Assembly (NCBI GenBank): GCA_014905825.1
Contig: JACGCN010000007.1
Location: 1-64,000 of the forward strand
Direction of reading: 5' to 3'
Source of the DNA: Lyophyllum atratum
Lineage: Eukaryota > Basidiomycota > Agaricomycetes > Agaricales > Lyophyllaceae
Length of the DNA: 64,000 bases
The position numbers were made by a program, and so were the translations under genes. The notes under the pieces are model-generated. The model searched no databases. It had not been told where the DNA came from and saw only the letters and a list, made by a program, of their open reading frames with translations. Position 1 is the stretch's first letter. Every line of letters starts with the position of its first letter. Shown piece by piece: positions 1 to 64,000 of this stretch.

Positions 1-3000
1 ACAACGAAGGTCCTACAGGGCTTCAAGGCAGGGAGTGTGACGTACCAGACAAGAGCCGACTTCGGATGGCTCCGCTCACTCGGGAAACGTCTGTTCCAGC
101 GGAAGATGTCATTGGTGACTGTTGGTCACCTTGGGGACCTCGGGTCAGAGGAATCGTCGCCGCACTGGGTCGCGATCGTGATCGACACGGAGGTGGGCAT
201 GCACCGCTTTGGAGACTCATTCCGCAATCCAATTCCGAAGGAGCTTCGTGACGCATATGAGTGGTGGTCGAAAGAGCATGGGATCGACGGACTCACCTGT
301 GACACCCTGTTAACCAGCCACCAGCTCGATAGCCATGCTTGCGGACTATTTGCCCATAATGCCCTTGAACACCATATTGACCCCGAGTCGTGTCCCCTCA
401 TGAACAATGTCGACGTCGCTGCTGAACGGTTGCGGGAATTTAACACGGTGGCGGCGCACATCCTTGCGAGAGTGAGTCACTTGTTTGGTCGACACTCTGT
501 GGATCTGAATGCCTGTTATCAGCTTCCTGCAAATGATAGCAAAGAAGCGGCTCAGTACAAGACATCAGAAGAAGAAGAACTCACATGGGATACCGAAGAC
601 CCAACCTCATTGCCGATTGCGGCACTCCAAAGCATCAATTTCACGTTCACTTCGCATACTGGACCGTCAGATGATGGTGTAGACCGTGCAACATCCGGCG
701 ATTTCGACGATGGGAGTGATGACCATGAAGAAACTTGGCCTGGGGATGGAAGTGGTGAGAGCGAGTATAGTGGGAATGAGGATGACGAGGACGGCCTTTC
801 TAGCTGCGGCGACAAGCTCTCGAGCAGCAATGAAGCGCTAGATGACGTGGATTCGGAGAACCCTGCAGTTGGGAGGCTTGCGAAAGGGACTGAGCTTGAA
901 CCGCCGCTTTCCACCTCCCCGCGCAACGTGAAGGATAGAGTTTTTGGAGAAAGTCTGGAGGGAGCAACAAGCCATGAAGTTTCGAAAAAGGTCAAGCATA
1001 GATCACTTACCTCGTTCTGGCACGTCGAGACACCGGAGGAAAAGGAAGAACGTGTTCAGGGGGACTTCGAAAAGCTTCGTCTTGATCAAGAGAAGCGGCA
1101 GCAGAGAGAGGAGAGAGAGCGGCAGGACAGGGTACACAAGCGACGAGAGCAGGAGCGCCTTCGTCAGCAGAAACATCGTGAGCGGGAAAGGGAGGAGAAG
1201 ATTGCCAATGGTTGGGTTCCAGGACTGAAGCGTGTGAGTTCCACAAGTCCCAGTCTGGCGCCGAGAATGACATCAGCAATCTTATCTGTAGAAACGTTCG
1301 CATCCTTCTCTCGAGGATTTCGATGACAACAATGAACAATCTGCTGCCCGTGAAGTAGCTGAAAATTCGAGACCACGCCGCCAGTTCAAGGAAGACCAGC
1401 AAAAGAAGAAAAAACCTTGCGGCCGAAAACGCGTGAAGGAACACACTCCTGCCTTACTGACAAACTGGTTTCAGCCAGCCATCTGGGACCAGATCCAAGT
1501 GGCTACCCGCCGTGCTGGAAAGCCATGGAGCCCGCGTCTCATTCTCCGTGAAGCTCAACGCCTCAACCCAAAATGCTTTGCAAAACTTACCGAGCAAGTT
1601 GTTGGTCGATGGATTGATCAAGAAGCAAAAGCGGAAGGGATCTATCAGTGGAGGGCGTCTATCCTTGAGCGCGTAAGGAGAGGAAATGCCCCTGGTGGTG
1701 AACAAACTCGATTTGGAGTTTTGGTGCGTACAGTCAATTCTCAGTGATGATAACGAAGCTCATATGTCTCCAGGATGCGTACCCTGATGTGAAGAAGAAA
1801 ATCGAGGCAGAACTTACACTTCTTCGCGAGGCCAGCGTCCCCCTCACACTCATAACAATTCGCGGGGTCATTGTCGCCATTATCGATAAACTAGCGCCAG
1901 ACCTATTTACACATGTTCGCGCAGACGGCACTCGCTTCAAATGCTCGGACTCTTTTGTTCGGAAATTCCTGCGTAAAATGGGTTGGAGCGAACGTCGTGC
2001 GACCAAAGCTGCGCAGAAGCTTCCTGACAACCTGGACGAAGTCCTCATGAAGGCATTCCTTCGTGAAGCATATGTCATCCGTGACCATGCAATCCCAGCT
2101 GAACTTCGCGTTAACACCGACCAAACCCAGACTTTGTATCAGCATGGGGCCAAAACGACGTGGAACCAGCAGGGTGCCAAACAGGTCAAGACTGTGGGAC
2201 AGGAAGAGAAGCGCGCATTCACCTTGGTCCCATCCATTTCTGCAAGTGGCGAGCTCCTTCCGATGCAGGCTATCTATCACGGGGGCACATCTCGCTCTCT
2301 TCCAAGTCCTTCTTGTACAGCGTACAAGGAAGCCATCGATCTCAGGTTCTGCATGCGGCCTTCGAAGACATCAACGTACTGGTCCACACAGGAGACAATG
2401 CGCGATCTGGTCAACAGCATCATCGCGCCATACTTCGAGTCGAAGAAGAAGGATCTTGGGCTGCCACCGGAGCAGCGCTCGATTTGGCTGATAGACTGCT
2501 GGTCAGTACACAAGTCCCTGGAGTTCCGTACATGGATGAAGCAGCACCACGCGAACATCATCATCATCTTTGTTCCTGGAGGCTGTACAAGTGCCTGGCA
2601 GCCTCTCGACGTCGGTTTTCAGCGCGTTCTCAAATTAAGCATCAAGCGGTCAGCGCATCGGGACGTCGTGCAGGAGGTCACCGCCCAAATGTCTGCAAAA
2701 CCACCGCAGCCTATCAGGCTCGACACCTCTGTTCCTACGCTGCGGGACAGGACTGTCTCATGGATTGTAAATGCTATCAACGAGCTTTCTGACAAGCAAC
2801 TAATCTCGAAGGTAAGTTCTCCAACCCCGTCTCTATCGATACACTGCCCATTTTTGCTCCCAGGCCTTCGAAAGATGTCGCATCGGTGATTTTAACCTCT
2901 CGCATGCTAGCTTGACGTCACCACAAGCTCTCGCGGCCTTGCGAAACCTGTCCAAAACCGACCGTGACTTTCTCGCAGAATTGGAGGCAATCGATGATGA

Positions 3001-3316
3001 CGATGACGAGAGCCTGGCTCCTGTTGCAGATGCTGATGAAGCTCCGTTTTCAGCAGACCCTTTCGAGGATAGCAGTGATGTTCCGCTTGACGTAGTTCTG
3101 GACTTTGTCACCATGGATGGAACGGTTGTTGCTGATGGGTTTGGAACGAATGAGGATGGAAACATAATTAGGTCTGGAAATGGTGAGGACTCTGAAGCCG
3201 AGGCTGAGGACGTTAGTGCGGCTGCCGTGCCAGTCCCTGTTGCGCTAGGCCGTGGTAATCGGGTTAGAAAGACTCCCAAGCTCTTTGGTGGCTCGGGCTT
3301 ATGGGAGGGACACTGA
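1..3316 (+). CDS. Ulp1-like protease fused to DDE transposase (5' end outside window)
   Basis: This is a transposon-type gene whose start lies before base 1. The first about 130 visible residues match a C48/Ulp1 cysteine protease: catalytic His in HWVAIVID, Asp in FGDS, Cys in SHACGLFAHNALEH. An acidic linker and a highly charged coiled-coil stretch (about 950-1230) follow. The C-terminal half is a DDE_1-like (pogo/CENP-B class) transposase with candidate catalytic Asp residues in RVNTDQT, WLIDCWSVH and SAWQPLDVGF. Introns that keep the frame are 1234-1291, 1724-1773 and 2812-2863. The protein ends in an acidic tail and stops at 3316. Ulp1 domains are known in several eukaryotic DNA transposons (MULEs, Zisupton). 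Which family this fusion belongs to is open. No stop interrupts the spliced model, so the visible part may be functional. Confidence 0.75.
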
Positions 3317-3443
3317 CCTGTTGAAATGACTAACGGGATGTATATTCGTGTGGTGTGGTAGCGCCTGTGGCCGAAAAAATTGCTTTTTTGTCTTAATTTT
3401 CTAAGTGTTCACGGCCGACCGTGAGCCGTGACATGTACCGAAA

Positions 3444-3484
3444 GTGTTCAGTTCACGACCCTCCGTGATGCGTGACCTGAACAC
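3444..3484. repeat. Near-perfect palindrome at transposon/receptor junction
   Basis: The arms GTGTTCAGTTCACG (3444-3457) and CGTGACCTGAACAC (3471-3484) are inverted with one mismatch around a 13 base spacer. The stretch just before, 3403-3441, carries another GTGTTCA and a smaller CACGG/CCGTG hairpin. It lies 130 bases after the transposase stop and overlaps the 3' end of the truncated receptor reading frame. It could be the terminal repeat of the Ulp1-DDE element or a termination hairpin; the sequence does not decide which. Confidence 0.6.
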
Positions 3485-4851
3485 TCGGTCGAAACACTAC
3501 AGTATACCACCGAAAATATTCCTAATAAAAAGAATGGCATGTCCTTGCTGTATCGCAGTACAGCATCAACCTGGGGCTGAAGCATCCGGCGTAACCTCAC
3601 GCCTTCAAGATCATAGAGTGGCGGTATCGACTGTGCCACCAGATAGTGTGCGCATGCTTGGATGGGAAGGTCGTTCTCGGCCATTGTGCGCATCCAGGTG
3701 TGTACCAGTGGATGAATAGAGAACACCATATTCACGTCATCAAAGTCTATGAGTGAGTATGACCTCACGTCAGCCACCATTTCTTGAAAAAGATATGGGT
3801 CCCAGTTCCCGTCAGGCGCCAGGAAGTTACTGAGGAAATCCGCCAGTGGTACCAGCTCCTCCCATTCACTACTGGAACGTACTGCGGCCGAAGATGCCTC
3901 GAACATTTCCTCGGAAAGACCATCGTGATGCAGGAATGAGCAGATCCGCAAGAATGTGGCTGCTACTGGCTGCAGAAGGTCTACGCTCATTTGCCAAGTT
4001 GTATGCACTGTCCACCGGTAATCATCATGCTTCTGTCCGGGCTCTTTCTTCCAGAGCTCGACTCGGTTCCTCTTATATAGCTCGAGGTAGCTGCTGAGAT
4101 TCCCGGTCTTTGTAATGTACGCGCCGGCCTGTACAACTGCGAGAGGAAGACAACCTAGCTCCTTTACGCAAAATCGCGTCAATGATCCACTGTGAAGTGA
4201 TCGCAAATCGGTACTTACATTCACAATTGTGGTGGCTTGGTCGCGTGTATCGTAGGTGACATTATCATTTCGAGAGACCATGCCTAGGAGGAGATCTCTA
4301 GCCTCCTCCTCGTCCAAATGTGTGACCCTGAAGCCTGCGTTCGGCGCATGGATACATAATTCTGGGTTTCTCGTCGTAATGAGGATATTACCATGAGAAC
4401 AGGGCGGGAAAAATTGGGAAAGATCTACAGTGATGTCGTCCGCGTTATTGAATAGGATAAGCCATTCCTCGCATTCGTTGACAAGCCAGCGCAGCGCGTC
4501 GCCTGCTGATTTGCCAATCTTCTTGGCTAGAGAGATGTTTTCTAAATCTGTGTTGATGGTGTCGATAGTGCTTGCGTCGATGAAAAAGACCTGGGAGAAG
4601 CTGAGATCGATCATGACTCATGAGCTCGACGCACTTTCGAGAAGGGTTGAAGTTGACACACCATTGTGTCTCAGCGCATATTTCGACAAACCGGTATCCT
4701 GTCTGAGTCTTTCCTACTCCTCCGAGCCCGTACAGAACACAGACGTGCCGGTTACCAACAGCACTCAGAAAATAAGCCATCATGTCATTGAGAATATTCC
4801 GTCGACCAGTAAAGAGATGGGTTGGGGGTGGGCAGCGTTTATAATTGACCT
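3448..4851 (-). pseudogene. NB-ARC NLR-type receptor, 3' piece of a split gene
   Basis: This is a STAND-class NTPase of the fungal NLR type, expected to act as an intracellular sensor. Exon 4662-4851 opens with YKRCPPPTHLFTGRR, the usual lead-in of basidiomycete NB-ARC domains, and carries the P-loop GLGGVGKT. A 61 base intron (4601-4661) joins it to VFFIDAST, then LILFNNADD (Walker B-like), ILITTRNP (sensor 1), ELGCLPLAVVQAGAY (GxP) and a winged-helix region. A 57 base stretch at 4162-4218 with GTAAGT...AAAG ends is probably a retained-frame intron. The family normally continues into TPR repeats, but here the frame ends just after IHPLVHTW and RRMLQPQVDAVL. The 3' end is therefore truncated, next to the palindrome of the Ulp1-DDE element. 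The 5' exon is missing at this site; a candidate lies 18 kb away (22766-23084). Confidence 0.8.
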
Positions 4852-4898
4852 CTGCATAACTGATACATCAGAGCGGATATGTGGTACAGTCGATGTCA

Positions 4899-4970
4899 CT
4901 CAAACACCGTTGACATGTCACTTCAACACCATCAAGGGGGCACAAAAACACCTTGGACATAGCGATATAG
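4899..4970 (+). repeat. Left terminal inverted repeat of the KDZ/TET element
   Basis: The 72 bases align without gaps to the reverse complement of 22631-22702. Shared blocks include CACCATC, AAACACCTT and GACAT.GCGATAT.G. Each copy also contains a short internal direct repeat built on ACACC.TTGACATG. The copy lies 47 bases outside the splice acceptor of NLR exon 4662-4851. Confidence 0.7.
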
Positions 4971-5094
4971 CCTGTATACACCATAAACACAGTAACATTG
5001 TATGTATCTATATCGATGTATGTTATAGTAATCTCTTGCCATATCTTTCACGTTCTGATTTCTGACAGTCATTATGGCGTTCGTCCGCCAAACT

Positions 5095-5660
5095 TGTGTC
5101 AGTGGATAATATGGTGACATACATACTATAACATTCACCATATCGATTATCTGCCATATTTTTCTGGTAAGCCATTATGCCAGGATCCCGCCATATCATG
5201 CATTCTGGCATCTCTCCACCATACTAAAAATGATGCCAGACAGACGATTCGAACCCACCACCTACTACGTACATATAGCTTATGTGATGACTTAAACCTC
5301 TACACCACCACTCCTTGCGAAAGGATGCTCCAAGGTCATACCTGTCCACTACTTCATGGTCTACATATGGACACATGCATACCATATTTTCAATACGCCC
5401 CATTGCCACCATATCATGCGATATGGCGGTATCCATGCACATTTCCTTGCATGACACATATGGTGAGTATTTTTCCATAAGCTTCGGCTCTGAAAAAATG
5501 GATTACCTTGTCCATATGTCTTGGGCCCTTGAATATGGTCTTCATCCTCCATAACGACACATGCTCTTGCTCAAGTATGGTAGATATATTCCATCCTTAC
5601 TCACCTAAAATATAGGGCATTTCCATCCATACTCGAGTCAAATATAGTTTCATTTTCCCA
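5095..5660. repeat. Degenerate CCATAT-rich subterminal repeats (left)
   Basis: CCATAT, GCCATATT and ACCATAT motifs recur about every 20-60 bases, mixed with GCCAG and CATTATGCC variants. The vocabulary is that of the large satellite at 20.2-22.5 kb, but here the units are too diverged to show a fixed period. The stretch lies just inside the left terminal repeat and matches the position of the satellite at the right end. No gene is evident between 4971 and 5711. Confidence 0.55.
5225..5316 (-). other. tRNA-derived (SINE-like) sequence
   Basis: Read on the minus strand, TGGTGTAGAGG fits an RNA polymerase III box A and GGGTTCGAATC fits a box B about 50 bases downstream. The D-arm and T-arm are recognisable, but I cannot draw a convincing anticodon stem or full acceptor stem. 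It looks like a tRNA-derived promoter such as a SINE head or a decayed tRNA gene, not a working tRNA. Confidence 0.4.
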
Positions 5661-5711
5661 TAATTCCAAAGGCAAATTTGGTATGTATTCTAACTGTTCT
5701 GTATCTCTACA

Positions 5712-8700
5712 CTACCTGCTCTTGTAGGCCCTAATCCGCATCCGATTCCAAATGGAGATGAAAACCTTCGTATAGACAATGGCATGGGCCTGTGCCATGT
5801 AGCTGACTGATTTTCTGATTCTTTTGATTCCACCATTTCCGCACTCTGCTGCACTAGAATTTACCAACGAAAGCCGTGGGTCCACTGCCATATATGTCTC
5901 CAGAAATGCTGCCGGTGCACACTTTTTGTGGTCACTGGCATGGAATATGTCGACCCCATAGGTGCTATTGGCGAAGAAAGCTGGCTCACGAGTCAAGCAA
6001 TATGGGCCCAGGGCACATGCAAAATCATAGATGATGCGTTTTGGAGGCGCCTCCCATCGCGTATACATGGCAGAGAACACGTCATTCCGGCCTTCACCAT
6101 TAGGAATAAAATGGAAGCCGTAACACACACTGTGAGTGCACCAAGCTGCCATGATACCTCCAGATAAAGTCTTGACGCCATACTGAGCATAATATTTAGA
6201 ACATTTTGCACCACGGTTGTTGCTTGTTTCGGTTCGAACATCGTGCTTCAAGTTTGGATATATAGGGCGGTGGCGGATCTGAGGAAGGCTATAGCAACAG
6301 CCAGTCTGTTGGATTGATTCATTACTGATGTCAATCGGGTTATCCAAAGGGCCATACCTCTCGCCAATCGGCCTCCTCAATCACTGTAGTCTCCAAGCTG
6401 TCGGAAGGTGACTGTCCCACTACCAGGTCATAAACCTCCAAACCACGACAAAGCAGCCATCGACAAAGCTGAAGTACTGGGACAGGGTAGGCACTAGCAG
6501 CATGAAGCTTCAAAACTTGCAAAAGCATTGGACAAGTTATCATCTGAGAGGCGGTCACTGGGCTCGGGTTGGCGTTGAATAAGTACAGCTCGTCAAGTGC
6601 CTTTTTGTTTAACATCTGAAGCACTGACTCCTCTGCAGCGAGCTGTAAATTGCTGTTAATTTATGGTCGACAATAAGGTGCGAGGCATACCTGAATGAAT
6701 AATTTTTTATACACCTTTGGGGGCACTACGCCTGCCCTGACCGCCATTAACCCGAAGTTCTCATTGAACAGCACGCCGAGAGAGGCGTCAATGGCGATCA
6801 ACTCTCTTAGCACTTCTGGAATAGATGAAACGCGCTCCCGCTCTGCCTTGATAGCTGTTTCAGATTTCTTGGAACCTCCGCCCTCACCCTCGCCCTCTGA
6901 GTCGGAGTCATCAGCACTTCGCAAGGGAAGGCGGAATTCTCCTGCGCCCTTGACTATGATTCGCAATTTCCTTCGAAGCTTAGCATCAATCAAGACCTGC
7001 TGCTTTCCAATATAGCGATTTTTCCGGACCGGTGACTTGTCCTGGTCGGAAACAGTAGGTGGTCGTAGTGTGGGTAAGATGTGTTTTTTGTGGAACCCAA
7101 CTGTCACACCATCCCAAATGACGTCCTCTGGCGAAGGTCCACACTTTGGACAGCGCATGTCGTTACTGAAGTCCTGGAGATCTGCATAGGCAAACCACGC
7201 AGCTCGAAAAATCTGTTCTGAAACAAACGGCACAGATGAGCCACTTCCAGCGTATCTGCGGGTCATTACAGTCACCCAGGCGGTGAAGGGAGTTTCAGAT
7301 GAGGTATAAACGCTTGTATAGTCATCCAAGAGCTCGTGTGTAAAGAGAACGCGGTTGTTGAAATTAAAAATGCCCAGATTTCTAGGGTCTGGACCTATCA
7401 ACCGTCGGGTGCGACCAGGGCAAGTGGAGCAAGGTTGGACTTGAATGCAACCTGTAAAGGCTTCCGTCAACCCGTAGATAGCACATTGCCTCTCTAAAAT
7501 GGGCCGCTGAGGGTCATAGAAGGTTCGAGTCGCTTCACATGGACAAGCAGAGTCGGTGTCCAGAGATATCACCAGAGGGGCCTGCCTACAAGGCAGTGGT
7601 CTGACATAGTGAGATATGTCTGTATCGAGAGCAGCCCAGATTGGTGGCAAAACAGGCTGGTATGATATCGCTTTATTGTGCTGAGCCTTTTTTCTGACTA
7701 AAGGCAAACAGGCGTGTTAGTCCGGTTCAAGCGTCGTACTTGTATGATGCTCTTCTCACCTGCAGCGTGAGGAAGGGTAATATGAATTTCTGTATCGTCT
7801 TGCAGATCATTGCTGGAATCAAGCCTCATGATATTCCGAAGCATGGCCTGAGCGTCTGAAATATGGACGCAGCCATCGTGCATGTCCTTTGCACATCTCC
7901 ACGAGCCTCCGCCTCTATCATCACCCTCATGAATTACCACCGCCCGGCTCTTCACTGTTTCGCCCCTAGAGCTCACAGAGAAGTGATTTACAAACCTCTC
8001 ACCACCAATGGGTTGGCGAGAAAAAAGGACTGTGGGCACCGTGCTGTCTGAGTGGGCCGTCGGTATTGGTAGGTCTATGATTCATTAAGACCATCTTACC
8101 TGCCAGTGCTTGTTCGTTGCCTGGATACTCTTCCTCTCCCTGCTCTTCCATGAACAACGAATGGACACAAGAGCCGTTGACCCGACTCCCCTTGCAATAG
8201 CAAGCTACAGCGACTACCAGTCCAATTTTCGTTCGCTCAAGATGATACCAAGATCGCTGGAACACGTCTTGTTAAAGGTCTTAGTCCGAGTCATAGTGCT
8301 ATAATGTGCTCACTGTTCCTGATACATTCTTCGCATCCCAACCCTGCACAACGAATACATTTTCGTATATCTGTACCAGACCAACAGCCCCAGTACAAAC
8401 AAGGTCTGCATATGATGCGGAATCTGCACCGTAGTCATATTGGAGAGGGATGTTGCTATCCTGAGGCTGAGTTTCGGCACCCTCTGTAGGTGGAGTCATC
8501 ACTTCAGAATCACCGACAATCTCTTCTTGAGCAGGGCTTTCGGATTCGTTGAGAGGCTCGCTATCCATCTGATGTCAATTGCCAGTAAGGGTCAAGGCTA
8601 TTTACAAGAGCAGATAGACAGCTTTTCACCTCATGCTGCTGTACTTGCTTCGTCACCCTCCGCGACCCGCTTCTTGTGGATCCAACTCGTTGGCGCTTTC

Positions 8701-8845
8701 TGGGCGATGCTTGGCGGCTACCATCTGTCCAACTTGAAGGTCTGGCCTCTGATTTTGTTTGCAAAAGAGTAACACGGGGCTTTGGCGGCACTGGTACTGT
8801 GATTGTCCTGGGTATAGTTGGGGGTGCGGGCACAGTGAATTTCAT
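5712..8845 (-). CDS. KDZ-superfamily transposase with cysteine-cluster N-terminus
   Basis: This is the presumed enzyme moving the surrounding element. The start is the ATG at 8845 (MKFTVPAPP). Exons follow at about 8844-8570, 8568-8310 and onward, with short introns (for example before MDSEPLNES). Two SWIM-like Zn motifs occur, ACYCKGS...GSCVHS and SWRCAKDM..GCVHIS. A large cysteine-cluster module follows (ACPCEATRTF, CSTCPGRTRR, DMRCPKCG), like the CxC4-type clusters linked to KDZ transposases. The C-terminal part holds the RNase H-like core: GGIMAAWCTHSVCYGFH, IIYDFACALGPYC (catalytic Asp region), DIFHASDHKKC and NSSAAECGNGGIKRIRKS (catalytic Glu region). The stop is at 5712. By my splice model it is about 900 residues with no internal stop. 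It is transcribed away from the accessory gene at 8980 across 134 bases. The cluster subtype number is from memory; the KDZ assignment is firm. Confidence 0.85.
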
Positions 8846-8979
8846 GACGAAGCAGTGAAATGGATCTGGCTTTCTTTCACCGTAATGACGGCTCCATAGA
8901 AATATCGCGCTCTGCTGCCGTTTTGCAATTGCTTCCACTCAACCATCCTCTTGCCACATCACCGGCCTACTTGTGCATT
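8846..8979. promoter_or_regulatory. Candidate bidirectional promoter, KDZ transposase / accessory gene
   Basis: Only 134 bases separate the transposase start codon (minus strand, 8845) from the start of the divergent gene (plus strand, 8980). Both promoters must overlap here or reach into the neighbouring gene. No clear TATA box was identified. The layout suggests co-expression of the two proteins. Confidence 0.5.
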
Positions 8980-10251
8980 ATGGGTCGAAAAAGCAGCGGT
9001 AAAAACGCCTCTCCAAGATCGCCTGTATCCTCCCGAAAGATTCAATCCACTCCAAAAAAGCAAGCATTGCTTAACGCAACTAGAGCTCGCGGGCCACTCC
9101 ATTGCAACCGTTGTGAAGGTCGCCCACTTCTTAAAGAATGCAAGCATAGCGCAAGGGGGAAGAAGCTTGCCGCAGTAAGTCAGTTCTAATACACTGCCTA
9201 TGAAGCTGAGAACCTTTCTTGCAGTTAGAGGTTGAGCAGGCGCAGGCATCGGATATTCCAGGCTCCTCACCTACGCCGATGCCTCAGGCCTCAGAAACAC
9301 GCTCCCGCTGTGTATCAGACTCAGTAATTGATCCTCTGCTTAGAGGGCCAACTACACCTCAGCGGCCACCATCCACCGCATCCTTTGTCCAGCCACCAGC
9401 CATGGCCCCGCTCCGCATCTTTTCACTGTCCTCTCCAACAGGCCCTCAGTCACCCCTCCCACCGTCCTCGCCTATGGGCCCTTCCTCCCCTTGCCCCTCC
9501 TCCCCTATAGGTGGCTCATCGCCTTCACCTTTTATGTTGGAAAGTTCGACCACAAAGCCACGGAACAGGAAGCCTACACTCGCCAATCCAAAATATGGAT
9601 TTGTTGAGGGGTCTCAACGCGGTGGTAGAAGCTACGGTAAGCATTTACAATATTTGAGCACTTGCGTTGAACTTAAGCCATAAATCAGAGATCTTACGAA
9701 TGAAGGAGCTTCCTTTACCATCTCCAAGCCAGAGTAAAGCATCTGATCGGTTCACATATGTCATGAAGGACGTTATACAACGGGTGCGAATTTCAGGGGT
9801 CTATTGTACTGTGATCTGTACTCATACAGCTGTCTAGATTGAGCGACTGGGAGCGGAGACGGGTGCCTGGATTTTCATAGCTGGCCAGCATTCTCATGCG
9901 CTATCCCTGGACTCTTTTTTGTCCTATGCGTCTCCAGCACTTCGTCGGGACGCGCTTAAACACGTGGAGGATCTTCTCAATAAGTTTGGGGATACGGTGG
10001 ATGGGCTTCAAACACTGAGCAAGGACCGGGTTATCGAACTTACAGAAAACTGCAACAAAGCACAGAGGGAGAAGATTCTTGCTGAAACAGAGGCACGCGA
10101 GGCCCGGGAAGCCCTTGCAGCACAACAGGAGGAGATGGCCCTTCTTCAAAGCGTCTTAGATGATCTGGCGAGTGGCGCCATCCAATCCCATCAGATTCAA
10201 GGGATCACGTCACATAGCACAGCTCGGGCCCAGAATTCTGCCGGTAATTAA
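8980..10251 (+). CDS. Accessory protein: CxxC motif, Pro/Ser-rich linker, coiled coil
   Basis: Function unknown. The start ATG at 8980 gives MGRKSSGKNASPRSP, a basic Ser/Lys-rich N-terminus, then a small cysteine motif (LHCNRCEGRPLLKECKH). An intron after AARGKK-type sequence (GTAAGTCAG...TTGCAG, 9175-9223) leads to a long Pro/Ser-rich linker (9224-9640). Further short introns fall near 9640-9690 and 9781-9837. The C-terminal part is helical and Glu/Gln/Ala-rich (about 9960-10150), very likely a coiled coil. It is divergent from the transposase and converges on the dioxygenase gene with 73 bases between the stop codons, as expected of an element-encoded partner. The cysteine motif may bind zinc or nucleic acid; this is inference. 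Confidence 0.65.
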
Positions 10252-10324
10252 ACCTGTACCTCTGCCACATGTATATAGGGAAATCACAAGCCATTTTTGT
10301 TGACGTAATAGACTACTACGAAGA

Positions 10325-12123
10325 CTACTTTCTACCCCCCTTTCCGAACACCATCTCCCTGTCATGCTCCAACTCACCCATCTTTGAAAAAAGATTAATC
10401 CCAGCCGTCCAGCGCTCATCAACTCCCCCATCAATCCCAGCTCTCTCCTCCTTACCACCTTTCTCGCTCAATATTGATTTTGCAGTCCTAAAGTTATACG
10501 CCACCCAGCGAAAGAGGCCCCCAGCCGCATATTGAGTAAATGAAAGGCGGCGCTCACCAGGCCCAACTGGGATGTTGCCATGTTCTACAGCACCAGATGG
10601 GATGATGACCATGGAACCAGGAGGGAACTCGATGATAAGTTTTAAAGAATAGAGAACAATATGACCTCCTGTCTTCGGATCGTAAGGGCCCATTGCGGTG
10701 ATAAGACATCCACCGCATGCGAAGTTACCGAAGTCCGTGTGGCGAACGGTACAGGTGTTTGGCCCACAGTTGAAAGTGCAGGCGGGCATGATGGAGTTGT
10801 GGAAGTTGTGCTCGAGGTTGGGGTGGTGGCGGTACAGTTCGTCCAACTCCGTGGCGTAGTACTGATACAATTTCGGATAAAATGCGGCGTAGGCACCTAT
10901 CAAGAACTCCATGAGTTTCCATTGATTACAGGTGACAACAGCCTTAGCTTACTTGATTGGAACCCTGCAATGCGTCGTATGTTTTTATTTTGAAGGAGGC
11001 GACGAATAAGGCGGCCACGAGCGGGTTTGTGATGTAGGTTTTGAGGCTCCTAGCAGAACTGTGAGCAAGTACACCATATAGATGCATATCACATACCTTC
11101 TGACCTCCTCCAATGGAGGTCCCTGTAGCGAGAGCGACAAACTCTCCCCGTCGATGCTTTACATCCTTCGCATCGATGTGCTCGTCCTTCAGACCCTCAT
11201 CCCTGGCGGCCTCCATGGCGGTAACGGCATTCTGGATGACAGTGTCCCACTTGGGATCCTCAGGACGACCCGCGAGGGTGACAATTCCCCGACGTTGAGA
11301 GTCGTAGATGACCTTTGGGGTTCTGCGGAATATAAATCAAGATGAGGAGGATGGTTAGATAAAACAAGGTAAAGTGACGTACATTCCATCCCATGCAATA
11401 TAATGAAAGCCCAAGGATATAAGCTCCTCAACAGTGGGGCACAGCGAGATCAAGGTGGTGTCTGGCGCGGTACGCTTGCCAATCCAGGACCCACCCTTTG
11501 TCCGAGGGAAAGACATGGCGTTGATGTCAAAGAGTATGACCGGCTTGTCATCATCAGGGAGGGGAGGAGCAGAGGCCAAGGCGGATGGGCGGCTGGCGGC
11601 AGTAGGTCGGGAGTAGGGGGTCTGAGCATGAAAGGCAGCAATTCGTGAAGACGACCGTCGCTCCCTCTTTGCAGCCTTCCTATCAGCCATGCGCTGCTCA
11701 GCGGGCGACAAGCGAGCGGTCGTCGACTGCACTCCAGGATGGGTGATGGATAGAATAGGAACATACGGGCTGCCATCAATTGATGGCCCAGTGGTGAGCT
11801 GCGCGCCCTCCGCGTCGTCGCTCCTGGTCAAGTCCTCGAAGCTGCGGCGATGGGCAGCACTTTCAAGCAAAGCATTGAAATCTTCAGGGCTCTCCCATGC
11901 GGAGGAGGGGTGGAAGCCAGGGAAGCGGACGGACTTGCAATCGTACGGCGCAAATAGGGCTCCGGGCTGAGCCTGTTAAGTATTTAGTAAAGGGCCCTAT
12001 AGCGCTAAAGCAGCATTGACGAACCTTGGTGCCCAGCTGCAGCAGCAGTGTATCCGGAACGTCACAGCCTCGGAGTGTAAAGTCTGACGAGGAGAAGACA
12101 GTTCCTGAGCGTGTCTGCAACAT
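10325..12123 (-). CDS. TET/JBP-type 2-oxoglutarate/Fe(II) dioxygenase
   Basis: This is predicted to oxidise a methylated base (5-methylcytosine or a related base) in DNA, or a related substrate, using Fe(II) and 2-oxoglutarate. The start at 12123 (MLQTRSGTVF) is followed by short introns near 11975-12022, 11320-11380, 11050-11100 and 10886-10960. The catalytic double-stranded beta-helix is in the last exon: the iron ligands are VRHTDFGN (HxD) and the distal His of SGAVEHGN, and GERRLSFTQY gives the Arg that would bind the 2-oxoglutarate carboxylate. Conserved flanks include MPACTFNCGPNTC and GGHIVLYSLKLIIEFPPGS. The N-terminal half holds a basic KAAKRERRSSSR stretch and a DKPVILFDINAM motif. 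Expansion of such genes beside KDZ transposons is known in Agaricomycetes. All iron ligands are present, so activity is plausible. Substrate cannot be told from sequence. Confidence 0.82.
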
Positions 12124-12257
12124 GCAAGCGAGTAAGTGCTGGAATGAGAATGGTAGCAGCGGGCACGCACACCTTACTCATAGCTGTGAGCGCGGGCAGG
12201 GGTTATATCACCGTTGTCCTGTGGGCGGAGCATGGTCAGCATCAGTCATGAGCAGCG

Positions 12258-12440
12258 GCCGTAGAGCCTATGGTCAGGCCCGGCATGCAGAGGTGAGAAG
12301 GGGGGTGGACGAGGCTACACTTCGAGTGAAGCGCTGCATGCCGTAGGGCCTATGGTAAGGCCCGGCACACAGGGACGGAATAGGCGGCACCCTCTATGCA
12401 TCGCCTCGCATGCCGTAGGGCCTATGGTAAGACCCGACAC
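12258..12440. repeat. Three direct repeats upstream of the dioxygenase
   Basis: A unit close to GCCGTAGGGCCTATGGTAAG continuing into GCCCGGCA occurs near 12260, 12340 and 12410, with a spacing of about 70-85 bases and few mismatches. The copies lie 135-320 bases upstream of the dioxygenase start, so they sit in its probable promoter. They could be regulatory sites or a small tandem expansion. Confidence 0.6.
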
Positions 12441-12694
12441 GGAGGGAGGTGGACTCACAAGGGGGGAAGGGAGGGATATTCTGGAATCCTGTGGCCATAA
12501 TTATTCTTATAGCCAGCACGCCCACCAATATTTACAGCGATGACATACCATAAATTTCAGTGCAAAAATAAGGAGCCGGTGCGATAGGGGAATCCAGCGA
12601 CGGATCAGCCAGCTACGCGACACGAGCCCTATACCCAGCTCAGCCCCTGACGCGAGATCTGTGGAAAAACCAGAGCGGTCGCTTGATCAGGGGT

Positions 12695-12856
12695 GATACC
12701 AATAGGTGGCATGTGGAGCCTACAGGTGCATTGGAAATTCAAAAAAAAAAAAGAGGTGTGGCGCCTAGCACCCCTCATTTTTAGCGCTCGGCTGGGAAGG
12801 CAGCCGCCTGATACCAATAGATGGCATGTGGAGCCTACGGGTGCATTGGAAATTCA
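12695..12856. repeat. 47 base direct repeat around an A-tract
   Basis: Copies at 12695-12741 and 12810-12856 differ at only two or three positions and share GCATGTGGAGCCTAC and GGTGCATTGGAAATTCA. The first copy runs directly into an uninterrupted run of 12 A. It looks like the footprint of a small retrotransposed or duplicated fragment between the dioxygenase and the CxxC gene. Confidence 0.7.
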
Positions 12857-12953
12857 GAAACCCGAGGAAGCGGGAAGCCATGGACTTACATATGTCGTTG
12901 ATCTTGGTCGAGGGGTAAATTCTTTGGTAGACATAAAAATAGAGAATTTCAAA

Positions 12954-13525
12954 TTAATCTACGCGTTGCGGGCCGTCCAGCGGGAACGGCACGAATCTCT
13001 GTTTCTGGGCCCCCCTGTATCCATCGACTCCCCAATCTTCATCATTGGGCGGTACGACTACAATGAATGCCTTCTGCAAACACACCGAGCAGATCCACGT
13101 GGAGCAGAGGATGTTGTTGATCACCTCGACAAAAGGTATGAGGAACTTGGTGGGATCGCGGCCGCAGTAGAGGTTGACCACCGCACGGTCGCCGCCAACG
13201 TGGTGGATGATGTTTCCAACGGGTGTCACGCGGAGCATGAGGCGGGGGTCGCGGATTCGATAGTCGCGTAGAGTGTGAGCATACCGCTTTGCACCGCAAA
13301 ACAAGCAGCGGGCGAAGCGCGCGAGTCGGGCTAATCGAAGTCAGTAAAAGCGTTGTGACAGATCCCTGATAGTATGGACTTACTATCCGAGTCATCTGAA
13401 TCCGAAGAATCCGAAGAAGAATATTCTCCCTCGGAGTCAGAGTCGGTGGTGTCTGGAGATGGCAGCGCGTCGTCGCCACTGTGCTGGACGAGTGGCGAGT
13501 TGGAGTTGGGGTGGGTGGAGGCCAT
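12954..13525 (-). CDS. Small acidic/CxxC zinc-binding-like protein
   Basis: Function unknown. The start at 13525 (MASTHPNSNSPL) gives a strongly acidic Asp/Ser-rich N-terminus. One intron (about 13332-13380, GTAAGT...TTAG) leads to a C-terminal domain with two cysteine pairs, RCLFCGAKRYAH and WICSVCLQKAF, separated by about 80 residues. The middle is hydrophobic (RLMLRVTPVGNIIHHVGG). The paired CxxC motifs suggest one zinc site. It ends at 12954 (GPQRVD). It is on the same strand as the dioxygenase and separated from it by 830 bases of repeats, inside the proposed element, so it may be cargo acting with the transposase or dioxygenase. Confidence 0.55.
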
Positions 13526-13805
13526 GTTGGTCGGCTTGACATCCGGCCGTCGCTTATATCTAGAACAGCTATCAAGCCAATCATCAGGAAAACCATGTGC
13601 TGATATAGAAAAAAAACTTACGATCGATCGATCGTCGGAGCATCCAGCAGCCCCACTACCCATTTACCCGGGTGGGCTGTTCGGGACGTCGCATGTACGC
13701 TGGGCGAACCCAGATATACAGGGGATGGAGAAGACTGCAGGTCTGTGCAACACTTTCCTGCAGTCACCCCTACGGTTGAGTGGCTCGGTGCAACACGTCG
13801 CACAC

Positions 13806-14534
13806 TCAAAGGGGTTTGGGGAGGAGGCTGCGACCCACCCCAGTAGCCTTCGGTACCCAAAGCCCCGCAATCAGAAGGAGTAGGTACCAGCGGCGGCGAC
13901 AGCTATGGTGTAGCGATGGCGGGAGGGGTGAGGGAAGTGGGACGGGGGGCCGCACAAACCCTGGGAAAGCCCAGAAGTATGCTCGCATGACGGCGATTGG
14001 TTGCGATCGTCCACAATGAAGAGGTGGTGGCGACGGCTGCGGGTAGGGGGAAGTGGGTGCTTGGGAGCGCGATAACTCGGGCTCACAGGCGCCGGACGGC
14101 CTAGGGTGTGCGTGGCTGGTTAGAGAGGGGCAATTGTGGCAGGGGGTATTCTGACGCACCTGAGCAGCTCTCCCCCAGCTGGGGTCTGCCGTCTTGTCTC
14201 CTGCCCCTCGCACTTTCCATTGGCCTTCGATCCCGGAGCGCTGCATAAGCGGATAGTGTTGACACTTGTTGATGAAACAGAATCTGTAAGATAACACCTA
14301 TAACACAAAATGCCAGATGATTGGTAATGAACTATGAGTGAAAAGGCAATGTAGAGTAGGTGGGACACTTACCTGAGGCTCTTGAGAGCCTTTTGGGGGC
14401 TGGGTGAAGGGGCAGGGCTGCGCGGTGGTGGCAGAAAGCAATGAAGATGGCCGCATTGCTGACATACCGGGGTTTGCCGGGACATTCCCACGCCGCCTCA
14501 GCGTCGAAACGGACAAGTGTTGAGGCTCATTCAC
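13806..14534 (-). CDS. Possible short Pro/Ser-rich protein, uncertain
   Basis: A minus-strand model starts at 14534 (MNEPQHLSVSTLRRRG). It has a donor after GSQEPQ (GTAAGT near 14373) and could continue after an acceptor near 14245 into a Pro/Ser-rich frame holding one CHNC motif. The composition is biased and nothing matches a family I know. It may be a real cargo gene or chance reading frame in GC-rich DNA. Confidence 0.2.
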
Positions 14535-14734
14535 TGCGTCTTAAGCCGTTTAAATCCTTGGAGTATGTATCTAACATATGTAGGAAGTATATACCATGAA
14601 ATTACACGGAGGTAATGCCTGAATTTGTTTGGGACAAAAAGGTGGGAGACTAACGAAGTGAATTCAAAGAATGAGGTCACTCACCATGGCTGGGATCATC
14701 AAAATTGAGATCGAGGTCTCGGCAAATTAGAAAA

Positions 14735-14825
14735 TTAAAGTTGCTGATGCGTGCGGTTGCTGATATTCGCGTGTTTCCAACTTAAGGTTGCTGATGCGTT
14801 GCTGATATTCGCGTGCTTCCAGTTT
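14735..14825. repeat. Short direct repeats
   Basis: TTGCTGATATTCGCGTG plus TTCCA occurs near 14758 and again near 14800, and the preceding GTTGCTGATGCG is also doubled. It lies 180-270 bases upstream of the start of the gene at 15005. The stretch 14535-15004 otherwise shows no gene. Confidence 0.5.
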
Positions 14826-15004
14826 CCGACTTAGCATATGGGCGTGGCGTACAAGGAAATGGGCTTCAAATTAGTGGGAAATCACGGTACACTACCACGA
14901 GAATAGCACCAAGTCGGAAACATAAGATTACCACCTTCCACCACCTTTTTCGCAAGCCGGTTGCACAACCTCAAACTTAGAAGTGGGAAACTCAAAGTCC
15001 AGAT

Positions 15005-16104
15005 ATGACTACAGATAACACCAAGGCTACACTGAAGAAAGGAAAAGACGGCTTGACAAAATATCAGCGCTATTATCAGAAGTATGTATCATATTCTCAT
15101 TATACATATTTAATTAACTCAACATTCACAGGCATCCCGAGGTGAAAGAAAAGAACCGGGAGCGACAGCGACGCCGTCGCGAGCTAAAAACACAGAAGAA
15201 TGCTCCACCTTCCAGTACCGAGCCTAGCATACAGGTTTCTGAATCGACCATGCTCCCGGCCCCCACAGCAGTCATATCCGTAACAGAGCCTATGTCCCCC
15301 CTTCCGGACTCGTCTGAAGAGTCCTCCAGCGACTCCTCCATTTATGAACCCTCGACACAAGATATTGCTGTCGAACATGGGCCACACACTACAGACGCTC
15401 TTGAGTTTGACATGGAGACCGATAATCCCCCCCGTTCCCTCCCGTCGGACTTCCACCGCACCTCGTTCCGGAACAAGGATGCACTACTGGGGAACATTAT
15501 CAACGAGCTGGTGGACTACGATGGAAAGAAACCTTACCCGTCGGAATACCTTGAGCTTGAACTCCTTCGGAAATTACATACCGCAGTCTTGAACTGGGCT
15601 AAAGGATGGGGAGGCGTCACGTACTGGAGCATCGGGCTGGATAAGTCCTTCAACCTTGCAGTGGAGGAGCGCCGTGTGGAAGTATGGCGAGCACAACTGC
15701 ATAATCACGCTGCCCGAGGACGCCGAATGCTCAGCCGACTACATTTCATGGATGGAGACTTACCGCTGGAGATGTGGAAAATACGAGAGTTGTGGAGAAT
15801 TCAGATCGAATTGGTGGAGATCCTCGTCAAAGGCATCACCATTCTCGAACTCAAAAGCTCGATACTCCCAGGCCTCTGCACAGTGACATACACTGAATCA
15901 GACAGCGCTGTCGAAACCGATGGCGGTGAAACTGATAGTAATGAAGGGGAGGGCGACATTGAGGACAATGTTGAGGACGAGAACAACGACGAGGACGAGA
16001 AGAACGACGGCGGTGATGAACCTCAGGGCGGCTATGTGTCAGATGACGAGTTCCATCACGAGTGGTACTGTATGGGTATGCACGAGGGACCATGTGTATA
16101 CTAG
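15005..16104 (+). CDS. Uncharacterised protein, basic N-terminus and acidic C-terminus
   Basis: Function unknown. The start ATG at 15005 gives MTTDNTKATLKKGKDG. A 50 base intron (15082-15131) joins QRYYQ to HPEVKEKNRERQRRRR. The N-terminus is therefore highly basic, of the kind seen in bZIP-like or small nucleic-acid-binding proteins, but no leucine zipper follows. The middle (about 15480-15870) is a predicted globular helical domain with WAKGWGGVTYWSIGLDKSF and MWKIRELWRIQIELVEILVKG. The C-terminus is very acidic (Asp/Glu/Asn repeats) and ends at 16104 in a His/Cys/Tyr-rich tail. It lies inside the proposed element on the plus strand, before a similar chromatin-like gene. Cargo or fungus-specific family; no name is justified. 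Confidence 0.6.
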
Positions 16105-16496
16105 CTTCAGTACGACTTAGAATTCAACACGATGATGAGGGGAACGACATTTATTGCTGTGCGCAGCAGGCTGGCGTCTATTGCTGTGTACAGCAGGCTA
16201 TGGTCTATTCGGTGCAGGCATGGATTTGCCAGATTTGATCATATGATTGATGAATTTTTAGTGTTTCCATATCTCATCGATCAGAAAGCTGCAACCGGTG
16301 CCTGGAGATTCTGTAGATCTCTATCCGAGATTATTTCGAATGTCGTGAATTACAATCTAGATCTGTTCAGAACTCTATCATCAAATTGTTATAGAAGCAG
16401 CAAAGGCCCAATTTCGAGTGGTAAAAGGCATGATCTGTCTACCGACGGAAGCATAGGAGAAGTAGGATCGATTATGGGCATTGACAAAGGATTGGG

Positions 16497-19115
16497 ATGG
16501 ACGGCAATATTTCCAACCTCAGTTCAGTACATAGGCATGGTAAGTGAAGGTCCAGATTAGGGTGTTATCTGTACGATGTGCATACTTCTTCCAATTAAAT
16601 CATACAACTTACAAGATCGGGACAAGGTGTGGTGACGCGGTACACCGCATGTGCAGATTTGGTGGGATAATTGTTCTGATCGCAAGGTTGAGATCTCGGC
16701 GCATGACGATCCAGACGGAATATACTATTCCACTGCCATATTTTGTAAACATTCCTGGCCGTCACATTTCAACAAGAAACCCATGGAGAGTATGTATATA
16801 TTCACTGCTGAAGATTATTTCCATACTCATGTGTGTATAGAAATTACAGAGTTAAAGAGCAAGATTAGCTTACTGGAAGTCCAGTTGGCCGTGGCGCAAG
16901 CGAAATGTGAAGAGGTTATGGCAAAACAGCCAAAGAAAATGTCGTCTGCTGCAAAAGGTATGGCAAGTAGCTACTTTGTGTGGCATAGTCACTGAATATG
17001 CCCTCAGGCTTGCGTACGAAAGCTACAAATACTGTCAATAGGGCCCAAGGTGCGCTAGATAGTGCAAGGAAGGAGCTTGACGAGCTTTTGAAGGAAGATC
17101 AAGCAAGTGCTGGCATGAAGCGCAGCGGTCCGAGAGGTGGAGACCGGCTAGCAAAGAAAGGAAGGGCAGATACAGATGCAGATGATAGCGACTTGACATC
17201 GCTTGACTCTATGGAGGATATGAACATTAATCCTGGTGCCGATGTAGATGATGATAAGACAGGAGATAAGACGGGAGGGGAGAGGGCTGAGGAGGCAGAG
17301 GATAAAGGGCAGCAGGTCGGACAGAATGTGGAAGGGGGAAATTTGCGAGTGGGTTCAGCTCAGAGCACCATAGCCGCCGCCGAGGGAAATAGTCGACATG
17401 TCCTGACAGGTGTTCCGATCACCAGTGAAGGTGGGGATAAGGAGGTCCAGGTCGGACAGAGCATAGTGTTGGTGGGAAAGGCATTGGTGGTGGGTGGTGG
17501 AGAGGATGAGGGGGTGCCGGTCGGACAGAATACTGAAGTGGGAGGTGGTGGAGAGGATGAGGGGGTGCCGGTCGGACAGAATACTGAAGTGGGAGGTGGT
17601 GGAGAGGATGAGGGGGTGCCGGTCGGACAGAATACTGAAGCGGGAAATCTGTCAGTCAGTGCGGTCCAGAGCGTCATAGCCACCACCCAGCCGCCTTCAG
17701 AAGACGTAGAGGTGAAGCAAAGCACAGAGGCTGAAGGTGGGAACCATCTTGCGGGTCAAAAGGATAGCCTGGCTATAGAGCGGTTGTTATCGACCAAAGG
17801 TCTGATTCAAATGGAAACTATTTCCGAGGTACCACAGGGAAAAGGGGGGAAAGACTCACCGATGGAAATATCATCAGACAACAGCTCTGAAGAGGGGGTT
17901 TCGGAGGTGAAGGGAAAGGGAAAGGCACCAGTATCTGAGCCTAAGAAAAGTGGGTCCTGCTGGCTTTCCGTCTTGTTCAACGGTTGACATGATTCTGTCA
18001 GGCGTAAAAGTCAAACACAAAGCACAACGGTCGAAGTCTAAGAAATGTAAGGCTCTGGTATACAAGTTGCCGTAACTGGTTACCATAACATCTATTCTAG
18101 CAGCTAAAAGTTCGTCGGAAGAAGATGATGGTGATGACGAAGAAGATATGGCTGCAAAGGGAAAGGGGAAGGGCAGCGCACGGGCACCTAAAGCTGGATC
18201 AAGTAAGTTATTCATGAAATGCTGGCGGAGCATTGATTTACTGAATATTTTTAGAAGGTGACACAGTGGCATACGAGGATTGGGATGATGACAAGCGGGA
18301 AAAGATAGTTGGTGAGCCGCCTTGAGATTTGTTTATATCTTGTTCTGAGATTGTATATAGCCAAGGCCCGAGCTGCTTTCCGCGCCTTTTTGGACAATGG
18401 AGACGAGGTTCCGGCAGGAATCAAGAGAAAGATACGAGAAAACCAGGAACTGCTGCCTGAAGCAGCCACTATATCTCGTGCACTTGCATTGCATATCCTC
18501 ACCTCCACCCATGGCAACATTCAGTGTCTGTACCATGGTAAAGCCAAGGTCGAGGGTAAACTGGGTGGATACATTGATGGCTTCCTGATTTCTGGTACGC
18601 CTGGCCGCAGGCGAGTGAAGTCCAAAAAAAATCCCAACCCTGGGAATCCAGAGAGCGGCCATATTCACTGTGGATGCGAAGAGGAGAAGGCACTTCTGGA
18701 CTTCATTCTGTGGAAGACCCTCCAGGTTTCATACAAGCCAGTCGGAAACAAGAAGATGCCACGTGAGGGTATGGGGTCGCAGCTATTTGAACCGCGAGGT
18801 CGAATGTTTGTCATCGAGGCATTGCAGAAGTATGCGGCCTGGTCGTTGGATTTTCTTTATACTGGGCAAGGTGATGCGGATGCTAGTGAAGATGCGGAGT
18901 TTCCAGACTTTTGTGGACCGGAGCATCAGAGGAAAGTACTTCTAGCATCGATGGAGGGCCTTTTTGGACGGGTTCAGATGCTGAATGTGCTTACTGGCAA
19001 TTTGATGCTAGGGGTGGCACAGCCATTGGCTCAGCAGGAAGGCACCTCTGGACAGGGAGAGCAGGGAAATGGACAGCTTGCTATTGACCCAGGTTTGATT
19101 GATGCATCATCCTAG
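16497..19115 (+). CDS. Uncharacterised multi-exon protein with coiled coil and repeats
   Basis: Function unknown. The likely start is the ATG at 16497 (MDGNISNLSS), but the second splice junction is uncertain. Exon 16660-16790 encodes IWWDNCSDRKVEISAHDD. After the intron 16792-16844 comes a coiled coil (ITELKSKISLLEVQLAVAQAK). Later exons carry KR-rich and acidic disordered segments, a threefold 17-residue repeat, KGKGK-type basic runs, and a conserved-looking C-terminal domain (18360-19000) with ISRALALHILTSTHGNIQ, YHGKAKVEGKLGGYIDGF and CEEEKALLDFILWKTLQ. Introns near 17965-17999, 18045-18100, 18206-18254 and 18311-18360 have good GT-AG ends. It is inside the proposed element. The charge pattern suggests a chromatin or nuclear protein; this is inference only. 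Confidence 0.55.
17487..17641 (+). repeat. Threefold 51 base in-frame tandem repeat
   Basis: The unit encodes GGGEDEGVPVGQNTEVG and occurs three times in nearly identical form. A diverged relative (VQVGQSIV) lies just upstream. The period is a multiple of three and keeps the coding frame, unlike the satellite at 20-22 kb. Confidence 0.85.
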
Positions 19116-19404
19116 TTGTTCGCTGTCGTAGTTGTAGAGTTTCAAATGAGACTAACTGAAGAACGCGTCATGCGTAAGGACACGTGTATTTGAGAATATG
19201 GTTCTGTGGTGCCAAAATCGTATTGTATGGCTGCAATGTCTGAGGCATTGGCCATGCTAAGTTATCGAATGTCGTTGTCATTTTCGTGCTTGTCGTCTGG
19301 CTCACTCTCCCAGCGCATATCAGGTAAAACTGGGACGAGACACTCAGCTGCTCTCATGTCAAAAGTCTAAACCGAACCCTCAACTAAAACCAATACATTG
19401 TCTG

Positions 19405-19600
19405 CCCGCACAAATTGGTGCAAAACAAAAGCATCATGACGGGCTTGAACTCGATGCCTCCGAGAAGGAGTGGCTTACACATGCACTCAAACCAGCTAAG
19501 CCACATAACCTTACAGAGACAGGGGTACATAACACCCTATGATAGCCCGAGATTCGAACTTGAAAAACTTGAATCATCGATTCGGACATACATGTGAGCC
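19405..19600 (-). other. tRNA-derived (SINE-like) sequence, possibly dimeric
   Basis: On the minus strand TGGCTTAGCTGG fits box A and GAGTTCAAGCCC fits box B, with a CTCC/GGAG pair between them that could be an anticodon stem. A second box-B-like CAAGTTCGAATCTCGGGC lies about 60 bases upstream, as in a dimeric tRNA-derived element. No complete cloverleaf could be drawn. The flanks 19116-19404 and 19601-20150 hold no recognisable gene. Confidence 0.4.
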
Positions 19601-20169
19601 TAATTACTCGCAGCCCATGAACAGATTTTACTTGCTCTTGCTTAATCACATACTGCAGTAAATCATGGTCATTGCTTATAGTAGTCAATAGTGAATACTT
19701 GGGCTTCAAACATTGGCGGTGCTTCCGTCACCATGACTCTGCGAGTAGTATACGGCTGTTGGGGATGGGCAACGTCATATAGCCGTACAATAGTACCCTT
19801 GCTTTCCACACGGTAACCTTGTATAACAAATAACACATCAAACATAGTAAAGACAATAGGGTAAGTGAGACTTACAGTGTGTCGGACGCAAGCCTTGAAT
19901 CAGCAGGCGCCATTCGTCAAGGGCACGATTGAAGTAGATATCTGGCATATCTGGTCATAGCTATCATAAGTTTGCCATTGGTGAAGACTATATATTTCTC
20001 TTACCAGAGGTGAAAGCTTGGAGGAAATACTTTGGTCTTAAAACCTGGTTGGGTGTGGTGGGAGACAAAGAAGGGTATCACGACTCCTAGGGTGTGTCCG
20101 AAGCCAACTTAGTCTAAATGGATCTAAACTGAGAAAGAACTCAACCGACATCAGTCCCTTAATACTCGA

Positions 20170-22540
20170 TGATCATCACCAGAGGAAATATGCCAGGGAG
20201 AATTCCCAATATAGAAAAAATGGTGAATATACACCTTTGAGAGCACGGCCTGAAGGTACCATATTTGCCCGCGAAATAAAATATGGTGAACATACACCAG
20301 AATTCTCTGTATACCAAAGTATGGCAGAAACCCACCATAATACAAGATATGGCGTGAAAGTACCATATTTGCCCGCGAGATAAAGTATGGCGAACATACA
20401 CCAGAATTCTCCATGTACTAAAATATGGCAGAAACCCACCATAATACAAGGATATGGCGTGAAAGTACCATATTTGCCCGCGAGATAAAATATGGTGAAC
20501 ATACACCAGAATCCTCCGTGTACTAAAATATGGCAGAAACCCACCATAATACAAGGTATGGCGTGAAGGTACCATATTTGCTCGCAAGATAAAATATGGT
20601 GAGCATACACCAGAATTCTCCGTGTACTAAAATATGGCAGAAACCTACCAGATATGGCGTGAAGGTACCATATTTGCCCGCGAGATAAAATGTGGTGAGC
20701 ATACACCAGAATTCTCTGTGTACTAAAATATGGCAGAAACCCACCATGATACAAGGATATGGCGTGAAAGTACCATATTTGCGCGCGAGATAAAATATGG
20801 TGAACATACACCAGAATTCTCCGTGTACTAAAGTATGGCAGAAACCCACCATAATACAAGGTATGGCGTGAAGGTACCATATTTGCTCGTGAGATAAAAT
20901 ATGGTGAGCATACACCAGAATTCTCCGTGTACTAAAATACGGCAGAAACCTACCAGATATGGCGTGAAGGTACCATATTTGCCCGCGAGATAAAATATGG
21001 TGAGCATACACCAGAATTCTCCGTGTACTAAAATATGGCAGAAACCCACCATGATACAAGGATATGGCGTGAAAGTACCATATTTGCGCGCGAGATAAAA
21101 TATGGTGAACATATACCAGAATTCTCCGTGTACTAAAATATGGCAGAAACCCACCATAATACAAGGTATGGCGTGAAGGTACCATATTTGCTCGCGAGAT
21201 AAAATATGGTGAGCATACACCAGAATTCTCCGTGTACTAAAATATGGCAGAAACCTACCAGATATGGCGTGAAGGTACCATATTTGCCCGCGAGATAAAA
21301 TATGGTGAGCATACACCAGAATTCTCCGTGTACTAAAATATGGCAGAAACCCACCATAATACAAGATATGGCGTGAAGGTACCATATTTGCCCGCGAGAT
21401 AAAATATGGTGAACATACACCAGAATTCTCCGTGTACTAAAATATAGCTGTATCTCACCATAATACAGAAGCTGCATGATATGCGTTACCCAGATAAAAT
21501 ATGGTGAAAATACACCAGACATCTCCGTGTACCAAATTCTGGCAGAAGCTCACCATATTTGCCGGCGAGACAAAATATGGTGAACATACACCAGAATTCT
21601 CCGTGTACTAAAATATGGCAGAAACCCACCATAATACAAGGATATGGCGTGAAAGTACCATATTTGCGTGCGAGATAAAATATGGTGAACATACACCAGA
21701 ATTCTCCGTGTACTAAAGTATGGCAGAAACCCACCATAATACAAGGTATGGCGTGAAGGTACCATATTTGCTCGCGAGATAAAATATGGTGAGCATACAC
21801 CAGAATTCTCCGTGTACTAAAATATGGCAGAAACCTACCAGATATGGCGTGAAGGTACCATATTTGCCCGCGAGATAAAATATGGTGAGCATACACCAGA
21901 ATTCTCCGTGTACTAAAGTATGGCAGAAACCCACCATAATACAAGGTATGGCGTGAAGGTACCATATTTGCTCGCGAGATAAAATATGGTGAACATACAC
22001 CAGAATTCTCCGTGTACTAAAATATGGCAGTATCTCACCATAATACAGAAGCTGCATGATATGTGTTACCCAGATAAAATATGGTGAAAATACACCAGAC
22101 ATCTCCGTGTACCAAATTATGGCAGAAGCTCACCATATTTGCCCGCGAGACAAGATATGGTGAACATACACCAGAATTCTCCATGTACTAAAATATGGCA
22201 GAAACCCACCATAGTACAAGATATGGCGTGAAAGTACCATATTTGCTTGCGAGATAAAATATGGTGAGCATACACCAGAATTCTCCGTGTACTAAAGTAT
22301 GGCAGAAACCCACCATAATACAAGGTATGGCGTGAAGGTACCATATTTGCCAGTAAAACTCAATATGGCGAATATATGCCAGAAGCCCTGCAGAGAGACA
22401 TATGGTCGGATCTCACCGTAATGCACAATATGGCATGAGGGTGCCATGACTGCCAGGTAGAACAAATATGGTCGATATATGCCAGAAGTCCTGCAGGGGA
22501 AGATATGGCAGAACCTTGCCAAATTGTGCAGTCAGCTCCA
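20170..22540. repeat. CCATAT satellite with 305 base higher-order unit
   Basis: About 20 tandem monomers start at CT-CCGTGTACTAAAATATGG. Successive starts fall at about 20409, 20514, 20618, 20714, 20819, 20923, 21019, 21124, 21228, 21324 and 21428, giving lengths 105-104-96 repeated three times (305 bases). From 21428 a second pattern with 95 and 76 base monomers appears and partly repeats at 22008. Each monomer contains an ACCATATTT / AAATATGGT inverted pair around the variable CCCGCGAGAT core. Long reading frames on the minus strand exist only because the monomers lack stops; 305 is not a multiple of three and the frame shifts every unit. Edges at 22290-22540 are degenerate. Confidence 0.9.
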
Positions 22541-22630
22541 GGGATAGAAAAATACAGAGAGAAATATATAGAATTTGAATGCTGTAATCGACATTGCTAG
22601 AGCTACACACAGTCTTACGGTATATAGATA

Positions 22631-22702
22631 CCATATCGCCATGTCAAAGGTGTTTCGGCGCTCCGTCGATGGTGCTTTGATGGCAGGTCAAAGGTGTCTC
22701 AC
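22631..22702 (-). repeat. Right terminal inverted repeat of the KDZ/TET element
   Basis: This is the reverse-complement counterpart of 4899-4970, of equal length, with about three of four bases matching. It separates the satellite from NLR exon 22766-23084 and lies 63 bases inside the intron that begins at the exon's GTATGC donor. Confidence 0.7.
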
Positions 22703-22765
22703 GGACGGGCTCTTGCTTTCCTACCCCCATCAGAGGCAGCGCGGTCAGAGAGATCCGAGGCATAC

Positions 22766-23084
22766 CTGTCGAATCCCGATTCATTGCAGCACCAGCTGGT
22801 GCAGAACCGTAATTCACGATGTAGTCGCCGCCGACAGCAATGAACGTGCAATCATGTTGACTGAAGTTATGCGCGAGAGGGAAAAAATTAATCGTTTCAG
22901 ACGTGGGGCCACTGTTCGCAGAAACTGCGCCTGAAGCGAGCGACTGGCTAGTGATCACGGGCACTGGGGAGCTGTCGGGTGAGTTTGCAGCTTCGATCAC
23001 TATGCTCCCGTTTGTTCGCGAGTGAGGATCGTGTGCCGCTTCTGGCGCATTCGCACCCATACACTGAGCCATATCTATATCCAT
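22766..23084 (-). pseudogene. Candidate first exon of the split NLR gene
   Basis: The ATG at 23084 begins MDIDMAQCMGANAPEA. The 106 codons are Ser/Ala/Pro-rich and end with NFSQHDCTFIAVGGDYIVNYG, similar to the short motif that precedes NB-ARC or NACHT domains in many basidiomycete receptors. A GTATGC donor at 22765 leaves phase 1. The acceptor of exon 4662-4851 needs exactly phase 1 (the shared codon becomes GAG). The inverted repeat of the KDZ/TET element lies 63 bases into the intron. I therefore read the two pieces as one gene split by the insertion. Alternatively this is a separate small gene. Confidence 0.55.
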
Positions 23085-23557
23085 AGTAACGGATGTTGAG
23101 TAACTGGTTCAAAGAGCCTTGCAGATCGTTTGCTAGTTTGTAGGGTTAGAACCAAGACAGGCGTTCCCATTGTACATAGGCTTTGCTTGACGGATACGTG
23201 CCTGTTCCTGGCATGGCAGTGTTGAGGGGGTGGCGATCGATAACGAACTCCGCCTGTCTGATCGTTGTACAAGTACAGTAAATTATAACTGGTTGGAGTG
23301 AGTCGTCAAGCCGCTCGTAAATGGATGAAGAATGTGTAACATCGGACCCGGTTTTGAACAATTGTCGTCGCGTGAGGAGAGAAGAAAAGATAAGCAAAGC
23401 AAAGGCTGCACGCATTCCTTACTCTGTGACCCTGAGCATCCGATCGCACAACACCCGCATCACTTGCATTGATACCTGATGATGGTCATGTCAATGTCAA
23501 TCCTCTGCTCATCGGCTCAATCCGCTGGTCGTCCGGGGTGAGCACTCGTAGGTCTAC

Positions 23558-26100
23558 CTAACACGAGCACTGCCGAACAGCGGACGAGAGCTTAGCAGTA
23601 GGAGGGCTCGAAGAAATTGGCAGACGCGGTAGCGCCGGCGGACGTGCCAGACCTGAAGGCGGCGGCGAAGTGCTCCCTATGTCCATCCCATTCACGCCAT
23701 GTGCCCCAGACTCCTTATCCCTCACCACATCCTTCGGCACTTCCTTCTCCCTCACCACATCGTTCGCTACTTCCTTCACCCGCTCCTCCACCCCCAACCC
23801 CACAGTCTTCACCACCGGCGACGCCTCCACACTCCGTGGGACACTCCCCGCTGCACTCGCACTCGCACTCTCAGACTCGCTCACCACGACTGTCTTCTCC
23901 TCCTCCTCCTTCCGCTTCTGTTTGCGCAGCATATAGTCCCTGAGGGACATCTTCACCTTCGGGACCGGCGCTGGCGGCGGAGTGAGCGTTCGAACGTGGA
24001 TGGCGGATGGAGTGGGCGACCGTTGTACGTCCGATGGGGGTGGTGATGGAGGTGGAGTTGGGGTGCGTTTCGTTTCGACCAGCGACGGAGTTGACTCGGG
24101 GAGAGGTGATGGATGTCGTACTTCCAGAGGGTCAACGGACTGAAGAGTAGCCTGCGGGGGCGGCGTCGGTGTCGGTGAGAACAGTTTCCTCGACAGGAGG
24201 CCCAAGAGGTTGAGCTGCCATCGAGCCTTCTGCTTCTGAGGCAGACGGGAGCGTGACCGAGCCGCCATCAACGGACATGCGGATACTCCATCAGCGAGCG
24301 CGACCGTCGGCGACGTTTCCACACCGTGTATGTGTTCATCTTCCGCTGGTACAGGAGAAGTGGGAGACGGGGAAGGCGGTGGCGATTCCGGTGAAAAAAT
24401 CGTCGGCTCCCGCATTGATACTTCACCCACCCCTCCTTCCGAGCCCATATCCCCCTCCTTATCAACATCTATATCATCCTCACTATCTCCCAACGGCGTC
24501 AACACCTCTCCTTCACTCTTCTCTTCCTCCTGCTCTTCCCCATAATCCACCTCGCTCTCTCCATCGTCGCTGTCAGGATGCGGAGGCACGCTGGGAGCTT
24601 CCAGTGTTACGAGCCTCCGAAGAGGACTTCGCAGGAGCTGCGGCGACTCCATCGTATCCGCAGACTCCCACTCCTGGCCCCGCTTATACTGCTGCGAAGT
24701 TGGGAGACGACGGGCGTGACGAGCGACAGTCGCGCAAAAGACGCGGAGGGCGAGTCCGTTGAAGTTGGTGGCAAGGGTTTGCCGAGCGTAGACGTCGGTA
24801 CAGGGTTTCGGCGTAGCGCGGAGGGCGAGGTGGAAGGTAGTGGGTGAGTCGATAGCGCTGGTGATGGACTTGGGCTCGAAGTTGACGCTAGCGTCGAGTT
24901 TGGTGGAGGGACGGATGGAGATGGCGAGCGCGGAGCCGGGGACGGGGATAATGGAGAATACATAGCATCTCTAGACCTTGTAAGCAAGGCAAACCGACCA
25001 AGACCAAAAACAAACGCACCATCGCGAGTCGAGACATCTCTATTGACCACTATAGCCATTTTCTCCACATCCTTCTCCTCAGGTGTGGTTTCACGCGCAG
25101 TTTCGGCTCGCGCAGGTAGCAGGGACGCCATGCTTGGTGGCGGAGTCGACCTCGTACTGAGAACCGAAGTCGACTCAGGCATCGGCTCGGGTTCCGGTAG
25201 AGCTTCAGCCGGCGACGCTGAACGCCGCGCAGGCGAAAGAGAAGGTTGATGATCTGAAGCTGCTTCACGCGTTAGACATACCCACAAACATAACATCGAA
25301 TGCCAACACACCTATCGCGTCAGGGTTCACCTGCCCGTTCTCCGACTCCTGCCATAGATGGGTCTTCAACGATGGAGAAAGCGATGCCCTTGCCGGACAT
25401 TCATAACGATCCGGAGCTTCAGTCCAAAAGAGTCAGCTACATCGCAAAATACGAAGTTGAGGAGAACAGCTTACAAATCACGTGACACGCGTCCTCCTGG
25501 AGCCTCAACTCCCTCTCGGGAACGTGGAGGGGGGACAGAGCGCGCGTAGGTTGAGGGGCGAGGTCTTGTAGTGCGGCCGCTGCTATACATCGATGTCAGA
25601 AAGTCTATCAGTGAAGAAAAGTGAGCTGGCGAACCTTCAAGACGTCGAGCGTCCTCCGCAACCTCCAGCTCCTCATCGACCTCCAGCTCGCGCACACCCC
25701 TTCCCTTCCCATCCACCTCCGTACCCCTCACACCACGAGTCCCAACTGAACCTAAAACCAATCAGTCTCCTTCGACCCCCAAAGCCACAAATCCACCCAC
25801 CCTGCATATCCACATCCCTCCCAATCTACTGCCACTCCCCACCATCGTGCTCCTCTACCCCTTCTCCATCCCGCACGGCGGTCTCCCGCCGCGCCTCCGG
25901 CTCCTTGTGTATCCATCGTTTCCGCATCTTCGGCGGCATCTTGTCCTCCACCTCAGGCTCCGAGGGATCCGGCGGTCCTAGCTCCTGCGTCGCGAAATGG
26001 GGGTGACGATGGTGTTGTTGTCGGTGGTGGCGTCGATCCCCATGTTGTTCGGGATCCATAGGCGGCGGGCGTAACGGGTGAACTGGGACCGAAATCTCGT
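23558..26100 (-). CDS. Set3-like C-terminal region (SET and PHD domains not seen)
   Basis: A tentative minus-strand model ends at 23558. The last large exon (from about 24965 down) is Pro/Ser-rich and acidic with SPPPSPSPTSP runs, and near its end has KVKMSLRDYMLRKQKRKEEE. A very similar motif occurs, as I recall, in the C-terminal part of basidiomycete Set3 histone-deacetylase-complex subunits. Upstream exons include DKMPPKMRKRWIHKEPEAR (about 25930) and a Pro/Ser-rich stretch at 25000-25260. The SET and PHD domains that define Set3 are absent; upstream lies the unrelated segment at 26.1-27 kb. The gene may be 5' truncated, or it may be another disordered protein. Reading frames between 24600 and 25000 conflict, so exon limits are unsure. 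Confidence 0.35.
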
Positions 26101-26139
26101 CAGCAGGAGCCCGCAGATCCGTGTCTGCGAAAGGAAGTG

Positions 26140-27720
26140 GTCAGGTCATGGGCTCATGGGAACACCTAGCTGCTTGAGCGTCGCGCAAAGATCGTTTTCG
26201 AAGGTAATCACATAGTCGGAGAAGCAACATGGAAGAGCCAGCGGATGCGAATACGGCGCGCTGAGCGGTACGTGTCCCAATGTCTCCAGGATGCCAACCA
26301 GATGGAGACGCCGAAGCACCCGCCGGAAATGCTCGATGCAAAGATTGTGAAAAGATGGTGGAGGAAAACACCGGAATTTGTTCAATGGCGACGTGCGCGA
26401 TAAGATAAGATCTGATTGCGGTCAGATGTTGATGCAACCACGCGTTTCGAATCCCTCTAAGACTACAGTCGCAGAACCATTAGCTTGAACTGCGGCCTCT
26501 GGGAGACTGACAGACTTCGGACAGTAACAGTCTTTCAATTTCCTTCTTATGATGTCTCCCAGCGCCATCGTCTCCCAAGCACCTTGCTCTGGCCCATCCA
26601 CTGGACAATCCTCCAAGCACATCTCACTGACATATTCGAGCTGTTGAAAATCGATGTCGCCTTGCAAAGAAACTACAGGTACAACAACACAGAGGTGTGC
26701 TGATTCTCAGACGTTGTCGATTCGGGGCAAGGTCGGAGAGACACAATGCTTACTGCACATGGAGAAGATGGAGCCGAAGGCCTTTAGTGTGTACCACCGC
26801 GGGCGGCTCGTTATAGATGGGAGATGGTGGTATGTTGTTTCCTTGATAGTTAAAATAGACTTGGATGAACGACTGAACGCAGGCGCGGATCATCACGAAT
26901 CCCACGTCGCACGCAATCTTTCTGTGTTTCCCGCTGGAAAGGAGCGCGAGGAGATGAGAGTCTGAGACGGCCGGTGCCAAAGTCAAGGAGGGCGCGCTGA
27001 GATGTTCCCCCCACCAAAGGAAACAGGGCATTCCACACTCTCGCTAGAATACCTTTATCAGTCCCGCAAATCGACGACTACAGCCTGAAATCCCGGGCCT
27101 CCAAACGGCACCCGGTGCGTCCCCCGCCACGCCCCCCGCCCCGCCGGGAATGTCGCCGCATTCACAAAGACTGTCTCCTCCGCCGCCGCGTCCGCATCCA
27201 TGTCCATTCCTCCCGTTCCTCCCGCCCCCGCTCCCTCTACAAAGGACACATCGAGATCCGTAAAGTCGTCGTCTGCTTCATAGTTCTTGTTCTGGATGAC
27301 TGGCGGTTCCGACGCACCGGCGCCATCCCAAGCGTGTACAGTGGCGCCGCGGGCCTCGTGGATATGGCCGAAGAGATGGATGCGGGGGCGGAGAGTGGGG
27401 AGACGGGCACGGAGGGCTTCGCAGCCTGCGAGGTCGCCTCCACGGGTGATGTCAAATATACCGGAGGGAGGGCCGTGTGTTAATCTGTTGAAGGGTGATG
27501 TCAGTGGGGGGTCGAAAGGTGGAAAGAGGATATGGGAGAAGGAGGAGAGGTAAACCAAGGTACCCCATCGACGTAGTTACAGATGAAAAGAACCGAAAAA
27601 CGTACAATAGGTCGGTCTTGGGAAACTTCTCGACAAGGGCTGCGTATTAGAAACGCATCAACGGCCTAGTGCAATGAATGTTACAACGTATTCATACCTT
27701 CACCCTCGTCGCGGGGATAA
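26140..27720 (-). repeat. Inverted segmental duplication, copy A
   Basis: This segment reappears in reverse orientation as 46830-46975 plus 48670-49960. Long stretches match closely, for example the run around 26422-26667 against 49431-49655, where most bases agree. Copy A contains the 3' half of the intact metallophosphoesterase gene and the DNA downstream of it. Copy B is decayed and interrupted. Confidence 0.85.
26143..27031 (-). CDS. Possible uncharacterised gene downstream of the phosphoesterase
   Basis: A minus-strand model starts at 27031 (MPCFLWWGEHLSAPSL), 27 bases after the phosphoesterase stop. It runs through VQSFIQVYFNYQGN and GLRLHLLHVQ, then an intron with GTAAGC ends near 26700-26750, to LQGDIDFQQLEYVSEMC and ends GFETRGCINI near 26422. 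A further frame at 26146-26385 (HFRRVLRRLHLVGILETLG) may belong to it. The duplicate at 49.1-49.8 kb keeps DIDFQQLEYVSEMC but has a stop early in the first exon. No family recognised. The short gap may mean that it is 3' untranslated DNA and not a gene. Confidence 0.3.
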
Positions 27721-28399
27721 TTGAACGCCCAGTCGTAGAAGTAAGGCGACCACTGGTGAGGTATGGATCAACACAAGAACCATGCGCTATCGTAAACGGG
27801 AGCCGCACCGGCGAGCCATAAATACTCCACGTCCGTCCATCGGGCTTCGTTTGAAAGGTGTGGGAAGAGTCTTGCAAATAAACAAGGCCGGCTGCCTGAG
27901 CGCGAGGTCCGACGAGGAGCTCAAGGATCGACGCCACGTCCTATAGGAGGTGTACGAGTTCAGCATTCTGAAAACATGGAGGATGAGGACGACGTACCTG
28001 TTTCCCGATATCTCGATGCCATTTCATATGGGCGCGCTCATACCAGTCGGAGTGCAAAGTAAGGTCATGGTTGCCTGCGATAATTCTGTACAAACAGCTC
28101 AGGCGGGCGTCACGATACGGCAACGAATGAGCTCACATCTTAACCTTATGTGGAAGGGAATACAGCCACTCCATCGTTTTCTCGAATTCGGCTAGTGTGC
28201 CGCGGTTCGTAAGGTCGCCACTGTGCAGCAGCACATCGCCGTCAGGCACGTTGAAGGAGCGAGTATGGGTGTCACTTATGCAGACGAAACGCGTCCATGC
28301 TGGAGATGGGACCGGTGGGAGCGTTTCGGGGTCGTACTCAGCATAGACAACGGAGGCGGGGGTGGTGATGGTGCAGGATGTATATTGAACCGCCGTCAT
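27058..28399 (-). CDS. Calcineurin-like metallophosphoesterase
   Basis: This is a metal-dependent phosphoesterase of the MPPED-like fungal family, probably hydrolysing a small phosphoester; substrate unknown. The start is 28399 (MTAVQYTSCTITTP). The metal-ligand motifs are all present: CISDTHTRSF (DxH), VLLHSGDLTNRG (GD), IIAGNHDLTLH (GNHD), LTHGPPSGIFD (His) and IHLFGHIHEARG (GHxH). Introns are short, for example after PHKVK (28085-28135) and between GNPRDEGE-type sequence near 27690 and the exon starting at about 27486. The C-terminus (ETVFVNAATFPAGRGAW) closes the fold, with the stop at 27058. A variable acidic and Gly-rich loop lies between GHIHEARG and that block. The last two exons were duplicated in reverse orientation at 46.8-49.1 kb. 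Confidence 0.85.
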
Positions 28400-29023
28400 T
28401 GTTGTTGGTTGTGATTGAGAGTGATCGGGGAGTGCCGGTTATTTGTAAACGACGTCTTCCATGCCATCGCCATTTCCTCTGTTGTCTTTTGATCCACGCT
28501 GCTATCCACCCCGGCGGACGTCGTGCATTGTGTACTCGCTTTTCTTCGACTTGAAACTATGGTAGTCCTCAAAACAATTCGCGGGTCGGACTGATCATCG
28601 TGCCCTGTTTCACGGTTCCTTTGCTTCACAAGCATGTTGTCAGAATCAGACGTCAGACATTGCCTTCGGGAGTAAATCTCCATGGCGTCGAGCTATCCCA
28701 TGCTGTGGTACCCATAATGAGGGCCGTGCCACCCTATCTAGTCATAACTTCTTATACTTACAGTTGTCATGATACGGTGGGATGGCCCAATCGATTCCAG
28801 ATGCGTCCGAGACACTCTGGGGCATGATTAGAATTAGAATTAGACCAGTATATAGAGGAATATTGTATATACAAGTGCCGTTGGGCGTAATTAGAGCGTA
28901 TCCATGCATAGGTGAATATACAGTAGGTTCTATTCTTGAGCAGGAGGTTTCATTAATCGGAGGGAGATCCTGAAGTCGATGGAACACCAGGACTAGCTGA
29001 ATAGATCCGTTCGTAGCGCTGCG
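28400..29023. other. Intergenic, nothing recognised
   Basis: Short reading frames only. The interval separates the 5' end of the phosphoesterase gene from the 3' end of the Zn2Cys6 factor gene, so it should hold the promoter of the former and the terminator of the latter. No repeat or RNA gene was seen. Confidence 0.5.
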
Positions 29024-31076
29024 TCAAAAACTCTGTGGATTCCAGACCAGTTTGATGAGTACATGAGTTGTTGCTCCCTGGCGGGACTGAGGCTTACTGA
29101 ACAATGGGTTTCGTTCCGAGAAGCTGTTGAGGTGGGTTAGAATTATCTCAAACGACGTGACGAGATCGGCGTTGCCAGCTGTCCATGAGCTGCCGCTCTT
29201 AACCAGCGGCACCAAAGCGTCGCAACTCGCAGCCCAGATGACCTGGGAATAAAACAGGAGGGCGTTATTCGAAGCTTCGATGCCGAAACAATCATGACTC
29301 ACGCCAACGATGGGATCAACGTGGGGCCGGTGAGGATCTAAACCAACGTTACTTGTGAGATTAGCGATGGCTTGAGCAGCGTATGTAGATTTGCGATAAG
29401 AATTGTCGAGTTCCTGCACGAATGGAAGGTGAAGCCTAATCGTTGCAGCGTGTAGCAACATTTGCGTCACAAAACGTTTCGTCATTCGATTAGGAGCGTC
29501 GACACTGTCTACAAGGGGTAAGCTCGTTCGGAATGCGTCAATCAGCGAATCGAGGTGAGAGACAGCGCCAGATTGTAAGATTGAACCTAACGCAATGTCA
29601 GTCACAGTCTTCAGAGCAGACGACATGCACTTACGTCCATCTTCTGTATGTATCGAGGTAGCCCTTTCAAAGAGTATCGCAGCTTTCGCATGGAGCGCTT
29701 TATCAGAAAAGCCAGCCAAACTTCGACCACCGAGGAAGTCCTGGACAGTTGAACGACTCTCTATAGGTAACAGGTGCTATTCACGACATTAGCATTAGAA
29801 ATTCTCTTAGAGGGTACTCTCCTTACATGTTCGTGCTCGGCGGACTGCATCGGCCACGGTGTGTCCACAGCGCCGTTCTGGAGCGAGAAGTACGTCGACT
29901 GGGATCCCTGTATGGCGGCCCAATAGTTGTTGAGGACGAGGACAGCCCAGAACGCGTCGATACGCTCGCTTTCCTCGACCGCATCAGCTGAAGGCGGGAG
30001 AGTCGCAATTGAGGTGATCGGAGACCGAATACGATGGAGGTTGGCAGCCAGCGCGAGAGAAAGAGCAGCATCTGCGTGATGGTTGCCTTCGAGCATCTTG
30101 CCATTTTTGAGGTAGTAATATGACAGTAATACTTCCGCTTGAATGCTGTGAATGACCCTGTGAGGATGCGCAGTCGATAGATCCTGAGAAAGGTAGTGTA
30201 GGGCGTTGGCCGTCCGCATCTCTTCTAAATGGCTAGACGAGGAGAAGTGGCTAGCCCAGAGATAAACAGTACTGAGAAGCGCGGGTGAGGGACGAGCAGG
30301 GTCACCCGGAGGATCCAGGAGCATAATGGATTGATAAAAACGTCCGGGATCAAGGAAAAAACCAAACTGGCGAGCGTTGCTGAAGAAAGTATCCAATCTG
30401 ATATGCTGAATGTGAGCGATAGGCTCAATAATAAAGTAACATGGCTCACATTTCCTGTCGTCGAATTGAAGGAGGTTCCAGAAACGCTTCAAGTACCGTG
30501 CTACCACCTGTCGGTGAGCTTCGTGAAGGTGATCCTGGTAGATTCGAACCGACAGAGTCTGATATTCCACTAATCAGGGGGGTCTCGTTATAATACGACG
30601 ATTTTCTCACCATTTGAGGAGCCGGAGGAAAGCGAGCGACGGCGCCCTGAATATGTGGGCAGAAGTTCATCCGACGCGTAAGGATGATGTAACGCGAGAC
30701 CAGGTGCGTCCTCAGGATCTTCAAGTACCCGGATACGGGCTTTTATTTGTGATATTCGTTGCTCGAGGACTTGTGACGGGGTGGGACTTCCGCCAGGATA
30801 TTCGCAATCTTCAAACGTGCTGCTGCCGCTAACACATTGGCCACACATTGGACGAAGGCCGTCGCATCTCTGGAACAGTCAAAGGTCAGTAAGACTCAAC
30901 GGGTGAAATAGAGGCATTATTACGATTTTTCTGCGTCTAAGTGAAGGTTTAGCATGCGTAGGATATCTGTGCAAGTCGAAAACTTACCTGCAATTTAGAC
31001 ATGTATTTCCCTTCCTTCTTCTACGTGGAGCGGCACTAGAGGTAGGAATCGGGCTAGGAGATCGATCGTCTGACAT
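29024..31076 (-). CDS. Zn2Cys6 (fungal-specific) transcription factor
   Basis: This is a nuclear DNA-binding regulator; its target genes are unknown. The start at 31076 gives MSDDRSPSPIPTSSAAPRRR. The Zn2Cys6 cluster is assembled over three exons: TCLNC (30988-31076), a 13 base micro-exon (30924-30936) coding RRKI, and CDGLRPMCGQC (from 30869). Spliced, this gives the expected CxxCx6C...CxxC spacing. Introns are 30937-30987 and 30870-30923. A linker helix QRISQIKARIRVLE follows, then after an intron at about 30553-30593 the middle homology region of fungal factors (VARYLKRFWNLL, FFLDPGRFYQSIML, VYLWASHF, ERIDAFWAVLVLNNYWAA). The stop is at 29024. The gene looks complete. Loss of the micro-exon from an annotation would destroy the zinc cluster. 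Confidence 0.85.
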
Positions 31077-34067
31077 GTTTGATAGGGTGTGATTACGCTC
31101 GAAGTAGGCTGAATGGATAGTCGTACCTCGCAGGTCGTAGTTTATATCCCCTCAGTTGGAAACCCCGGAGAGCGATGGAGTAAGGTCACGCAAAGGAGGG
31201 ATGTATTTTGTCATCCAGCTATGCCTAAGCACCGAGAAAGGCTGGTAGTGCGAACCGAGCGGCGAAGCAACGACCGGATTGTGGTAGTCGTCATCTTCAT
31301 TCAGCTTGAAGGCTGTGCCTCTGCAAACGTTCCTGGAGACTTTGGGGAGGACCAGGTCAGCGTTTGAAACGAGATCCGGAAACGGACGTCGAGGGAACAC
31401 GGAGGTGTGTAAGCAAAGATTACCTTACCTGATGGGGAAACATAACCTTCGAGTCTTGCAAGGCCGTATTCGTGTTCTATCACCTGCTCTTGACTCATCG
31501 TTTTTCGACACGACAGAAATCCCGACACAATTAGCATTCGAGTCACAGACAAGTCGGGCATCTATAAGCATGGTAGAAGCCCTTAACCTATGTACGTGAT
31601 CGCTCTTCCAAAGTGGAGATTCATACTAGGTCTGTGTATCCGTCGATAACCGTTATCCAAAGGTTCATCAAAATATCGAGAAGACGTAGCGCCCCGGGGA
31701 TCCAAAGCACGAGGACGCGGGGCTGTAACATATCCGATATTTGTTCTTGACCTTCGATCAGGTTTGTGTTTCAGGCAATACGAACGACTCCGACTCACTC
31801 CTGGAAGGCAGAAAATGATACATATAGTCCACCACCATACGCGAAAATTCAGTCATTATCCACCTCGGTGGCGAGTCGTAATAGCACGACAATTTCCACA
31901 AAAAATCCTTCCTAAATCGGCTTGGAAGTTGGGGATGACAGTGTAAGGGCCCGAGTATCCCAAAGATCTGGACATCGTAGTTTGGGGTCTGCAGTTTGGG
32001 GTCTGCGGAGAGCGTGAGGCTTGACATCTTGAACTTATTGGGGGCGATTCGTAAGAAACCATGCGACGTCTGGGTCTTTACAGTTGGAGATGGAAAGCCG
32101 GAAACCAAGTTTTTCTGGCGCTGGAGCTAGTCCCAGAGTATCTGGAATTGAGACAAGGACGTGCGCCGAAAAACTGCGATCATAACATCGATCGGCATTC
32201 TTCCCCACATCGCTGATAAGGCATAAATGGGACCTGGCTTCGATACTCAGAAAAACGCCCATCGCAAGAAGAAATAGCGAGCTAATCGATCATGGAGCCG
32301 TGGAGGAAAATCATACATCTGAATGGGTCGAATTCTTGGTGCGCCCCAGTCCCCAAGGCAAGATAAATGACTAGCGACCGATATATGTCGGCCCTGGATG
32401 GAGCCGACCTTAGGAGTAATGATCGTCGTCGACGATGCGTGAACTGGGGGCTGTATTCTAAGAGCTTCGGGTGTCTTTTATCTCCTCCGCCCTTCTCGGG
32501 CCATAGAATTTGATTGATAGAAACATTTCTTCGATAGAGGGGAAGGTCCTCCAGATGGTACTTGAAGGTCTGGATTGAGTCAACGATTGGGTCACCTTCC
32601 GCTTAACGACAGAAACCACACTTACCCGTGTTCGTCGTATGCTCGAACGCTCTGGGTGTGGAGCAAAGCTGGTCTAAGTCCAAGCAATCGGATTTAACAT
32701 GAGCGGATACAGTACGAATACTGCCGAGCCCGGTACGTTCTCATGAGCATCCTGAGATTGCACGTCTAATGTAGAGTTGTAATTGAATTAGAGCTTGGAG
32801 TCTTATCCCAAGCACTGCAAGAACGAACCTTCAGGTATCACCAGTGGCATGCACTGAGGTATCCGGACACAACAGGGTCCGAGCACCAAGAATCTACATA
32901 GTGAAATCACCCGGTTCGTCACGGTAGCCAGCGTCACGAGTTAACGTAGCGGCACCAAGGCAGTCACGAATGAAGAGGCGTTACGTCTAGAGAGGACGTG
33001 GCGTCGTGCCATCGACTGGAAACTTTGGTCAGAGATCGTTTTCAAGGGTGAGCACGTGAAGGGGATGTAAGGACCTATGGGACCCGCGACGGAGGAGGAG
33101 AAGGAGCAGGGCGACAGCATATGCGAACCGAGCATCGGACAGGCTACCCGCAATCCCGCGAAAAGCTGGCTAAATTTCCACAGCTCATGTTCTTCGATCT
33201 TCGCCATATAGAGATGATTTAACATCGGCAATATCCAGTTGGTCACGTTATGGCAGCGATTGAAAGCTGCACGATAGAGCTCAGTGGATGGCGACGACAA
33301 GGACGGGAAGATGAGACATACAACATGATCATGCAGCCCTTGAACGATACCCACTACGAGAAGAATATAGCAGTACGGCAGATGAGGATCTCCGCACACC
33401 TGAGCAGCTTCCAAAAGTGTACCCTTACGTCGCGAAGAACATGCGACGAAGTCCAAGGATCCTCAAGGGATGGGGGTATCCACAGGCTGGATTGTTGTCA
33501 TCTGCTCATATGAGCGGCAGGATGGAGAGGAGGCAACCCATTTGCGAAGATAGCGAGGTTCTGACAAGTTTTAAGGGGTCTCTGGACGCGCATCAGTTCG
33601 GCCGCCTCCCGGAGGTTATGGCGGGGAGTTACCAAAGACGACCCCTGCAAGGAAATATCCATCCATAAACCACCGTGAGATTATGCAGGCGGCTCTCTGG
33701 TTCGGAGGAGACGTCCGACCCGCAGGGGAATGTATTATTGACAAGTTGCCTTGACCAGATCTGACTCGGACATGTCACACTGTCAAATGCCTTGTCTCGC
33801 GTCAGCGCAAGACGTAAACAATGGAGTTATACGCAGCGCACCAATTACTCGAGTATTCTCTACTTTGAATCGATCTCGAAGTGTTCGAGAAAATGAGCAG
33901 CGACCGAGTGAGATGCCGGGAGTGACTGACAGTGGCCGGGGCGGTTCATGCTCGGATGGCGCGCAGCCGTTCGGTTTGTCCTTGTTTTTGTCTTCCTGCT
34001 CAACTCTTCCCACCTGACACCGAGCGTCTTTGCTACCACCGTCGACAGCTCGCAAGTACGCATCACG
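31077..34067. other. Long interval with only weak coding hints
   Basis: No confident gene. Minus-strand frames that could be exons of small unknown proteins are 32035-32262 (MGVFLSIEARSHLC), 31758-32108 (with RFRKDFLWKLSCYYDS), 31301-31561 (SQEQVIEHEYGLARLEG) and 32941-33456 (LPYCYILLVVGIVQGL, partly hydrophobic). They do not join into a recognisable protein. The last part is the promoter region of the MADS-box gene. Confidence 0.3.
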
Positions 34068-36007
34068 ATGGGCAGAAGAAAGATTGAGATCCAGCCTATA
34101 ACTGTGAGTAATCGCCTTTCTCTTGGGATATGTATGAACTCTCGCTGGCTGCTGTTCGCTGTGACGAAAACCCATGCTCCCACTACCATCTACTTCTGCG
34201 ACCGAGGCTGACTCTGTTAATTAGAATGAACGCAACCGTTCTGTGACGTTTCTCAAGGTATATCTGTCCCTGGCTACTTTGAGAAAGTTATTTTTGACGG
34301 ATCTCTTGGCACGCATCTCTTTTTTTATCTCCTCCGTTGTAGCGCAAGAATGGATTGTTCAAGAAAGCCCACGAACTCGGCGTCCTGTGCTCGGTTGATG
34401 TCGCCGTGATCATCTTTGGTACATATCTCATTTTGTCAGGCCCACATCTCTGGTCCATCTTGCCAAGTCTCTCTGTTGACAACTGGTGCTATTTTTATCT
34501 AGGCGAGAGGCACGGCCATGACACCAAGCTCTTCCAGTACTGCTCTACCGACGTACGCGACGTCGTCCAGCGCCATCTTCGAGTACGTTGGTATTCTCCA
34601 GCCCCCTATCTCCCCATGCTAACCCCTGTCCGCAGCACAACGGAGAAAGAGATACTCGTGGGCCCGCAGATTTTTCGGACACCCCAGGGGGTTCCAAGAA
34701 CGACAATGCAGGTGACGGTGACGACGACGATGAGGATGCGGATGCAGATGATGTGGTGCTCCCGCCGGTCAGGAAGACGACAGGGTCCAAAAGCAAGGAC
34801 GACGAGGAGTTCAAGCCAGCTGCTCGGGTAATCACGGAGGTGCGTCTATACTTTGCTTTATTCCATTCTGTCCCTCTAAACGTCGCTGTAGCCCAGCACA
34901 AAGCACCGGCCGTCGATTTCGCGTGACCGACCTGCCCCGGATCGCCCTCGCTCCAACATGGCGCTGCCAACTTTTCCGCCCATCCCCCAGTACGACCACC
35001 AGCACCCGGTGTCCAGCGACCGTCTGCACCCGCTACACCACCAGCGACCGTATCAAGAACAGCCGCAGAACAAAAAGCCCCGTCTCGATTACTCTCTGAA
35101 CGTCAACACGTCCCATCTGTCACGCCACGGCGAACACGGACATCCCCTGTCCTCCACCTCGTCCGACGAATCCATGCAGCGCCCGTCTGGAAATCACGGC
35201 CTCGGCGACGAGAGCGTCTACATGTACCCTCAGTCATCACAGCAATTCCACCATCCCCACCGTGTGCCGTCCGACTCCTCCAATCATCAGCACCACCATC
35301 ACCAACATCATTCCCAGTACCCGCAGTACAACGCCCCCTATCCCCCATCCTCGCCCCCTAATCACCATGGGCACGGTCAGGGCTACAACCAGTCCTCGTT
35401 CAACGCTCCCCACTCGGATTTTTCCTTAGGCCCACAGATCTCGTCTTGGGGTCGGACCCACGGCTCCAACAACCCCGGAAACGCCGGTAGCACCACCGGC
35501 GGCGCACTCTCCTTCTACAGCGGCCCTGGTATGGGGCCAGGAGGCTACGACGGGATGTCCGAGAGTCCTTTCTCCCGAGGCGACGACAACCGTGATAACG
35601 GGTCCGGTGACAAGGCTGGCCGGGACTCCTTCGCGAACGCTTTCCTCGAGGCGGAGCAGCAGCGCAAGGTTACGCTGCCGCAGAGTGGCTTGTCGCTTTC
35701 ACGTGCTAGCACGTCTGCAGCATCGTTCGGCCTCGACTGGCCAACCCACGTGCGGGCTCCGGCGCCTACGCAGCAAGCAACACCTCCGCCTCCACCCATT
35801 GCCGCTCCTCCACCAGCGGAAGTAGCTGCACAGAAAAGTGATGCGCCTGCTGAGGATGGTGGCTCTGCGGCACCTGACCCCGGTGGCGTCGGGTGGTTGG
35901 ATCTTTTGTCCTCCAGCACGCCGTCTACTGCCGTGCCCCCTAGCTCAGAAGCGACGATGCCCTCGCCACGGTCGGGCTCAGCCGAAACGTTGGAATCTGG
36001 GGCGTGA
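34068..36007 (+). CDS. MADS-box transcription factor, Rlm1/MEF2 type
   Basis: This is a nuclear regulator of the MEF2-like SRF superfamily; in yeasts and moulds Rlm1 acts downstream of the cell-wall-integrity MAP kinase. The start ATG at 34068 gives MGRRKIEIQPIT. The MADS domain is split by introns at about 34105-34225, 34257-34342 and 34419-34501, joining NERNRSVTFLKRKNGLFKKA and ELGVLCSVDVAVIIFGE. The MEF2-like extension is LFQYCSTDVRDVVQRHLR. An acidic stretch (DDDDEDADADD) and a long Pro/His/Gln/Ser-rich region follow, including HHHQHH, NKKPRLD and poly-Pro segments, typical of activation regions. It ends at 36007. The 5' exon starts are certain; the junction near 34850-34900 is less so. 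Confidence 0.88.
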
Positions 36008-37278
36008 GCGCTTGAGCGACGAATCGGTACTCTTCAACGATGGTGACGTCATGTACCTAGATATTGCTTCGACTTCTTACTGCCTGCGAGACAGACATTG
36101 TACATATAGAAACCACTTATGTTTACTAATCAAGCATCTAATTGAATGCACTTCGAAACAGCTTCATGTGTCGTCCTCGCATCCCACAGAATATTCAACT
36201 GTTTCCTTGTTTTTTCGAGAACCAGTCCAGTCCTGCAATTGCCGCGGTGAAAGTACGTGATATTCTATATCAATCCACGCACATTTATCTCAGGGGAGGG
36301 CCTACAGGTATAACTCTGTGCAGAAGCTTTTTTCTCGTGTAGTAACAGCCGCAACCAACCACTTCCTCTTGTTCAATGAGGCTGCCTCTAATAGCCGCTA
36401 CGAGCGACATTGAGCAACGGTTGCCGTCCATACGGCTCCAACTTTGAGATGAACATTCAACGCGTTATGCAAATTGTATCCCTCATGCATCTCATTTCAA
36501 ACAACCTTCCCAGCAGCATTACAGTGTTGTCATACCTGCAGTCTGACCAACCATGTCCGACTCCATCAAAGAGTGTCTGGCGCGCTTCAGCGGCTTCCCA
36601 AGGTATATTCTGTCCACAAATATGTAGATTCTCCCACCATATCAACTGAGTAACTGTAGCAGCGCTTCTAGCAGAGGTTTACACGCCACGTCAGAAGTAG
36701 CTCGCGAAGGTAGGTACTAGAATGCTCTTCCGACGTCTATCTTGCTGACCTAAAGCATCATCCGCTCCAGCCCCAGACTTGTTTGTGACTTTGTTTGCGG
36801 AGCAGAAGGAGAACCTATGCTCTTTCCCCTTCCCGTGTGCTCCTGTACGACATCGAAACAACGGTAGCCTGGTCTCCTGACCTGCACGGCTGATAGAAAC
36901 GACGGAGAGAGTTCTGACTATTCACCGGCCGGCGGCTTTGTTCGACAGCTCGACTGCTTACCCTTGGCATGTCTGCTGTACCGCCTGAGCGATGATTTTT
37001 GGCGCAGCGTGTCACCTCATAATGCAATTGACCTTTCTAAATCCGAGACCTTCACGTCCCGTGAGCTCCAAGAACCGTGGCACGTCCCTCCCGCAGTATG
37101 TGCCTTCTGCGGCGAGATGTGTCTTGGACAGGATGAGTGTTCTGGCCACTTATCGATATCTCGCCCGTTAGGATCATCCGAGCGACACCTCCATACGCGC
37201 GAAACAATTTTGGAACGACACGCTTGAAAATGGAGAGGATCTGTTTAAGTGCGCAAACATCAAATCTATGGTTTTACA
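36008..37278. other. Intergenic, nothing recognised
   Basis: Only short overlapping frames without family resemblance. The first part is the 3' flank of the MADS-box gene. No RNA gene or repeat identified up to the tandem duplication. Confidence 0.4.
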
Positions 37279-37966
37279 CTCACCACACTACGTGTCGGGA
37301 CGGCCGTACTTCAGCTTCAGGTTTATTCAAAGCGGGCCACGACAGCGCAAATTTAACGAGAAGACTAACTTAGTCTTCCCGTTATATTGCTGCCTACGTG
37401 TTGCCGCTTGTTCCTGCCAGTATGTCGAGGGGTTTATCAGACCGTCCTTCCTCCGACGCTAAATCCAACTTTAGACTGCGCCTGTAGCTCTTGAGCCATG
37501 CACGCAACATCCCCCTCCGCCGCTTCTGGTGTCGAGAGTCGAATTTTCCCATTTGTTTCAATGTGATTCGATACCACTTCGTGAATTTACCTTCAATTTT
37601 GTTCGACACCCAAAATCTCTCTCACCACACTACGTGTCGGGACGGCCGTACTTCAGCTTCAGGTTTATTCAAAGCGGGCCACGACAGCGCAAATTTAACG
37701 AGAAGACTAACTTAGTCTTCCCGTTATATTGCTGCCTACGTGTTGCCGCTTGTTCCTGCCAGTATGTCGAGGGGTTTATCAGACCGTCCTTCCTCCGACG
37801 CTAAATCCAACTTTAGACTGCGCCTGTAGCTCTTGAGCCATGCACGCAACATCCCCCTCCGCCGCTTCTGGTGTCGAGAGTCGAATTTTCCCATTTGTTT
37901 CAATGTGATTCGATACCACTTCGTGAATTTACCTTCAATTTTGTTCGACACCCAAAATCTCTCTCA
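37279..37966. repeat. Perfect 342 base tandem duplication
   Basis: Copies 37279-37620 and 37621-37962 appear identical. The identity runs 4 bases (CTCA) past the second copy, so that micro-homology could have mediated it. Each copy holds a minus-strand frame of about 70 codons (KFTKWYRITLKQMGKFDSR) and a small hairpin GAAGACTAACTTAGTCTTC. A perfect duplication means either a very recent event or an assembly artefact. Confidence 0.9.
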
Positions 37967-38592
37967 GATGCCGCGAACGGGGAAGAAAGGGCTCTTATAT
38001 TGCATATCGATGAGCTGTAGAGGCAGTGAACGTGCTCACTGGTTTGGCGGACGATAGCTGACACCATGTCTGTGCCAAGGCATGGCACGACGATTACACA
38101 AAGACTTGACATATTTTTCCGGTTTAGAGAAGATCATGTGCAGGGCGACGGGGTGCATACCTTTTCTTCCTGCGCGGTCAGAGCACGCGCGCCTGAGATT
38201 TAATGGGAAAAGGCCCCAGGCCACCTTGGTGAATGGTACACGGTACCCCCATCGTATCCTGCTTCCTGGGCTCGCAAGACCGCCACGTAAGTAATGGACA
38301 ATGTGAATTGGAAATGGCGTTGTTCGATGCAGGCCGCGGTGATATGATGGTGGTTCCAAAAGCGTTTTTCTGACGAGAAACCGAATACGGAGATGGAACG
38401 AGTGCAAAGTTGTGGGTAGCCACCTCGAGAGGGACGGGCCAGAGGGGGTCATAAACCGAGAACCTGCACCTCATATCACGCTCGCTGAGGGCTTGAGATG
38501 TGACGGTCGCAGTAGCATACTCGTGAATGGGACGACTGCCTCCTTATGGCCTTTTCGATCTAGGCCGCCGTCTTATACGGGAACTATCTCTG

Positions 38593-39793
38593 TTATTCTG
38601 TATTGCGTATCCAGCAATCCGGTTGATCATACCCAGGATCGATAAGGCTACCAGCGCTGCCGCAGTCGATAAAGGGGTGGTGCATACCGAAGTGGAGATC
38701 TACGTCCAAGGACCTCATTACGACCAACACGGTGGTTGAGAGGCACAACGTAACCATATCGCTTACGTTGAGACAAGGTCCTTCGTTCTCCTGTTTGAAC
38801 TCGTTCTTCTTGGTCGTAGGCTTTTGTCTTGGCGCGTACGAAGCGATGCACATGAAGGGCAGGCGATTTGGAAGGTCTATACTCATCATGGAGCGTAAAT
38901 GCGGGCTTCGATAATATACGGATGAGACATCAATGACACGAGTATCTGCGTCGGTAATGAGGAGTATCGTAAGAGAAGATGTGACCGTCGAACTAACCTG
39001 CACGCCGAGACCCAACCCAAGCGGCTTGGACAATGTGTAGCGCGGTACTTGCGAGGCGTCCCGTTCGACGTCGGGAGCGTACATAACAATATACGTTTTC
39101 GCGTGTTCTAGGTCTCTGCATCACGAGTAGCGTTAGCGAAAGATTTGACACCACTGCGAAGAGTGATTGAGGCCGAAAGCATAGAAAGGCGGGTCAAAAG
39201 GCTGTAATTCAACTTCGGGGAATGCAATAGAACCGATCCTGTGGTATAATGATGATGGGCCAGACGTTGCGTAGAGGAGCCTAGAGTCCAGAATGATAAC
39301 TATGCTTTTCCGGTGCATTGATGGGCGGATAGGGAAGGGGACCTGATGAGCAGAACGGCTTTGGCTAGCCAGTCACCGAGGCCATGAGAAACGAAGTGGA
39401 AGGAAGAGTTAGTTCGTAAGATCGATGTGGGCGAGACTCGAGTACAGTCACTGGAGTTGAGCTTGACAAGTGAACTGGAGCTTCCATTTTCAAAGCATAT
39501 GCCATTTAGCTCGTTGACGTACATACAGGAATTGTATGAGATACTATGACGGTTTCCAGTTAAAGTCGATGCGATTTGTACAATAGACTGTTGTGAGTAT
39601 CGTCAATGCCTGTGATTTGGATATAGCAACATGTATCGTTGCCGGCCGGGTGTAGAAAGTAGTGACATCTGTCAGAATCACGGACGAGGTCGAGTGTCGG
39701 CGAATATGCGGGGAAGGCAGAGAGTTGAGGCGGGGACGGAGAGGAAAGCCGGGTGATCGGATTTGTCGGGTGGGTTGAGCACGTGATCGGCAT
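38593..39793 (-). CDS. Uncharacterised protein, possibly secreted, exon model weak
   Basis: Several minus-strand exons look coding and have compatible splice sites: CHYFLHPAGNDTCCYIQI (from about 39690), then an acceptor near 39588 leading to SYNSCMYVNELNGICFENGS and LRTNSSFHFVSHGLG, then YIVMYAPDVERDASQVPRYT (about 39060) and a later segment to 38593. Cysteines and NxS/T sites suggest an extracellular or luminal protein. Further frames at 38036-38474 may be 3' exons. No family recognised. It could also be a decayed gene. Confidence 0.3.
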
Positions 39794-39886
39794 GTGAAAT
39801 AGATTTCCGAAAAGGGACTGGAGTTGGGGATTGTCGAGTCAGTGAATTGCTCTTATTAGCCGCGTCTTATGTTCTAAACGAACACG

Positions 39887-41597
39887 ATGTCTGCTGGATT
39901 CCGCATTACGTCTGCGCTATGGGACAAGATCCACCATTTCGCGTCATTCCCGCAAACTGGTGGTCAGTACACCCAGATGAACCAATGACGTCCACTCACA
40001 CGACCCCAGTCTCACTCCAGCAGATGGTCCTTTTTGGCCAGAATCCTAGCCAGGGCACGCTGCTCAAAGCCAGCCAGTTCCTTGCAGGTACGCACCTCGT
40101 TCTTTGCCAGGATCCCGCTCACCGCAACCTCAGAGGAGCTGCCAGTACGGCTGGCGCACCGGGTAAAGGAGCTCGATGAGCTACCACACGGACTTGGAGA
40201 GATGCCCTCGATGAAAAAGGTCAAAAACTGGTACGCCCAGTCCTTCGAGGTCCGTCCCCTATTTCCTCCCGCTTTCGCCGTATTGACCTTGCCGCAGGAG
40301 CTCATCAATTTCCCTCCAATAACGCTGCCCGCTGATATCCGACAAGCTCTCATGACACCGCGCAGCGAGCACATCCTGCCCGAATCGACGCCCAACCCCT
40401 CCCTCAAGCACCTCGACCCGGACCACATGTCCCTGGCCCACATACAGCAGCCTGGCAAGTGCTACAACAAGCTCAAACTCCGAGTCCCAATGGAACGCAG
40501 GTCAGTTCGCTCTCGCTCTTTCGCCAGCGCGACCCGCACCCACCTCGCCTCGCTCAAATCCTCCCCGTCGTCAAATGTTCACCCGGCTCCCTTCCACCTT
40601 CGCAGGTACTACGCCGACACGGACGGCGTCGTGTCCTGGCCCCCGCAAGTCCCAGATTACAATAAGCGCTTCACCCGTGCGCTCGAGACCATCAAGAGCC
40701 GTCACGACCCTACCGTCACTACCGTCGCCCAGGGCGTCCTCGAGTGGAAACGCATGCAGAATGCCCGCAATATCGGCCTCGACATCCAAGCGTGGCTCGA
40801 TCGATTTTACATGTCGCGTATCGGCATCCGGTTCTTGATCGGGCAGCGTGCGTCGCGTCTCCTGTTGACTTTTCATGGTACTCACCTCCCGCAGACGTCG
40901 CCCTCAACACACAACAAGCACATGAAGACTACGTCGGCATCATCTGCACCAAAGCCGTGCGTTCCTCCCCTCTATCTCCACCTCCTGCTGACCCTCCCCT
41001 CCAGAACGTGCACGACATCGTCCTGGAAGCCATCGAAAACGCCCGCTTCGTGTGCGAAGAGCACTACGCGATGTTCCGCGGCCCCCCCGTGCAGCTCATC
41101 TGCCCCAAAGACCTCAACTTCGCCTACGTCCCCGGCCACCTCTCCCACATCTGCTTCGAGCTCCTCAAGAACTCCCTCCGCGCCGTCGTCGAGCGCTACG
41201 GCCTCGCCGACGACACCATCTACCCCCCCATCAAGGTCGTCGTCGTGGAGGGCAAGGAGGATATCACGATCAAGATCTCGGATGAGGGCGGGGGGATTTC
41301 GAGGAGCGCGATTCCGCTGATTTGGACGTATATGTATACGACGATGGAGAGCCAGGGTATTGATCAGGATTTTCAGGCGAGTGATTTCAAGGCGCCCATG
41401 GCTGGGTTTGGGTATGGGCTTCCGCTGTCGAGATTGGTGAGTAGCGCTTCACTTTCGACTTGGGGTAATGCTGACGTATTTGGCAGTACGCGCGGTACTT
41501 TGGCGGGGACCTCCGCCTGATTGCGATGGACGGGTTCGGGACGGACGTGTATATTCATCTGAATCGACTTTCCAGTAGTCGCGAGCCCCTGCTTTGA
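39887..41597 (+). CDS. Pyruvate dehydrogenase kinase (mitochondrial PDK/BCKDK family)
   Basis: This phosphorylates and so inactivates the E1 alpha subunit of pyruvate dehydrogenase (or the branched-chain complex) in the mitochondrial matrix. The start ATG at 39887 gives MSAGFRITSALWDKIHHFA. Introns 39963-40009 and 40088-40133 plus four or more later ones keep the frame. N-terminal four-helix bundle: SLQQMVLFGQNPSQGTLLKA, ELPVRLAHRVKELDELPHGL and VKNWYAQSFEEL. GHKL ATPase: N-box FELLKNSLRAVVERYG, G1 box SDEGGGISR, and G2 box MAGFGYGLPLSRLYARYFGG with DGFGTDVYIHLNRL. It stops at 41597. All ATP-binding motifs are present. It converges with WC-1 (478 bases between stops). Confidence 0.92.
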
Positions 41598-42074
41598 TCC
41601 CCCGTCTCTCCTTTACGTTCTTGTGGAAACTTTTTTTTTTGCCGTCGCGCTGCATTTTAGCATCATCTGTATCACCACTCACACCTACGCGTATTTTTGC
41701 AACTATATGAAATGAAATAAATGTACATGTCAATGGCCACATCAGGCGAGAATCCAAAGGAATATAATTAATCAGAACTCCATGTGCGTGCGTGTATGAG
41801 CCGATGTGAATGCCGCGATATAATACAACTACGTGCAAAGGGTAGTACTTGGGAGAATAGAATCGTGCGCGTGTATGTGGGTACGAATACATGATATAGG
41901 CGAGAGTTTTTGGGATATCCATATGGGATGCGCACAATGTCCTGGTGGCGCACCGTATCAAGAAAGGAGTCACGAGAATACCAAAAGCCAGAATGAGAAT
42001 GAAATAGAATACGGACTGCCTTCCGCTTGTAAACCTAGAGAGAGAATATTCTGTGAAATAGCGTGTGGAGGGCC

Positions 42075-44724
42075 TCAGCGCTCCAGAGGCCGCTTCATAC
42101 CCTGATGAAGGGTGCCCCAGTCGTGCGCCATCTGCAGCAGCGGGATCTGCTGCGACGCGCCCTGCATCGATTCCACCTGCGCCGCCTCCATCCTAGACGG
42201 CGCCCGGCCCTGCAGTCCCATCGCATGCATCAACGACGGCCGGCCCCGCTGCATCATAGCAGGCATCGGCACGGGCGCATACATCGCCTGCGGGACCAGC
42301 TGGTGCATCGACACACCCGGCCGACGCTGCTCCGGGGGGATACGAGCGGGCGTCGGAGCCCGCGGTGGCGGCACCGGGGCGAATTGGTGGTATGGCCGGG
42401 CGGGGACGGCTATGGGCGCTGGCATGAGCTCAAAGGCGTCCCGGTGTGGTCGGGGCGTAGGGACCGGGTCTGGCCGCCCGGTGTACCGCTCCAGCGCGAT
42501 GGCGTAGTTGGCGTGGTCTGCCATGCCCATCCCGAGGGACATGTCCATATCGACCATGCCCATGCCCATCTCCGAGGGCAGCAGGTCTGGGTACCCCAGC
42601 GTCGCGGACTCTGCTGACGTGTCCAACGATGTAGACGACTCCTGAGCACGCTCCTGCTGCTCGAGCTCCCGCTCGAGCTCCGCAACCTCTTCCTTTAACC
42701 GGCGATTCGCAAAACGCAGCTGCTGGAGCTCGTACTGCCAGCTCGAGCCGCGGCTGACCTCCAGCTCCGCAAAGATGTTGGCGTCCAGCGGATGAACAAT
42801 AGGGCTGGCTCCAGTCGGGGATGCGCCATCGAGCAACCTGACCTGCACCAGCACCGGCGCAGGCGAGACCCTGAGCGTCGGGTCGAGTCCTCCGCGCCCC
42901 GAGCGGTAGAAAACCAAGAGCACCCTGACCGCTCCGCCCATCTTCGTCCTGAGACGTGCCCACACCGACGCCGTCCGAGCCTCCTCCCCGTCAACCCTCA
43001 ACGCCTCCCTTACCGCCTCCTGCCCTTCCACCGCCAACGTCCCAATCCTTCGCCCGATGAGCTCCTCGGGCGTGTACCCCAGCACATCCCCTATACCCCT
43101 GCCCACACTGACCATCGCCCCCGCCCCATGGCCCTTGCCCGCGAGCTGCGCCCAAAACTCGCGCTGCCTCCACTCGGGCGCCTCCGTGTCCGTCCCGACC
43201 CTCACGGGCGCAGCGAGGCCCCCGGAGGCACGCACGACGTCGCCCCATGCGACCTTGGGCATGGCGCGCGCCCGACCACTGAGGATGATGGCTTTGCGGC
43301 CCTTTCCCGGTTCCACATGGAGACGGCCGCGACACTCGACCCAGACGTAGACGCCGTTCTTGGTGCGGGCGCGGAAGAGGACGTCGATGGTGCGGGCGTG
43401 GACGGGGCCGAGGCCTTGGTCGTGGCTGTGGGAGTGGGAGTGGGAGGGGGAGGAGGAAGAGTCGAGAGGGGAGGAGGGGAGGAGGGTGGAGCTTTCTTTG
43501 AGCTGGCGCTCGAGGGGGACGACGTCCTCGGGGTGGGCGAGGTCGGCCATGGATTTGCCGAGGAGCTCGGAGGGGGTGTAGCCGAGGACGCGGGTGACGC
43601 TGGGGGCGACGTAGAGGAAGGCGCCTTTGAGAGAGACGACGTGGATAAAGTCGGGGGCGTATTCTAGGATGAGCAGGGAGAGGACGTGGTTGGTCATACC
43701 CGGGAGAGGGAGGTTGCCAGAGGCGGGAAGAGGGACGGGGGCGGTGGTGGTGGTGGTGATGGGGAACGAGCGGAGGAAGGACTTGGATTGGAGGAGGGTG
43801 GCGAGGGTCGGGGACATGTTGATGGTGGGCAAGGTGTAGGTCCTACGATGGGTTACGGGCTGCTCGTTGGAGAGAGGAGCTGGACCGATGCGTGGCTGGT
43901 TGGCAATGTAGGTACCATCCCGCAGCTTCTCGAGGATAAGGTTTGGCTGCTGGTTGAGATCGACCTGGAAGCCGACATGGTAGACGATATCGTTGAGCTC
44001 GTGTTTCCCGCCAGAGACGCCGCCGGTGATGGGGATGACGGAGACGAGATTGATGAATGCCGTGCCGTCCTTTCGAAAGTTGACGATGCTGGTCTGGACC
44101 TCCTTATCTGCGGAAAGAGCCTTTCGCAGAAGATTGACGGATTGTTGGGACGTAAAGCGGCGTTGTTCGCCACGGCGTACGACGCCACCGGGGGCCTGGA
44201 GGAAGCGGCAGTTTCTGCCGAGGATCTCGTGCTCGTCGTAGCCGGTAAGGCGGCAAAAGGTGGGAGAGCAGTATACGATGGGGTGGTCGTGGCGGCGGAC
44301 GTCGACGACGACGAAGGAACAGGTCAGATCGACAGGACCCAGTGCGACACGGGGATTGGGGCGGGTGACAACGCGGGCGAGGGCAGACAAGACGTCGAAT
44401 CCGGATGCAGAATAGACAGGGAGGCCGAGGGGTGATGGAGCGGAGACGGGCAGAAGGTTCGGCTTCGGGGATGCAGACGACACTCTATGGGGGTTCAGGA
44501 CAATCTGAAGAGTTGTACTGTGTGTATACGCACGGGGTGTAGCTCTGAGTAAAACCAGAGTTGGCTAGCCATGTCGAGTTGTATGGTACAACCTCTGCTC
44601 CTCCGCCGGGTGCCAGCGTCGGAGCCCCCAGGTGCATAAACGCCGGGATCTGGAACTGGAGAGCATCTGTGAAAGACGGGCTGTTGTCGTTGGTACCGTC
44701 CTGGAGATACTTGGAGAACGGCAT
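42075..44724 (-). CDS. wc-1: White collar-1 type blue-light photoreceptor (basidiomycete form)
   Basis: This is a flavin-binding photoreceptor and transcription regulator that pairs with WC-2. The start at 44724 (MPFSKYLQDG) and one intron (44485-44533) give 866 residues. The LOV domain holds GRNCRFLQ, with the Cys that forms the flavin adduct, at about residue 153. Two further PAS domains follow (YAPDFIHVVSLKGAFLYVAP and SVGRGIGDVLGYTPEELIG). A coiled coil is near residue 650 (RFANRRLKEEVAELERELEQ), and the tail is Pro/Met-rich. There is no GATA zinc finger at the C-terminus, as is usual for basidiomycete WC-1 but unlike the ascomycete protein. Upstream in-frame ATGs exist to about 44790, so the start is a choice. 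The gene is complete. Confidence 0.93.
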
Positions 44725-45936
44725 CGTGGTCCAGGTCAGACAGCTGCCTCGCTTCTCTTTAGAGTAAATCATAACCACGTGCTCGGCCATGCCCGCACAT
44801 GACGTCACACGAATCGTCCCCGCTTCAAGCCTCTTCCCTTCAGCTACAGCGTCTCCCTCCGGACGCGGTGTACTACAAGAAATTGTACGATGGATATCAC
44901 TTATCTACGCTCCTGCTACTAGTCCTACAAGACCTCAACGCACATTCCTTCAGTTCATGTATTTTTCCTGACATATTCCGTCACCCTTCTCGGAATTCGT
45001 ATCACTGGCGGACTTGGCGCAAACTTGGCGCGAACTTGTCAACGTCTGTTAGGGTCGACGGCATCATGTCATCTGCAACTCGATGACCCTCTGGAATCCA
45101 GGAGCCACGGAGGTCGCTGACGAGGGGTCCCGGTCAGCTACCAGTGACCACAGTCCTGGCATCCGGTGGAAGCGCCACCGTTTTCATGGAGAAAACAATA
45201 CGCAAAGGCAAGCATGTACCACTGTCCGAGTCGGACAACAGATTCTTTCAACCGCCACCATGTACACTCCCATGTTGACAGCCGTCTCGGAAGGGGGTAA
45301 CCCCAACCCTGATCTCTCTCTGTCTTTTCGCGGACGTTGGTCTATACTCCGGTCCCCAACTTACGGTTCAACCCCAGGCTCGACCAACCAGTGGCTTCCT
45401 GGGTGGAGCCGAAAGAAAGAAAATGGAAGGGATGCGTGTCTTGGATGTATACATGGAATAACCATCGCAAGTACAACCTCACAGCGCGCCTTCGCAAGCA
45501 GCGTCCCTGCAAGCAGCTCCACGAATTGGACCGCCGCCTCCCGTTACTCTACAATCGTCAAAAGCTGCGCATGACCACGATCTAATTTTCATGGAGTCGT
45601 TGTGGACAGTGAGTGACCCGTGGAAAACATCGCTCGTATCACGTTTGTTCGTAGGTGTGCACAACGACGAAGGAAAATGCTGGAGTATGGAGTACACCCT
45701 CTCAAGATGATATAGGCCGCATTGTGTGATACAGCATGAACGCTAGAAAATTATACGGAGAACAAGAAGTGCACGGAGAACAAGCAGTGCACAGATAGCA
45801 ATCGTACAGGGGATTTGGCACCGATACAGGCCCTGGAGCAACAGCTCGACGCGGATGACCAATATACTTGTTAAACCGAATCAGCTCCCCGCGACCAGGC
45901 ATCGTAATAAAATCCAAGACTCACCACCTAATCCTT
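44725..45936. other. Intergenic, nothing confident
   Basis: This is the promoter side of wc-1 and the 3' flank of the gene at 45937. A short plus-strand frame near 45189-45290 (EKTIRKGKHVPLSESDN) looks mildly coding but could not be extended. No RNA gene seen. Confidence 0.4.
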
Positions 45937-46450
45937 CACCCAATTCGGATGAGAAATTGACGCAGAAGCTGATTTGCCTTTGCAGTGTTCTTCGGGAAAA
46001 TCTTGCCCGTTTTCCTGATATACTTCCCCAACGCCGTCGCGCTGCTGAACACACCAATCGTCATCACGCACCCTGCCGACGCCGCGTCAACGAGGTCCAC
46101 GATATTCACGAAGGTGCCCTTGAGCGCCTTTTACGTCGCAAGAGTTCGTGAGTGCTGAGTCAAGCCTAGGAACGAAACACACATTGGAAGTGGGAACTTA
46201 CGGCCTTGCATTTCCTGATGCTGGTCAGCGCCTCAGCGCCTACTATCCCCACCGTCCAACATATATCCTTCCACGACTGGAGAGAGCTGACGTTCCCGCC
46301 GAATTGGGTGGTGAACCCGCTTTGAACCGCACCCACGATGAACTCGCGCCGGCGCGTCTTGTATTGTTGGGATTTTTTCGTGAGGCCTTCGGAGAGGGCG
46401 AGCGCTTTGAAGCGGTCGATGATGGACGCTGTGTCGTCGTTGGTTGACAT
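45937..46450 (-). CDS. Small uncharacterised protein, family member 1
   Basis: Function unknown. The start at 46450 gives MSTNDDTASIIDRFKALALS. The N-terminal part is ALSEGLTKKSQQYKTRRREF followed by FGGNVSSLQSWKDIC. One intron (about 46132-46191, donor GTAAGT, acceptor AAAAG) leads to FVNIVDLVDAASAG and GKIFPKNTAKANQLLRQFLI. About 150 residues. It is clearly paralogous to the gene at 58076-58577 along its whole length with the same intron position. No signal peptide or membrane segment. The pheromone precursor gene lies 750 bases away. Confidence 0.7.
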
Positions 46451-46829
46451 GGTGGTGGGCGGGGAAGGTGAGGAAGAGGGGTGTAGGAGAAGAGGTTGGG
46501 CGCGCGGAGATTTAACTCTAATGCAAAGAAGCGGGAAGACGTTGGGAAGACGTTCGTTGATCGTTGGCCAGTGAATTCGAAGCCTCAACAAGTCGAACCG
46601 GGGAGCCCAGGTCCAGTCCTAGCCTTTGCATATATGACATTGACCACTCGTCGTCCTATGATCTTTCGCTGGTCCAAGGAAGAGAATCCTTCCGTAACTT
46701 AGATGGAACCGACGTTCAACATCACTTAAAAGGCTCTCGCCAAACATTTTTAGGACAATTCTGATCATTGACGGGCGGGTTTCTCGGTCAGGAAGTAAAT
46801 TTCGTATGTATCAATTCCCATGTTGCTTT

Positions 46830-46975
46830 TACCTGACTAGTGGTCGCCTTACGTTTTCGACTGGGCGTTCAGTTATCCTCGCGACCAGGGTGAAGGTATG
46901 CAGACATTACAATCTCCGGGCGCTAGGTCGTCGGACGAGTGTCTACTACCCAACTCTCGTCGCCATCCTTCTCAA
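46830..46975 (+). pseudogene. Metallophosphoesterase remnant, internal exon (copy B)
   Basis: The sequence matches the exon of the intact gene near 27694-27770 in reverse orientation (TAGTGGTCGCCTTACGTTTT and CGACTGGGCGTTCA), including the GAAGGTATG donor and part of the following intron and exon. The match fades near 46975. The rest of the copy resumes 1.7 kb later at 48670. Confidence 0.75.
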
Positions 46976-47202
46976 GCGTTCCACCCCCAAAGAAATACGA
47001 AGAAGTCGAAATGAATAAATAATTGTGTCTGCATCGTGCGTCCCCCTCCGAATGCCTGGCACGGTATGACAAATGCTGATGTGTTGGATAGTAATAATGA
47101 TATTGGTGTTCTTTTGACCTGGTTAGCCAGTGATCTGGAAGAAGAATCGGTCAGACTCACGAAGTTCGATGCAATGGTAGACCAGGCAGTTGCGCGAGTA
47201 TC

Positions 47203-47307
47203 TCAAGCTACAACGCAGTAAACGGTGTTGCCAGTTCCGCCGCTCTCCTCCTCTTTGGGGATGGAGGAGACGTCTTCGAAGGCTGTGATGGTGATGAAAG
47301 AGTCCAT
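47203..47307 (-). CDS. Lipopeptide mating-pheromone precursor (CaaX type)
   Basis: This is a precursor of a farnesylated basidiomycete mating pheromone, which would be processed, exported and sensed by a STE3-class receptor. It is 34 codons long, too short for most gene finders. It begins MDSFITITAFEDVSSIP, has an acidic pair region (KEEES) where processing is expected, then GGTGNTVY and ends in the CaaX box CVVA directly before the stop at 47203. Length, the Met-Asp-Ser/Thr-Phe start and the CaaX end are typical of B-locus pheromones in Agaricomycetes. A second truncated homologue lies at 48593-48667. No receptor gene was found in the window, so it may be at the edge of a B locus or be an unlinked pheromone gene. 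Confidence 0.8.
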   Translation of the reverse strand: MDSFITITAFEDVSSIPKEEESGGTGNTVYCVVA

Positions 47308-48592
47308 TGTAGCGAGGATGTGTGAGGACGGCGAGGGCGGTGCAGAAGGGCTGTTTATGGGTTGTAGGAGCCTGCAGAACCGTCGACTTGGACTCCTCCT
47401 TTTATGCACATTCAGCATACGCCCAGGCCCCCGGCCTTTTGCATCTTGCATCGCTGAGTATGCTTAATCACGGTGCAGAGCGAGCACGATGACGACTATC
47501 CTAATTGTTCTTCAGCGCTTGACCCGTCGGCAAAGCGGATAACCTTTCCGGGCATGCTGCGAGGAACAAGAAAGACAATAAGCGCAGTGCGCTGGTACCC
47601 TCATCACAACTTTCAACCCTAAATTGCCGAGCACGAACAAGACAGGCATGATTTCTTGATTTCCGATCATCAATATCGGATTTGCGTATATTGTGAAGAC
47701 GCGCGCAGCATCGTCGAAACAAAGCAAGACAGGATATTGTGGGTGCGTCCAAGCTCCAGGTCAGCGTGGTTCGTGATCATACAGCAGCAGCCTAGCTCAG
47801 AAAGTACCGTTCATCTGTCTCTGGAGACTTTAGTCGATCTTCAGAACATACGGGGCTCTCAAAGACAATAAACTCCCATCTCGGGCTGGCAGGATCAATT
47901 CAAATACGTCTTCCGGCTTCGTCAACTCGACTTGGCTAAGGCTGTTCAAATGTTTAATGAGACCGCTGCTCAAGGCGATCTCTGCAGATTATATCCTCGA
48001 ATTATACTACTGACCCCAAAATTTCTCCTTACGCATACCGAGTCGGAACTCGATGCGTCATCTCATCACCTGCGTTGGGAAATATCCCAAAAAGGCTGAA
48101 TTTCTTTCGAGGCAACGATCACGATAAGCAAGGACCCTGTGGTCAACTGCCTTGTTGCTCCATGTGGTCTACTTATCGCGCTTTCCTGAATCTTGCTTCG
48201 CCGTAGTCGTTGCTTTGTCGCGTTTACTTTCAATGATGCGGCTCTTCCAAGGCTCTTCCTCAGGAACATTGCTGAAATCAGTGATGCACCAAAAGTATTT
48301 TCACACCCAAAACGATACATGCAGCCCCAGTTAAAAGCCTAACAATACAACAATTGAACAACGAAGAGGTCGACGTGGTCCTGCATAAACATGGTAGTGC
48401 AACGCGCTTCCCGCCCCCAACGTTCCATGCTCGCGGCAAGTAAGTGAAGTGTAGATGTCGAATAGTCGTGAATAATGTGTTCTGTCAGTTGACATCGTCA
48501 GTTTATTCAGTAGTAGCGCTACGAGTCATCATCAAAAATGCTCACAGGTGATTAACAAGGTAGTACATAGATGGGTGGCTGCGCAAGGTATC
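47308..48592. other. Interval between the two pheromone sequences
   Basis: No gene recognised. It forms most of the 1.7 kb insert that separates the two parts of the decayed metallophosphoesterase copy. Short frames show no pheromone start or CaaX end and no receptor-like hydrophobic segments. Confidence 0.4.
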
Positions 48593-48667
48593 TCAAGCGA
48601 CAACGCAGTAGGTGGTGTTGCCAGTTCCACTGCCCTTCCAGTTGGTAGGGATAGAAATATCCTCGAT
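48593..48667 (-). pseudogene. Truncated pheromone precursor fragment
   Basis: It reads EDISIPTNWKGSGTGNTTY then CVVA and a stop, aligning with the last 24 residues of the precursor at 47203-47307. The N-terminal start motif is missing: a stop codon precedes the Ile-Glu-Asp, and homology to the metallophosphoesterase copy begins at about 48668. It is therefore a 5' truncated copy joined to unrelated DNA. Confidence 0.7.
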
Positions 48668-49062
48668 TCATCCTTCAACAGATTGACGTACAGTCCTCCC
48701 TCCGATATACTTGAAAAATCAGGTAGAGGCAACCTCGCAGGCTGCGAAGTCCTCCGTTCCCTTCTTCCCTCTCTCCGCCCGCGCATCCATCTCTTCGGCC
48801 AAATTTAGGAGGCCCGCGGGGCACTATACACGCTTGGAATGGTGCTGGTGCATCAGCGCCGCTAGTCATCCGGTTTCGAGGATCTGGATGCAGAGGAAGC
48901 CAAAGCCCACGGAATGGACATGTGGCAAACGCGGCGAGGATAGAGAAGGCGGTGTTCGTGAATGCGGTGACGTTCCCAGCGCGCTGGGGGCGTGGCGGGG
49001 GTCGCGACAAGTGCCGCTTGACGGGCCGGGGTTTCGGGCTGTAGTTGTCCATTTGCGAGACT
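48668..49062 (+). pseudogene. Metallophosphoesterase remnant, C-terminal part (copy B)
   Basis: It aligns to the last exon of the intact gene (27058-27500) in reverse. It keeps LAGCEVLRSLLPSLRPRIHLFGQI but has lost the second His of GHxH, and stops interrupt the frame directly after. The end RAVVVHLRD is recognisable. It is clearly non-functional. Confidence 0.85.
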
Positions 49063-49960
49063 GATACAGGTATTCTAGGTAGAGTGTGGTATGCCTCGTC
49101 TCCTTTAGTGGGGCGAACGTCTCGGCGCGCCCTCTTTGACTTTGGCATCGGCCGTCTCATTTCCTCTGGCTCGCTTGCAGCGAGAAGCAAAAAAATGTTG
49201 CTTGCGACGCGGGGACTCGGAGCCTGCGTTCAGTCGTTCATTCAAGTTTATTTTAACTATCAGAGAAAATAACGTACCACCATCTTCCATCTATGACGAG
49301 TCGCCCGCGGTTGTACACACCGAAGGCCTTCGGCTCCACCTTCTCCATGTGCAGTAAGCATTGTGTCTCTCCGACCCTGCCGCGAATCGACAACGTCTAA
49401 CGATTCTGTGTTGTTGTACCTGTAGTTTCGTTGCAAGGCGACATCGATTTTCAACAGCTCGAGTATGTCAGTGAGATGTGCTTGCAGGATTGTCCAATGG
49501 ATGGGCCAGAGCAAGGTGCTTGGGAAACGATGATCATAAGAGGGAAATTGAGGGACTGTTACTGTCCGAAGTCTGTCTCTCTGTGGCCGCAGTTCGAGCT
49601 GATGGTTCTGATGATTTTAGAGGGATTCAAAACGCGTGCTTGCATCAACATCTGACCGCAATCAGATCTTATCTTGTCGCAGTCGTCGCCATTGAACCAA
49701 ACGGGGTTTTTCCGGTGTTTCAAATCCGACGACGTCGTTGTACAATCTTTGCAGTTAGCATTTGCGGCAGGTTCTTCAGCGCCTCCCTCCGGTTAGCATC
49801 CTGAACAGATTGAGACATGGATCGCTCCGTGCGCCGTACTTATTCGCATGTGCTGGCGCTTCCACGTTTGCTTCTTTGACTATGTAATTACCTTCGAAAA
49901 CGATCTTAAGTTCGCGAGACTCAGGCAGCTCGGTGTTCCCTTGCGCCCATGAGCTGGCCA
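49063..49960 (+). repeat. Inverted segmental duplication, copy B (distal part)
   Basis: This continues the match to 26140-27050 in reverse order and orientation. It contains the duplicate of the DIDFQQLEYVSEMC frame (49431-49655) and a diverged copy of the 26146-26400 region. The stop early in the first exon and a deletion near 49535 show decay. 49961-50894 holds no recognisable gene. Confidence 0.8.
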
Positions 49961-50894
49961 CTTTCTTTCTCAGATACGGACGGTAGTCCAGGCTCGGCAT
50001 CCCGGGCAACTTCAATCTCACTTGGCTTCTTGGTGGGTTTCCTCCATTGTTCCATGTCTCAGACTGATTGAGCTTTGTATGTAGGACCTGGTGGAGGATC
50101 AATATTTCAATGACAAGGTTGGAAGGTTGCGCTTACCGTTGCGGAAAAGGAAGCTGCGCAGTAACGAACTCAATGCTGCATCGCAGCTGACGCATATGCT
50201 CGTGTTGCCGAGTCTATGTGATTATTTCTGTCTAGTATGTTGATGCGGAAGATCTGATGCGTTTCACAGCTCTGGAGTGGGTACATCATCGGACAGATAA
50301 CACAGCAGGAGGCAAGACGTTCGCACATTTTCCGATCCGATTACCAAGTTGTTCGAAGTAGTCAAAGGGACGTGCCATCAGGATGGAGCCGAATGGACTC
50401 TTGATGGAGAAAATGTTCCACATTTATGCTGCGTCGATGGGAAAGACGGTTGTCGAAAAGAATTATGAGAGTCACGAAGGGGTAAGGGATTTCTATTATC
50501 CGTCATGAGACTTGGACCCAAAGTCCTAATGACCGCCGTAGTTAGATTTACTGGGGCAGCACCACCCGTCTGATAGAACTCATCTCCAAGCTCACCGGGC
50601 GCCTCGTGTCATATCGCCAGCACGCGGCCAGGATTCCAGTCCGAAGTTCGTCTGGAATTGTGCGTTCCTGCATGAGCAACGGTACCCTATCAAGTCAGTG
50701 AACCACCGGACCATCAGCTCTATAATGGGCAAATCAAGGAGGAAATATTGTACAGATTGCAGTATCTGTTACATCTCGACTATGAGAACATCACAAGGAC
50801 GAAAAGAGCTATGCATCCCATAGTCTGCAATACTCTGGCAGCCTCTTCACCGAACTCAGAATGTTTATGGAGCCCGAACCTCCTTCGACAGATA

Positions 50895-51728
50895 TCACTG
50901 CTGGACCTCTTCTTTCAAGGTTGCCAACCAAAGTGGATCATAACTGCGGGGTAGATCCTCATCACCAACCTCCATGGGAACTGTGTAGAGATCTAACGCC
51001 GGCGATGGAAGAGTGGTATCCTGCACTAGGATTCGCATAAACCCAGGAGTAGGAGAGAGGGTTTCTTCTAGGTCTGCTGCACCTCGGACAAAGCGCCAAG
51101 CATACCGGAGGTGCATCTCCGTCATCGATACCTGGCTCGCCTTCAAGATGGAGTGAACAAACTTGAACTTTTTTGCGCCAACTGCAGTTACGTCCCGTGT
51201 TTGGATAATGATAAGGAATGCGTAGTTCTCTAGCCAATTTGACGGTATGACGATGAGCTCATTACTCCAGAATGAGGAGACATTTACTTACGCAATCTCT
51301 CTCGATCTAAAGGCGAATGGATTCCCAAAGCGTGGAGGGCGGCATGGGCAAACTGCTGGTGATTGTCCTCACACCATCGAGCAAACGATGCTTGCTTCGC
51401 CTGTACCACCTCTCCAAGTTCCTTGGCGTCCTTGCGTAGGTCAACGTTTACCTTGCAAAATTTCTTGTGAGCTGGCCAATGAGCTCTCTGACAATCTCTC
51501 CCCTTCAGGTACGGAGATGATAAGCATACTACTGTAGCTCGACGAATGACGTACACAATATCGGACCAACTTGCAGCTACTGCAGGTTTTGAGGGTGTCA
51601 TTAGGAGACAGGCACGCATCACATGCTGGCGGAGGATGTACTGTGATGTCATCTTTCGACAGTAGCTTCGATTGCGGGTGGACATGTTTGTGGCAATGTT
51701 CGCAGCGCTCACCAGGTCTGAGTGGCAT
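50895..51728 (-). CDS. MYND-type zinc finger protein
   Basis: This is a probable protein-interaction adaptor; MYND fingers bind proline-rich partners. The start at 51728 gives MPLRPGERCEHCHKHVHP. The MYND finger is CDACLSPNDTLKTCSSCKLVRYC, joined by an intron (GTACGT...CTGAAG, about 51485-51550) to GRDCQRAHWPAHKKFCK, giving all zinc ligands. A helical region (DAKELGEVVQAKQASFARWC) follows, then after a second intron a C-terminal region (KFKFVHSILKASQV, MHLRYAWRFVRGA) ending at 50895. No SET domain is present. Such short MYND proteins are numerous in Agaricomycetes. Confidence 0.7.
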
Positions 51729-53460
51729 GTGGGATCAGTAAAGCACGCAGGATTCCATGGCTTGCAGTACTTATCGGACGACTGCAGTCAGTGGGTCCAT
51801 GGGATCCGCATCAAGTCCGCCTCGTTGACAGCGTGGGAGTTCAGGAGCTCGACTCCGAGAACAAGTATCCCAGATCCCAAGGTCCATCCATATCAATGCT
51901 CGTACAACTGTGGGCGATACTGCTGGTACGCTGTGTCCGTCTTTTCCTGCTAGTTCATTTTGACTGAGATATCACACTCGATCGCAGACCATGCGATCTG
52001 TAACACCTGCGACGGGCCTGGATGGAGCAATTTAAAGACAGCTGAAAGTCATGACTGGAGGTGGCGACGTCGGAAACGTCGTAGGTGATGTCGTTGAAAT
52101 AAAATGGAAAATCGCAGGTCAATTTCCAGCCAGCACTGGTCCCTCGGCTGCTTCACGCACCCTGGTAAGTCGATGTCGCGCCGGCTTTGACGACAGCAAC
52201 GTGTCTGCAGCCCCCAGTAGGCGGTTGAACACTGCGTCTGAGGACGGCGGCGACAATGAAGCCGTGATCGCACTGCTACGCGTACATCCGTACAATCTCG
52301 TCCCGCGTCGATCTCAAGGCTCGGCCGGACTTGAGGAACGATCATGGTATGTTCATATCCTTGCGATAGAGTCGGATGGTTTACGGACGAGATTCCCACT
52401 CGTGACTTCAGCCTCAGCAAGGCTCGAGAGAGGGAGAAGTGGTGCGGTAGCGATACTCGTGATTCGGTTAGTTCGAGGTCTCATTCTGGGGAGAAGCTGT
52501 GAAGGTGGTAGGGCAGACCGGTGAACATGGCGGAATTGATCGTGACGGTATGTCTCTGCACCATTCTGTTGCTGAATGACGGGACTGACTTTGGGATGGA
52601 ATTGATAGAGACAGCTGCACATGAAGTGCTGCCTCCGCATATGCATCTAAAAAGTCGTCAACTACTCTAAGGGATTCGACGTCCCAACTCGGTCGGTTTG
52701 CGGAGCGGATAGCACCCCCTCTTCCCACCACTGGGAAATATACCTAACTTTCTCCTTTCCTATGTATCCTTCCGCTCATATCACCTCCACCTTTCGAACC
52801 CCGTCACCGTCAACGCTGCACCCTCACCGCGATCGGACACCAAAACCAGATCAAATTCGGCCTCCGTACGCATACACGGGCTGAGACTCGTTGTGAACTT
52901 TTGACGACTGCAGCGGGCCTTGCAGGACCTTGTTTTACACTTCTCCTTTCCTTCCACATACCATATCTTATCTTTTCGTTTGAAGGTCCTGGTGTCCACG
53001 TAGAGCGCGCGCATGGGTGGCGTGGGGTGGGGACGTTCTGCTTTCTTTCAGTATTAAATTCTTCCGCCCCTTCCATCGTTTCCATTCAGGCGATACCTCC
53101 GTACGTACATAATACCTCATTCTCCTCTCTTGCTTCTCCGCCGTGGACCCTGGTCCTGGCGACTTGGGCCTGTGATTGTCCGCTTCGCAATCGTTCTGGT
53201 AATCGAGTCATCAACCAATCCGACCCGATACACGACGAAGATACATATTCGTACTTGTACTTTTTGTCGTCCCTATCATATCTTCGATCAAAGTCGGAGA
53301 TAACGATTAGATCTCTTTGAACCGTCGCCTCCACTCAACTGTTCTCACACTGCCATCCACCAGCGCATGATGAATAGCTCTTTAAATCGCGAGCAATACT
53401 CAAGCATATAAGCATTCTATATCTTCCCACTCTTCGAGCGTGACCGGTTGACCGTTGACG
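51729..53460. other. Interval with no confident gene
   Basis: A plus-strand stretch near 51990-52010 reads DHAICNTCDGPGW, reminiscent of a ZZ-type zinc finger start, but no complete domain follows. 52530-53460 is a likely promoter region of the F-box-like gene. Confidence 0.3.
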
Positions 53461-54833
53461 ATGACATCTCTCCCACAAGAGCTCGCTGAGACGATCGTCG
53501 ACATTCTCCAAGATGATATAGGTGGCCTCAAGGCCTGTGCTTCTGTCTCCCGTGTGTGGAATCATCGCAGCCGCCTTCATTTGCTCCATAAAGGTGTGGT
53601 CCTAGACATGCAGGACACGGCGATCGGTGCATCAGACTTTGAAAAAGAAATCACAGACCGATTCACGGCCTTTCGACACCTCCTCTCCACTCAGCCCGCC
53701 ATGATAGAACATGTGCAATCGTTCGAAACTCGGAATTTTGTCGGGTGTTTATCCGACGAACGAACGAACCTTCTCGTGGAGATCATGCAGGCGCTACGCC
53801 ATATCCGCCAGCTTACATTCCGAAACGTGCACTGGTATTGCATTTCCAATGCACTCCGGAAAGGGTTTATGGCCACGCTTCGACTCCCATCCTTGGTGTC
53901 CGTTGACTTCCACGACTTCGCCACATCCCATCTCTCGACCCTGGTCAGCCTTCTTGCTCTTCCCCCAAACCTACAGGATATGCGGATCTCCGATTCCCGT
54001 CGCACAAAAAACTCGGGCGGGATTACCATTGAGAAGGTATCGCCATTTCAATTGACTTCTGTTACACGTTGTTTTCAGGTGAAATCTAACCATGTATATA
54101 GGTGCGAAGATCTTTGAAGACATTACGCGATGGGGTACTAGAAACCTGCATCCGTGCTCATCTCGCCATGGCTTCCGGTCACAGGAAGCAGCTTCATCCC
54201 CTCCAGTCTCTGTCGATTTCCATGGGACTCACCAAGCGCGCAATCCGTCTTTTGCAGTCGCTTTTCGGCAAGGATAACTCTCCTTACACTCTGAAGGGCC
54301 TCCGCCGTCTCCGCGTTTCAAAGGCGTGCTACACCCAGGCCACTTGCCTTCTTTTCGAAGTATCGTTCCCCTCGCTTGAGGAATTTGAAATCATTGACGG
54401 CATTCCATCGCTCAATTGTATGTTCACTATGTCCGGGCTTAGAGATTCCTCCGTTGCGTTGTCTACTCACTGATCTTGTCAAGCTATATACCTCGTGGCC
54501 ACGATCTATCTTGGACGGCTGCCGCGACTGCACCGGCTCCTCATACCATGTACATTCCTCGACGATCTGATGGGTCCTACCTATTCAAGCCTTGACCAAA
54601 GACATCCTCTGGAATATATTTGCATCAGATTCCGAAGTGACTTAAGCGACTGGACCTTGGACAGTCTGTCCTTCATGGATGCAACTCTGGCCCAAGCTGC
54701 GTTCGCAGCTCTACGTCGGGTGGAGTTACGAATTGCAAACATATGGGCTAAGGACTACTTACTTGGCCGTCTCCCCGAATTGAAGGATAGGGGAGTCGAG
54801 ATTACTGTCATCACGGAGACCAACGACTGCTAA
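53461..54833 (+). CDS. F-box-like protein with leucine-rich C-terminal region
   Basis: This is a probable substrate receptor of an SCF ubiquitin ligase. The start ATG at 53461 gives TSLPQELAETIVDILQDD, then CASVSRVWNHRSRLHLL, the F-box pattern common in large basidiomycete families (LPxEL..IV..L and C..VSR.W). Introns near 54035-54101 and 54416-54483 join to LHPLQSLSISMGL, GLRRLRVSK, FPSLEEFEIIDG and LGRLPRLHRLLIP, an irregular leucine-rich array. The stop is at 54833. Complete. Partner and substrate cannot be inferred. Confidence 0.7.
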
Positions 54834-57800
54834 CGAAATGTACGGCTTTAAATTTCTGTCTACCTTATGCTTCATTACCCACATTGACCAGTCAGTGTTC
54901 TGGTTACGCTCCGAAGCTTTCGTTCAACGTGAATCCAGGGGCGAAGGCTCCAGATACACATAGCATATAAGTCATCTACCGTCGACGGGGCTATTGCGAT
55001 CTTGCCTTCGTCGTACCTAAGTCAGAGGGTGGAACGCGTCATGAGTGGGTGTAGGCCAAAGAAAGCACGTTGGAATCATCCCACTTTACAAACTGGTCAT
55101 GGTGCAGTAGCTTTCATGTGGTATGAGATCGACACAACTCCACGTAGCGGTTATAACAATATCTTCACTATGACGGCTATTAGCGACGATATGAGGAGAT
55201 ATTAACTATACACTTTGCAGGTGATTCGAGTTGTCCTGTGGTTCTGTGAAGAGCGTACATGGCCCTGAGGCATATCGAATCAGATGTTGCGGGTGTACGT
55301 ACCAGTATCCCAGAGGACTGACGTGCAGTGACTCGGAGGATATCGTACCGCGAGTAGCAGAGAAGAGGATGAAGGTCGGATATTTTGGATGGTGGTACTA
55401 CTGGGGTTGGTAGCGTGGTCATTGTTGGCGTAGAGGAGAGAATACGACTTGGTAAACCCAAAAGTGGGGACTTACGCTTGCCCAAATGTTGCGCCAACGT
55501 GGCTCAAAATTCCACAACCGCATGTTTTTATTCTTCACCGTTCAACATTCTCAAGGGTACGGAAAAGGATTCTAATGTGGATCGCGATAGCATGATGAAT
55601 GAACCAGATGCGTTCACAAGCAGTATTGACAATGCCTGGAGGACTCCACGGTGCCCCCCATAGCGTTCAGACTGGAAGAGCCATCCAGATCGTTGGTAGT
55701 TACAGTGGTGACTTTAGATATCAAAGACCGTCACCTACCATTGGGGTGGCAAATGTCTGCAGCAGTCCGCATGGAAGAGACGACGACATTAATGCGAATA
55801 GAATTGGACAGGACGTGTGCCTTGAAATTGTGAGAGTCAAGCTGTACAAGAATCTGAAGACACAAATCGACGTAGACTGCCTGTGCGACGCTCATCACAT
55901 TTTGACCATCATCAACGCAGGTGGAATTTGAGGATTACATCCCACGCAGTAGCTTGTTTGAACAGAACAAGACTGCGAAGAAGCAATCAATTAACGCAAG
56001 TGATAGGAAGGGAGGAATGAATATGTAGGTGAAGCCGACCAAAGCATCGACCCGAAAAGATCGTGGAGGGTCTTAGTCAAAACGAAAATCGTCCTTCGAT
56101 CACCGAGATTAATCTGCGCCTCATTTCCCCGAACCACCACCCACGGATGTAAGAGTGGCGTCGTGAATATAGAGGCGGATAGGAGTATGCATAAAGGAAA
56201 TGGAGAAACGTGACAGAGCATGAACATACACCCATACCTGGAGCACATCTAAATGTATTGAGAGTCTACGAAAGCAATCGAACATTTGCAACAAGGAGAT
56301 ATCAAATCGTTGTCATCGTAATGGCTCCTCGGTCGCTGGGGCCAGTATCAGCCAGGAGAAAGGGCGGTCAGATATGTATTGCTTACCGCATGTTGTTGAG
56401 CTCAACGTATTTCTCTTTCTCAGGCTCTCAAAGCCTTGCCGTTCTAAAGCCAATATCCTCCTGATGGCCAACGGAAGCGGAAGTGCCACGTAGCGTGCCG
56501 GCACCCAACCCGTCATGGCCTAAACGCAATTGAGTACCGAAGGTCAGAGATGAGAAAAGTGACTGACGAATGTCGTGCCGACGTCAAGAGACAGACCCGA
56601 AGGATCAAACAAGTCTTCAGCACATGTTCGTTGAGCGCTGTCGGGGCTTCTTTCGCTCTAGGACGCAACGGATGCAATCAAAACGAGAGTGCTGAAATCG
56701 AAATACATCCCTGTGGTTCATTATGTTAGAGAAGACGAGACAAATGTTCAGGTAACCACTCGCCTTAAGATGGGATGGGCACAACCACAGTTGAGTCGTT
56801 CCTCCGGGTGGGACATATTCCGGCGGTAGCAGTCGCAGCGCAATCGTCCAGCAGGAACGATTCGCAGGGTAGGCGGCAACGTCAGCACGTAAATGCCCAA
56901 TTCACACTGTAATGCATAGGGGGAAAGTCGTCAGCTCAGGACCAACCAAAAACGATGACTAGAAGAGTAGAAGACGGCGTACCTTGGGCGTACCCAGAAA
57001 AATTACACAGTGGGCGTTTCTGCATGGTTTTGGAGGAACGAAAGGGCCAGGATCAAATTTAAGCAGAAGTTTTTCTTCCAACTCCGCTGCGGAGCTGGAA
57101 CCAAGTCAGCGAAGCCGGGAGCTCACCATCAGAACATATTGATCCGTCTTGCTTGTGTCCGTGTTATATAACTTTCGTGGATGGCCTTGAGCCTCTATAC
57201 AAGGCATCCACGTACCTACACAGGTGTGAATTGGGTCTGGGTGGATTGCGAAACGGTCCGTGAATACTGAACAAAAGACTTTGAGCGCGCGGAGCTTCAA
57301 CTCGGGAAGACGTCCGTTGATGGTTGGGTGAGTCCAGCGCACTTGTTCTGTCCTTTGAACATTTTGTGACATCAGGCCTGATATACGGTATCGATATAGA
57401 AGTTCACGAGACGATGACAGAAGGGGAAGGCACGCCTACAGGTTGGACCGAATGCCGAGAGGGCATGTGTTGTCCATGAGGCGTAAGGTGTATAAGTAGC
57501 TGTTTTTGTACGTATTTTCGGGACGCTGTCCTGTCCCAAAGATCCTCTCTCGCGCTCCGGCGCGATTTTTCGTCAGACCGATAGAGGATATTGAACAGAT
57601 CTGATATCCAACCACTCAGGCGATTCGCGGTTGAGAGTGAGATTAACATCGCCGACTATACACTTGTAGGTGCTGCGGCTGGCTTGGTGGTAAAAGCTTC
57701 ACGCACGGCAGTGCGAGATATCAAAACATATGTGGGATAAGTCCTTTAAGCACGGCGCCGTTATGGCGTAAGTCGATACGGGGCACGGAAAGAGTCAATG

Positions 57801-58075
57801 AGATAGTCTCGTACGCAAGTGGTTGATATCGAATGGACGATGGTTATACGTGATATGGAGACAGGAACACTGGAAATTTCGTAGAAGTTATTTTACGCAT
57901 CCCACCGGAGCCGGTGTCGGTCATGGATTCTCGAGCATTAGTGTCTGTACGTAGTGGCAAACGGATGGCGTTGAAGAGAGCTTCGAAGGATATCGGAGGG
58001 GTTTACGGCCCACTACCAAGGGTATCCATTTCAATGCGAATCGTTCGAGACTAGAAATCATGATACTCACCTCAT
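54834..58075. other. Interval with no confident gene
   Basis: Several short frames on both strands (for example 55599-55931 plus, 57106-57372 minus) show no family features. 57285-57340 resembles the sequence upstream of the small gene at 45937 (GCGCGCGGAG with TTCAACT, GGGAAGACGT and CGTTGATGGTTGG) and may be a relic of a third family copy. Confidence 0.35.
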
Positions 58076-58577
58076 TTACCCAATCTTTATGAGGAACTGG
58101 CGGAGGAGCTTGTTCGCCTTCGCCTTGTTCTTGGGAAATATCTTCCCCGTATTCCTTATGTACTTACCCAAACGCTTCTCGCTACTGAACACCCCGATCG
58201 TCATAACCTTACCGACCGCTGCGGTGTCGACGAGGTCTACGATGTTCACATACATGCCACTTAGCGCCTACACCAATCGTTAGCGCCTCAAGAAGGGGAC
58301 AAAGAAAGAAGCGGGTGCTCACCGCCTTGCATTGCGTGATGCTCGTTAGATCGTCGGCGCTAGGGATTCCCACCGTCCTGCATAGCTGCTTCCACGACTG
58401 GAGGGAGTGTACGTTCCCCCCAAAGGCGTTCACGAAGCCACTCTCGACTTCGGCTTGTATGAAGTCACGGCGACGGTCTTTATACTGCTTGGATTTCTTC
58501 TTGAGGCCTTCAGAGATCGCAAGTGCGCTGAAGCGCTGGATGATGGTCGTGGGGCCGTCTGCGTCGAGAGAGGACAT
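58076..58577 (-). CDS. Small uncharacterised protein, family member 2
   Basis: Paralogue of the gene at 45937-46450. The start at 58577 gives MSSLDADGPTTIIQRFSALA. Shared features are AISEGLKKKSKQYKDRRRDF, FGGNVHSLQSWKQLC, an intron at the same place (about 58267-58320) and the end GKIFPKNKAKANKLLRQFLI. About 148 residues. Function unknown. Both family members are on the minus strand and share an upstream GCGCGGAG and TTCAACT-like element. Confidence 0.7.
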
Positions 58578-59064
58578 GATGTCTGGTGAAAGAGAGAGCC
58601 GGAGAGAAGGGCGAACACGAAGCGCGGAGCTTCAACTTTATACTTCAAAGGAGGGAGACCAACACGTTTCGGTCACGATCACCTGCTTGCTCAAACATAT
58701 AGCCTGCAGCGAGCTGCAGCGTTGTCTTGCTATGATAATCGTTGACTGGCGTTGAGGACTTGAATAGAGGAGCAGGTGATCAATTTCCAAGCCATAGTAT
58801 ACTCCATAGTTCAACAGGCCATATAGCGACCGCCGACGTAGCTTCCTTCCGCCTGTCGGTTAAGAACCCTACAAGCTAATCTTCCGAAGGATACTATGCT
58901 CGTGGGCGAATACTGGTTCGAGGGTTCAACGTTCGATGTCCAGGTTAAATGATCCAAACGCCATCTGCTAACCATGTATGAGGAATGGCCAGCAAAATAG
59001 ACCTGCACAACATAAAACTTGGATATGTTACAAAGCAGCCGACAGGGAATGAAGTAAAACGTAC

Positions 59065-59430
59065 CATGCACAGATCCCATAACAAGAATCTGAACCGCCC
59101 TGCCTCGCGGCGGTTGCAGAACATGGACTACCTGTGGCTGCGGCTGTCCCTGATACTGCTGCTTCTGATAGTACTGCGGTTATCCGTGGTGCTCTAGATG
59201 TTAGTGAAATTCGAATGAGGCAGAATGAGTCAGCAGCCCACCGCCTAGACGTACGATGGTGACCACTGTGATATCACATCGACGAGGTCCAAAATACCCA
59301 GCCCGACAGAGGGAGTATCATCAACGATTCTGCTTATACCAGCGACCTTCCAACACGCTTTGACATTATCGAGCCATGCAATAGATCGCGCGCGAGCTTC
59401 TCGGTATATGGATTCGGCCTTGACGGCAAT
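59065..59430 (-). CDS. Fragment of an uncharacterised gene
   Basis: An exon-like frame on the minus strand (about 59255-59430) reads AVKAESIYREARARSIAWLD and ILDLVDVISQW after an AG acceptor. A second open stretch (59065-59190) follows a short gap and is Gln- or Ala-rich, depending on the frame. Start and end were not found. It may be part of a gene or a relic. Confidence 0.25.
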
Positions 59431-59762
59431 CTGCCATGGGGATTATTGGTTTACAGAGTGAGTATCATATTCTGGGACTACCCTCGAGCTTAAATGTCTG
59501 GGACAGACCGAGCGTAGAATGCAATGGAGGGTTCTCTACGGTTTCTGTATGGTCTTTGCGGTCCACTTAGTAGAGGGTAGGAAATCAATCAAAAAGTTGT
59601 TAGGGGGTGGTGGTCCGCTGTGATGACTAAGCGCCTCATGTTTTTCGCCTGCGTCGTGTGAAACGACGAAGAGACGGTTGTTCACGTTGTCCACGACTCT
59701 CAACGCGCTGTACGCGCCGCTGTCCACGTCGACGCAGGAGCCACGATACCCCAGATACCCCA

Positions 59763-62700
59763 ATGGCCAGCAGCACGATAACCCTCTCCAGTCCTGCTCT
59801 CCAGGAAGCCACACAAAAGTCAACCATCGTCTGGCGACAGGACCTCGAAGCACTCTTCCATCATGCTCAAGACCGATTTCCTGATGTTGTGTGGGAGCTG
59901 AGCGCGGGGGACGACGACGGCGATGAGCGAGAGGTGTGGGGACACAAAGGTACGTCGATCTTTGGCCTGGCTTACTGAACATTCCTAACTGTCTATAATT
60001 GCAGCGATCGTATATGCCCGCGCGCCACCCAGCTTTCAGACACGATATTTCTCTTTCAGACCGGCGCCGTATGCCTCCTCACCGCCGCCCACGACCTCCG
60101 CCCTGAGCCTCGACATGGCCCGCTCGGCGTCACGGACTCCATCACCGTTCCGCTCGTCGTCGCCAGCACCGTCTGCCGCACCCAATGCCCTGTTACGACT
60201 CAGCACATCCATCAATCCTGCTCTCTTCTCAAACGAGTTAGAATATCTCTACACTGGGCAAGGCTTCGGGGAAGCCTTTGAATTTCTCTTTGACTCGGCC
60301 GAGTCCAGCCACGACGAGGCAGACGCAGAGGAGCTGCGTATCGACAAGCTGCGCAAGGACCTCGTGTTCATGTGGCGTTCTCGTCTCTACTCGGACGTCC
60401 GAATTGCATTGACGGGCAATTTTTCTTCTTCCAATCACGAAAACACGACTGCCATCTTTTCGTCCCACCGGTTCATTCTTGTTTCGCGCTCGCCCTACTT
60501 CCACACGGCCCTCATAGCCTGGCCGAGCAAGCAAGAGCAGCAGACCCTCACCTTGCCTTCCCCGCCGTTCACCCCCGCGTCTTTACATTTCACGCTCGGC
60601 TTCATCTATACCGGAACCCTCATTTTTTCTCATAGGTCATACGACCTCGATACCGCATTCCATATCATGCGCTCCGCGACCTACCTCAACCTCACTACCC
60701 TCTACGACGAGATCCAGGCACGCATTGTGCAGGAAATGATGCACGGCCTCTTCCATGCCTTTCTGCCCTTCGCCGAGTACGAACGCCTCACCGCCGGCGC
60801 CTGGGGTACTGGCGGATGCAGATGTCGCCAATGTGCCCGTCGCGCGCCGCGCGTTCTCGAGTTCGCGCTTGCAGATGATGTCAAGAACGGACTGCTGGAG
60901 GGTGGGGCGCGGCGAGCGCTAGTGGGGCTTTTCGGAGAGGGGTGGTGTACCAGCGAATTTGCAGCGCTGCCCCAGAAGATCCGCGAAGGCTTGCTCAGGG
61001 GTGTGGGCAAGCGCACGACGCCCAAAAACGCATTTGCTTTACTGTTTGCCGCGGAACATGCCCTTGGACGGCTGGCTGCCGTTATTGACGCGTGGGTGGG
61101 CGAAGTGAAGGAAATGGTACTTTCCGCACGCAAGGTGGTGGACGACCTCGTGTGTGGGAAGTCTGACGAGTGTTTTGGCGGTACAGAGTGGGGCGAGATC
61201 ATGGAACGAGATGGGGTCGCCTTTGAGGATGCGGAAAGGGTCGAGTGGATCATGGCGTCGGTCAGCAGGGGTGTCAACGAGCGCAACGCCGCCCCTTTGT
61301 ATCAGGCAGGCCTTGTTTTCATTTTCCTCAACGAACTTGTCTAATCCGTACGTTACAGACTCTCGTGTCCTCGATTCTACTCCGTCCGCATCCAACTGAA
61401 ACAAATGCGCCTATGCTTTCCTCAACATCACACATCCGTGTTCAAGTGGAGCAGGCGCGCATGGACCTGCTGAAATGGATTGGGAAGCGTTGGCTGGGTA
61501 TGAGACAGGAAGGAGGCTTCGATGAGCTGGAAGGGTGGGCCCTCAAAGAGATCTGTGATAGTACGTCTTCTTCCTTTCTCACTCCTACCTGTTACTCATG
61601 ATTTCACTACGCAGATATTGAAGTCCCGCTCGAAGACCTTCTTAACCCTGTTCTCCCCGCCTCCCAGTCCCACCTGAAGCCGCACAACCCGCCTAGGCAA
61701 TCAACGCTGCTGCGGGCCAAAGAAACCGAAAGCAACAACGACACTATCAGCATGCACTCCTCCATGCGCGTCAGCATCCGCAGCCGCAACCTACCCGCGG
61801 CTTCGGGCGCTAGGCGCGGTACACCATCACCTTCGTCCCTTGCAGCCCCATCTGCGTCCTCCTCCACCGCGACGTCGTACAAGTCTATGTTGCGCACCAA
61901 TCCGTCGAGTTCAAGCCTCGCTCGGAATAGTCCTCTCTCTCGGGATCAGAATGAAAAGGACGATGAGATGGACAATTCGCGACCTGACTCTAAACTCACA
62001 CCAGGTCTCGCGTCCGTCGGCCTTCCACCTTACGCCTCACGCTCAGCATCACCATTTACGCAACCGTCCATCATTGAGCCTGACGACGATGGGGATAGCA
62101 GAAAGGGCGACTATGAAGAGACCGATAGTGTATTGGATGGCGCTGGGCCGTCTTTGAACCTCCCACGATCCCTGTCGTTGGACCACAACCAGCATCCGAG
62201 TACAAGTACCATACCGGGCAAGAAAGTCCTTATTAGGAAGGTTGCACCCTCCACACGTCAAACCATCACTTCCAAAACCAAAACGCCCCTTGTACCAGCC
62301 ACACCGCGCCCCGTGTCGTCTGGGTCTTCCATCCGCTCCTCTGCGGCTTCCGTTCATTCCGTTGCATCCACTATCCGCAGAAGCACCGTCACAGACGCCA
62401 GTAAGTCTGGACCCCGCGGGCTCCGGCTACCCAAAAGCCCCACCACACCGGTGTCCCCAACAGAACCCTCACGACCAACATCCCGTGCCTCTCTCGCCTC
62501 CTCATCACATTCTATGTTGACATCCAACGCCAGTACAACTTCAACAGCGTTCCGCACTGCGAACTCGACTACTGTGCGCTCGCGACGCACGTCTGCGGCG
62601 TCTGTCAACTCAAATATCAGCACCAACGGCGCCCGCGGTGGACGGGAAACACCTACGCGCGGCGGGAGACCAGGCACCGGCACCGGGATAGCGCGGTCGA

Positions 62701-63860
62701 GGAAGACCTCTGCCGGGTCGACGAAGAGCAATGTCGGAGGCGCAACGCCAGTGAAGCGGCCGCCACTTCCGGTGGTGGATGTGAACAAGCTTAGTCCAGC
62801 TGGTGTTACCCCGAGACGGCCGGTGTCGAGTACGTCATCTATACGCTCGACAACGTCGGCGGTGTCGACAGCTGCGAGTGTTGCTGCGCGGAAGGCGTTG
62901 ACACCGGGTGCACGGAAGGCCGGTAACGGGAGCCCCGTGGAGAAGGGTAAAGAGAGAGTGGTCACAGAGCAGGAGAAAGAGAAGAAAGTCCCTATTCCCA
63001 TTCCGTCTGTGTCATCAGAGCCTACGACTGAAGAACCCCCCGCCGCGCTGGTCGACCAAAACACTAGCAGCGTGATCACGGTCAAGGGGAAAAGCAAGAC
63101 AGAGGCAGCCCTCGATCACAAGAAGAGCATCAGCACGGCTTCGACAGGGAGTGCGTCGACTCTGAAACGGAGAGGGTCATCGGATACAATCACTACCAGG
63201 ATAAGCGCGACGACTGTCTCGAGCCGCAACGCCAACAGGACTGCCTCGAAGCCGATGTCTCCCCCTGCAACCTCCGCCAAAGCTCTCAAGGAGAACCAGC
63301 CGCTCCCTACCTTGCCAATCGCTGTGCGGGGGGCGACGCTGGAGATTGGTATTCCATGCATCATCTCCTCTAAGCGTAAACGATTCAAGGCTTATGCGAG
63401 ATATATCGGGGAGGTGGAAGGCGAAGACGGACCGTGGGTTGGTGTAGAGGTGCCTGTGAATGAGAGCTGGGGCGGAGCGATCGCGGATCGGGACGACGGG
63501 GAGCGTCAGTGGAACGACGGCACATGGGGTGGAATCCGGTATTTCGAGATTGGGAGCACCGCCGTCAGTGAATGGGACTATGGCGCAGGTAGTGGGGGTC
63601 TGGGCGGTGATGATAGAGCGGCAAGGAGACGTCGCGTCGACTGGGTTGGGAGCGGAAGTGGAAATAGCAGCGGCTTTGGGGCGGGCAAGAGCAAGGGCAT
63701 CTTGAAACGCGAGGGAGACCAACTAAGTGTTGACCGAGTGAAGAGGTTCAGGAGCGTCAGTCCGGCAGTTTCGGACACTTCAGGGATGGAATCGAGGGGC
63801 CTGTTTGTCAGGCCCCAGCAGGTGCTGTACGTTGTCGATGCTGTTGGATCGGACCTGTAA
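59763..63860 (+). CDS. BTB/POZ plus CAP-Gly domain protein
   Basis: This is a likely adaptor linking a BTB interaction module to microtubule plus ends. The start ATG at 59763 gives MASSTITLSSPALQEAT. Four exons (59763-59949, 60005-61305, 61359-61560, 61615-63860) give 1311 residues. BTB region at about 185-290: RSRLYSDVRIAL, FSSHRFILVSRSPYFHTAL and GFIYTGTLIF. A BACK-like helical region follows. The C-terminal half is a long Ser/Thr/Pro/Arg-rich disordered region with many SSIRS and SRKTSA motifs. Near residue 1140-1215 lies a CAP-Gly domain: GIPCIISSKRKRFKAYARYI, GPWVGVEVP, and NDGTWGGIRYFEIG. The intron 61306-61358 uses a GC donor. Complete and the largest gene here. Confidence 0.85.
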
Positions 63861-64000
63861 TCGGGGGGTTGGTTCTCATACCTGTTATTCCATTCGCTTT
63901 CTCCTCACTTTCATACCCACTCCAGTACTCACCCATACACAGATTCTAATCGCTTTCTTTTACTGGTATATCAAGCAACTCACTCTCGTTAATTTTCGGC

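Follow-up and report, generated by a model that had tools for sequence, protein, structure and literature searches.

The window analysed here is the first 64 kb (64,000 nucleotides) of contig C119 of Lyophyllum atratum, whose genome spans 64.76 Mb in 151 contigs; the whole analysis covers this one genome, with transcript-free gene models. The window contains a complete CxC4-type KDZ element of 17,854 bp (4874-22727), with a KDZ transposase, a TET-like dioxygenase and three further supported genes (g10, g15 and g18).

The element is bounded by a target-site duplication

The limits of the element were fixed by an empty site on contig C2 of the same genome, at which C2:56672-58045 corresponds to window 3500-4873 and C2:58038-60807 to window 22728-25500; over the parts compared, identity was 99.7% across 1374 bases and 99.9% across 1508. 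The two C2 matches overlap by 8 bases, CATCAGAG; C2 has a single copy of this octamer, and in the window one copy flanks the insert on either side (4866-4873 and 22728-22735). Because this overlap is duplicated around the insert, the element runs from 4874 to 22727, with ends common to five other copies. The inverted 72-base ends reported in the first-pass annotation are real (52/72 identical, ungapped), but the limits drawn from them miss the outermost 25 bp of the element at either end.

The left terminal 100 bp (4874-4973, forward strand) begins 5'-CGGATATGTGG and carries repeated ACACC...TGACATG-like motifs when aligned with the ends of the C65 and C64 copies, and the right terminal 100 bp (22628-22727, reverse strand) ends in CTACCCC-3', as seen in the end alignment and the inverted-end comparison. 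When the outer 100 bases on the left are set against the inverted right end, 63/100 are identical, and the local alignment of these terminal inverted repeats scores 36, whereas the best score was 19 among 2000 shuffles and likewise 19 among 2000 random window pairs. Inside the left end lies a CCATAT-rich region (4974-5700) with 12 CCATAT, compared with at most 4 in 500 shuffles; inside the right end is a tandem array of 104/305-bp units full of CACCATAT (20247-22350), and the wider stretch 20150-22627 holds 67 CCATAT. The density of CCATAT is 16.5/kb at the left end and 27/kb at the right, against 0.5-0.7/kb in the interior and outside, which bears out the first-pass description of such repeats just inside both ends. 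No bare ends lacking the intervening genes were found, window 4895-5250 matching only itself in the genome when very common words were skipped.

The C2 site lies within a 52-base GT...AG intron, removal of which preserves the reading frame. The earlier placement of the insertion in an intron is therefore confirmed on the empty C2 sequence; the AAA, NB-ARC and DUF7779 matches of the gene concerned are weak and all fall below Pfam cut-offs. C2 could be allelic to the window here or could stem from a very recent duplication. A repeat at window 3300-3505, with close copies elsewhere, reaches 3499 where the C2 match starts; on C119 the NB-ARC-like gene seems to be truncated at its 3' end by this repeat, as C2 continues differently.

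The element has an observed/expected CpG ratio of 0.76, compared with 0.93 for the left and 1.03 for the right flank, and the value in the element is compatible with methylation, confounded as it is by composition. An Rfam search of the whole window gave nothing of use. Two tRNA-like stretches were noticed by eye at 5230-5320 and 19430-19520, and ARAGORN, run with the bacterial code, called no tRNA. Outside the element, a 342-bp unit is perfectly duplicated in tandem at window 37279-37966.

A CxC4-type transposase with mobile relatives

The transposase is encoded on the reverse strand at 5712-8568 in six exons proposed by our own script (8314-8568, 8100-8256, 7740-8047, 6691-7680, 6358-6642 and 5712-6305). 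The open, spliced 862-residue model has a SWIM-like region, recognised by eye, and CxC4 cysteine clusters (159 bits, 6.8e-47), and it is collinear with 13 homologues. The candidate catalytic residues D430, D759 and E819 are invariant in 14/14 aligned rows. The KDZ catalytic Pfam PF18758 reaches 18.3 bits, below its cut-off of 26.6, and is missing from the listing for the full model; homologue P0018 carries both PF18758 and PF18717. The transposase proposed from the first reading thus appears intact. The element combines both features by which KDZ membership was judged, namely a DDE transposase with an associated cysteine cluster, and a bounded unit with terminal inverted repeats and a target-site duplication. 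In Tephrocybe rancida, homologues of the transposase (DXG01_000546) and of the TET (DXG01_000548), each on a contig of 12,343 bases, suggest the same arrangement. Across the L. atratum genome the KDZ Pfam model gave 109 matches, exon fragments included, so canonical KDZ genes are numerous.

Counting fragments, 18 places in the genome match the CxC4 part of the transposase, and the main ones were grouped into five lineages: A (the window), B (C65, C119:1.09 Mb, C72 and C130:1.69 Mb), C (C1 and C70), D (C64 and C63:0.89 Mb) and E (C63:0.15 Mb, C46 and C130:0.27 Mb). Both ends were read for six copies, namely that of the window and five more with other target duplications: C65 (20,002 bp, CATCTACA), C119 at 1.09 Mb (19,224 bp, CGAAGTTC), C72 (20,873 bp, GAGGGCTC), C64 (29,868 bp, GGCTTTCC) and C130 at 1.69 Mb (25,008 bp, CGAGACCAA, with a slip in a C-run). 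The duplication is 8 bp in five of the six and 8-9 bp in the last. The ACACC...TGACATG-like motifs recur at the ends of the copies, followed inwards by CCATAT or CACCATA arrays whose units differ among the copies read. The first-pass suggestion of a single bounded mobile unit with transposase and TET-like gene is upheld by the empty site and these further copies.

Within lineage B, the C65, C119 and C72 copies are 99.6-100% alike near the transposase and TET and 98.2-98.8% near g18 and the array, and the C130 copy is 94.7-94.8% identical to those of C65 and C119 around the transposase. The flanks of the C65 copy are unmatched beside the other lineage B copies, and with the near-identity of the copies this shows recent movement of the lineage. 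Lineage C has a different gene order, with g18 in another position. The transposase tree does not resolve the branching of lineages A, B, C and D. Judged by eye, a kinase-like gene (locus L081) seems to have one of its exons split by the C65 copy; relatives of this gene lie without insert at C69:688971-690640 and, 3 kb away, at C65:825258-826809. The flank of the C65 copy holds a repeat (L080:1-435) with many relatives; its part 159-435 recurs at four places, some 2 kb away from canonical KDZ genes, and resembles a non-autonomous relative.

For the transposase, TET, g18 and g10, pS is 0.70-0.85 (saturated) and pN 0.17-0.37 in lineages A-D, with two canonical-KDZ copies added for the TET; a row from lineage E was kept apart from these ranges (pN 0.38, pS 0.81). 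Since pN is low while synonymous sites are saturated, the comparison shows, at the level of coding sequence, that these four genes are under constraint.

Conserved accessory genes and an exchanged block

Gene g10 (8980-10251, forward strand) encodes a basic protein of 371 aa with a C2CH knuckle and a probable coiled coil. All five lineages, A-E, have a homologue no more than some 10 kb from the transposase, that of E being weak; the knuckle is present in the window model and at C, D and E loci, and was not seen in the lineage B loci examined, which may miss that exon. Gene g18 (16783-19115, forward strand), with its start ATG at 16783 set by eye from P0085 and P0086, has a coiled-coil N-terminus, a low-complexity middle and a conserved C-terminal C..H...C.C domain, in which the C, H, C and C are invariant in 8 rows. 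It too has homologues in lineages A-E. Its AlphaFold model has a pLDDT of 45, and a wider search of 950 candidates returned two homologues, both from L. atratum.

The third gene, g15 (exons 15005-15081 and 15132-16104, forward strand, from our own script), sits in a block at 14636-16172 whose DNA is 78% identical to part of a canonical KDZ element on C2, the homology ending at these two positions. Homologues with 81% protein identity are found at C67, C2, C141 and C97, beside another TET and canonical KDZ genes, and a broken g15 lies on C57 about 17 kb from a CxC4 fragment. In other CxC4 elements g15 has no match at E 0.001. Over 299 codons, g15 and its homologue differ by dN 0.10 and dS 0.40, whereas the core genes are saturated. 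The sharp limits of homology, the low dS and the absence from other CxC4 elements argue that g15 was exchanged between the two kinds of KDZ element, and the direction would have been from canonical KDZ to the window element. Gene modelling and Pfam gave no defensible gene at 12.2-14.6 kb, and in the sister-copy loci examined, which cover parts of the copies, 12.1-14.6 kb has short matches only. Against the four or so additional genes first proposed, three are supported, namely g10, g15 and g18.

A TET-like dioxygenase with an Asn/Cys pocket

The TET-like gene occupies 10325-12181 on the reverse strand, with its start, ATGAGTAAG, read by eye at 12173-12181. The NCBI model P0051 (527 aa) has HxD at 390-392 and the second His at 443. 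Our own gene model differs from P0051; Pfam and homologue searches used our model, and structural work used P0051. The dioxygenase noted at first as intact-looking is indeed open, with HxD...H...R. Its Tet_JBP score lies below the Pfam cut-off of 34.9, at 24 bits for our gene model and 22.4 for the single exon, and its identity as a TET is supported by fold: P0051 is predicted to adopt the 2OG-oxygenase fold with HxD...H, and structure comparison returned TETs as the nearest solved structures. PDB sequence searches with the protein and with profiles found no link to CcTet of Coprinopsis cinerea. Active-site residues are conserved in 32-33/33 rows, HxD in 32/33. A TET fold with an intact active site is therefore very probable.

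At the positions of CcTet Asp337 and Gly331, aligned by eye and ungapped, the enzyme has Cys and Asn respectively in 33/33 rows with letters, and all 19 aligned rows (the window and 18 of 29 other loci) share the pair. We rejected the AG type, in which Asp337 and Gly/Ser331 are conserved, in view of this pair, and the PE type (HxE) in view of the HxD. In the part of the work on hTet2 used here (PMC11040006), Asn1387 contacts 5mC and blocks 6mA. As the pocket has the Asn of hTet2 and not the Gly331/Asp337 pair of CcTet, we predict that the enzyme acts on 5mC and hardly or not at all on 6mA, and 5mC oxidation by P0051 is the outcome we would expect, with some reserve.

Two types of TET in one kind of element

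Searches with the window TET gave 68 matches in the genome, of which 59 were tabulated, the other nine being second fragments. Eight of the 59 lie less than 12 kb from a CxC4 transposase, 25 near canonical KDZ, one near both and 25 near neither, in a table that used 62/109 KDZ matches, the remainder being fragments next to these and three places of lineage E. In a tree of 45 rows, CxC4-type and canonical-KDZ TETs form a mixed clade (support 98/94), from which we claim no direction; for this tree the TET near both kinds counted as canonical, and L035, with a KDZ 10 kb away, counted as near neither. A single origin of the CxC4-type TETs is rejected by the AU test with 8 rows (p 2.7e-7) and no longer rejected with five Lyophyllaceae rows added (p 0.09).

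The Tet_JBP Pfam has 18 matches in the genome, 14 over the cut-off. In lineage E, three of them are placed between g18 and g10, and on C108 another is flanked by homologues of g10 and g18; the window-TET search recovered none of these four genes. The one of the four that was read, on C46, resembles CcTet (E 1e-16), and inspection by eye shows Gly and Asp retained at the two positions. The pockets predict activity on 5mC only for the Asn/Cys type and on both 5mC and 6mA for the CcTet-like Gly/Asp type. As two types of TET occupy two positions, the simplest assumption is that they were captured independently. In lineage D the transposase, g10 and g18 are present and neither type of TET was found by the window-TET and Tet_JBP searches; a TET may accordingly be dispensable for movement.

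Discussion

We put the probability at roughly 0.8 that the element is an autonomous KDZ transposon with its own DDE transposase and a carried TET that counters silencing. That it is a mobile unit is practically certain; whether the TET gives it an anti-silencing benefit is an even call. The transposase would recognise the repeated ACACC...TGACATG end motifs and the CCATAT arrays, perhaps assisted by g10 and g18, and would move the 17.9 kb as one unit that leaves 8-bp target duplications, the unit and the duplications being directly visible in the genome. The most likely role of the TET-like enzyme is to oxidise 5-methylcytosine, either on the element or in the DNA around it, which would counter silencing of the element.

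The TET-like gene could instead be passive cargo that brings a mobile element no benefit, as the lineage D copies without a detectable TET and the description of fungal transposon TETs as passively transferred, in the part of PMC12730594 consulted, would allow. We consider this unlikely given the restraint on amino acid changes at saturated synonymous sites, the active-site residues kept in 32-33/33 rows and the other type of TET at another position in lineage E. We give the same low odds to an enzyme that works mainly on host targets or on 6mA, thymine or RNA in place of 5mC. The nearest solved enzyme, CcTet, is 16% identical, and the Asp337 that CcTet requires for 5mC is Cys in the window TET; on the other hand, the Asn at the 331 position matches the hTet2 residue that contacts 5mC and blocks 6mA (PMC11040006, in the part consulted). 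A chance arrangement of host genes between two unrelated transposon ends, for which one might cite the unmatched g15 and the short matches at 12.1-14.6 kb, is refuted by the empty site with its target-site duplication and by sister copies that share core genes and ends, and its probability is negligible.

Beyond the autonomous, TET-bearing transposon itself, we tentatively propose, at somewhat less than even odds, that CxC4-type KDZ elements of this one genome took up TETs on two or more occasions, the enzymes differing in position and having opposite pockets, and exchanged modules with canonical KDZ elements, the Asn/Cys type falling outside AG and PE. If this is true, elements would be selected for removal of base marks, with the enzyme matched to the modification of the host.

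An association of TETs with transposons was reportedly described earlier, by Iyer in 2014. The CxC4/SWIM transposase type is linked to Zisupton, and on the strength of this link the element, of CxC4 type, is probably Zisupton-like. In the literature consulted on Lyophyllum atratum and on KDZ elements with cargo and transposase we saw no earlier description of the element; the comparison also drew on parts of PMC7641404, PMC12810828 and PMC8290104.

Complete TET-bearing Kyakuja and Zisupton elements are described in the part of Kojima 2025 (PMC12730594) consulted, which proposes escape from silencing and reports no transfer between superfamilies for AG-type TET; the mixed TET clade seen here does not contradict this, because the window TET differs from the AG type. 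Like the window element, TET-bearing Kyakuja in that source are Agaricomycete KDZ elements with a TET/JBP gene. They have 7-bp target-site duplications, CA..TG termini, no terminal inverted repeats and an AG-type TET with Asp337, whereas the window element has 8-bp duplications, CRGATA...CTACCCC ends, imperfect inverted repeats and an Asn/Cys TET. Membership of Kyakuja was rejected on the length of the duplication, the termini and the inverted repeats (score 36 vs 19). TET-bearing Zisupton elements in the same part of Kojima 2025 are a KDZ lineage that shares the 8-bp duplication found in the window; according to the main text, the Agaricus bisporus Zisupton carries a PE-type (HxE) TET, unlike the HxD of the window element. 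The Cryptococcus KDZ1 element, seen moving, likewise has terminal inverted repeats and an 8-bp duplication, but is about 11 kb long, of CxC1 type, with 241-bp inverted repeats and no TET described in the part of PMC12810828 consulted. CcTet (PDB 7vpn, 7w5p and 8jkk) shares the fold and HxD...H metal site with the window TET and differs in having Gly331/Asp337 in place of Asn/Cys. The kind of element is known; new here are a different TET subtype, conserved helper-gene candidates and a swapped-in part with g15. Because the genome contains both this defined unit and an almost identical empty site, one locus suffices to test how a TET carried by a transposon affects methylation, and two types of TET in one kind of element allow a test of whether transposon enzymes match different DNA marks.
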